Below are positions 1-41,048 of a stretch of 41,048 bases of DNA, piece after piece. A program made the translations under genes and the position numbers. How positions within the stretch are numbered: position 1 is the stretch's first letter; the number at the start of each line of letters is the position of its first letter. Source of the DNA: Deltaproteobacteria bacterium (GTDB taxonomy: Bacteria > Desulfobacterota > Desulfuromonadia > Geobacterales > DSM-12255); assembly GCA_021849045.1 (NCBI GenBank), contig JAJZTK010000018.1:1-41048 (forward strand), in the 5' to 3' direction. The notes beneath the pieces are model-generated. The model was not told the origin of the DNA. It ran no database searches and saw nothing but the letters and a program-made list of their open reading frames with translations.

Positions 1-3000
1 ATCTCGACACCAGCTACTCCGGTACGACCACGTACTACGGCTATTTCGATGCTACCGCCACCTACAGCTATGATTTCACCACCAATAAATTCACGAGCGG
101 TGCTGCGATGCCGGGGACCTGCACCTACTCGGCCGGAACACCCGGTTATTTTTGTGTGAACACCGCGGGTACACCGGAGGCGGTGGTAACGACAGGTTCC
201 ACCGGATTTGTCGCGAGCGGCAACTTTCTCAACTGGCTCACCGCGTCCAAGTTCGACATCGAAAAAAAGATCCTGACCGGCGGTAAGTTCGATACCGTAA
301 ACAATGTCCTGGTCGCCGAGTCGCGCGGCTGCTCAGGGCGGGATTTTCTCAAGTCGGTATCGGGAGTGAATCTGACCTTCGCCATCAGGGGGGGGACACC
401 GGGCGGCATCAGCTCGACCCAGAGTCTGGCGACCGAGTACGGCCAGACGTACATCGAGATCTATGCGGGGGTCTATAATGCAGCCGCCTGCCTTTCCGCG
501 ATGAACGACTGGATAGGCGTGGTCAGCGGCACTCCTCCGAATCTCGGCTCGTTTCAAAACGACAGCAAGTCCTGCGTGGGTGCGGGAAGCGGGGCACTCA
601 ACCCCACCAGCATGTGGAACCATGTGCTGCACAACTGCTACTGGGGCATCCTCAATATCGCCGGTGGATACTCCGGCAACCTGAGCCCCCTGGAAGGCGA
701 GTGCCAATCCGTCTACGCCACTGTCCTTCCTTCCGCTATTACGGATCCGAATTCAGGGATTTCGATTTGCTCGAGTGCATTGACATATACTATCAACGGC
801 ATCACCTCCACGGGGTATTTGGGCGCATGCTATAATACCGTAACCAAGACTTTTTCCAGCCCCTGTGACGTGACGCAGATACAGAATTACTGCAATGCAA
901 ACGTCACCACAAACCCGGTGGTGGACCCGCCATCCACGTCCACAGCCACCATCAGTGCCACCATTCCGGGCTTTGTCATGCAACAGGGCCTGACGAATTT
1001 AACCCAAGTTGGGGTGTTAACGGTAAAGGTTGGCCTTGCCACACCGCCGACGGGATTGATAGACAAATACAGCGACCGGATTCGCTTCGGTGCCATGACA
1101 TTCCAGAATAACGGCTCGGGTTCCGAATGTGGCGGCACCAGTTCGATTCCGTGCGCAAAGGTTTGTTCCGTAAGCACGACAAGTATATGTTATCTGAATA
1201 CGGACTGCCCGAGCGGGGAGACCTGTGGCGCGCTCTCTCTGACGGATGGCGGTAAAATCATCTCTTACGTCGGTGCGGGCAGCTGTTCGGCTACGACAAC
1301 AACCGCCTGTAACGTCGACTCGGATTGCTCCGGTCTTACCCCGAGCGGTCAGTATTGCGTACCGTCAAAGGGGAGTCACAGTAGCGGACTCATCAAAAGT
1401 ATCGACGACATTCCGGCAACTTCATGGACACCTTTTGCCGAAGTTTTCTACTCCGCCATGGGGTACTTCGCCCGGACGAACGATTACACCGCTTCACCGC
1501 CGACGAGCAGAAGCGATGCCAATTTCAACTCGCTCCCCGCTCCTAACACGGCGGCAAGCTACGACACCAGCAAAAACCCGTCGCAGTACCGGTGCCAGTC
1601 GAACAATGTCCTGCTCGTTACCGACGGTATGTCCACGGCCGACCAGAATACGGCTTCCGAGGCCCTGGCAACGCTGTATGCCTCCCAGGTTCCCTATATC
1701 ACCAAGGCCGGAACTACTTACAATCCAGGGAGTACGGGCTATGACCCGGCCAAAAACCACGGATATGATTCAACGGGCAAATGCCCGACCTATTCCGGGA
1801 GCCGGAGCATTGCCAACCTTGCCTGGGTGGCAAAAAACCGGAACATCAAGTCTGCATCCTTGGCTACCACGGCGATCACGACCACTCCTCAGGCGGCGAG
1901 CGAATCCATCTCGACCTATGTGGTCTACTCAGGACCTCAGACGAGCAGTCAGCCCGATCTTTGCGATCCGAAAACGCTCATGACGAACACCGCCACCAAC
2001 GGCGGAACAACGCTTTTTGCGGCGGCCGACCCCACGACCCTCTACACCCAGCTCGACTCGGCATTCTCTACCGTTGCGGCCAAGGCGGCTTCGGGTACCG
2101 CGGCCTCCATTCTCAGCAACAGCGAGGGGAGTGGCGCCAATATTCTCCAGGCCGTTTTCTATCCGAAGAAAAATTTTGAAAACTCCACTTCTGCCTATTG
2201 GATTGGTGAGATGCAGAACCTTTGGTACTATGTGGACCCCTACATCAATAACAGTACCATTAGGGAGGATACGGATGGAGACTTGAAACTGAATCTCATC
2301 AATGACTATGTCGCACGCTTCGCTTTTGATTCATCTTCGAACAAGACCATGGTGCAACTCTACAAGGACACCAATGGCGACGGTACCAACTACACTGCCA
2401 TCGGCGGCCTGATCGACCCGGATTACGTGAAGAGCATCTGGCGGGCCGGCAAACTCCTCTGGGCGCGGAATATCAGTACGTCGCCCCGGACCATCAAGAC
2501 CTCTATCAACGGCAGCACGCTGATCGACTTCTCTTCTGCCACCTTCCCCGGCGGCCTCGTGGCCAATAATGCCGCAACCCTCGCCCCTTACCTCAATGTG
2601 ACGGCCACCAATGCGCCGACGCTGATCAATTGGGTGCATGGCCAGGATCAGACGGGCTACCGGAGCAGGAGCGTCGACATCAAGGACCCGGTAACGAACA
2701 GTATCAGCAGCGGCGTCTGGCGGCTTGGGGACATCATCTCCTCAACGCCCAGGGTGCAGTCAACCGTGAGGCTCAATACCTACAATCTGCCCCCCCCTGG
2801 TGGGTATAATGACAATTCCTACCTTTCCTATATAAACTCCAACCAATACAAAGGGCGCGGCATGGTTTATGTCGGGGGCAATGACGGCATGTTCCACGCA
2901 TTCAATCTCGGTCTCCTGTCGGTGCAGGCATCCGGCTTCCAGAAGGCGACCCTGAGCGGCAGTAACCTGGGCAATGAGCAGTGGGCCTATATTCCCAAGA

Positions 3001-4499
3001 ACGTCCTTCCCTATCTCCAATATATGGTCGATCCGGCTTACGGCCACCTTTACTACCTCGACGGCCGGACCTCCATCTTCGACGCCAGCATCGGCTACAC
3101 CGGTGTCGGCACCTGCGTCCGGGGGACCTATGACACCTGCGACAAATCGACACTCGGCTCGGTGGTGGACAGCAACAACAATCTTGACGCGACGCGCAAT
3201 ACCTGGCGCACTCTGGTCATCGGCGGCATGGGGCTGGGGGGGGCCTCCCAGAAGACCTGCGCCGTTGGTGCCAACTGCGTGCAGACCCCGATTACCGATC
3301 CGAGTGACACGATCAATAATCCCGGGCTAGGTTATTCCTCCTATTTTGCCTTTGACGTTACCGATCCAAACAGTCCCTCACTTCTCTGGGAGTTTAGCAA
3401 CCCTGCGCTGGGCTATGCCACCGGGGGGCCGGCCATTGTCCGTGTCGGCAACTCCCAGAAGAATGGCAAGTGGTTCGCGGTGTTCGGTTCCGGCCCCACT
3501 GGGCCGATCGACACCTCAAGCCACCAGTTCCTCGGGACCTCCAACCAGAATCTGAAATTCTTTGTCGTCGACTTGCAGAATGGAACTCTGGTCAAGACGA
3601 TTGATACAACCATTCCCAACGCTTTTGTCGGTTCCATGATCGGAGGTGCCATCGATGTCGATAGGGCAAACCCGACGGTAGTGGGGAACTACCAGGACGA
3701 CGCCATCTATGTGGGGTATGTGAAGCAAGCAGTTGATGGCACCTGGACCAAGGGAGGCGTTGGCAGGATCATGACCATGGAAAGTACTGACCCCAATGAT
3801 GTGGTGAATCCGTGGCGCTGGAACGTGATCATCGACGACATTGGTCCGGTAACGACCGCCATTTCCCGCCTCCAGGACAAGAAGAACCGGAATCTCTGGC
3901 TCTACTTCGGCACTGGCCGGTATTTCTTCCGCAACAGCTCTTCTCTGGACGACAATAGCGGCAGCCGGTCACTTTACGGGATCAAGGATCCCTGTTACAA
4001 CACCATCACCCTGCCGGGCAACTTGCTGGATAAAACCTGCACTGCCGCGATAACCGGATCTCCGGTCAACCAGACGAATATTGTTACTGCGCTTGCCGCC
4101 GGGGCTCCGGGATGGCAAATCGACCTAGATGCCGCTACTGCCTCTGAAGGTGCCGAGCGGGTGGTTACTGACACGGTTGCCCTTCCCAACGGTACGGTCT
4201 TTTTCACTTCATTCAAACCAACGATGGATATTTGTGGCTTTGGTGGCAACTCCTTCCTCTGGGGTGTCAAGTTTGATACCGGTGGACAGGCGTCTGCCAG
4301 CGCATTGCAGGGCAAAGCACTTATCCAGCTTTCCACCGGCGAGTTCAAGGAGGTCGACCTGTCCACTGCCTTTACTGACAAGGGGAATCGGCGCATACAG
4401 ACGCCAATGACCGGCAAGCCTCCTTCAGATGCCCCACCGATCATCAGTAACAGTCAGAATAAGCCGGTGAAGAAGATCCTTCACATTCAGGAACACTGA
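1..4499 (+). CDS. pilY1: PilY1-type pilus tip adhesin/assembly protein, copy A (5' end outside window)
   Basis: The reading frame is open to the left edge: codons from base 3 read LDTSYSGTTTYYGYFDATAT, matching the region just after the vWA metal site in copy B, so the ATG at 108 is internal. Known role of the family: the large secreted protein at the type IV pilus tip that, with minor pilins, primes assembly and mediates adhesion. Visible features are the SGNFLNWLT block, a DTNGDG calcium-type loop near 2366, and the C-terminal beta-propeller region with GGNDGMFHAF near 2870 and FGTGRYFF near 3907. The protein ends KKILHIQEH, almost as copy B does (KKIIHIQER). An unusual Cys-rich insert lies at about 1150-1365. 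The stop is one base before fimU. Identification rests on strong similarity to the complete copy B and to PilY1 family motifs. Confidence 0.93.
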   Translation, partial: LDTSYSGTTTYYGYFDATATYSYDFTTNKFTSGAAMPGTCTYSAGTPGYFCVNTAGTPEAVVTTGSTGFVASGNFLNWLTASKFDIEKKILTGGKFDTVNNVLVAESRGCSGRDFLKSVSGVNLTFAIRGGTPGGISSTQSLATEYGQTYIEIYAGVYNAAACLSAMNDWIGVVSGTPPNLGSFQNDSKSCVGAGSGALNPTSMWNHVLHNCYWGILNIAGGYSGNLSPLEGECQSVYATVLPSAITDPNSGISICSSALTYTINGITSTGYLGACYNTVTKTFSSPCDVTQIQNYCNANVTTNPVVDPPSTSTATISATIPGFVMQQGLTNLTQVGVLTVKVGLATPPTGLIDKYSDRIRFGAMTFQNNGSGSECGGTSSIPCAKVCSVSTTSICYLNTDCPSGETCGALSLTDGGKIISYVGAGSCSATTTTACNVDSDCSGLTPSGQYCVPSKGSHSSGLIKSIDDIPATSWTPFAEVFYSAMGYFARTNDYTASPPTSRSDANFNSLPAPNTAASYDTSKNPSQYRCQSNNVLLVTDGMSTADQNTASEALATLYASQVPYITKAGTTYNPGSTGYDPAKNHGYDSTGKCPTYSGSRSIANLAWVAKNRNIKSASLATTAITTTPQAASESISTYVVYSGPQTSSQPDLCDPKTLMTNTATNGGTTLFAAADPTTLYTQLDSAFSTVAAKAASGTAASILSNSEGSGANILQAVFYPKKNFENSTSAYWIGEMQNLWYYVDPYINNSTIREDTDGDLKLNLINDYVARFAFDSSSNKTMVQLYKDTNGDGTNYTAIGGLIDPDYVKSIWRAGKLLWARNISTSPRTIKTSINGSTLIDFSSATFPGGLVANNAATLAPYLNVTATNAPTLINWVHGQDQTGYRSRSVDIKDPVTNSISSGVWRLGDIISSTPRVQSTVRLNTYNLPPPGGYNDNSYLSYINSNQYKGRGMVYVGGNDGMFHAFNLGLLSVQASGFQKATLSGSNLGNEQWAYIPKNVLPYLQYMVDPAYGHLYYLDGRTSIFDASIGYTGVGTCVRGTYDTCDKSTLGSVVDSNNNLDATRNTWRTLVIGGMGLGGASQKTCAVGANCVQTPITDPSDTINNPGLGYSSYFAFDVTDPNSPSLLWEFSNPALGYATGGPAIVRVGNSQKNGKWFAVFGSGPTGPIDTSSHQFLGTSNQNLKFFVVDLQNGTLVKTIDTTIPNAFVGSMIGGAIDVDRANPTVVGNYQDDAIYVGYVKQAVDGTWTKGGVGRIMTMESTDPNDVVNPWRWNVIIDDIGPVTTAISRLQDKKNRNLWLYFGTGRYFFRNSSSLDDNSGSRSLYGIKDPCYNTITLPGNLLDKTCTAAITGSPVNQTNIVTALAAGAPGWQIDLDAATASEGAERVVTDTVALPNGTVFFTSFKPTMDICGFGGNSFLWGVKFDTGGQASASALQGKALIQLSTGEFKEVDLSTAFTDKGNRRIQTPMTGKPPSDAPPIISNSQNKPVKKILHIQEH

Positions 4500-4500
4500 T

Positions 4501-4986
4501 ATGCGCAACCACGGCTTTTCGCTGATCGAGTTAATGCTTGTCATAGCGATCATTGCTATCCTTGGGAGCATTGCCACGCTAAGCTGGCAATCGATGCGGA
4601 AAAAGGCTGCCATAGAAACCCAAGCGAAAACAATGTACGGTGACCTCATGGACGTCCGGTCACAGGCCCTCTACACCAAGAGAGCGCGCAGCGTGGTGAT
4701 CAGCAGCAGCCTGTTCCAAATCTATTCGTCTAATGTCACGTCAGTACCGCCTGTATCGCAGAAGACCCTCGGATATGCCGTTGTCTGGAGCTCTGCAGGG
4801 ACCATAACGTTTGATACCAGTGGGTTGGCCAACGGTAGCGAAAGGTCTCTCTGCGTTGATCCATACAACGATCTTACCTTGGTCAATGCGGCAGCCGTTG
4901 ACAGCCTTGTTATATCGGCGGCGAGAATCAATCTGGGCAAGCGAACCGGGGGGAATTGTGTCACTAACAACATCGAACAAAAATAA
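4501..4986 (+). CDS. fimU: GspH/FimT-family minor pilin (FimU-like), copy A
   Basis: A 161-residue prepilin. The leader MRNHG is followed by FSLIELMLVIAIIAILG, a class III signal peptide with the expected Glu at mature position 5. The prepilin peptidase PilD would cut after Gly5, and the hydrophobic N-terminal helix anchors the pilin in the inner membrane before assembly. The remainder fits the GspH/FimT globular domain (helix to SQALYTKRARSVVI, then a beta-rich C-terminus with two Cys). It begins two bases after the pilY1 stop and its 3' end overlaps pilV by 29 bases, so the genes are coupled. FimU is known to sit in the minor pilin complex under the tip. The exact subtype (FimU versus FimT) is inferred from gene order. 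Confidence 0.88.
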   Translation: MRNHGFSLIELMLVIAIIAILGSIATLSWQSMRKKAAIETQAKTMYGDLMDVRSQALYTKRARSVVISSSLFQIYSSNVTSVPPVSQKTLGYAVVWSSAGTITFDTSGLANGSERSLCVDPYNDLTLVNAAAVDSLVISAARINLGKRTGGNCVTNNIEQK

Positions 4987-5371
4987 CAACGGATTCACTC
5001 TGGTGGAGGTAATGGTCGCCATTGTCATCATGATGGTTGGGATGCTGGGCCTTTTGGAAGCGGTGAATGTGGCAATGGAGTTCAATCTGAAGAACCAGTT
5101 GCGCGATGAGGCGGTATATATGGGTGAGCGCTACATGAACGAACTGAAAGGACAGGGTTTCGACGCCATCGCTGCTACTTACGCGACGATTTCCACTGCC
5201 AGCAAGGTTCGGGGGGCCGGGAAAAGGATGTATGTGGACCGCAGTTCCCAGGTATTGTCGACCGACTCAGTAGGGCCGACTTCAAAGCAGCTGATTGTGG
5301 TGATCCGATGGAATTACAAGGGAATGCAGTACCAGAATAGGGTTATGGCCCCCATTTCCATAGCCCGATAA
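4958..5371 (+). CDS. pilV: PilV-like minor pilin, copy A (GTG start)
   Basis: The frame is open far upstream (from 4811), but that part overlaps fimU and has no pilin character. The GTG at 4958 follows a G-run and gives a 12-residue leader MSLTTSNKNNNG before FTLVEVMVAIVIMMVGMLGL, a textbook class III signal peptide with Glu at +5. This yields 137 residues. The mature protein has the PilV pattern of a short globular domain after the helix and ends with IVVIRWNYKGMQYQNRVM, matching the copy B tail IVTVRWNYKNNQYFHEVR. It overlaps the end of fimU by 29 bases. Role inferred from family and order: minor pilin of the priming complex. The start is my choice; a start farther upstream would bury the prepilin site. 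Confidence 0.85.
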   Translation: MSLTTSNKNNNGFTLVEVMVAIVIMMVGMLGLLEAVNVAMEFNLKNQLRDEAVYMGERYMNELKGQGFDAIAATYATISTASKVRGAGKRMYVDRSSQVLSTDSVGPTSKQLIVVIRWNYKGMQYQNRVMAPISIAR

Positions 5372-5411
5372 CCGACCGGTACGAACTATTATGCGATTGA
5401 GGAACAGAGCA

Positions 5412-6584
5412 ATGATTTTACATGATACGCGAGGATTCACACTGATCGAGCTGATCATCGTGATGGGGATATTCCTGATTGTCATTATAATCACTGCGGG
5501 AACCTTTGATACCGTCGTTAAGAAGTCAATGCAACAGTCCAAGTCGGTGGAGACCCAGATCGAGGGGGTCGTGGGGCTCGAACTCCTGAGGGCAGACCTT
5601 GAGCAGGCCGGTTTTGGTCTCCCTTGGACCTTTCAGGCAGCACCTGCGGCCACCATGTATAATGAAGTCGATGTGGCTGCATCGTACCCCACGGCCTTCT
5701 GGCCCACGGGAATTTCCGCTATTTCGTTCAACGATGCCCCGGCAAATCCTCCGCGCGCCATCCAGAGCAGCGAAACGACCTTCAATCAGGATAGCGACAG
5801 CCACGGGTCCAAGTATCTGGTCATCAAGTCCACGGTGGCGGGAACCAACACCACTGCAAAAAAATGGACGAACGTATCGTTCTCCGGCGGTGGCAAGTCA
5901 ATCCGGACGTGGGGGACGACTGACCGGGATCTGGCCTCCTCCGATCAGGTCATCGTTGTCAAGAATTCGCTGATCTCGACCCCCCCCACCCGCCAGCTCA
6001 TGGTAGATTCCAGTGGCAAATTTTACACCACGTTTGGCATCTATTCGACCTTGACCCAGCCCCACCAGGATGGCGATTCGTTTGCCATTTACGGCATAAG
6101 TTCCCTATCCTCGCTGAGGATGCCATTCAACCGTGCCGACTACTATGTCAGGAGCCCGGCGAAAATGCCGACATCCTGTGCACCCAATACGGGGATTCTG
6201 TACAAAGCAGCGGCCACCCACTCGGGGGGGGGCTTTGATCCGGTAATGCCGCTCCTGGATTGTGTCGCCGATATGCAGGTCGTATACGGCCTCGATACCG
6301 GCATGGGGTTTGTCAACACCCATACGACTACCGCACCGGCGACGCCTGATCTGATCAGGCAGCAGCTCAGGGAGATACGGGTTTACATTCTCGCCCAGGA
6401 AGGGATGAAGGATCTCTTCTTTACCTATCCCTCCCAAACCGTCGATGTGGGAGAATCATTTGACGGCGGGGCAACGATTATGGGCAGAAGGTTCGATCTG
6501 CAGGCTCGGATCGGTGCAGGCTGGCAGAATTACCGGTGGAAACTCTACACCATAGTCGTTCGCCCCAAGAACCTGATTCAATAA
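5412..6584 (+). CDS. pilW: PilW-family minor pilin, copy A
   Basis: A 390-residue prepilin from the ATG at 5412, chosen over the one at 5391 because GAGGA at 5399-5403 is spaced eight bases from it. The leader MILHDTRG precedes FTLIELIIVMGIFLIVIIIT with Glu at +5. After the N-terminal helix comes LELLRADLEQAGFGLPW, a pattern shared with copy B and typical of PilW-like proteins. The large C-terminal domain contains a conserved Cys pair around CAPNTGILYKA and PLLDCVADMQVVYGLD, which could form a disulfide, and ends YRWKLYTIVVRPKNL. In known systems PilW works with PilV, PilX, FimU and PilY1 to initiate pili. It follows pilV by 40 bases. Confidence 0.87.
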   Translation: MILHDTRGFTLIELIIVMGIFLIVIIITAGTFDTVVKKSMQQSKSVETQIEGVVGLELLRADLEQAGFGLPWTFQAAPAATMYNEVDVAASYPTAFWPTGISAISFNDAPANPPRAIQSSETTFNQDSDSHGSKYLVIKSTVAGTNTTAKKWTNVSFSGGGKSIRTWGTTDRDLASSDQVIVVKNSLISTPPTRQLMVDSSGKFYTTFGIYSTLTQPHQDGDSFAIYGISSLSSLRMPFNRADYYVRSPAKMPTSCAPNTGILYKAAATHSGGGFDPVMPLLDCVADMQVVYGLDTGMGFVNTHTTTAPATPDLIRQQLREIRVYILAQEGMKDLFFTYPSQTVDVGESFDGGATIMGRRFDLQARIGAGWQNYRWKLYTIVVRPKNLIQ

Positions 6585-6601
6585 CCGGCAGGCGGTGATC
6601 T

Positions 6602-7225
6602 ATGAAACATCTGCGGAATCAAGACGGAATAGCGCTGCTTACGGCATTGATGTTTACCATGCTTATCCTCGGGATCGTAATGACGCTCTTATACTACGTG
6701 CTGATCGGAACTAAAATGTCAGCGGCCCAGAAGGTGTATCGGAACTCGCTGGAAGCATCCTATGGGGGGGTCGAGGTCGTGACCAAGACAATTCTTCCTC
6801 TTTTGATGGCGAACTATTCGAGCAACCGGCTTGTCCTCGCGAATAATCTTGGTGCGGCCGACAAACTCGGTTTGGTACTTGGGCCTAATCTCAAGGAAAA
6901 GCTTACCAAGCCCACTGCCGCTTGGGTCGATCTTGCCGGGAAAAGTGTTGACCCCAAGGTATCTCCTGATGCCGTTTTTACCTTGCAGGGAGCCAATCAG
7001 GGGGGGGATTTCAAGGTGTATAGCAAGATCGTCGATACTGTGCCTGGAGTAGGCCTCATTGACAGTAGTGGAATCGACTACCTCGATCCGGGAATTGGGG
7101 TAGCCGGGACGAATTCAAGTACGCAGACGCCAAGGACTCCAAGTCTCTTCAGTATTGAGGTTCAGGGCGAGAAAGCCGTTAACCCGAATGTGAAGGCAGG
7201 GCTTTCGGTCCTTTATGCCTACTGA
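6602..7225 (+). CDS. pilX: PilX-like minor pilin, copy A
   Basis: A 207-residue protein. The N-terminus MKHLRNQDGIALLTALMFTM has the PilX N-terminal pattern: Gly9 as probable prepilin peptidase site followed by a hydrophobic helix. Glu is absent at mature position 5, as is common for PilX/GspK-like pilins at the very tip. It contains AQKVYRNSLEASYGGVE just after the helix, SSGIDYLDPGIGVAGT in the middle, and ends VNPNVKAGLSVLYAY; all three are shared with copy B. It is the last gene of cassette A, 17 bases after pilW. The role (bridging minor pilins and PilY1) is inferred from family and order. Confidence 0.84.
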   Translation: MKHLRNQDGIALLTALMFTMLILGIVMTLLYYVLIGTKMSAAQKVYRNSLEASYGGVEVVTKTILPLLMANYSSNRLVLANNLGAADKLGLVLGPNLKEKLTKPTAAWVDLAGKSVDPKVSPDAVFTLQGANQGGDFKVYSKIVDTVPGVGLIDSSGIDYLDPGIGVAGTNSSTQTPRTPSLFSIEVQGEKAVNPNVKAGLSVLYAY

Positions 7226-7288
7226 TGTCATCTTGAGAAGAACGATGAGACCCAAGTTTATCAGGTGTTTTCACTGTGGGGTAAGGTC

Positions 7289-7582
7289 ATGAAACACGCA
7301 GCAATCATTTCAGTGGCATTGTTCTTTCTGGCCATGTTCATCACCGCTCCCTCCTTTGCCGATTCCGAGGTGAGAGGTGACGTACGCGACATGAGGGGGT
7401 CCCAGATCGTCGTGGAGCTGCAGGACGGAAGCACTCGCAGCTTCGAGGTGACCAGTGAAACAAGGATGTTTTCCCAGGGAATGCCGGCCCGGATAAAACG
7501 GATACTTCCCCACTCCACGGTGCGGATATCGGTGAAGAACGGCAAGGCTTCCGGGATATTCGTTGAGCAGGTACCGAAATGA
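7289..7582 (+). CDS. small secreted protein of unknown function between the pilin cassettes
   Basis: A 97-residue protein from the ATG at 7289, preceded by AAGG in ggtaaggtc; an upstream in-frame start at 7265 would add eight residues ahead of the signal peptide. The N-terminus MKHAAIISVALFFLAMFITAPSFA looks like a Sec signal peptide cut after SFA. The mature part of about 73 residues (SEVRGDVRDMRGSQIVVELQ onward) alternates polar and hydrophobic residues, suggesting a small beta-barrel or SH3-like fold. No Cys, no known motif. Its TGA overlaps the ATG of the second pilY1 (ATGA at 7579-7582), so it is translationally coupled to that gene and probably works with PilY1 or pilus assembly in the periplasm. 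I do not recognise the family. Confidence 0.75.
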   Translation: MKHAAIISVALFFLAMFITAPSFADSEVRGDVRDMRGSQIVVELQDGSTRSFEVTSETRMFSQGMPARIKRILPHSTVRISVKNGKASGIFVEQVPK

Positions 7583-10500
7583 GACGTCTCGTCATTGTCC
7601 TGCTGACCGGCATTATTCTCATTGGATCGACCCTTGTGGCCCAGGCGGCCCCGTCGATTGTCTGGACCTCTCCGGCAAGCAATGCCACCAATGTCGATGT
7701 GGCCATAGGCACGATCTGGGCGCAATTCAATCAACTGAACATGGACGGAACCAGCTTTAACGGCCGGGTCACCGTTGACAACGGGGCGACCTTCACGGTG
7801 AGCAAAGTCAACGGTGGGGCGTTGGATGTGGGCGATTACCTTCAGATTGCCCTGAATGGCAACCTGAAATACAGCACCACCTATACCGTGACGGTCGATA
7901 GAAGAATCATGGACATAAACGGTATCAAGATGGGGACGACCTACAGCTGGAGCTTTACCACCATGGCAAAGCCGGTCGCCGACACCACCCCGCCGACGGT
8001 CAGTTCCACATCGCCGATAAGCGGTGCGGTCGATGTCCCCCTGACGTCCCAGGTCGGCATTACCTTCAGCGAGGCCATGAACCCGGCAACCATAAGTACC
8101 TCTACCATTCTGGTGAATAACGGCGCCGTAACCGGGACCGTGGCCCTCGACGCCAGCGGCAAGGTCGCGACCTTTACCCCCTCCGCCAACCTGAGCTCTT
8201 TCACCAACTACACGCTGACCGTCACAAACGGCGTGAAGGACGCCGCCGGCAACGCCATGACAAGTTCCTACACCTCTACCTTCCGTACAATCAGCGCTGA
8301 CACCACCCCACCGACGGTCACGGTGATAAGCCCGATCGCCGGTGCCACCGGCGTCGATTCCGGCAGTGCCATCACTGCCACGTTCAGCGAGGCAATGACG
8401 GCAGCGACCATTTCCACCACCACCTTTTCCGTCAGTGGAGGTGTCACCGGCACGGTCTCCTATGATCCGGCGACCTGGAAGGCTACCTTCACCCCCACGG
8501 TGCCCCTGGCGAACGGCACGAACTACACGGCGACCGTTTCCACCGGGGTGAAGGATCTGGCGGGAAATGCCATGGCAGTGGCCAAGTCCTGGACCTTCAC
8601 GACCCTTGCGGTTGTCACACCCCCTGCACTCAACGATTACTGCCAGATCCCCCCTTATGTGACCAGCGCGTCGTCGACCCTGAAGCCCAATGTTCTTTTG
8701 ATCGTCGACAATTCGGGGAGCATGTACGAGTTTGCGTATAAGACCGCCGGCGCGGGGAGCAGCAGCTACGACACCGGTTATAACCCTGCGACCAGTTACT
8801 ACGGCTATTTCGACAGCAGCAAGATGTACAAGTACAGCAGTTCCTATTTCGAGTTGGATACGGCCGCAACCCCTGACAGGACCTCGTTCTGGTCGGGCAA
8901 TTTTCTGAACTGGTTGACCATGCGTCGGATCGATGTCATCAGGAAAGTGCTGGTGGGGGGGAAGACCCAGCCCCGGTCGGCTAACGTCGCAAACTACCTC
9001 TTTGCCGCCGAATCTCCGGACCGCGATTTCTACAAGAGCTACAACAACGTCTACTACACCGTCCAGGCCGGAACATCGACGGAGGTGATCAGGAACACGA
9101 CCAACAACACGACCTACAACGTCAAGATCTACGTGGGGAACCAACCCCCCCAGGATGGGCTGGTCCTGAGCTATTCGGACCGGATCAACTTCGGCATCAT
9201 GTTCTTCAACGACGGCTACCGGTACGAGTACGGGATAAACAGCGTCAGGGACGGAGGGTTTGTGGCCGTCGATATGGGGTCCACCGGTACCAACCTGATC
9301 ACGCAGATCGAGAATACCGATCCCACCACCTGGACACCCCTGGCAGAGACCCTCTACGAGGCGACCAGGTACTTCCAGGCGACGACCAGTGCTTACAACG
9401 GCGGCACTTACTCCGGCAAGGATCCGATCCAGTACAAGTGCCAGAAGAACTTCGTGCTGATCCTGACCGACGGCGAGTCGACCATGGACTGGAATCTCCC
9501 CGGCACCAACTGGGGCACCGGTGCGGTTACCGACTCCAACTTCAACATCAAGACCTGGATGGACAGCATCGCCACCCAGGAGGGGTCCGCGAGCCAGTGG
9601 AACGTGAATGCGAATGGCAGCGCCGGGACATATTACCTGGAAGGAGTTGCCTATTACGCCCACAATACCGACCTGCGCAGCAGCACCCTGGGCAAGAGCG
9701 ATCTGCCGGGCAAGCAGAACCTGACCATCTATACCGTGTTCGCCTTCGACGATTCGCCGGTGGGGCGCGACCTCCTGAAGAAGACGGCAAAGTACGGCGG
9801 GTTCAACGACTACGACAATACCGGAAAACCTGACAAGCCTCTCAAATGGGACAAGAACGGCGACGGCATCCCCGATACCTACTTCGAGGCCAAGGATGGT
9901 GCTCTATTGGTTTCTTCCCTCGATCAGGCCTTTTCCGACATCCTGGCCCGCGTTTCGGCCGGTACGGCCGCGTCCATCCTCTCCAACAGCGAAGGGAGCG
10001 GGGCGAACATCCTCCAGGCGGTCTTCTTCCCCAAGAAATACTTTGATGCCCAGACAGAAGCAGACTGGACCGGAGAGATGCATAACTTGTGGTATTACAT
10101 CGATCCGTTCATCAACAACAGCACCGTCCGGGAAGATACTGACTACGTAACCGCTTCTCCAGACCCTCCCCACCTGCTCAATCTGGGGAGCGATAATGTG
10201 GTCAACTTCTATTTCAATACCGACCAGAACAAGACACTCGTCAAGCGTTACAAGGACCTGAAAGGCGACGGCCAGCCCGACGTGGATACTAATGGTGACG
10301 GTATTCCCGACGCCTACACCTTTATTGACGAGGTTGATCCGGACAATGTGAAGAGTATTTGGCGGGCCGGCAAGCAGCTCTGGGGCAGAACCTCGGCACG
10401 GACCATCTACACCCAGACCAGTGGCAGCCTGACCAGTTTTCCTGCTCTGGACACCACCCAGGCATCTATCCTCCAACTGTTGCAGGCGGCCAACAAGACC

Positions 10501-12351
10501 GAGGCTGACAAGATCGTCTCCTATATCGCCGGCATGGACCAGAGCGGTTACCGGAGCAGGACGGTTAACATCGGCGGCACCAACGGCGTCTGGAAGCTCG
10601 GCGATATAGTCTCGTCCACTCCCCGCCTTCAGTCGTCCCTTAAGTTGAACGCCTACAATCTCGACGTACCAACCGGCTATGGCGACAAGACGTACGGCGA
10701 TAGCAATGCTCATACCGGTTTCGTTAATACCTCGGCTTACGGCAATCGGGGGATGGTCTATGTTGGTGCCAACGACGGGATGCTCCACGCCTTCAAGCTC
10801 GGAATACTTGATGTGACCGCGTCGGGCGACAAGAAGGCGACGCTTAGCGGGAGCAGCCTGGGCGAGGAACAGTGGGCCTTTATCCCCAAGAATGCCCTCC
10901 CCTATCTACGGTATTTCGCCGATCCCGCGTATAATCACCTCTACTATGTGGACGGCACGACCACTCTCAACGATGTGAGCATCGGTGTGCCTGTGGGGTG
11001 TACCAGCAGCTACTGGGATTGCACCAAGGCAGTTGACGGCAGTAGCTGGCGGACGGTCCTGGTTGGCAGTATGGGGCTGGGCGGGGCGTCGAAGCTTGTC
11101 GGCACTGGGTGCAAAGGGACCGGCTGCGTGGAAACTCCCATCCTCGACCCGTTGGATAACACTAAGGGGGTTGGCTATTCGTCGTACTTTGCCCTGAATA
11201 TCACTGACCCGAATTCCCCGTCTCTGCTTTGGGAGTTCGGGACTCCCAACCTCGGGTTTTCGACCGCTGGCACTGCTTTTGTCAAGATCAGCGCCAAGAA
11301 GGCTGACGGCGTTACCCCGGATACTTCCAAGAACGGCAAGTGGTTTGCCGTCCTGGCCTCCGGGCCGACCGGTCCCATTGATACCGCGGCCCATCAGTTC
11401 AAGGGAACATCGAACCAGAACCTCACGATCTATGTCCTGGATCTGGTAACCGGTGCGGTTGCTGCCACGATCGACACCCTTACGGACGGTACCAAACTCA
11501 CCAATGCCTTTGCCGGCTCCATTACCAGCTCGGTGATCGACGCAGATCGCTGGAATAAGGCGTCAGCGGGCAACTACCAGGATGATGCTCTCTATATCGG
11601 CTATACGCAGCTATCCGGCACCACCTGGACCGATGGCGGCGTGCTCCGGCTCATGACTTATGAAAACCCGGATCCCACGCAATGGAAGCTGAGCAAGGTG
11701 ATCGACGGGGTGGGGCCGGTCACTACCAACATAGGCCGGTTGCAGGACCGGAAGAATCACAACCTCTGGCTCTATTTCGGTACCGGGAGATACTACTTCA
11801 ATCAGGATGACAGCAGCAGCCAGCGCAAGTTGGTCGGCATCAAGGAGCCCTGTTATCTTGCGAGCGACAAGCTGGATGCCACCTGTACCACCAAGAAGGC
11901 CTTGACGGACCTGACCAACCAGGATGCCGGCACGGCAAACCCGGTGACGAACCAGGGGTGGTACATCAATCTGGATGTCCAGGATGTTGTCAATTCGTTC
12001 GGCGCCGAGCGGGTTGTCACAGACCCGGTAGCCATGGCCAATGGTGCGGTTTTTTTTACCACGTTCAAGCCTACCTCTGATGTCTGCAGTTTCGGCGGCA
12101 ATTCTTACATGTGGGGGGTCAAGTACGACACCGGTCTGCAGGCGCCGGCCAAAGCACTCCAGGGGAAAGCTCTGGTCCAGGTGTCAACGGGAGCCTTTGA
12201 AGAGATTAATCTTGGCACCGGCTTCACGGATAAGGCTAATCGCAGGCTTGGAGTTCCCATGGTGGGCAAGCCACCCAGCGATCCGCCCCCCATCGTTACC
12301 AAAGCGAACCTGCGACCGGTGAAGAAGATTATTCACATACAGGAGCGCTGA
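7579..12351 (+). CDS. pilY1: PilY1-type pilus tip protein with three N-terminal Ig-like domains, copy B
   Basis: A 1590-residue secreted protein. Signal peptide 1-23 (ending AQA). Three Ig-like domains of the SbsA/Big_5 type follow at about 25-129, 135-238 and 241-343; the last two open with DTTPPTV and carry the FSEAM motif. A vWA-like region begins near 368 with the metal site DNSGSM (Asp377). TSP3-like calcium loops DKNGDGIPD (near 9852) and DTNGDGIPD (near 10290) follow, then the PilY1 C-terminal beta-propeller with GANDGMLHAF and FGTGRYYF. Family knowledge: PilY1 is exported at the pilus tip, binds calcium in the propeller and antagonises retraction. It starts within an ATGA overlap and ends one base before fimU. 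The Ig-like extension is an addition to the usual PilY1 plan and probably serves as a stalk. Confidence 0.94.
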   Translation: MRRLVIVLLTGIILIGSTLVAQAAPSIVWTSPASNATNVDVAIGTIWAQFNQLNMDGTSFNGRVTVDNGATFTVSKVNGGALDVGDYLQIALNGNLKYSTTYTVTVDRRIMDINGIKMGTTYSWSFTTMAKPVADTTPPTVSSTSPISGAVDVPLTSQVGITFSEAMNPATISTSTILVNNGAVTGTVALDASGKVATFTPSANLSSFTNYTLTVTNGVKDAAGNAMTSSYTSTFRTISADTTPPTVTVISPIAGATGVDSGSAITATFSEAMTAATISTTTFSVSGGVTGTVSYDPATWKATFTPTVPLANGTNYTATVSTGVKDLAGNAMAVAKSWTFTTLAVVTPPALNDYCQIPPYVTSASSTLKPNVLLIVDNSGSMYEFAYKTAGAGSSSYDTGYNPATSYYGYFDSSKMYKYSSSYFELDTAATPDRTSFWSGNFLNWLTMRRIDVIRKVLVGGKTQPRSANVANYLFAAESPDRDFYKSYNNVYYTVQAGTSTEVIRNTTNNTTYNVKIYVGNQPPQDGLVLSYSDRINFGIMFFNDGYRYEYGINSVRDGGFVAVDMGSTGTNLITQIENTDPTTWTPLAETLYEATRYFQATTSAYNGGTYSGKDPIQYKCQKNFVLILTDGESTMDWNLPGTNWGTGAVTDSNFNIKTWMDSIATQEGSASQWNVNANGSAGTYYLEGVAYYAHNTDLRSSTLGKSDLPGKQNLTIYTVFAFDDSPVGRDLLKKTAKYGGFNDYDNTGKPDKPLKWDKNGDGIPDTYFEAKDGALLVSSLDQAFSDILARVSAGTAASILSNSEGSGANILQAVFFPKKYFDAQTEADWTGEMHNLWYYIDPFINNSTVREDTDYVTASPDPPHLLNLGSDNVVNFYFNTDQNKTLVKRYKDLKGDGQPDVDTNGDGIPDAYTFIDEVDPDNVKSIWRAGKQLWGRTSARTIYTQTSGSLTSFPALDTTQASILQLLQAANKTEADKIVSYIAGMDQSGYRSRTVNIGGTNGVWKLGDIVSSTPRLQSSLKLNAYNLDVPTGYGDKTYGDSNAHTGFVNTSAYGNRGMVYVGANDGMLHAFKLGILDVTASGDKKATLSGSSLGEEQWAFIPKNALPYLRYFADPAYNHLYYVDGTTTLNDVSIGVPVGCTSSYWDCTKAVDGSSWRTVLVGSMGLGGASKLVGTGCKGTGCVETPILDPLDNTKGVGYSSYFALNITDPNSPSLLWEFGTPNLGFSTAGTAFVKISAKKADGVTPDTSKNGKWFAVLASGPTGPIDTAAHQFKGTSNQNLTIYVLDLVTGAVAATIDTLTDGTKLTNAFAGSITSSVIDADRWNKASAGNYQDDALYIGYTQLSGTTWTDGGVLRLMTYENPDPTQWKLSKVIDGVGPVTTNIGRLQDRKNHNLWLYFGTGRYYFNQDDSSSQRKLVGIKEPCYLASDKLDATCTTKKALTDLTNQDAGTANPVTNQGWYINLDVQDVVNSFGAERVVTDPVAMANGAVFFTTFKPTSDVCSFGGNSYMWGVKYDTGLQAPAKALQGKALVQVSTGAFEEINLGTGFTDKANRRLGVPMVGKPPSDPPPIVTKANLRPVKKIIHIQER

Positions 12352-12352
12352 G

Positions 12353-12841
12353 ATGCGTCAGGCCGGGTTCACCATTATAGAAATGGCCATAGTTCTGGCT
12401 ATAGTCGGTATCCTGACAGCGCTGGCCACAGTGCGGTTCAATGCGTATATGCGGAAGAGCCAGATGCAGAGTCAGATCCAGACGCTGTACAGCGACCTGA
12501 ATCGGGTACGCAGCCAGGCACTCTTCAACCGCCGGCCACGCTCGGTCACCATGACGTCGAACCAGTATGCCCTATATTCGTCAAGCGCGGTTACGGGCAG
12601 TCCGGTGGAACAAAAAGCGTTGAAATATCCCATGGCCTTAAACAACGGTGCCCAGCTCGATTTCGACGAGCGGGGACTTCTCGCCAATGTAACCAGCGCC
12701 AGTGCCTGCATCCTTTTACCGACCTCGCAGGATGCGGTGATCGACAGCCTTGTGCTGTCCGAAACACGGATACTGATAGGGAAATGCAATGACTGCAATA
12801 CGACAGCCGACTGCAAAACCGTTAATATCACCGCAAAGTAG
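12353..12841 (+). CDS. fimU: GspH/FimT-family minor pilin (FimU-like), copy B
   Basis: A 162-residue prepilin: leader MRQAG then FTIIEMAIVLAIVGILTALA with Glu at +5. The following SDLNRVRSQALFNRRPRSVT corresponds to the copy A segment GDLMDVRSQALYTKRARSVV, showing shared origin. The C-terminus IGKCNDCNTTADCKTVN holds three closely spaced Cys that the copy A protein mostly lacks. It begins one base after the pilY1 stop, and its last 53 bases overlap pilV. Role as for copy A: minor pilin in the PilY1-linked priming complex, by family and position. Confidence 0.88.
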   Translation: MRQAGFTIIEMAIVLAIVGILTALATVRFNAYMRKSQMQSQIQTLYSDLNRVRSQALFNRRPRSVTMTSNQYALYSSSAVTGSPVEQKALKYPMALNNGAQLDFDERGLLANVTSASACILLPTSQDAVIDSLVLSETRILIGKCNDCNTTADCKTVNITAK

Positions 12842-13205
12842 CCGAGGGTTCACTCTCGTCGAGGTCATGGTCGCCATCCTGATCCTGACGGTGGGGCTCC
12901 TGGGATTGCTCCAAGTATCGATCCAGGCGAGTGAACAAAACCTGCGGAATGCCTTTCGGACTGAAGCGGTTCAGATTTCCGAGGGATGGCTTCTTTCCCG
13001 GCGGGTACAGCCGTTTGACAACATAACCGGCGGTCTCAAGAGCGAACAGGTGGCGAGCCGGTTACGGGGTTTTACCATGAACTACACCGTGGAGCGGAGT
13101 CATACTGACCTGTCGACAGACTCCAAGCAGTTGATCGTGACCGTCAGGTGGAACTACAAGAACAACCAATATTTTCACGAAGTACGATCGGTGCGTACGC
13201 GATGA
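12789..13205 (+). CDS. pilV: PilV-like minor pilin, copy B
   Basis: A 138-residue prepilin. The leader is unusually long, 20 residues ending SSRG, before FTLVEVMVAILILTVGLLGL with Glu at +5. The ATG at 12789 is preceded by a weak AGGGA. The gene lies 53 bases inside the 3' end of fimU in another frame and its TGA overlaps the pilW ATG (ATGA at 13202-13205), so the three genes are tightly coupled. The tail LIVTVRWNYKNNQYFHEVRS matches copy A. Minor pilin by family; the PilV assignment rests on size and order. Confidence 0.86.
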   Translation: MTAIRQPTAKPLISPQSSRGFTLVEVMVAILILTVGLLGLLQVSIQASEQNLRNAFRTEAVQISEGWLLSRRVQPFDNITGGLKSEQVASRLRGFTMNYTVERSHTDLSTDSKQLIVTVRWNYKNNQYFHEVRSVRTR

Positions 13206-14407
13206 GACGAAGAGCTTTGCTGCATGACAACAAAGGGTTCAGCCTGGTCGAAATGATTGTGGTCATGGCGATCTTTGTAACCGTATTAATGATCACGGCC
13301 AACGCCTTTGACTCGATCGTCAGCCGGTCAAGCGGGCATGCCAAGTCAGCCCAGAGCAGCATCGAGGGGATTGTCGGGCTGGAGGTGCTGCGTGCCGACC
13401 TGGATGCGGTTGGCTTCGGTCTTCCCTGGTCGTTCTCGACCACTATTAACCCAATTTATTATACCGAATCACAAGTTGTTCCTACCCATTATGCAGTTAA
13501 CGGCACGGGGATCAATCCTGCTACGGATTTCAACGATGCCACCGCCGGTGTCCCCCGCGCCATTTTGACCAAGGCGGCCACCTCAGGTGCGCGGGCAGGA
13601 GTCGACTACCTGGTTATTAAGTCAACGGCCAGTGCCATGTCCAGTACTTCCAAACACTGGAGCTATCTTAACTACTCCTCCAGTGGAGGAAAGATCAAGC
13701 AGTGGGGGACTGCTGCAGACAATCTTGTCAATGGCGATCGGGTTATCACCATCAACACCACCTTTTCTACAACTGGCAGTGTTGACCGCCGACTGGTTGT
13801 GAATAACGGCAGTTACTCCTACCGCGTCAATGGTATGGTTGCGCCCATTGAGTTTTCTCCCGGAGACTCTTCGCAAACTTTTAGCGTTTACGGCATCCGG
13901 AACGAGACGGGTGCCCTGCCGGCCAACGAGCCGCTTGCAATGCCTTTTAACAGGGCTGACTACTTCGTCTACCGAGCGAATGACATTGCCCAGCGTTGCG
14001 CACCAGGAACCGGCAGTCTCTACAAGGCTCCTATCGACCATGCCAGCGGCGGATACAGCAAGCTTTATCCGCTGGTCGACTGCGTGCTCGATTTTCAGGT
14101 TGTCTTTGTCCTGGACGTTGACAATAACGGCAACCTGACCTATACCGACAGCCTGGCAGGCAAGACCGCTTCCGATATACGTCAACAGCTGAAACAGGTA
14201 AAGGCATACATACTTGCCCAAGAGGGGCAGAAGGACAGGGGATTCACCTATCCGTCGTCATCGATTGTCGTTGCTCCGGCGGGGATGGCAAGCCTCGGGC
14301 ATACATGGGACGACTCCACGCTCACGCCAGCAGTTGGAAGCGACTGGAAGAACTACCGCTGGAAGGTTTACGAAATCTCCGTACAGCCAAAGAATCTCAA
14401 CAGGTAA
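13202..14407 (+). CDS. pilW: PilW-family minor pilin, copy B
   Basis: 401 residues from the ATG at 13202. The frame is open from 13148, but the ATGA junction with pilV and the prepilin leader MRRRALLHDNKG before FSLVEMIVVMAIFVTVLMIT support the inner start. It shows LEVLRADLDAVGFGLPWSF as in copy A and the same Cys pair (CAPGTGSLYKAP and PLVDCVLDFQVVFVLD). The end YRWKVYEISVQPKNL again mirrors copy A. By family it is a large minor pilin acting with PilV, PilX and PilY1 near the fibre tip. Confidence 0.88.
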   Translation: MRRRALLHDNKGFSLVEMIVVMAIFVTVLMITANAFDSIVSRSSGHAKSAQSSIEGIVGLEVLRADLDAVGFGLPWSFSTTINPIYYTESQVVPTHYAVNGTGINPATDFNDATAGVPRAILTKAATSGARAGVDYLVIKSTASAMSSTSKHWSYLNYSSSGGKIKQWGTAADNLVNGDRVITINTTFSTTGSVDRRLVVNNGSYSYRVNGMVAPIEFSPGDSSQTFSVYGIRNETGALPANEPLAMPFNRADYFVYRANDIAQRCAPGTGSLYKAPIDHASGGYSKLYPLVDCVLDFQVVFVLDVDNNGNLTYTDSLAGKTASDIRQQLKQVKAYILAQEGQKDRGFTYPSSSIVVAPAGMASLGHTWDDSTLTPAVGSDWKNYRWKVYEISVQPKNLNR

Positions 14408-14419
14408 GGCCAGTCAGCC

Positions 14420-15034
14420 ATGAAACCACTACGCAATGAAGATGGTATCGCCCTGGTAACCTCACTCCTTCTGACCCTGATCAGTCTGACGGTGATGCTG
14501 GCGGTTCTGTATCTTATTACCCAGGGAATTGCCACATCATCGGCCCAGAAACGCTACAAGAACTCTCTCGAGGCGGCCCACGGCGGTGTCGAGTTCTTCT
14601 CCAAGGAGATCATTCCTCGTCTGATGCAAGGAGATTCGGCCGGGACGCTCACAACCGCCTTCAGCGGGATCAACCTAGCCATCCCGTCCAGCAATTGCCT
14701 CAGCCAGAAACTGAACAACTCAACCGCCCAGTGGACTGCGTGCACCGGGGCAGTTCTCACCTCCGACCCGAAGCAGTCTCCTGACATTACCTTCACACTG
14801 GCAGGGGCCGGAGGCTCCGGTAATTACAAGGTCTACTCCAAGATTGTCGACGCGACACCGGGGAACTCCGATTCGTCGGGAATTGATTATCTTGAATCCG
14901 GGAGTGGGGTGACGGGAACCAGTTCCGGGGTTTCCCCCAAGCACATGCCTGGGATGTACCGGATAGAAGCGGCAGGAGAAAAAGAGGTTAACCCGAACGA
15001 GCGCGCTCTCCTCTCGGTTTTGTATGCGTACTGA
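14420..15034 (+). CDS. pilX: PilX-like minor pilin, copy B
   Basis: A 204-residue protein with N-terminus MKPLRNEDGIALVTSLLLTL, probable processing after Gly9 and no Glu at +5, as in copy A. SAQKRYKNSLEAAHGGVEFF, SSGIDYLESGSGVTGT and the terminal LSVLYAY match copy A. One difference is an internal Cys pair (SSNCLSQKL and WTACTGA) absent from copy A. It is the last gene of cassette B; the next promoter and terminator signals lie about 90-150 bases downstream. PilX-like assignment from N-terminal pattern and order. Confidence 0.85.
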   Translation: MKPLRNEDGIALVTSLLLTLISLTVMLAVLYLITQGIATSSAQKRYKNSLEAAHGGVEFFSKEIIPRLMQGDSAGTLTTAFSGINLAIPSSNCLSQKLNNSTAQWTACTGAVLTSDPKQSPDITFTLAGAGGSGNYKVYSKIVDATPGNSDSSGIDYLESGSGVTGTSSGVSPKHMPGMYRIEAAGEKEVNPNERALLSVLYAY

Positions 15035-15121
15035 AAAAAGTTACTTAAGTTCGGCCCAGACTTGACGAAAAAGAGCACATTAGATTTCTCATTCCAATTT
15101 TTTTGATCAGGAGGTTCAGTA

Positions 15122-15181
15122 GTGCGTAATGCTCCAAAAGTATTACGTTTTTTTGTGTCAGTTAAATGTAATTTTGCTTAA
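15122..15181 (+). other. possible 19-codon leader ORF overlapped by a terminator hairpin
   Basis: A GTG at 15122 is placed seven bases after a perfect AGGAGG (15109-15114), the best Shine-Dalgarno site in this gap. The frame reads MRNAPKVLRFFVSVKCNFA and stops at 15179-15181. The terminator hairpin 15125-15154 lies wholly inside the frame. This could be a leader peptide whose translation interferes with termination, or a chance frame. No regulatory amino-acid run is obvious, so I keep it as a candidate only. Confidence 0.3.
15125..15154 (+). terminator. intrinsic terminator after the minor pilin cassettes
   Basis: CGTAATGCT at 15125-15133 pairs with AGTATTACG at 15139-15147 (nine pairs, one G-U) around the loop ccaaa, followed by seven T at 15148-15154. 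It lies about 90 bases after pilX and would separate the pilin cassettes from the regulator-pilMNOPQ operon. Confidence 0.8.
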
Positions 15182-15185
15182 TTTC

Positions 15186-15214
15186 TTGACAATATGTTTA
15201 ATTGCTGTAAATTT
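15186..15214 (+). promoter_or_regulatory. candidate sigma-70 promoter for the HTH-pilMNOPQ operon
   Basis: A perfect -35 TTGACA at 15186-15191 is followed after 17 bases by TAAATT at 15209-15214, a 4/6 match to the -10 box, with TG just before it. The region is clearly AT-rich compared with the flanking genes. It lies 34 bases upstream of the regulator start and downstream of the terminator. Confidence 0.55.
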
Positions 15215-15234
15215 TGTGGAACTATCCAAAATTT
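15209..15234. promoter_or_regulatory. palindromic operator candidate overlapping the -10 region
   Basis: AAATTTTG at 15209-15216 is mirrored by CCAAAATTT at 15226-15234, with GGA/TCC adding inner pairs around a two-base bulge. It covers the candidate -10 box and the expected start of transcription just before the XRE-type gene, the usual place for an autorepressor site. The link to that regulator is inference. Confidence 0.4.
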
Positions 15235-15247
15235 AAATGGAAATTGC

Positions 15248-15451
15248 ATGAAAACTAAGAATAGCTTAAAGAGAATCCGTGAGGCTAAGCTTATAAGCAA
15301 GGCGGAACTTGCCCGTCTGGCCGGGGTTTCGGCGGTTACCATCGACCGGATTGAGCAAGGGGAGAATTGCCGGCTGGAAACCAAGCGGAAAATAATCCTC
15401 GCCCTCGGGTTTACTCTTGCCGAAAAGGAAAAAGTGTTTCAAGACCATTAA
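15248..15451 (+). CDS. small XRE-family helix-turn-helix regulator
   Basis: 67 residues from the ATG at 15248; an earlier in-frame start at 15194 lies inside the promoter and is unlikely. After MKTKNSLKRIREAK comes SKAELARLAGVSAVTIDRIE, the five-helix Cro/CI-type HTH with the recognition helix at VSAVTIDRIEQG. The rest (LETKRKIILALGFTLAEKEK) matches the usual closing helix and there is no effector domain. It sits 18 bases before pilM and probably shares its transcript, so it may control expression of the pilMNOPQ operon or its own promoter. The target is inference; the fold assignment is firm. Confidence 0.85.
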   Translation: MKTKNSLKRIREAKLISKAELARLAGVSAVTIDRIEQGENCRLETKRKIILALGFTLAEKEKVFQDH

Positions 15452-15469
15452 CCAGGGACAGGGTCACAC

Positions 15470-16522
15470 ATGTTTTTTGCCAAGAAAAAAGAACTGGTTG
15501 GAATAGATGTGGGGTCTAGTTCGGTAAAGCTCGTCCAGTTGAAAGAGCAAAAAGGCAGCTATTCCCTGCAGAATGTCGGCATCTGGCGTTTGCCACCCGA
15601 GGCTATCGTCGACAATGCTCTGATGGATAGTTATACAGTGGTTGAGGCGGTGAAAGGACTTTTGAAAGGTCTTGCCATCAAGGACAAGGAGTCTTCGACT
15701 TCGGTTTCCGGCAATTCCATTATCATTCGGAAGATTGCCCTCCCTGTAATGCAGCCGGAAGAACTTGAAGAACAGATTCATTGGGAGGCGGAACAGTATA
15801 TTCCCTTTGACATAAACGATGTTCATGTGGATTTCCAGGTTCTGGAGAGCGACGGGGTCGATCCTTCCAAGATGAGCGTCCTCCTTGTTGCAAGCAAGAA
15901 GGATATCATCAATGACTATCTATCGGTGTTCAATGAAGCAGGCATAAAGCTGGTGGTCATTGATGTCGACTCCTTTGCAGTTCAGAATGCTTTTGAACTC
16001 AACTATGAAGTGAATCCGGATGAAGTTTGTGCCCTTATTAATATAGGGGCAAGTATCATGAACCTGAACGTAGTTCATGCAGGGACATCGCTCTTTACTC
16101 GCGACGTTCAAATGGGAGGCAATCTTTTTACTGAAGAGATCCAGAAACAGTTTGGCTTGAGCGGGGAAGAGGCGGAGAAACAAAAGGTGACCGGTGATGC
16201 TGTCTCCGGGCCACGACTTCTGGATGTAATCGATAAGATTAATGAAAATTTGGCGCTGGAAATTCGTCGATCCCTGGATTTCTACAATTCCAATGCTATT
16301 GAAGGAAAGATAAGTCGAGTGCTGATCAGTGGTGGTGCCGCAAAGACTCCACACCTGATTGACGCGGTAAGTCATAGACTCGGACTGCCTGTTGAAATCA
16401 TGAACCCGTTCCAGAAGATAACGTTCAGCGAAAAGGAATTTGATCCCGAATACCTTGAGCAGATCGGGCCTTTGATGGCTGTGGCGGTTGGATTGGCGAT
16501 AAGGAGGCTCGGCGATAAATGA
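15470..16522 (+). CDS. pilM: PilM, actin-like type IV pilus assembly ATPase-fold protein
   Basis: A 350-residue cytoplasmic protein of normal length. The actin-fold phosphate motifs are visible: VGIDVGSSSVKLVQL near residue 10, ALINIGASIMNLNVV near 187 and LISGGAAKTPHLIDAV near 285. PilM binds the cytoplasmic N-terminus of PilN (INLLP motif) and links the motor to the PilNOP ring. It starts 18 bases after the HTH gene with AGGG upstream, and its TGA overlaps the pilN ATG (16519-16522). Confidence 0.95.
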   Translation: MFFAKKKELVGIDVGSSSVKLVQLKEQKGSYSLQNVGIWRLPPEAIVDNALMDSYTVVEAVKGLLKGLAIKDKESSTSVSGNSIIIRKIALPVMQPEELEEQIHWEAEQYIPFDINDVHVDFQVLESDGVDPSKMSVLLVASKKDIINDYLSVFNEAGIKLVVIDVDSFAVQNAFELNYEVNPDEVCALINIGASIMNLNVVHAGTSLFTRDVQMGGNLFTEEIQKQFGLSGEEAEKQKVTGDAVSGPRLLDVIDKINENLALEIRRSLDFYNSNAIEGKISRVLISGGAAKTPHLIDAVSHRLGLPVEIMNPFQKITFSEKEFDPEYLEQIGPLMAVAVGLAIRRLGDK

Positions 16523-17085
16523 TCAGGATAAACCTTTTACCTGTCCGGGCTGCAAAAAAGAAAGAAACCGCCAGGCAACAAACCACTATTGCCCTCATGT
16601 CGATAGCTGGCGTTTTGTTGATCTTCTTTGCCCTCTATTCAGTGACGCTCGGTAAAATTAGTGGTGCCAAGAACGAAATAACCTCTACAGAGAATGAGAT
16701 CCTGCAACTAAAGCAGAAGATCGGTGAAATCGATAACATCAAAAAGCTTCAGGCTGACGTGAAGAAAAAGCTCGATATCCTGGCCCAACTGCGCAAGGAA
16801 AAAACCGGCCCTGCGACACGGCTGGCAACCTTGAGTGATGCTGTTCCGGAGAAACTCTGGTTGACCAAGTATTCTGAAGGGACCGGGTCGGTATCCATCT
16901 CGGGGACTGCTTTCAGCGAGGAGCTCATAGCCGATTTCATGCGTCGTCTTCAGGCTTCTGCTGACTTCACGAACGTTGAATTGCAGGTTTCCGAGCAAGC
17001 TGAGGTAAGCGGCGTCAAGCTGAAAAGATTTGATATCACCTGCGTGTTGAAAAGTCAGAAGAAAGAGGACCCTCCCAAAAAGTAG
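16519..17085 (+). CDS. pilN: PilN, inner-membrane alignment complex
   Basis: 188 residues. The N-terminus MIRINLLPVRAAKK contains the INLLP motif that docks in the PilM groove. One TM segment follows at about 24-44, then a periplasmic coiled coil (about 48-95, rich in K, E and I/L) and a ferredoxin-like domain ending in a Lys-rich tail. PilN pairs with PilO in the inner membrane. It overlaps pilM by four bases; pilO follows after 38 bases. Confidence 0.94.
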   Translation: MIRINLLPVRAAKKKETARQQTTIALMSIAGVLLIFFALYSVTLGKISGAKNEITSTENEILQLKQKIGEIDNIKKLQADVKKKLDILAQLRKEKTGPATRLATLSDAVPEKLWLTKYSEGTGSVSISGTAFSEELIADFMRRLQASADFTNVELQVSEQAEVSGVKLKRFDITCVLKSQKKEDPPKK

Positions 17086-17123
17086 TGAATTGGCACAGTG
17101 CAGGACACCATTGAGGATATGGC

Positions 17124-17720
17124 ATGGATCCACGTATTGATAAAATTCTGAAGTTGCCGACCCGACAAAAGGTCATGATCCTGGTTGCCGTGGTGCTATT
17201 GATTGGAGCGGCTCTTTTCTTCAGTCTGCTGCAGCCCAAAATGCAGGAGTTGAAGGATCTGCAGACGAAACTGGATGGATTGCGGTCCGAGGTGCAGGAG
17301 AAGAAGCGGGTTGCCGACAATCTGCCGAAATTCAAGTCTGAGTACGGAAAATTGCAAAAGGAGTTAGATAGCGCTCTTACCGAGCTTCCCAATCAGAAGG
17401 AGATTCCGTCCCTGCTGACCAGCATCACGAGTGCCGGAAAAGGTGCAGGGCTCGATTTCTTACGATTTGCACCCAAACCGGAAGTGTCCAAGGATTTCTA
17501 CGCTGAAGTGCCGGTGGATATCGTTGTGTTCGGTTCGTACCTTAGCCTTGCCAATTTCTTCACTACCGTCGGTAACCTGCCCCGGATCGTCAACATGCAG
17601 AACGTGACTTTTTCAGACATCAAGACCGATAGAGGGCGTACTCTGGCCAAGGTTACCTGTCTGGCGACGACTTTCCGCTTTCTCGACAAGAAAGAGATCA
17701 AGGATGACAAGAAGAAATAA
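17124..17720 (+). CDS. pilO: PilO, inner-membrane alignment complex
   Basis: 198 residues with a short cytoplasmic N-terminus (MDPRIDKILKLPTRQK), one TM segment at about 17-36, a coiled coil at about 38-85 (KMQELKDLQTKLDGLRSEVQ) and a periplasmic ferredoxin-like domain around VDIVVFGSYLSLANFFTTVG, a typical PilO stretch. It forms a heterodimer with PilN that PilP joins. The 3' end overlaps pilP by 17 bases. Confidence 0.94.
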   Translation: MDPRIDKILKLPTRQKVMILVAVVLLIGAALFFSLLQPKMQELKDLQTKLDGLRSEVQEKKRVADNLPKFKSEYGKLQKELDSALTELPNQKEIPSLLTSITSAGKGAGLDFLRFAPKPEVSKDFYAEVPVDIVVFGSYLSLANFFTTVGNLPRIVNMQNVTFSDIKTDRGRTLAKVTCLATTFRFLDKKEIKDDKKK

Positions 17721-18279
17721 TGTTACGGTATTCTTGCTGACCTGTTCCCTTGCGTTCACTCTGGTGTGTGGATGCAAGAAGGAAGTATCGTCTCCTCCTC
17801 CCCAGCAGGCGCAGCCCGCCAAAACTGCTGCGCCTGCGTCTGCCGTTCACAAGTCTATGACCAGTACCAAGTCGGGTGTCCAAAAAACGATGTCGGCTGC
17901 TCGCATCGTAACCGTCGGCCAGATTGACTTCACGAACAAAAAGGATCCCTTTAAATCGGCAGTTACCGCCCCTTTGCCGACAGACAAAAGTAGTGAACAA
18001 GTAGTGAGAAAATCCGGTGAGCAATTGCCGATTCTGAGTTATGAAGCGGAAAAGTTCAAAGTCGTTGGCATCATCACTGGCATCAAGGAAAACAGGGCAC
18101 TCCTGATCGATCCTGCGGGAAAGGCCTATGTCGTAAGGCAAGGAATGGCTGTTGGGAGTAACGATGGTGTCGTTGCAAAAGTCAACCTCAACTCTGTGGA
18201 GATTGTGGAGAAGTTTCGGAACGACGACGGCCGCGTACGAAAAAGGACCGTAAAACTTACCCTGACCAGGAAAAAGTAA
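17704..18279 (+). CDS. pilP: PilP, pilus assembly lipoprotein
   Basis: 191 residues. An N-terminal lipoprotein signal ends VCGC, with probable lipidation on Cys24, followed by a disordered Pro/Ala-rich linker. The C-terminal HR domain is recognisable from DFTNKKDPFKSAV and YEAEKFKVVGIITGIKENRA, and then ALLIDPAGKAYVVRQGMAVG. In known systems PilP is anchored to the inner membrane and binds the N0 domain of the secretin PilQ. It starts within the pilO end and pilQ follows after 12 bases. Confidence 0.94.
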   Translation: MTRRNNVTVFLLTCSLAFTLVCGCKKEVSSPPPQQAQPAKTAAPASAVHKSMTSTKSGVQKTMSAARIVTVGQIDFTNKKDPFKSAVTAPLPTDKSSEQVVRKSGEQLPILSYEAEKFKVVGIITGIKENRALLIDPAGKAYVVRQGMAVGSNDGVVAKVNLNSVEIVEKFRNDDGRVRKRTVKLTLTRKK

Positions 18280-18291
18280 GGAGATTTACAG

Positions 18292-21093
18292 ATGAAAGTG
18301 CACTGGTCCAGAATACGTCAGGGGAGCATGCTCCTCATATTGCTGACAGCGCTTACCGGTTGTGCCGAGCGCATGGCGGCCGTCAAGCCGTCGGTTGTTG
18401 CGGCGCCGGACGAACCGGCCGAAATCAAAGCCATCAAGGTTTCTGATGACGGCAAACAGGTGGAAATTACCGCCAGCAAGCCTCTGACCTATACATTCTA
18501 CCGGACGGCAAATCCCGCCAAAGCGGTTGTTGATCTGGCCCAGACTATGCCCGGTGCTGCCAAGGGCATTCAGGAGGTCAACAAGGGGGAGGTTAATAAG
18601 GTAGACGTGACCAGTCACAGTTTTGGGACCGGCTCACTCAGCCGCGTTGAGATTTTCCTGGCCCGGGATGCAGAATTTACCGTATCCGCAGACCCGGCTG
18701 ACAAGAGCAGGCTGGTTGTATCATTGGCGGCTCCGCCAGCAGCGACGTCGATAAAGACGGAACAGGTTTTGACTCCGACGATTGCTCCCGAAAAGGATGT
18801 AAGAGCCTCGACCCCATCTCCCCAGGCTGAAACCAAGGTTGTGGCAGCTGCACCTGCTATAGCCAAGGGTACGGTGCAGCCTTCTCCCGCACCCACAGTG
18901 CAATCTCCTGTGGTTCAATCGGTTGAGAAGCTGAGTGAACCGGTACACGCTGAAAAGGAGAAAACGCCGGCATCTGAGGGTAAATCGGTAACAGCCATAA
19001 CAAAGGCCTCTGATGGCATTCTCGTTGAAGTAAATGGTGGTGTCGAAGCCTACAACTCGTTTAAACTGACCAAGCCGGACCGTTTGGTTATTGATATTCC
19101 CGGCGTGAAAAGTGGTTTGTCATCCAAGACAGTCGATATCAACGGTTTCGGACTTGGCAAGGCGCGGCTGGGGGCTTCACCGGAAAAGGTACGGATCGTA
19201 TTCGATGCGTCGCAGGGAGTTCTGCCCTACTATCAGATCAGTAAGAGCGCTACGGGTTTGAAAATCCTTTTTGGCGATACTCCATTTGTGCCGGTTCCCA
19301 AAAAACAGGAAGCAATCGCGGCACCGGTGGCACCGACGGTCGAAGCACCAAAGGCTGCCGTGGCCGCTGCTGAACCAGCTGCTGCTCCAGTGGCAGCCGG
19401 ATCTGAAGCAACTCCGGCGCCGGTCAAGAAGTCCGTTCACCCCGGAGTTGCCACTGTAGAAGCGATCGATTTCTCGCAAAAGGACGGTAATACCCGTCTC
19501 GCCATCAGGGTCAGCGGAGATTGTGTCGTTGGCAAACCCTCAAAAGTTGCCAAAGGGGTTTCCCTTACACTGAAAAACTGCCAGCTTCCGAAAAAGCTGC
19601 AGCGATCACTTGATACCAGTGGGTTCACCAGCGTGGTTCAGGGCGTAACTCCCTATGCGGTCAGGGTCAAGGGGGGAACTGATGCACGGTTTCTGGTAAA
19701 GCTCCGTAGCGAGGCTCCTGCTACCGTAACGCGCGACAATGATCTTGTTATCCTGAGCATCAAGGATACGTATCAAGCCGAAGAGTCCCCCATGGCTAAG
19801 ACCGCTCCAAAGGCCAAAGAAGAGAAGTCAGCCGAGGAGATGTCGCTCCCGGACAAGACGGCACAGGATTCGGCACCTGCCGCTGGTGCGAAAAAATACA
19901 CCGGGCGGCGCATCAGCCTTGAGTTTTCGGATGCCGACATCAGGAAGATTTTTCAACTGATTGCCGAAGTGAGCAACCTGAATATCCTGGTTTCCGACGA
20001 TGTCAGCGGAACTATTAGCCTGAAGCTGGTGAACGTGCCATGGGACCAGGCCCTGGATGTAATCATGGAAAACAAGGCGTTGGCCATGCAGCGGGACGGT
20101 AACATCGTGCAGATCAGGCCAAAATCCAAGATAAAGTCTCTGGATGAAGAAGAGAGGGATCGGATTCAGGCTGAAGTGCGGAAGATGGATCTCAAGACCG
20201 TCATCTTCGATGTCAATTTTGCCAACATCGCCGATGTTGAAAAGCAGTTCAAGGCCATCTCATCCGCCAATTTTCGGACCGATGTGACTGTTTCTACAGA
20301 TGCCCGTACCAACAAGGTGATTGTTGTCGATGTGGAACCGGCCATCAAGAAAATGAAGTTACTGCTGGAATCCCTGGATGTGCCGGAAAAGCAGGTGATG
20401 ATCGAGGCGCGCATCGTCGAGGCCTCGTCCAACTTTACCCGGGATATCGGGGTACAATGGGGCTTGAGCTATAAAGATGGCTCGGCCAGCTTTGCCAACC
20501 TCAATTCGGTTTCCACCTCCCTGGGCGGTGTTGTGTCGACGGTGCTGCCGACAGTCACCACCGGCGGGATGGCAACCGGCATGTCGTTCGGCAAGCTGAC
20601 CAGCAACGTACAGCTGGACCTGCGGCTGTCGGCAGCGGCCACCATCGGCCAGGTGAAGATAATCTCCACACCGAAGGTGCTGACGGTCAACAACAAGGCG
20701 GCCAAGATATCCCAGGGCCAGTCCGTTCCGTACCAGACCGTGTCGGCGGAGGGTACCAAGACCGAGTTCGTTGAAGCGGCCCTGACTCTTGAGGTTACCC
20801 CGCACATCACGGCCGATGGCAGCGTTTCCATGAAGATCAAGGCCTCCAACAACTCGGTGGGGAGCGGCACACCGCCGCCGATCAACAAGAAGGAGGCAAC
20901 TACCGAACTGGTGGTGAAGAACGGCGAGACCACGGTCATTGGTGGTATCTATGTGGATTCGGATACGGAGACCGACACCGGCGTGCCGTTCCTGGCTGAC
21001 ATCCCGCTGTTCGGCTGGCTGTTCAAGTCGAATACTAAAACGAAGCTCAAGAATGAGCTGTTGATCTTTATTACTCCGAAGATTGTATCTTAA
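18292..21093 (+). CDS. pilQ: PilQ, type IV pilus secretin with three AMIN domains
   Basis: A 933-residue outer-membrane secretin, the pore through which the pilus passes. The start has AAGGAG upstream. The signal peptide ends in the lipobox LTGC. Three peptidoglycan-binding AMIN domains are separated by Ala/Pro-rich linkers: about 44-145, 235-325 and 385-490. The N0 domain (GRRISLEFSDADIRKIFQLI) lies near 543-620, the N1-type domain near 640-705 (NKVIVVDVEP), and the secretin core from about 710 with VMIEARIVEAS, VTPHITADGSV and the terminal NELLIFITPKIV. Three AMIN copies make it longer than many PilQ proteins. Confidence 0.95.
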   Translation: MKVHWSRIRQGSMLLILLTALTGCAERMAAVKPSVVAAPDEPAEIKAIKVSDDGKQVEITASKPLTYTFYRTANPAKAVVDLAQTMPGAAKGIQEVNKGEVNKVDVTSHSFGTGSLSRVEIFLARDAEFTVSADPADKSRLVVSLAAPPAATSIKTEQVLTPTIAPEKDVRASTPSPQAETKVVAAAPAIAKGTVQPSPAPTVQSPVVQSVEKLSEPVHAEKEKTPASEGKSVTAITKASDGILVEVNGGVEAYNSFKLTKPDRLVIDIPGVKSGLSSKTVDINGFGLGKARLGASPEKVRIVFDASQGVLPYYQISKSATGLKILFGDTPFVPVPKKQEAIAAPVAPTVEAPKAAVAAAEPAAAPVAAGSEATPAPVKKSVHPGVATVEAIDFSQKDGNTRLAIRVSGDCVVGKPSKVAKGVSLTLKNCQLPKKLQRSLDTSGFTSVVQGVTPYAVRVKGGTDARFLVKLRSEAPATVTRDNDLVILSIKDTYQAEESPMAKTAPKAKEEKSAEEMSLPDKTAQDSAPAAGAKKYTGRRISLEFSDADIRKIFQLIAEVSNLNILVSDDVSGTISLKLVNVPWDQALDVIMENKALAMQRDGNIVQIRPKSKIKSLDEEERDRIQAEVRKMDLKTVIFDVNFANIADVEKQFKAISSANFRTDVTVSTDARTNKVIVVDVEPAIKKMKLLLESLDVPEKQVMIEARIVEASSNFTRDIGVQWGLSYKDGSASFANLNSVSTSLGGVVSTVLPTVTTGGMATGMSFGKLTSNVQLDLRLSAAATIGQVKIISTPKVLTVNNKAAKISQGQSVPYQTVSAEGTKTEFVEAALTLEVTPHITADGSVSMKIKASNNSVGSGTPPPINKKEATTELVVKNGETTVIGGIYVDSDTETDTGVPFLADIPLFGWLFKSNTKTKLKNELLIFITPKIVS

Positions 21094-21116
21094 GCGATTT
21101 AGTCGAGAGGATTAGG

Positions 21117-21761
21117 ATGAAAAAATTTTTTAGCTTATTGCACGTACTCACGGTGGTAATAGTTTTTACCGTACAGGGCTGTGGCTCAGGCGATAGCGAA
21201 TTGATTGGCAGTCTAGACATGACTGCTACCAAGGTGGACGATTCAGGAGGTTATTCCCACGCTGAAAGTACGGTAACCTATAAACATCCGACCAAAGACC
21301 CTACAGGTACAGAAATCTCCTATTCAGAAAATATTTATACGCCTACAATTCGAATAAGTAGCTCTTCGCAAACAAAAAAAGTAAATAGCTCTGGTGCTAT
21401 TACCTTTATATCCAAATCTGTGCAGCAAGGCACCGAACCTATTTTTATTGATGTCTCAGCTCAAACAGGTTCATTGACGCAGTTTAAGCGAATAACTATT
21501 CCTGCCATAGCTTCGCTGAGTGTTACCCCTTCTGCGATTGCATTTCTTGTGACTGATGCGGTTGGAACAGCTAAGACGGTTACAATTTCAGGTGGGATTT
21601 CTCCGTACTCGGTGTCATCCAACTCATCGAATATTGGTGTAGCGGTAAATGCTGCTACAGCAACTATAACTAACAATGTGGTTATTACTGGTACGCGATC
21701 CGCCACAATTACGATTACAGATGGTGCTGGCAAGTCAGCGACTGTTTTGGTAGGTTATTGA
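21117..21761 (+). CDS. lipoprotein of unknown function after pilQ
   Basis: 214 residues. MKKFFSLLHVLTVVIVFTVQGCGSGDSE has a lipobox (VQGC, Cys22). The mature protein is rich in Ser, Thr, Ile and Val, with a C-terminal segment (ITIPAIASLSVTPSAIAFLV to the end) that looks like one Ig-like beta-sandwich. It has an upstream GAGAGG and lies only 23 bases after pilQ, so it likely shares its transcript and may be a pilus- or secretin-associated lipoprotein. Codon use is more AT-rich than in the neighbouring genes, suggesting separate acquisition or relaxed selection. I do not recognise the family. Confidence 0.75.
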   Translation: MKKFFSLLHVLTVVIVFTVQGCGSGDSELIGSLDMTATKVDDSGGYSHAESTVTYKHPTKDPTGTEISYSENIYTPTIRISSSSQTKKVNSSGAITFISKSVQQGTEPIFIDVSAQTGSLTQFKRITIPAIASLSVTPSAIAFLVTDAVGTAKTVTISGGISPYSVSSNSSNIGVAVNAATATITNNVVITGTRSATITITDGAGKSATVLVGY

Positions 21762-21792
21762 GTCGGATTCTCTGGGTTAATCGAAGAGGGTA

Positions 21793-21823
21793 CAAATGCC
21801 AGGGGAGTCCCTGGCATTTGTTT
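21793..21823 (+). terminator. intrinsic terminator closing the pil operon
   Basis: CAAATGCCAGGG at 21793-21804 pairs perfectly with CCCTGGCATTTG at 21809-21820 (12 pairs, loop gagt), followed by TTT. It lies 31 bases after the lipoprotein stop and 52 bases before aroC, separating the pilus genes from the shikimate operon. The T-tract is short, but the stem is strong. Confidence 0.75.
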
Positions 21824-21874
21824 ACTTGGGAAATTACCTGTCACAGATTTAAGTGATGCTAAGGAGTTTTTGAG

Positions 21875-23056
21875 ATGTTGCGTTACCTTTGCGCCGGTGA
21901 ATCCCACGGTCCACAACTGACCGCCATCATCGAAGGGCTTCCGTCCAACCTGCCGGTTGCCGAAGAGTCTATCAATATTGACCTCGCACGCCGCCAGGGA
22001 GGCTACGGCCGCGGTGGGCGAATGCTTATCGAAAAGGACCAGGTGGAGATCCTCTCCGGCGTCCGCTGGGGCAAGACCATCGGTTCGCCGGTGACCCTGG
22101 CGGTGAAGAATCGCGACTGGGAGAACTGGCAGGAGAAGATGTCTCCCTACGAGCGGCACCAGAACGACAAGATCCGCGTGACCCGCTCACGGCCCGGCCA
22201 TGCGGACCTGCCCGGAGCCATGAAATACGACCACCGGGATGTGAGGAATATCCTGGAGCGGGCGAGTGCCCGGGAAACAGCGGTACGGGTGGCGGTCGGC
22301 AGCGTCGCCAAGTCACTCCTTGCCCAGTTCGGCATTTTGGTCAACGGTTTTGTCGCCGAGTTGGGCGGCATTGTCGCCAAGCGCCCCAATCTCCCGCTCC
22401 AGAACCTGGTGGAGATGGCCTCGCGCTCGGAGCTTTATACCTATGATGCGGCTGCCGAAGCCGCAATGAAGGAACATATCGACCGGATGAAAGCGGCCGG
22501 CGACTCGGTGGGTGGCATTGTCCAGGTTGTGGTGAGCGGCGTCACTGCCGGCTTGGGGAGCCACGTTCATTGGGACCGGAAGCTCGACTCCCGTCTGGCG
22601 GCGGCGGTTATGGGGGTCCAGGCCATCAAGGGGGTGGAGATAGGTTGCGGCTTCGATGCTGCCCGCCTCCCCGGCTCCAAGGTGCATGACGAAATCTATT
22701 ACGACTCGGCCAGGATCGTCAAAGGCAAGCAGACCGGGTTCTACCGCAAAACCAACAACGCCGGCGGTATTGAAGGCGGGATCAGCAACGGTGAAGACAT
22801 CGTGCTCAGGGCCGCCATGAAGCCGATTCCGACCCTCTACAAGCCGCTTCGCTCGGTCGATATCGACACCAAGGAGCCCTATGAGGCAACGGTAGAACGT
22901 TCCGACGTCTGCGCCGTGCCGGCGGCGGCGGTGGTGGTGGAGGCTGTGACGGCCTTTGCCCTGGCCGAGGCTATGATTGAGAAATTTGGCGGCGACAGTG
23001 TGGCGGAGATGCAGCGCAACTATGTCTCATATGTCGAGTACCTGAGCGAGTTTTGA
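21875..23056 (+). CDS. aroC: chorismate synthase
   Basis: 393 residues. It converts 5-enolpyruvylshikimate-3-phosphate to chorismate using reduced FMN, the last shikimate step. Family signatures are [16 protein letters not shown] at the start, the Arg-rich [12 protein letters not shown], the [28 protein letters not shown] block and [18 protein letters not shown] is spaced eight bases from the ATG. First gene of the aro operon; aroB follows after 13 bases. Confidence 0.96.
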
Positions 23057-23069
23057 ATTGGGAGTGTTG

Positions 23070-24155
23070 ATGGAGGAGATCGTTACCGTTGGGCTGGGCG
23101 ACAGGAGTTACCGGGTCCGGGTGGGCACCGGGACGCTGCCCCGAATAGGCCCGCTCTGTCACGCTGTCGGGCTGGGAAAGCGGGCGGCGGTAGTCACCAA
23201 TCCGACGGTGGGTGCATTGTACCTGCCCACCGTCAAGGCGTCCCTCGAAGCTGCCGGGTTTGGCGTGCTGGAGGTGGAAATAGCCGATGGCGAGCAGTAC
23301 AAGAACAGCGAAACCCTCAATTCGATCTATGACCGGCTTATCGAAGGTGGCGTGACGCGTGACGGTTTTATCGTGGCCCTGGGCGGCGGTGTTGTCGGCG
23401 ACATGGCCGGCTATGCTGCGGCGACCTTTCTTCGCGGCATACCTTTCGTCCAGGTGCCGACGACCCTCCTTGCCCAGGTTGACAGCAGTGTCGGTGGCAA
23501 GACCGGTATCAACCATCCCCGTGGCAAGAATCTTATCGGCGCTTTTCACCAGCCCCGCCTGGTGCTGGTCGATACGGAAACCCTCAAGACCCTCCCTGAG
23601 CGAGAATACCTGGCAGGACTCGCCGAGGTCGTCAAATATGGCGTGGTCCTGGACCGGACGTTTTTCGAGCTTCTTGAAGCCAACACCACTCCCCTGCTGC
23701 GACGGGATCAGGATATCCTCAGGACGATCATCGCCCGCTCCTGTGCCATCAAGGCCGGCATTGTCGAACAGGACGAACGGGAAGGGGGGCTCAGGGCGGT
23801 TCTCAACTATGGCCATACGCTCGGTCATGCGGTTGAAACTTTGACCGGCTATCGGCAATATCTTCACGGAGAGGCCGTCGCCATCGGCATGGCCCGGGCC
23901 GCGCAACTGTCCGTGGCTTTCGGTTACGCCTCCGAAGCTGACGCTACCAGGGTCACGGCCCTTTTGACCGCCCTGAATCTGCCGGTTGTCTTGCCGGTAT
24001 TTCCGTTAGATCAGTACCTGGATGCGTTGCTCAAGGATAAGAAGAGCCGCGATCAGGGGCTCAGCTTCGTCTTCAACCGGGGAATCGGCGGGTACACCAT
24101 CGCCACCGTTTCAGATTTGCAGGATCTGCTGGCTCGTTGCGGGCTTGGGGGGTAG
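23070..24155 (+). CDS. aroB: 3-dehydroquinate synthase
   Basis: 361 residues from the ATG at 23070, with GGGAG at 23060-23064; upstream in-frame TTG/GTG codons are less likely. It converts DAHP to 3-dehydroquinate using NAD and a divalent metal. Signatures: [20 protein letters not shown], the glycine-rich [42 protein letters not shown], the metal-binding Glu in [10 protein letters not shown], and the His motifs [12 protein letters not shown] and [11 protein letters not shown]. Normal length. It is two bases from the TPR gene. Confidence 0.96.
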
Positions 24156-24157
24156 GC

Positions 24158-25183
24158 ATGGGCGAAGACAAAACCTCATTCTGGACCGACATTAAACTGT
24201 ACGAGGAGATTCTGGAGCGCAATCCCGATTCGTATGCCTTTATTCCCCTGGCAAAGCTCTACCGCAAGCTGGGGCTCCCGGATGACGCCCTGGCTGTGGC
24301 CAAGCGGGGAACCGGCCGTTACCCGAACCTGGTGGCCGGTCAACTTGAACTCGGGCTTGCCTGCCACGAACTGGGGCTCAAAGGGGAGGGACGGGCTGCA
24401 CTTGAGTATGTGGCCCGCATTACGCCGGAAAACGTCCAGGCCCAGCGTATCCTGAGCGAGATCTACGCCGATGCCGGTGACTCTGCTGCTGCCGAGTCGG
24501 CGCTCAGGATCGTCCTCGACCTGGCACCCAATGACCTTGAAAGCAGGGTGATTCTGGACTCCCTTGCACGAATGACTGGCGCTGTAGAAGAGGTGACAAC
24601 TGCTGAATCGACGGAATCAGGTGCGTTGGATATTGCCGGGACAGACTCATTCGGTACAGAATCTTATGGTGAAGAGCTGCTTTTTGCCGAACCGATGCCC
24701 GCGGTGGCAACAGAGACAATTGAGCTGGATGAAGAGATTCACGAGCTCACTGATGACTGCATCATTGAAGAACTGGAAGAGGTTGCTGAAGACGAATGGG
24801 CGGTGGGCCAGCATGAGTCGGACATCGGTCTGGCTCCCGTTGTCTCTGCAACCATGGCCGAGCTTTATGTGAAGCAGGGGTTCAACGATCTCGCCATCGG
24901 CGTGTATCGCCAGCTGGTTGCCCAACATCCCATGGATACCGAACTCCTGGTTCGCCTGGACGAGTTGGTTGCCATTGAACGCAGCAGCGAACTCTCTCAC
25001 CCGGAAGTTTCCGCTCCGCCCTTTCTTGAACCGAGCCCGCTTCCCGAATTGGGCGTCGCCGGTGTGGGCGATGACGACGTGCAGGCCCGCCCAGCCCATC
25101 GGAGGCAGGCGCTGGTAGCGACTCTTGAGGGGTGGCTGGCAAGCATTGGGAGGATGAAAGAATGTCGTTCAAAGCTACACTGA
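24158..25183 (+). CDS. tetratricopeptide-repeat protein in the aro operon
   Basis: 341 residues from the ATG at 24158, two bases after aroB. Residues about 10-135 hold three to four TPR units (LYEEILERNPDSYAFIPLAK, GRYPNLVAGQLELGLACHEL and ALRIVLDLAPNDLESRVIL). A very acidic, probably disordered stretch (about 150-220) follows, then one more TPR-like unit (MAELYVKQGFNDLAIGVYRQ, about 230-262) and a Pro-rich tail. No signal peptide, so cytoplasmic scaffold is likely. It overlaps the next gene, a Roadblock/LC7 protein, by 22 bases, suggesting the two act together. It has no evident link to shikimate chemistry. The specific function is not recognisable. Confidence 0.8.
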   Translation: MGEDKTSFWTDIKLYEEILERNPDSYAFIPLAKLYRKLGLPDDALAVAKRGTGRYPNLVAGQLELGLACHELGLKGEGRAALEYVARITPENVQAQRILSEIYADAGDSAAAESALRIVLDLAPNDLESRVILDSLARMTGAVEEVTTAESTESGALDIAGTDSFGTESYGEELLFAEPMPAVATETIELDEEIHELTDDCIIEELEEVAEDEWAVGQHESDIGLAPVVSATMAELYVKQGFNDLAIGVYRQLVAQHPMDTELLVRLDELVAIERSSELSHPEVSAPPFLEPSPLPELGVAGVGDDDVQARPAHRRQALVATLEGWLASIGRMKECRSKLH

Positions 25184-25524
25184 AGGAGCTGGTGGAAAGC
25201 ACAACCGGTGCTATTGGCGCTTCCATCATGGGGTACGACGGCATTCCCATAGACGAATACCTGTCTGACTCAGCCGATTTCGATGTGCAACTCCTGGTCG
25301 TTGAGTATGCAAACCTCATGAAGGAGGTTCGGCAGACCATCGAAGTGTTGAAAACCGGGGCAATGGAAGAGTTAAGCGTTACGACTGTCAAAGTGAGGGT
25401 ATTGGTGAGAACCGTAAACGACGAGTTCTTTCTGCTCCTCCTGCTGGCTCCTGACGGGAACTACGGCAAGGGGCGCTATCTGCTCCGGCAGGAAGCACCC
25501 CGGATATCCGAACTTCTTACCTGA
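25162..25524 (+). CDS. Roadblock/LC7 domain protein (MglB-like)
   Basis: 120 residues from the ATG at 25162, with GGAGG eight bases upstream; the frame is open earlier inside the TPR gene. The whole protein is one Roadblock/LC7 fold: an N-terminal helix [20 protein letters not shown], the strand-turn [12 protein letters not shown], a second long helix near [20 protein letters not shown], and the strands [20 protein letters not shown] and the final helix. Proteins of this fold dimerise and often regulate small Ras-like GTPases such as MglA, which sets cell polarity and pilus placement. No GTPase gene lies in the window. The role is inferred. Confidence 0.82.
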
Positions 25525-25543
25525 CCTTTGGATTGGAGCATGT

Positions 25544-25987
25544 ATGAAAATTCTCGTCCTGCATGGACCAAACCTGAACCTTCTGGGAACCCGCGAGCCG
25601 GGCGTATACGGCACCGTCACGCTGGCTAACATCAACTCCGCAATTGCCGAACTGGCCGTGCAACTTGGTGCCAGCATCGATTTTTTTCAATCAAACTCGG
25701 AAGGGGCGCTGATCGACGCCATCCAAGGCGCTGTTGCAAGTCATGACGGCATCCTCATGAACCCCGCAGCCTACACCCACACCAGCATTGCCATCCGGGA
25801 TGCCATAGCGGCTATCGGTCTCCCGGTGGTGGAAGTGCACCTTTCAAACATCCATGCCCGTGAACCGTTCCGTCACAATAGTTTCATTGCACCGGTTGCC
25901 ATAGGACAGATTGCAGGTTTTGGCCCGGACAGCTATCTCCTGGGGTTGGAGGCATTGGTTCGGCACATCCGGGGCAAGGCCCGCTGA
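25544..25987 (+). CDS. aroQ: type II 3-dehydroquinate dehydratase
   Basis: 147 residues, typical type II length. It dehydrates 3-dehydroquinate to 3-dehydroshikimate as a dodecamer. Signatures: [19 protein letters not shown] with the catalytic Tyr, [31 protein letters not shown], and [20 protein letters not shown] with the catalytic His. GGAG is five bases from the ATG. Last gene of the aro operon here; the 391-base gap that follows is regulatory. Confidence 0.96.
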
Positions 25988-26007
25988 TAGTCCTCAATCC
26001 TCACCAG

Positions 26008-26025
26008 ATTTGCATTTTTGCAAAT
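26008..26025. promoter_or_regulatory. activator site 1: ATTTGCA-N4-TGCAAAT palindrome
   Basis: ATTTGCATTTTTGCAAAT is a perfect 18-base dyad. It is the first of three copies of TTTGCA-N4-TGCAAA in this gap and lies about 279 bases upstream of the predicted sigma-54 start site, a normal distance for an enhancer-binding protein that loops DNA. The activator is not identified. Confidence 0.6.
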
Positions 26026-26036
26026 ACAAGCTACGG

Positions 26037-26054
26037 ATTTGCATCCATGCAATC
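26037..26054. promoter_or_regulatory. activator site 2: ATTTGCA-N4-TGCAATC
   Basis: The second copy of the dyad, with one half-site mismatch. It starts 29 bases after site 1, close to three helical turns, so both sites would face roughly the same side of the DNA, as in paired sites for hexameric activators. Confidence 0.55.
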
Positions 26055-26159
26055 GAGTTGCTCAGGTTACCCTTCACGCCAGTAAGGCTCTCTTCGCTGC
26101 TATTCCTTTGTAATTTAAAGCCAAATCTCTTCCGTGTCGCGACCCCATGCTTCAGCGCC

Positions 26160-26177
26160 ATTTGCACATCTGCAAAC
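26160..26177. promoter_or_regulatory. activator site 3: ATTTGCA-N4-TGCAAAC
   Basis: TTTGCA catc TGCAAA is a perfect dyad over 16 bases, centred about 118 bases upstream of the predicted sigma-54 start site. The half-sites match those of site 1 while the four central bases differ, indicating selection on the half-sites. Confidence 0.6.
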
Positions 26178-26259
26178 CTTTTTAATTTAAACTCGTCCGG
26201 TGTTGCACTGTTAGTGTGTAACTAGCTGTAATGTATGGTTAATATTGAGGCTGGCAAAG

Positions 26260-26278
26260 TTGGTACAGCGGTTGCTTT
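26260..26278 (+). promoter_or_regulatory. sigma-54 (RpoN) promoter
   Basis: TTGGTACAGCGGTTGCTTT has GG at 26262-26263 and GC at 26274-26275, exactly ten bases apart, and follows the consensus TTGGCACG-N4-TTGCTTT with two mismatches. Expected transcription start is near 26287. It is in the only long gap of the window, upstream of the unknown membrane module, with three activator-type dyads behind it. Confidence 0.7.
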
Positions 26279-26304
26279 AGCTGTAAACATTGTTACTCCT
26301 ATCT

Positions 26305-26351
26305 GCACGGATTCACCCTGGGGGCGGTGACGATCGCTCCCGGGTCCGTGC
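26305..26351 (+). other. structured 5' leader hairpin
   Basis: GCACGGA at 26305-26311 pairs with TCCGTGC at 26345-26351, and inside it GGGGGCG at 26320-26326 pairs with CGCTCCC at 26335-26341 with one G-U. It falls within the predicted 92-base leader of the sigma-54 transcript and has no T-run after it, so it is not a terminator. It does not match a riboswitch that I know. Confidence 0.4.
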
Positions 26352-26378
26352 GAACAGAACGGCAATGGTGCTACGTAT

Positions 26379-26570
26379 ATGGCGACGGATAAAATCTGTC
26401 CATTCTATGGCAAAAACGATGACTACTGTGATGTCGGCTGCGGGTATATCTCCAGTTACGATGTGAACATGATCATCCGCTATTGCAGCTGTCGCTACTG
26501 TGACTGCCCGAAATACAAGGAACTGGCCGACCGCTTTCCGGCCGACTCTCTCCAACCTCTGAACTGCTGA
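26379..26570 (+). CDS. small cysteine-rich protein, first gene of the sigma-54 module
   Basis: 63 residues with eight Cys: C7, C17, C21, then the cluster RYCSCRYCDCPKYKELADRF (C36, C38, C41, C43) and a C-terminal Cys63. The spacing could bind an iron-sulfur centre or zinc. No signal peptide or TM segment, so cytoplasmic. No clear Shine-Dalgarno site precedes the ATG, but the structured leader may affect initiation. It is followed after 11 bases by a 40-codon membrane peptide gene. I do not recognise a named family. The Cys pattern makes it unlikely to be a random frame. Confidence 0.7.
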   Translation: MATDKICPFYGKNDDYCDVGCGYISSYDVNMIIRYCSCRYCDCPKYKELADRFPADSLQPLNC

Positions 26571-26581
26571 AAGGAATTGCC

Positions 26582-26704
26582 ATGCTCTATCTTCTGACGC
26601 TCCACATGCACGATTTTGCTCTAGCTGCCTCGCTGGCAGCGGCAACGGTTTTTGTTATCACTTCAACGATAAAGGAGAAAAGACATGAGCGAAAAAGAGC
26701 TTGA
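26582..26704 (+). CDS. 40-residue single-TM peptide
   Basis: The ATG at 26582 has AAGGA six bases upstream. The product starts MLYLLTLHMHDFALAASLAA, has one hydrophobic segment at about 10-30 and a basic tail KEKRHERKRA that should stay in the cytoplasm. Its end overlaps the next gene by 20 bases and holds that gene's AAGGAG, implying coupled translation. Reality is supported by the ribosome site, tight spacing and membrane topology; function unknown. Confidence 0.6.
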   Translation: MLYLLTLHMHDFALAASLAAATVFVITSTIKEKRHERKRA

Positions 26705-26936
26705 ACTTCTGGCACGCATTGAGGAGCTGGAGCGTCACACTTGGCGAAACAGTGCGATTCTGCGGGCCGTGGCCATGGTCGCCTTCACGGCCATGGTCGG
26801 CATCATAGTCGCTTCCGGCGTGGTCGGTGGCGGACGCGGCAGCCACTGGTCCGGTCCTGCCTGGAACACGATGTGGCTCTACGGGCTGTTTGCGGCGAAT
26901 GCCGTATCCATGTTCTGGACCACCCACAAAGAATAG
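26685..26936 (+). CDS. 83-residue protein with two TM segments
   Basis: AAAGGAG precedes the ATG. An acidic amphipathic N-terminus (MSEKELELLARIEELERHTW) is followed by TM1 at about 25-50 (ILRAVAMVAFTAMVGIIVAS), a Gly-rich loop GGGRGSHWSGPAWN and TM2 at about 61-79. The N-terminal helix could form a coiled coil. It lies between the 40-residue peptide and the eight-TM protein and likely forms a membrane complex with them. Family not recognised. Confidence 0.72.
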   Translation: MSEKELELLARIEELERHTWRNSAILRAVAMVAFTAMVGIIVASGVVGGGRGSHWSGPAWNTMWLYGLFAANAVSMFWTTHKE

Positions 26937-26942
26937 TTCAAC

Positions 26943-26996
26943 GTTCAAGGCCTCTTGCCGGGTTTTCAACGTTGACCTTGAACCTTGAACCTTGAA
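26943..26996 (+). repeat. tandem CCTTGAA repeat with an upstream inverted match
   Basis: CCTTGAA occurs three times in tandem at 26976-26996. GTTCAAGG at 26943-26950, its reverse complement, lies 25 bases upstream, so transcripts could fold into a hairpin with alternative registers. It occupies most of the 87-base gap between the two-TM and eight-TM genes. Confidence 0.7.
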
Positions 26997-27023
26997 CCAG
27001 ATGTTAGTCAGGAGGATACAACA

Positions 27024-28076
27024 ATGACCCCGATGAGTCTTAAAAACGCCATACTGCTCCTGGTCGTGGTGACGCTCTGTTCCACGTTTTCCATGCGGAT
27101 CTTCCAGGGACTGGACGAGATGATGGGCGAGCAGTACTGGGTGGTGGATACAACCCAGGGAGACCATGGCTGGTATATGATGGGGCTTTTGCCCCACGTG
27201 AAAAAGATGCCCAAGGACGTGGTCAAGGCTGCTAACACCGACCCGGCAGTCAAAGAGAAACACGTCATCTATGCCCAGGCTGGCGACTTTGCCGGCAACT
27301 CGGTGTACGGCATCTGCTTCGGCATTCCATTCATCATGTTTCTGATCTGGTTCGCGTTCATTCTCGGGTTCCCTGATCGGGTCGACCCATACCTGCTGCC
27401 GAGGCGGATATTCACCGTCACGGTCATCATGGTCTGCTCGGTGGTGGTAAACCTCTTTCTCATGCGCATTGCCGCAGACTTCGCCCGTGACCCCATGGCC
27501 CGCATTGCCAACGTAGCCGGTAACCACGCCTCACTCCTCTTCCACAATGCCGGTATCTGGTTTGCCATCCTTTTCTCGGCCCTTGGCACCCACAGCCACT
27601 CCTCGAAAGAGGTCACTGCCCCGGACAGCCGCAACTGGCAGAGCCAGGCCGACGAGAAGTTCTCCTGGATGTTCACCCTCCTGGGGGTTGTCACCGTGCT
27701 TGAGGTCGTGCTGGTGAAGAACAAGCTGGCGCTTCCCGACGCCGCCGTGGACTACTCGGTCTGGATCATCTGGGTGGTGATCTTTATGCGGATGTTTGGC
27801 TTCTCCCCGAAATACTGGGTCAAGCGTGGACGTGGTATCGCACTGATGATCGGTGGTACGCTGGCGACCCTGGTTGTATTCTACTTCCTTGAGCGGGCCA
27901 CCGGCACCCTCGGGGCCGGGTTTGCCTCCCCGATACTGGCAAAAGCCCTCGGCGCGGAGAACCAGAATATCGGTCTCTCACTCATGGTCTCCATTTACCT
28001 GATTTTCTGGATGGAGTTTGCGGCGGCCATCAGGATCAACGGTCCGGCAAGAAAGGCAGTAACGCAGAAACAGTAA
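27024..28076 (+). CDS. eight-TM integral membrane protein of unknown function
   Basis: 350 residues from the ATG at 27024, with AGGAGG eight bases upstream; an in-frame start at 26985 lies inside the repeat. TM segments at about 7-24, then after a 60-residue outer loop containing GDHGWYMMGLLPHVKK, at about 86-110, 122-144, 170-190, 215-232, 244-262, 272-292 and 315-340. His residues sit at helix ends in GNHASLLFHNAG and GTHSHSS, and charged residues are within TM8 (WMEFAAAIR). These could bind metal or haem, which is speculation. It is the last and largest gene of the sigma-54 module, followed by a terminator. No named transporter or respiratory family is recognised. Confidence 0.8.
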   Translation: MTPMSLKNAILLLVVVTLCSTFSMRIFQGLDEMMGEQYWVVDTTQGDHGWYMMGLLPHVKKMPKDVVKAANTDPAVKEKHVIYAQAGDFAGNSVYGICFGIPFIMFLIWFAFILGFPDRVDPYLLPRRIFTVTVIMVCSVVVNLFLMRIAADFARDPMARIANVAGNHASLLFHNAGIWFAILFSALGTHSHSSKEVTAPDSRNWQSQADEKFSWMFTLLGVVTVLEVVLVKNKLALPDAAVDYSVWIIWVVIFMRMFGFSPKYWVKRGRGIALMIGGTLATLVVFYFLERATGTLGAGFASPILAKALGAENQNIGLSLMVSIYLIFWMEFAAAIRINGPARKAVTQKQ

Positions 28077-28098
28077 CTCTGCGATATGGTAGCGTCTG

Positions 28099-28127
28099 AA
28101 AGGGGTGGCTCGTGCCGCCCCTTTTTT
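28099..28127 (+). terminator. intrinsic terminator of the sigma-54 module
   Basis: AAAGGGGTGGC at 28099-28109 pairs with GCCGCCCCTTT at 28114-28124 (one G-U, loop tcgt), and the T-run continues to 28127. It is 22 bases after the stop of the eight-TM gene and upstream of glgA. Confidence 0.88.
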
Positions 28128-28202
28128 GTTGCCAAAATCCGGTTACCTGCCCTAAGCTGCGGCCTTCTACATTTATGATCTGCAGGGAGTGAAATCAAGC
28201 CG

Positions 28203-29687
28203 ATGAGTAATGCGTTGAAAATCCTGATTGCCGCCTCCGAGGCGGTGCCGTTTGCAAAGGAAGGTGGGTTGGCCGACGTGGTGGGGGCACTGCCCAAGCA
28301 CCTTGCTGCCCTCGGGCACGACGTACGGGTCGTAATGCCCCGTTATTACCGGGTGGACCGGGAACGGTTCGGTCTCAGGCCGCTTCCCGGGGTGCTGACC
28401 GTGCCGATGGGGATCATCGGCAATCAGTACTGCGGGGTGTATGAGGGGCGGATGCCGGGTACCGACGTTCCCGTTTATTTTCTGGATCACGAGCAGTACT
28501 ATGGCCGTTCCGCGCTCTATGACGAGCATAACGAGGCGTATCCGGACAACGACAACCGGTTCATTTTCCTTTCCAAGGGGGCTCTGGAGCTGTGCAAAAT
28601 GATCGGGTTTCACCCTGATGTTGCCCATGCCCATGATTGGCACACCGCAGCGATACCCTTGCTGCTCAACACGACCTACCGCCGCGATCCGAATCTGTCC
28701 GGGACAGCATCCCTCTTGACGGTGCACAATATGCAACATCAGGGGAGTTTTTATCCCGGTGCCATGGAAGTCCTCGGGGTGGGGTGGGAGCATTTTACCT
28801 TCCTCGGATTGGAGAAGGATGATCAGGTGAACCTTCTCAAAGGGGGAATGTACCATGCCACGCTCCTGAACACGGTGAGCGAGGGGTATGCCCGTGAGAT
28901 GCAGACTCCGGAGTTCGGCTGGGGCTTGGAGGGAGTGGTTCGGGAGAGGGCGGCTGATCTTGTCGGCATCCTCAATGGGGTCGACGATGACGAGTGGAAT
29001 CCGGAGGCAGATCCCCTTATCCCGGCAAACTATTCAGCGGCAGATCTTTCCGGAAAACGGCTGTGCAAGGAGTTCCTCCAGCGGACCTTCGGTTTGCCGG
29101 TGCGACCGGAGGTGCCTTTGCTCGGGATGGTGGGGCGGCTGGTGAAGCAGAAAGGGATAGATGTCCTGGCAGAGGCGATCCCCAGTATCCTTGCGCTGGA
29201 TCTGCAATTTGTCATGCTCGGTGCCGGCGAGCCGTGGGCACATTTCTATTTTGGCGACATCATGGCTGCCTTTCCGGAGAAGTTCGGCTGCCGAATCGGC
29301 TACAGTAATCCTCTGGCCCATCAGATTGAAGCCGGGGCCGACTTTTTCATGATGCCGTCTGCTTTTGAGCCGTGTGGGCTGAATCAGATGTACAGTCTGC
29401 GTTACGGGACGTTGCCGATTGTCAGGGCTACCGGTGGATTGGATGACAGTGTGGAAAACTTCAATGAGAAGAATCTTGACGGCACCGGTTTCAAGTTTCA
29501 GGCGCTGACGGCCGGCGCGCTTTTCGATACAGTCGGCTGGGCGGTTCATACATGGTACAACCGCCCTGAGGCAATGGCAGGCCTTATACGCAACGCCATG
29601 GAGAAGCGGTTTACCTGGCAGGAAGCAGCCCTGAAGTACGAAGCTTTGTACCGCCGGGCCGTGAGCCGGAGATGTTCGGGTAACTGA
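28203..29687 (+). CDS. glgA: glycogen synthase (ADP-glucose, GT5)
   Basis: 494 residues, normal length. It adds glucose from ADP-glucose to the growing alpha-1,4-glucan. The nucleotide-sugar motif appears as KEGGLADVVGALP (Lys19), followed by HAHDWHTAAIPLLL, the linker GMVGRLVKQKGIDVL, and the C-terminal catalytic block MMPSAFEPCGLNQMYSLRYG with the paired Glu/Tyr region. GGGAG upstream is poorly spaced (13 bases). Stands alone: terminator before it and a convergent chemoreceptor 14 bases after its stop. No other glycogen gene is in the window. Confidence 0.95.
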   Translation: MSNALKILIAASEAVPFAKEGGLADVVGALPKHLAALGHDVRVVMPRYYRVDRERFGLRPLPGVLTVPMGIIGNQYCGVYEGRMPGTDVPVYFLDHEQYYGRSALYDEHNEAYPDNDNRFIFLSKGALELCKMIGFHPDVAHAHDWHTAAIPLLLNTTYRRDPNLSGTASLLTVHNMQHQGSFYPGAMEVLGVGWEHFTFLGLEKDDQVNLLKGGMYHATLLNTVSEGYAREMQTPEFGWGLEGVVRERAADLVGILNGVDDDEWNPEADPLIPANYSAADLSGKRLCKEFLQRTFGLPVRPEVPLLGMVGRLVKQKGIDVLAEAIPSILALDLQFVMLGAGEPWAHFYFGDIMAAFPEKFGCRIGYSNPLAHQIEAGADFFMMPSAFEPCGLNQMYSLRYGTLPIVRATGGLDDSVENFNEKNLDGTGFKFQALTAGALFDTVGWAVHTWYNRPEAMAGLIRNAMEKRFTWQEAALKYEALYRRAVSRRCSGN

Positions 29688-29701
29688 CGGACTATCAGGT
29701 T

Positions 29702-31936
29702 TTAGAGCGGGGCGGAACCTTTGTCGGCTTCTTCATCTTCTGCAATCTTTAAGTTGTGGAGAGCTGACTGGATGAGTTCGGTTTGCTGAGTCAGGCGCTT
29801 GGCCGCCTCCTCGGTCATTCGGTTCGCTTCCAGGTTGATTTCGGTTGACTGTTGGATTCCGGCCACGGCATGGACGATCTGGCCGCTCCCCCGGGTCTGC
29901 TCGTCGCAGGCCACCTTGATCTTCCTGATCATGGTCGTGATGTTTTCGGTCGATTTACCGATGAAATTTCCCACTTTGGTCTGTTCGCGGGTAGAGCTCC
30001 GCACCTGGGTGTTCAGTTCTTTCATTTTTTCCACGGCCGCCATGATCAGATCGGTACCGCGTCCCTGTTCGCTGGTGGCACCGGCAATCTGGTTGCTCAT
30101 TTCGGCCACCCGGTCCATGGCCTTGCGGATCAGTTGACTTTCGTTTGCCTGATTCCCGCTGGCGCGAGCGATTTCATCCATCTGGGCCGATGCGACCGTG
30201 ATCCCTTCCACAATCTTGTTCAGCGCCTCCCCCGATTTCTGGGAGAGGATTTCCCCTTCGGCAATACTCTTGTGCGCCTGGTTGATCGATTCAACGGCCC
30301 GTCGTACTTCCTGCTGGACACCGTCGATGACCTGGCCTATCTCCCGTGTGGAACTGCTGGTCCGTTCGGCCAGATCTTTGATCTCTTCCGCCACTACACC
30401 AAAGCTCTTGCCGTGCTCGCCGGCCTGGGCGGCGATAATTGCGGCATTCAGGGCCAGAAGATTTGTCTGCTCGGCAACTTCGTCGATGACCGAGAGGATG
30501 GCGCCGATGTCAGTGTTTTTCTCCGAGAGGGAGCTGATAACCTCGGAAGTGATGATGGACGAGCGCTTGATCTCGTTGATACCGGCAATCGTTGCTTCGA
30601 CAGAAGCCTTGCCGATTTCGGCATCCTTAAGTACTTCACCGGAGATGCGGGCATTGGCAGCGGCATTCAGTTCGATCTGTCTGATCGAAGAGTCCATGGT
30701 ACCCACTGACGTTGCCGTTGTCATGGACGCCTCGACCAGGCTGGCAACGCTTGCGTCGATCTGACGGATGGATGCGGCCATTTCGGTCATTGAGGAACTG
30801 ACCTCTTCTTCCGCCTGCGACAGGGTCTCCACATTGAGGGCCACTTCCTCGATGCTCGCCACCAGTTCCATGGTTGAAGAGGAGCTTTCGGATGCCGACA
30901 GGGAAAGGCTATCCATGGCCTGGGCCACACCATTGATGGAAGAGTTTATCTGCATGATGGCCGAAGAGGTCTGGAGTACTCCCTCCGACTGCACTTCCGC
31001 AGCATTCACCCCACGTTTGGCTATATCCTTGAAGTTTCGCGCTATCAGGCTGAGTTCCGTAATGGAGCGGTTTACGTTGCTGACCATGGCGGACAATTTC
31101 TCCACCATAGAGTTGAAGTCTCGCCCAAGCTGCCCAAGTTCGTCGGATGAATCGGCGATTACCTGAACTGTCAGGTTCCCGTCTGCCCCTTTTGCAAGGG
31201 CACGTCCCATCTGGGTGACTCTTCCGACGATAGTTCTGGTGGCAAAGGTTCCGAGGGCGAAAGCGAGCAGAATGCCGCTGATGATAACGGCAACGAAGGT
31301 GACGGTAGCTTTCTGCTCGATACTGTCGGCATCCTTGTTGGCTTGGCTCATCAACCCCGTGACTGTTATCAACAGGTCGTCAACGGCCGACATGACCATG
31401 TCGCTCACTTCGGGGAGCTCTGAGCGGGTGAGCCGGCTCAGGTCCTCGTCCTGCATGGCCTTTATGGCTGCCTGGTCGAATACTCCCGGTTTAATCTGTT
31501 TCAGCAGGAGGGCCTTGTGCTCCAGAAGGTGGTTCGCTGTAACGGAAAACGCCTCGAACTCTTTGATGATGGCAGTTACCTGCACTTCCATGGTACTCCC
31601 TTTGGGGGAGGCTGGCAGCCCGATTTTGCTGCTTCCCTTAGTGATCAGGTTGCAGTAGTTCCTGAAGCGGTCGCGTTTTGTCTCGTAATCTACCTTGGAA
31701 GCTTCGAAGTCATCGAGATTGGCGCGGACCAGAGCCGCTTCCAGCAGGTGGACACGGCATTCGTTCAGGGTGGTTTTCATCAGTACCACCTGTTTTTCCT
31801 GGATGGCACGGCTTTTGACAACCTGCTGAACGTTTGTCCCTACCTTGTTGAGGCTCCAGATGCCGAACACCCCGGTGCCGAAGACGATCATTGCCATTAC
31901 CAGAAATAATCCGACCAGTTTTTGACCCAGTCGCAC
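29702..31936 (-). CDS. methyl-accepting chemotaxis protein
   Basis: 744 residues. TM1 at about 7-29, a periplasmic sensory region of about 180 residues with four-helix-bundle character, TM2 at about 212-234, HAMP at about 235-288 and a long cytoplasmic coiled coil to the end. The signalling tip at about 485-515 reads [20 protein letters not shown]: the usual Glu and Arg of NAAIEAARAGE are Ile and Gln here. Such tips are seen in receptors of non-flagellar chemosensory systems, so a pilus or other non-flagellar output is possible. No CheR-binding pentapeptide at the C-terminus (KGSAPL). Convergent with glgA. The ligand is unknown. Confidence 0.92.
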
Positions 31937-32046
31937 GGGTTACTCCATTTCACGGGCCGCTCTTGGTGCAGGACGGACCCAGTTAAGGTGTTGAAGATGC
32001 AAGAATTGTTCTGTTGTCTGCTCTTGCCGTGACTTCTGATAACAGA

Positions 32047-32075
32047 TGTATAGCAAGTTTAGCCAATGCCGGCAA
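32047..32075 (-). promoter_or_regulatory. candidate sigma-70 promoter for the chemoreceptor gene
   Basis: On the minus strand TTGCCG (32075-32070) and TATACA (32052-32047) are 17 bases apart, each a 4/6 match. The start would lie about 105 bases upstream of the ATG. The rest of the 205-base gap shows nothing clear. Confidence 0.35.
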
Positions 32076-32141
32076 GATGATTGAGGCCTTCTTAGGTGTA
32101 ATAGACCGTACAATGGGGTATCGACTGATGCGGGGAAATCC

Positions 32142-32681
32142 TTAAGTTGTTCGATTGCGGGCGGCAGATGAAGAGTCGGCTGCCGCTTCAGGCAGAGAGG
32201 CGATAAAGTCGATGTGACGATTAATGAACAGGAGGTTGTAACGGCTTTCGTAGAGAAGAAGGGCGCTGGCCGCGAACAGGAACAGACCGCCGCTCAGGGC
32301 GAGAATGGATGATATCCAGCCGGTTCTGTCCGAGCCGTAGGCAGCGTTGAGCGCAACAGCCAGGCTGGAGCCGATAAAGAGGAGCGTTGCCGTATAGAGG
32401 GTGGCCAGCGACTTCCGGATCAGGACAGCACGGATTTTCTGGAGCGCTAGTTGTTCCTGGATATGTGCCAGCCGCAGGTCGGGAATGGAAATGGTGCCGC
32501 TGAGAATAGCCTCCAGTTCGGCTTTCATGGTGTTGACCCGGTCGAAGACCCTGCCGAGCCGGCCGGACGTGGAAAAGATCAGGGTGCCGCAGGCCGAGAT
32601 GAGGACCGCCGGGGTGATCATGGCCGGCAGGATGTGGGGGCTGGAAAGGGCGTCCAGGAATTGCTTTTCCATAATAACCAT
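32142..32681 (-). CDS. DUF2721 family membrane protein
   Basis: 179 residues. The N-terminal segment (LSSPHILPAMITPAVLISACGTLIF) is a first TM segment and matches DUF2721 in outline, followed by TSGRLGRVFDRVNTMKAEL, a cytoplasmic amphipathic stretch, and two further TM segments near residues 95-115 and 120-140. Function unknown in the family. It lies 30 bases after aguB on the same strand, so it is probably transcribed with the agmatine genes. The first ATG has no good ribosome site; a second at 32672 is possible. Confidence 0.75.
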   Translation of the reverse strand: MVIMEKQFLDALSSPHILPAMITPAVLISACGTLIFSTSGRLGRVFDRVNTMKAELEAILSGTISIPDLRLAHIQEQLALQKIRAVLIRKSLATLYTATLLFIGSSLAVALNAAYGSDRTGWISSILALSGGLFLFAASALLLYESRYNLLFINRHIDFIASLPEAAADSSSAARNRTT

Positions 32682-32711
32682 AGGTTCGTCGCTGTGGTGG
32701 AGTCGTTAAGC

Positions 32712-33596
32712 TCAATCGCGGTAGCGACGCATCAGGTCGCTGTATGCATCGATCCGCCGGTCCCGCAGGAACGGCCAGGAGCGTCGCACGGTTTCGCTTC
32801 TCATGAGGTCGATGGCAACTACCCCGGTTTCTTCGCGGTCTGCCGGCAGCCGGTCCAGAAACTCCCCCTGGGGGCCGACCACAAAGCTGTTTCCCCAAAA
32901 GCGCTGCCCCTTGTCACCTGCTCCGGGCGAGGCCTCGAATCCGACGCGGTTGACGGCCACCACCGGCAGGCCGTTGGCTACGGCATGGCCCCTCTGGACG
33001 GTTATCCAGGCCTCAAGTTGGCGCTCCTGCTCTTCCGGAGTGTCGGCCGGGTCCCAGCCGATGGCGGTGGGGTAGATAAGCAGATCTGCCCCGGCCAGCG
33101 CCATGAGACGGGCTCCTTCAGGATACCACTGGTCCCAGCAGACCAGCACTCCGAGCGAACCGACCGAGGTTTTCACCGGTGTGAACCCCAGGTCGCCGGG
33201 GGTGAAGTAGAACTTTTCGTAATAGCCCGGATCGTCGGGGATGTGCATCTTGCGAAAGGTGCCGGCAATGGAGCCGTCCCGTTCCAGGATGACCGCCGTA
33301 TTGTGGTAAATACCCGGTGCGCGCCGCTCGAAAAGGGAGGTGACGATGACGATCCCCAGTTCCCTGGCGATGGCGCCGAAGAGCTCCGATGACGGGCCGG
33401 GAATCGGTTCCGCAAGGTCGAACAGGGCGGCATCCTCGGTCTGACAGAAATAGGGGGTGGTATGCAGTTCCTGCAGCACAACCAGCTGGGCACCGGCTGC
33501 TGCGGCCTGGCGGATGCCGGCCACGCTCTTGGCGATAGTGGCGCTGCGATCGTCGGAACAGCTCTGCTGGACCAGTCCTGTGAGCAGGGTTTTCAT
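32712..33596 (-). CDS. aguB: N-carbamoylputrescine amidase
   Basis: 294 residues from the ATG at 33596, whose ATGA overlaps the aguA stop; the frame continues upstream, but that part is inside aguA. It is a nitrilase-superfamily enzyme hydrolysing N-carbamoylputrescine to putrescine, CO2 and ammonia. The Glu-Lys-Cys triad is seen in LQELHTTPYF, FRKMHIPDDPGYYEKFYF and VLVCWDQWYPEGAR. The sequences RFWGNSFVVGPQGE and HTTPYFCQTED are typical of this amidase. Coupled with aguA, it completes arginine-derived putrescine synthesis. Confidence 0.94.
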   Translation of the reverse strand: MKTLLTGLVQQSCSDDRSATIAKSVAGIRQAAAAGAQLVVLQELHTTPYFCQTEDAALFDLAEPIPGPSSELFGAIARELGIVIVTSLFERRAPGIYHNTAVILERDGSIAGTFRKMHIPDDPGYYEKFYFTPGDLGFTPVKTSVGSLGVLVCWDQWYPEGARLMALAGADLLIYPTAIGWDPADTPEEQERQLEAWITVQRGHAVANGLPVVAVNRVGFEASPGAGDKGQRFWGNSFVVGPQGEFLDRLPADREETGVVAIDLMRSETVRRSWPFLRDRRIDAYSDLMRRYRD

Positions 33597-34618
33597 GACA
33601 GGGTGCCTCTTGGCAGCTGCATGGTGACGCAGTGCAGCGAGCCGTGCTGAAGGATGAGCGGGCGACAATCGACGCCGATTATCTCCCGATCGGGAAAGGC
33701 CAGGCGGACTGCTGCCAGGGCCTGCTCGTCCCGTGCGTCGGCATAAGTCGGAACCAGAACAGCACCGTTGACGATCAGAAAGTTGGCATAGGTGGCCGGC
33801 AGTCGTTCACCGGCCGTGTCGAAGCTCGGAGCGGGCCAGGGGAGCGGGATAAGGCGGTACGGCTTTCCACTGCGCGTGCGAAAGGCGCCTAGTTCCGCAG
33901 CCATGGCAGTCAGGGCAGGGTAGTGCTCGTCGCCGGGGTCGTCGCAGGTGGCGTACAGGATCGTGTCGTCCGGGCAGAGTCGGGCCAGGGTGTCTATATG
34001 TGAGTCGGTGTCGTCACCGGCCAGATAGCCGTTTCCCAGCCAGAGAAAGTGGTCGGCGCCGAACTCGTCTCCCAGTGTCCGCTCGATCTCTTTTCGGGAC
34101 AGGTGGGGGTTGCGGTTTGCGCTCAGGAGGCACTCGGCTGTGGTCAGGATGGTCCCGCAGCCATCGCTCTCGATGCTCCCGCCCTCAAGGATCATGCCGA
34201 CGGTGCGTCGCTCCGCCCTGAAAGCCCCGGCTTCAGCCAGGAGGCGGGTCACCTGGTTATCCAGGTTGGCGGCGAATTTGAGCCCCCAGCCATTGAAGCC
34301 GAAATCGAGAAGGAGCGGCTGGCCATTATCGTGGACGGTTATCGGACCGAAGTCCCGGCTCCAGGTGTCATTGGTGGGTATCCCGACGATTCTGACCCGT
34401 TCCATTGTTGCCCCGGCATTCTTGAGCAGGGCATGGACTCCGGCCTGGTCCGGTGCGACGATGAGTACTGACTCAAAACGGCTTATTGTGGTGGCGATGG
34501 TACAGAATACCGGTTCAACTGCGTCCAGGCACGGTGCCCAGTCGCTCTCCCGGTGAGGCCAGGCCAGGAGAACACCGTCCTGTTCCGCCCACTCGGCTGG
34601 CAAACAACGTGTGGTCAT
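33593..34618 (-). CDS. aguA: agmatine deiminase
   Basis: 341 residues. It converts agmatine to N-carbamoylputrescine and ammonia. Guanidino-group-modifying fold with signatures LLAWPHRESDW, NDTWSRDFGPITV, ILEGGSIESDGCGTILTT, LWLGNGYLAGDDTDSHIDTL and the catalytic Cys in LQHGSLHCVTMQ near the C-terminus. AGGA lies upstream of the ATG. First gene of the agu operon; no arginine decarboxylase is in the window, so agmatine must come from elsewhere. The 149 bases upstream show no strong promoter. Confidence 0.95.
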   Translation of the reverse strand: MTTRCLPAEWAEQDGVLLAWPHRESDWAPCLDAVEPVFCTIATTISRFESVLIVAPDQAGVHALLKNAGATMERVRIVGIPTNDTWSRDFGPITVHDNGQPLLLDFGFNGWGLKFAANLDNQVTRLLAEAGAFRAERRTVGMILEGGSIESDGCGTILTTAECLLSANRNPHLSRKEIERTLGDEFGADHFLWLGNGYLAGDDTDSHIDTLARLCPDDTILYATCDDPGDEHYPALTAMAAELGAFRTRSGKPYRLIPLPWPAPSFDTAGERLPATYANFLIVNGAVLVPTYADARDEQALAAVRLAFPDREIIGVDCRPLILQHGSLHCVTMQLPRGTLS

Positions 34619-34767
34619 CGATTCCTACGGCTCCTGCAAAGAGTAATGAGGCATGGTTAGCATACCTCCGGCGAATCTTGCAATAACAATTATCCGGGTA
34701 TCCACGGTGAAAATATCGGGGCTATTTCGGTAGGTGGCGGGGCCAGTGACCGCCCGGTTTGGTCGGG

Positions 34768-35871
34768 TTATTTGCCCAGTTTCCCCTTGATCGCCGTCAT
34801 TACGTGGTAGGCATCGTTGATGGCGGTGTAGATCAGGTTGGGGTGCCGTTCTTCCTGGATCGTTCCCTCACTGATTTTCATGAAAGAGGGTGAAATCGCT
34901 CCGCCGATGACGTACACCCCCTTGCGGGTCGATTCGAATTCAGAGGTGAGGAGCACCAGCCGATCCCCTTCCTTGCCGATCTTGCAGACCCCGGCGGTAC
35001 AGGCAATGGTCTGGATGCCGAGCTTGTCGAAGATCGGTACCGGCCCCTGGGAGCCGATGCAGGCGATGACATGTTTCATCGGAAAGCTCATGGCATGGTA
35101 GATCTCGATGCCGTCCTCCTGTTTGAACTCGTTGATCCGGATTACCAGACGGTCGACCCCTTCTTCGTCCACTTCGCCAATGCGTGGGGTGGCTCCCGGC
35201 AGTAACCGGATGTTCCCTCCCAGGAGGATCTCTTCGCCCAGTCGCTGGGCCGTTTCCTTGTTGACGTCAAAGGTCTCGGCCATATGGGCCCAGTAGACCG
35301 GATGCGTGTCGTTTGCCTGGCGCTTGGCCTTGAGAATGGCGATGATCACATCCGCTGCCGTGTTGCCGCCACCGATCACCACGGTTCTGGCCCCGACATA
35401 CTTGGTGGCGTCTTCCAGGGACTTGGCCACCATCTTGGCATCGCCGTAGACCGAAAGCTCGCGGGGGATGTTGCTGCCAAAGGCCAGAACAATCTTTTTC
35501 CCTTTGAAGGTGCCGTGACTGGTGATGAGGGCCAGGCAGTCGCGTTCGTCCCTCATATCCTCGAAGGCCACGTCGGTCTGGACATTCAGGTTTTCATGCT
35601 GTACGAAGTGCTGCACGTACTGGATGTAGCTTTCCACCGTCACCGGTTTGTCGGGTGGTCGCAACTCCTCGACCAGAAAGGGTTCCGGCGCGTCTTTCGG
35701 TTTCGAGGCATAAACGTGCTTTCCTTCGGGGTAGGTGTTGGCGATTCCCTGGAAAACCGTCTTACCGGACTCGAGTACCAGGTAGGACAGGCCGTATTTG
35801 TGGCACAGGTAGGCGGCGGCAACCCCGGCCGGACCGCCGCCGACAATCAGTACATCATGGATCTTTGGCAT
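34768..35871 (-). CDS. YpdA-like FAD/NAD(P)-dependent oxidoreductase
   Basis: 367 residues from the ATG at 35871, with GAGGAG six bases upstream; the longer frame from 35958 runs through the promoter. The N-terminal FAD-binding motif is DVLIVGGGPAGVAAAYLCHK, the second Rossmann motif VVIGGGNTAADVIIAILKAK near 170, and a closing VYVIGGAISPSFMKISEGTI. No CxxC redox pair is seen, unlike thioredoxin reductase, which fits the YpdA-type group of thiol-disulfide or ferredoxin-linked reductases. Substrate is not evident. Divergent from the YtxH-like gene. Confidence 0.82.
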   Translation of the reverse strand: MPKIHDVLIVGGGPAGVAAAYLCHKYGLSYLVLESGKTVFQGIANTYPEGKHVYASKPKDAPEPFLVEELRPPDKPVTVESYIQYVQHFVQHENLNVQTDVAFEDMRDERDCLALITSHGTFKGKKIVLAFGSNIPRELSVYGDAKMVAKSLEDATKYVGARTVVIGGGNTAADVIIAILKAKRQANDTHPVYWAHMAETFDVNKETAQRLGEEILLGGNIRLLPGATPRIGEVDEEGVDRLVIRINEFKQEDGIEIYHAMSFPMKHVIACIGSQGPVPIFDKLGIQTIACTAGVCKIGKEGDRLVLLTSEFESTRKGVYVIGGAISPSFMKISEGTIQEERHPNLIYTAINDAYHVMTAIKGKLGK

Positions 35872-35910
35872 GGATAACTCCTCGCGACACTGGACAATGG
35901 AGATGTAGCT

Positions 35911-35938
35911 ACTATACTCCGTTGGTTGATTAAGGCAA
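35911..35938 (-). promoter_or_regulatory. candidate sigma-70 promoter for the oxidoreductase
   Basis: Minus-strand TTGCCT (35938-35933) and TATAGT (35916-35911) are separated by 16 bases. The -10 box matches in five of six. The start would be about 33 bases before the ATG at 35871. Confidence 0.45.
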
Positions 35939-35962
35939 TAATGCCGTTTGTCAGGCACGTGA

Positions 35963-35976
35963 CGGATTGCAATCCG
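35963..35976. promoter_or_regulatory. 14-base palindrome between divergent promoters
   Basis: CGGATTGCAATCCG is a perfect dyad 5 bases upstream of the plus-strand -35 and 25 bases upstream of the minus-strand -35. Its position suits a regulator acting on both the oxidoreductase and the YtxH-like gene. The binding protein is unknown. Confidence 0.4.
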
Positions 35977-35981
35977 GCCTG

Positions 35982-36009
35982 TTTACACCCGGGGAATTTC
36001 CGGTACAAT
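35982..36009 (+). promoter_or_regulatory. candidate sigma-70 promoter for the YtxH-like gene
   Basis: TTTACA at 35982-35987 and TACAAT at 36004-36009 are 16 bases apart, each 5/6 to consensus. Start near 36016, giving a leader of about 26 bases with AGGAGG in it. Confidence 0.55.
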
Positions 36010-36041
36010 CTCACCAGAACGACTGACAGGAGGATGTGACC

Positions 36042-36392
36042 ATGGAAGATAGAAACAATAACGCTGCGGTTGTCGGTGCTCTCATGCTTGTGGCGGGCGG
36101 TATCATCGGTGCCGGCGTGGCACTGCTCTATGCCCCCCAGTCCGGCAGGAAAACCCGGCGGGACATTGCCCGCTATACCAACAAGGTCAAGCGCCGGGCC
36201 GGTGATGTGATCGACGATTTTTCCGGCAGTGTGCACGATATGGTGGAAAGCGTGGGGGAGAGGGCCGAGGAGATCCTGGACAAGGGGAAGGACCTGGCCT
36301 ACGATGCAAAGCGGGAACTGCTCAACGTCATCGAGGACGGTCAGCAGAAGCTGGAGAAACAAAAGAGCCGCTTGGCCAAGCTGATCGGTTAA
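36042..36392 (+). CDS. YtxH domain protein
   Basis: 116 residues from the ATG at 36042, eight bases after AGGAGG; a GTG at 36036 is only two bases from it and unlikely. One TM segment at about 11-31 with a Gly-rich pattern (GALMLVAGGIIGAGVALLYA), then PQSGRKTRRDIARYTNKVKR and a long amphipathic helix, the typical YtxH arrangement. Family members are stress-linked or envelope proteins of unknown mechanism. It overlaps the stop of the convergent DUF3047 gene by four bases. Confidence 0.82.
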   Translation: MEDRNNNAAVVGALMLVAGGIIGAGVALLYAPQSGRKTRRDIARYTNKVKRRAGDVIDDFSGSVHDMVESVGERAEEILDKGKDLAYDAKRELLNVIEDGQQKLEKQKSRLAKLIG

Positions 36393-37084
36393 TGTTGGTT
36401 GTTCGGAACGGGGCGCTCGTGGGGCGCCCCGTTCTGTTTGTCGTGCATGGTAATGTCGCCGTACCAGGCCGTAGCCTCCTCGCCCGTGTCGTCGGTGTCG
36501 GTCATGACTGCCACCCCGCCAACAGCAGGAGGTTCGGCGCCGAAGAGTTGCCGATAGTCATCATAGACGTTTCGTTCCTCGCTCACCCAGGTTCCTGCCT
36601 TGTCGCTTCCCGATTCGGTCGCCAGAATCATGACATTTTTCGTGTAGGGGCTCGGCGCCGAACTCCCCTTGGGCATCCTGGCTGACCAGACATAGTTAAT
36701 GGCCCGCGTTCGCCAGAAAAAGGAGCGGGGGAACGCCACGTAGACCCTGGCCACGAAGTCGTCACCCTTCTTTACGGTCACATCTTCACCCTTCAGTGGG
36801 GCCTGTATCTTCCACGACCAGCGGAGGACCGGTAATTTCTTCAGATCGATGGTCATCTTGCGGACAAGCCCTGACGCGGCTTTCTTGCTCTGGGCCTGCA
36901 GGACGGTCCTGCCGTTTTCAGGCACCAGGGTGTAAACGGTGTTCCCTTTGAACACCTTCTCTTCCCAGCCGCTCAGGTCGTTTTCGGAAAAGGTGCCGAT
37001 CTTCAGTTCGGATGCTGCGGCATTGGCGGCAACTGCCAGGAACGTCAGGAGCGTCAGGATGCGGAGGGGTGATATAAACGGCAT
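36389..37084 (-). CDS. DUF3047 exported protein
   Basis: 231 residues from the ATG at 37084, with GAGGA upstream; the frame extends to 37279 but without a signal peptide. Sec signal 1-23 (MPFISPLRILTLLTFLAVAA, then NAAASE). The mature part matches DUF3047 by LRWSWKIQAPLKGEDVTVKK, GDDFVARVYVAFP, AINYVWSARMPKGSSAPSPY and TWVSEERNVYDDYRQLFG. Probably a beta-sandwich periplasmic protein; function unknown. The C-terminal codons contain a hairpin that serves the opposite strand. Confidence 0.85.
   Translation of the reverse strand: MPFISPLRILTLLTFLAVAANAAASELKIGTFSENDLSGWEEKVFKGNTVYTLVPENGRTVLQAQSKKAASGLVRKMTIDLKKLPVLRWSWKIQAPLKGEDVTVKKGDDFVARVYVAFPRSFFWRTRAINYVWSARMPKGSSAPSPYTKNVMILATESGSDKAGTWVSEERNVYDDYRQLFGAEPPAVGGVAVMTDTDDTGEEATAWYGDITMHDKQNGAPHERPVPNNQH
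36406..36440 (+). terminator. terminator hairpin for the YtxH-like gene inside the convergent gene
   Basis: GAACGGGGCGC at 36406-36416 pairs perfectly with GCGCCCCGTTC at 36424-36434, followed by tgtttgt. It starts 14 bases after the YtxH-like stop and lies within the last codons of the DUF3047 gene on the other strand. No T-run follows on the minus strand, so it works for plus-strand transcripts. Confidence 0.6.
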
Positions 37085-37211
37085 GGAATGTTTCCTCGGG
37101 ATGATATTGGTCGGGTAAGCATAGCATAACCTCGCCAAAATGAAATCGCCTCTTTCAAGTCGCACCGACTGTTGGTATCCTAATGAAACTTTGAATTCAC
37201 CGGAGGTTCCC

Positions 37212-38084
37212 ATGTATCCCGACACGGTCAATCTGCCGTTCAACCATACGATCATCGCCAACGGCTTCGTCCCGGCCACGCCCGGTACCGTGCCGCCGTC
37301 CGGCGACGGCCTCTGGTTGCTGATTCAGGGGAATGGGTTGGTCCTGGTTTCCGGGGAACACGGCCCGGCACTCCCGGCCGGCCACGATGCCGCCATTGTT
37401 GGCGATGCACCACCCGTCCCGCTGGGGACATGGCAGGGAGCGCCCCTCTTTGCCCGCGCCGTCAGCCGCGATGTCCAACTGCCGGCGGGATGGCTCTGCG
37501 AGCCGTTCAACGCGTTTGAAGAGCGGATACCCGACGTCCTCCTCACCCTGGGCGGCTTTGCCAAGCAGGTGCTCCATTGGCAGCAGCAGAGCCGCCACTG
37601 CTCCAGGTGCGGCGTCACCCTCTCCGCGAACAGTGGCAACTGGGGGATGCGGTGCGATGGCTGCGGTCACGAGCATTTTCCCGCCATTCATCCCTGCATC
37701 ATCGTCCTTATCCGGCGTCGGGACGAATTCCTCCTGACGCGGAAGGCCGAGTGGCCGCCGGGCCGCTACGGCTTGGTGGCCGGCTTTCTCGATATGGGCG
37801 AATCACTGGAGGAGTGCGTGCACCGGGAGGTGCGGGAGGAGACCGGGATCGAGGTGACCGGGGTGCGCTATGTGGGGAGCCAGAACTGGCCATTCCCCAG
37901 CCAGCTGATGGCCGGGTTTGTCGCCGACTATGCCGGTGGCGAGCTGCGGGTCGACCATGAGGAACTGGAGGATGCCCGCTGGTTCTGTCCGACGGACATG
38001 CCCGACTACATTCCCCCCAAGAGGAGCATTGCCCGCTGGATCATTGACCGGTATGCCCTCCATCGTGGAAGTCGTGGTTGTTAA
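37212..38084 (+). CDS. nudC: NADH pyrophosphatase (Nudix hydrolase)
   Basis: 290 residues from the ATG at 37212, with GGAGG five bases upstream. It cleaves NADH (and possibly NAD caps on RNA) to NMNH and AMP. A zinc ribbon (CSRCGVTLS then CDGCGHEHFP) precedes the Nudix box GFLDMGESLEECVHREVREE, continuing TGIEV. The NudC-specific motif appears as GSQNWPFPSQLM, with Asn in place of the usual Pro of SQPWPFPxS. The stop codon lies inside the BirA operator of the following biotin operon. Confidence 0.93.
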   Translation: MYPDTVNLPFNHTIIANGFVPATPGTVPPSGDGLWLLIQGNGLVLVSGEHGPALPAGHDAAIVGDAPPVPLGTWQGAPLFARAVSRDVQLPAGWLCEPFNAFEERIPDVLLTLGGFAKQVLHWQQQSRHCSRCGVTLSANSGNWGMRCDGCGHEHFPAIHPCIIVLIRRRDEFLLTRKAEWPPGRYGLVAGFLDMGESLEECVHREVREETGIEVTGVRYVGSQNWPFPSQLMAGFVADYAGGELRVDHEELEDARWFCPTDMPDYIPPKRSIARWIIDRYALHRGSRGC

Positions 38085-38109
38085 CCTCTTTTGTTGCGTT
38101 GGTTGACGA
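38078..38109. promoter_or_regulatory. BirA (biotin repressor) operator
   Basis: TTGTTAACC at 38078-38086, 14 bases, then GGTTGACGA at 38101-38109. This fits the established bacterial BirA site TTGTAAACC-N14/15-GGTTTACAA with the inner AACC/GGTT conserved and the spacing exact. It overlaps the -35 box of bioF and the nudC stop. No birA gene is in the window. Confidence 0.65.
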
Positions 38110-38131
38110 ATGCGACTGATTGTGCTACAAG
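38103..38131 (+). promoter_or_regulatory. sigma-70 promoter of the biotin operon
   Basis: TTGACG at 38103-38108 (5/6) and TACAAG at 38126-38131 (4/6) with 17 bases between. Start expected at about 38138, only about three bases before the bioF ATG, so the message may be nearly leaderless. The -35 box is within the BirA operator. Confidence 0.5.
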
Positions 38132-38140
38132 CGAACTATC

Positions 38141-39331
38141 ATGACTGATGCATCATTCCGTACCTTTGCCGCTGAACTGGCCGACCTGAAGGAGCGCGGG
38201 CTCCATCGCCGCGAGCGTCTGGTGGCAGGAAGCCAGGGGAGCCATGTCACGCTGGATGGCCGCGAGGTCCTGCTGCTCTGTTCCAACAACTACCTGGGGC
38301 TGGCGGATCATCCGCGCCTCAAGGAGTCCGCCATCAAGGCCGTGGAGCGCTATGGGGTCTCCAGCGGTGCGGCCCGCCTGGTTTCCGGCACCATGGAGCT
38401 TCACCGGGCACTGGAGGAGCGGCTGGCCCGCTTCAAGGGGACCGAAGGGGCCATTGCCTTCAACGGCGGCTATCCGGCCAATGTGGGTATCATCCAGGCC
38501 CTGGTGGGGCGGGGTGACACGGTCTATTCGGACCGGTTGAACCATGCCAGCATCGTGGACGGTTGTCTTTTATCCCGTGCCGAGGTGGTCCGTTACACCC
38601 ACAACGACACGGCCGCGCTGCACCGGCTGATGGAAAAGAATCGGGGGCGTGGCCGGCAGTTGATCGTCACCGACGGCGTCTTCAGCATGGACGGTGATCT
38701 GGCGCCTCTCAAGGAGCTGGCAACCATAAAGCGGGAGTTCGGCGCCCTGCTCATGGTGGACGACGCCCATGGCACCGGCATTCTCGGCGCCGGCGGTCGG
38801 GGCAGCGTTGAGCTCTGCGGCGTGGCCGGCGACGTGGATATTCAGATGGGTACCCTGGGCAAGGGGCTCGGGAGCTTCGGCGCCTATGCCGCCGCCTCTG
38901 CCGAGATCGTCGATTACCTGCGCAACAAGGCCCGCAGCTACATCTTTTCCACCTCCCTGCCGCCGGCAGTCCTGGCGGCGTCCCTGGCCGCCATCGACCT
39001 GGTGGACAGTCCGGAAGGCGCAAGGCTACGGGAACGTCTGGCGCGGCATGCCGAACAGTTCCGGGCAACCCTTGCCGGGGCCGGCTTTGATACCATGGGG
39101 AGTGCCACCCAGATCGTGCCGATCATGGTGGGGGAACCTGCCCCGACCATGGAGTTTTCCCGCCTCCTGCTGGAGGAAGGTTTCTTTGTCCAGGGTATCC
39201 GTCCCCCGACGGTGCCGGCCGGCAGCTGCCGGCTCCGCTGTGCCCTGATGGCCACCCACAGCGACGAAGAGCTCTCCGCAGCCCTTGCCGCGATCATCCG
39301 TATCGGCCGGCAGCTGGCCGTCATCGGCTGA
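38141..39331 (+). CDS. bioF: 8-amino-7-oxononanoate synthase
   Basis: 396 residues from the ATG at 38141 ([20 protein letters not shown]). It condenses pimeloyl-ACP with L-alanine, PLP-dependent. Signatures: [31 protein letters not shown] in the form [48 protein letters not shown] and the PLP lysine in [16 protein letters not shown]. No ribosome-binding site is apparent before the ATG, which fits the nearly leaderless promoter. First of three biotin genes. Confidence 0.94.
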
Positions 39332-39348
39332 CCTTCCCGGACTGAACC

Positions 39349-40176
39349 ATGCCCTTTATTACTGCTGCAGACAATACCCCACTCTCTTACGAGACCGCCG
39401 GCAAAGGCCGGCCGCTGGTCTTCATCCACGGCTGGGCCATGAGCGGCCGGGTCTGGCACTTCCAGGCCGAAACCTTTGCCCGTGACTGGCAGGTGATCGT
39501 CCCGGACCTGCGGGGTCACGGCCGTTCCGGTCCGGGATCGGCACCGTCACTCAGCATGGCCGATTTTGCCGGCGATCTGGTGGCACTCTTTACCGCATTG
39601 GACCTGGAGGGTGCGACCCTGGTCGGCTGGTCCATGGGGGCGCAGGTGGTGCTGGAGGCGTTCCCGGCACTGCGGGAACGGATCGCGGCACTGGTCCTGG
39701 TGGGGGGAACGCCCCGCTTTACCGCTACGGACAATTACCCGTTCGGCCTGCCGCCGGTCGAGGCGAGGGGGATGGCGCTCAAGTTGAAGCGCGACTATTC
39801 CCGGACCATGGGGGATTTTTTCAAGGCCATGTTCGCCGAGGGAGAACTGGTGGGTGAGCAGTACCAGCGGGTGGTGCAGGAGATCGTCATTCCCGGCCGC
39901 CGGCCTGAACCGGAGGCGGCGCTGAAGGCGCTGGCCGCCCTCACCGGGGCCGACCAGCGCCCCCTGCTGGCCGGGATAGATCGGCCTGTTCTGCTTGTGC
40001 ACGGGACTGCCGACAGCATCTGCCTCCCCGGTGCATCGCACTTCATGGCCGGGCAGTTGCCCGATGCCACCCTGGTGCTGCTCGAGGGATACGGCCATGC
40101 CCCGTTCATCTCCAGTCCCGACCTGTTCGACCCGTTTCTCGTCCGCTTCCTGGAGAGGGTCTATGCAGGTGATTGA
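39349..40176 (+). CDS. bioH: alpha/beta hydrolase, probable pimeloyl-ACP methyl ester esterase
   Basis: 275 residues. Alpha/beta-hydrolase fold with the oxyanion-region HGWAMSGRVW, the nucleophile elbow VGWSMGAQVV (Ser), the acid Asp in LVHGTADSICLPGAS and the His in GYGHAPFISSPDLF. In biotin synthesis the enzyme removes the methyl group put on by BioC, releasing pimeloyl-ACP for BioF. Function is inferred from the position between bioF and bioC; the fold is certain. It overlaps bioC by 14 bases. Confidence 0.88.
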   Translation: MPFITAADNTPLSYETAGKGRPLVFIHGWAMSGRVWHFQAETFARDWQVIVPDLRGHGRSGPGSAPSLSMADFAGDLVALFTALDLEGATLVGWSMGAQVVLEAFPALRERIAALVLVGGTPRFTATDNYPFGLPPVEARGMALKLKRDYSRTMGDFFKAMFAEGELVGEQYQRVVQEIVIPGRRPEPEAALKALAALTGADQRPLLAGIDRPVLLVHGTADSICLPGASHFMAGQLPDATLVLLEGYGHAPFISSPDLFDPFLVRFLERVYAGD

Positions 40177-40978
40177 CCGCAGAAGGGTCCGCAGCTCTTT
40201 CCATGCCCGGGCCGGTGACTATGACCGCCATGCCGTGGTCCAGAAGCGGGTGCTGCAGCGTTTTGCCGCCCTCCTGCCGGCGGGGAGCGGAATTGTCCGG
40301 GTACTGGACATCGGCTCCGGCACCGGTATTCTGCTGCAGACGCTGGCGGACCGCTATCCGCAGGCCCGGCTGACCGGGCTCGACCTCGCCCCGGGGATGG
40401 CGATGACGGCCCGGGAGCGGCTTGCGGGGAACGACCGGGTGGCCTTTATCTCGGCCGATGCGGAGGCGCTTCCCCTCGGCGATGCCTGTCTCGATCTGGT
40501 GGTGTCGACCTCCACCTTGCAGTGGCTGGAGAGCCTGGAGAAGGCCTTCGGTGAGGTGCGGCGCGTACTCCGGCCGGGCGGACGGTTCTGTTTTGCCCTG
40601 TTCGGCGAACAGACCCTGTTCGAGCTGCGTGCTTCCTACCGGGCCGCGGTGGCTGCAGTCGGCAGGGGAGCCGTTGACCGGACCCAGCGTTTCAGCAGCA
40701 TGGCCGACGTCTCATCCGCTCTGAGCGCTACCGGCTTTACCCGGGAATACCTCGTCTCGGAACTGGAGATAGAGACCCATCCGGATGTAGCACACCTGGT
40801 CCGGGCCATCAGGAACATAGGGGCGGGAAATGCCGTGCAGGCTCCCGGCCGTGGCCTGGCGGAGCGGCGGGTGATGCTGGCCATGATGGAGCACTACCGG
40901 CGCGAGTATGCCGTGGAAGGAGCCATTCCGGCCACCTACGAGGTGATCTACGGGGTGGCAAGGGTTGGTGGGGCGTAG
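40163..40978 (+). CDS. bioC: malonyl-ACP O-methyltransferase
   Basis: 271 residues from the ATG at 40163 (MQVIDRRRVRSSFHARAGDY), with GAGAGG just upstream; the frame is open much earlier, but inside bioH. SAM-binding motif I is RVLDIGSGTGILLQTLADRY, then LTGLDLAPGMAMTARERL, ADAEALPLGDACLDLVVSTS and LQWLESLEKAFGEVRRVLRP, the BioC pattern. It methylates malonyl-ACP so that fatty acid synthesis can build the pimeloyl chain. Ends the bio operon in the window. Confidence 0.93.
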   Translation: MQVIDRRRVRSSFHARAGDYDRHAVVQKRVLQRFAALLPAGSGIVRVLDIGSGTGILLQTLADRYPQARLTGLDLAPGMAMTARERLAGNDRVAFISADAEALPLGDACLDLVVSTSTLQWLESLEKAFGEVRRVLRPGGRFCFALFGEQTLFELRASYRAAVAAVGRGAVDRTQRFSSMADVSSALSATGFTREYLVSELEIETHPDVAHLVRAIRNIGAGNAVQAPGRGLAERRVMLAMMEHYRREYAVEGAIPATYEVIYGVARVGGA

Positions 40979-40986
40979 GTGCCTGG

Positions 40987-41010
40987 GCTGCAGGCTACAC
41001 AGCCTGCAGC
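40987..41010. other. perfect inverted repeat after bioC
   Basis: GCTGCAGGCT at 40987-40996 and AGCCTGCAGC at 41001-41010 form a ten-pair stem with loop acac, nine bases after the bioC stop. No T-run follows on the plus strand, so a terminator role is uncertain. Confidence 0.45.
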
Positions 41011-41048
41011 ACCACGCACTTCAGGTACTCTGTTTCCCGTACGCACAG
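40995..41048 (-). CDS. possible 3' end of a convergent gene running off the window
   Basis: On the minus strand a frame enters from the right edge as LCVRETEYLKCVVLQAV and stops with TAG at 40997-40995. The composition looks protein-like and a convergent neighbour would fit the hairpin here, but 17 codons cannot establish it. Confidence 0.25.
   Translation of the reverse strand: MCVRETEYLKCVVLQAV

Follow-up and report, generated by a model that had tools for sequence, protein, structure and literature searches.

An array of three TTTGCA-N4-TGCAAA dyads in the 41,048-nucleotide stretch of Geobacterales DNA analyzed here (the window) is, with good confidence, the upstream activating sequence of a response regulator and its Cache-domain histidine kinase encoded on another contig (C224); through this array, a σ54 promoter would drive an operon for membrane proteins within a probable short-chain monocarboxylate-uptake regulon of the Geobacterales. 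The dyads, listed in Table 1 together with the other elements of the system, are very probably the docking sites, still putative, of a single two-component regulator of the NtrC/AtoC type.

Table 1. Elements of the putative dyad-controlled system in the window and elsewhere in the same genome
Feature	Position	Strand	Remarks
Distal activator dyad 1, TTTGCATTTTTGCAAA, exact	26009..26024	.	Genome-wide exact-copy count and conservation in relatives
Distal activator dyad 2, TTTGCATCCATGCAAT, one mismatch	26038..26053	.	29 bp from dyad 1
Proximal activator dyad 3, TTTGCACATCTGCAAA, exact	26161..26176	.	99 bp ahead of the -24 element
IHF-like element, GTAACTAGCTGTAA	26218..26231	+	Between array and promoter; EM motif search
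σ54 -24/-12 promoter, TTGGTACAGCGGTTGCT	26260..26276	+	Distance between GG-N10-GC and proximal dyad conserved
63-aa Cys-rich protein (CPFYGKNDDYCDVGCGYIS...)	26379..26570	+	First gene of the operon
40-aa one-helix membrane protein	26582..26704	+	Gene order conserved in relatives
83-aa membrane protein	26685..26936	+	Nearly invariant across the order
350-aa membrane protein (363 aa with the TTG start at 26985)	27024..28076	+	Order-restricted
Response regulator	G000:C224, ~8359-9742; locus L124:3363-4742	-	Single-copy orthologue
Cache-domain histidine kinase	L124:4864-6858	-	Adjacent to the regulator
MFS transporter promoter, TTGGTATCCAAGTTGCT	C199		Same array layout

The initial annotation had described three copies of the dyad, one of them with a single mismatch, followed by a promoter-like GG-N10-GC element at 26260; the copies and the element are present as described, and only the starts of the dyads (given as 26008, 26037, and 26160) need to be moved, each by one base downstream. 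In the whole 4.33 Mb genome, the exact motif occurs twice, as dyads 1 and 3, and sites with at most one mismatch number 16 versus 5 for the reversed-pattern control. Three of the 16 fall within 168 bp, for which the chance expectation is ~3 × 10−6. Among the other one-mismatch sites, that on C199, ahead of a gene for a major facilitator superfamily (MFS) transporter, is alone in having a promoter of the array layout, and the rest look like chance matches. The aroQ gene, which lies upstream of the array, was dropped as a candidate target because the two are unlinked in most relatives; a second aroQ homolog is found on contig C144. The neighborhood on that side (15470-25987) contains type IV pilus genes (PilM, the secretin PilQ) and, after them, aroC-, aroB-, and aroQ-like shikimate genes, with genes for a TPR protein and a Roadblock/LC7 protein in between. 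Farther away, the window encodes a 1590-aa protein with repeated bacterial Ig-like domains (Big_5, Big_12; 7579-12351) and a Porphyromonas-type peptidyl-arginine deiminase family protein (PAD_porph; 33593-34618), which is probably an agmatine deiminase.

With GG at -24 and GC at -12 separated by N10, the downstream element has the makeup of a σ54 promoter, and the RpoN promoter consensus of Geobacter sulfurreducens is TTGGCACGGTTTTTGCT (PMC2725144). At least two dyads of one activator lie ~80-300 bp upstream, as in an upstream activating sequence, and transcription is predicted to start near 26287. The textbook σ54 promoter is separated from its enhancer by a site for IHF. An EM search of 58 promoters recovers the motif GTAAC-N3-CTGAAA in this interval (log-likelihood 191, compared with 33-40 in shuffles). 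It begins at one of two places, 41-43 or 51-54 bp ahead of the -24 element, which differ by one helical turn. The motif fits the reverse complement of WATCARNNNNTTR, the IHF consensus that has been applied to G. sulfurreducens (PMC7962754), and is enriched on that strand only. The element, which had escaped the initial annotation, is best called IHF-like, a candidate for the bend site that is frequent, not obligatory, at such promoters.

The array is conserved well beyond this genome. With the downstream 350-363 aa membrane protein, found in 51 of 58 relatives, as the anchor for locus comparison, the array is seen in every upstream region of the first 30 loci. Dyads were then counted, allowing two mismatches, in the 44 operon-bearing genomes with enough upstream sequence: at least two are present in all 41 genomes that have the regulator described below (in one, G042, just one of the two counted dyads matches well) and in 0 of 3 that do not, and shuffled upstream regions reach this number in 0 of 2050 cases. 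The Fisher p value for array versus regulator presence, 8 × 10−5, overstates the association, as the regulator-negative genomes belong to one genus and represent few independent events. These three genomes (G013, G019, and G021) carry the operon with no dyads, promoter, or detected Cys-rich gene, and a fourth member of the genus, G016, has both regulator and array. Operon and regulator are both missing from G020, G035, G037, and G048, and there is an exception in L182, where the regulator is present and the dyads are degenerate, two in number with three mismatches each. Across 74 named loci of GTDB genomes, at least two dyads occur in 67 and TTGGYA-N7-TGC in 60, the loci without the exact promoter sequence mostly having a close variant at unchanged distance. 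The motif pooled from 179 sites is again TTTGCA-N4-TGCAAA, with an uninformative spacer.

Spacing is conserved as well. In most relatives, 29-33 bp separate the distal dyads, and the distance from the proximal dyad to the -24 element clusters at 87-93, 98-101, 109-115, and 124 bp; in these related sequences, the clusters near 90, 100, 112, and 124 bp are suggestive of helical phasing. Dyads and GG/GC elements are thus retained across the order rather than lost in related genomes, and the initial reading of the region as a σ54 enhancer gains strong support from array and promoter being kept in four families, with the proximal dyad ~90-115 bp ahead of the -24 element. Dyad pairs ~30 bp apart also occur near other genes at L071, L074, and L076 (genomes G014, G017, and G024), with no recognized σ54 element, and these may possibly be further members of the regulon.

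A candidate for the activator emerges from the 58 relatives when these are scanned for exact dyads and the genes beside the arrays are inspected. At such loci, an NtrC/AtoC-type response regulator is encoded immediately upstream of the array, beside a gene for a Cache-domain kinase, and by comparison of positions at least 21 genomes have the regulator gene abutting the array. One orthologue is found in 50 of the 58 genomes; in the genome under study it resides on C224, not linked to the array. The protein combines a receiver domain, an AAA+ domain with the GAFTGA motif, and a Fis-type HTH, as do NtrC-family (group I) enhancer-binding proteins (EBPs), and there is very little variation in its recognition helix (NMATIYRKIKKY / NMATMYRKIKRY). 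The kinase consists of dCache_2/sCache_2, HAMP, HisKA, and HATPase domains. On these comparisons, the activator can be named by gene as, putatively, the C224 response regulator with its adjacent kinase.

The kinase senses through a double Cache_2-type domain, the membrane-proximal module of which matches the pyruvate-bound structure 4EXO. In such sensors, Tyr-x-aromatic, a second Tyr-x-aromatic, and Lys are needed for lactate or pyruvate binding, His being typical of pyruvate sensors, and a single substitution can switch the ligand of a Cache domain (PMC12415202). Both modules of the kinase have the contacts Y-x-F/Y, His, Y-P-W, and Lys, and the orthologues conserve them. Their spacing, which in sCache_2-type sensors of C2/C3 carboxylates is Y-x-aromatic, His/Leu at +11, Y-x-aromatic, and Lys at +13, is exact in the membrane-proximal module, and the other module has a 2-residue insertion before the Lys. 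With moderate confidence, the ligand is taken to be a C2/C3 carboxylate, more like pyruvate than strictly L-lactate.

Two further gene families, both for transporters, have arrays of this layout ahead of them. The first is the MFS transporter, which scores above the cut-off of SfMCT, a curated family of L-lactate transporters, and has the array in ~28 genomes, including that of the window. The second is a SatP/GPR1-FUN34-YaaH permease, a homolog of acetate permeases: all 16 regulator-positive genomes with a close orthologue have the array ahead of it, and paired dyad sites are absent at SatP in regulator-negative genomes. Some MFS and several SatP promoters are degenerate in their -24/-12 elements; in one genus, the degenerate -24 elements of the SatP promoters lie where they would be expected. 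A search for SatP in the window's own genome gave no match. The motif accordingly does recur at other promoters, as the initial annotation had proposed to check, and its guess of an uncharacterized regulon holds. In nine f4 genomes, the MFS gene lies directly 3′ of the 350-aa gene, with a gap of 27 bp in G018 and G052, so the operon structure too ties the membrane protein to carboxylate transport.

The operon itself encodes proteins of unfamiliar kinds. Searches of Pfam and NCBIfam with the Cys-rich, 83-aa, and 350-aa proteins returned no family match. The second half of the 83-aa protein (SHWSGPAWNTMWLYGLFAANAVSMFWTTHKE) is almost invariant across the order, and the 350-aa protein has a mean column identity of 84% and is 70-99% identical across the order. 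It is present in 106 of 277 genomes of the class, all within four families of one order, and no relative outside the order was found among the 277. A profile search of the PDB gave no relative either, and its predicted structure (mean pLDDT 46.5) is unusable. With neither a family match nor a usable model, the role of the operon is inferred from its company: the operon probably serves the uptake of short-chain monocarboxylates, because the same regulator appears to control the MFS and SatP/YaaH transporters in relatives, and the 350-aa protein may be a partner of a monocarboxylate transporter or part of a coupling or regulatory membrane complex. A tentative extension, which we hold at somewhat below an even chance, is that the four proteins form a novel, order-specific membrane complex with a part in monocarboxylate uptake or in its coupling to respiration, with its own carboxylate-sensing σ54 switch. 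Extra copies of the Cys-rich protein occur at L066 (G002:C4) and L070 (G039); that of G002 lies beside the regulator gene with a complete array and promoter of its own and without the 350-aa gene.

Taken together, the kinase would detect a C2/C3 carboxylate outside the cell and phosphorylate the regulator, dimers of which would occupy the two distal dyads and the proximal one. A bend at the IHF-like element could then bring the AAA+ ring to the σ54 polymerase at the promoter, leading to transcription of the operon, and in relatives the same regulator would also control the lactate-type MFS transporter and the SatP/YaaH homolog. The part of this scheme most exposed to doubt is the signal, which could instead be something other than a monocarboxylate (redox or metal, in view of the Cys-rich protein), the transporters being secondary targets. 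The association with regulator and array is stricter for the Cys-rich gene than for the 83-aa and 350-aa genes, and in G002 the regulator adjoins an array with a second Cys-rich gene; however, the carboxylate contact residues are kept in both sensor modules and the two other target families are carboxylate permeases, which makes such a signal rather unlikely, though by no means far-fetched.

It is a good deal less probable that another σ54 activator, such as a LuxO-like quorum-sensing EBP, binds the dyads and that the linked regulator is a mere neighbor. Each genome offers many EBP-like candidates at first look, and the TTGCAW3TGCAA sites of LuxO resemble the dyads (PMC11443567); yet their spacer is N3 instead of N4, and, with this one EBP followed individually, a single regulator orthologue was found to track the array by adjacency and by presence and absence. 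Identity of the regulator with LuxO itself was rejected, its curated score being 357 bits against a cut-off of 800 and the site not being TTGCA-N3-TGCAA. Still more improbable is a role of the dyads as operators of a repressor or of a σ70 activator beside an incidental GG-N10-GC. Lone TGG-N10-GC elements are common by chance, the window containing 48 TGG-N10-GCW versus 53 expected, so the promoter element is significant by its conservation and position and not by rarity; against an incidental role, its distance from the proximal dyad takes set values in most genomes and across three target families, the dyads 90-280 bp upstream are suited to enhancers, and the regulator co-occurring with them is a σ54 activator. 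A chance palindrome cluster or nonfunctional repeat, for which the mild excess of two-mismatch dyads in the window alone (4 versus 1.5 expected) might speak, is contradicted by the genome-wide uniqueness and order-wide conservation of the array and can be set aside.

The carboxylate-responsive σ54 regulon favored here has relatives among known systems. DctB/DctD, for C4-dicarboxylates, likewise combines a carboxylate-sensing kinase, an NtrC-type regulator, and a σ54 transporter promoter. It differs from the present system, which has SfMCT- and SatP-type monocarboxylate permeases, an unknown membrane operon, and two Cache_2-type modules. AtoSC of Escherichia coli is distinct from the C224 system in sensor domain, site, and targets. 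AtoC gives the regulator its best NCBIfam score, 446 bits, and was rejected as its identity because the cut-off is 714 bits; AtoSC resembles the system also in responding to short-chain carboxylates (PMC3118216). LuxO and the Qrr sRNA promoters of Vibrio share an NtrC-family regulator and TTGCA..TGCAA dyads ~90-120 bp upstream of σ54 promoters (PMC11443567), whereas LuxO, with its N3 spacer, serves quorum sensing and sRNA targets, in place of the N4 spacer, Cache sensor, and transport operons found here. The G. sulfurreducens RpoN regulon (Leang 2009) has the same promoter consensus and includes σ54 control of the carboxylate exchanger dcuB, and array, regulator, and operon are absent from the genes described in the sections of that study consulted here (PMC2725144). 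No description of the motif, the regulator, or the operon was found in the open-access literature. Therefore, while the kind of system is known (a Cache kinase, an NtrC-type regulator, and σ54 transporter promoters), the regulon, the motif, and the membrane operon appear to be undescribed.

For this order of metal-respiring bacteria, for which taking up electron donors, acetate and lactate among them, is of great importance, an activator, a sensor, a motif, and three target families can now be named, at the strengths given above, for one regulon, and a physiological context is attached to an extremely conserved, order-restricted membrane protein.
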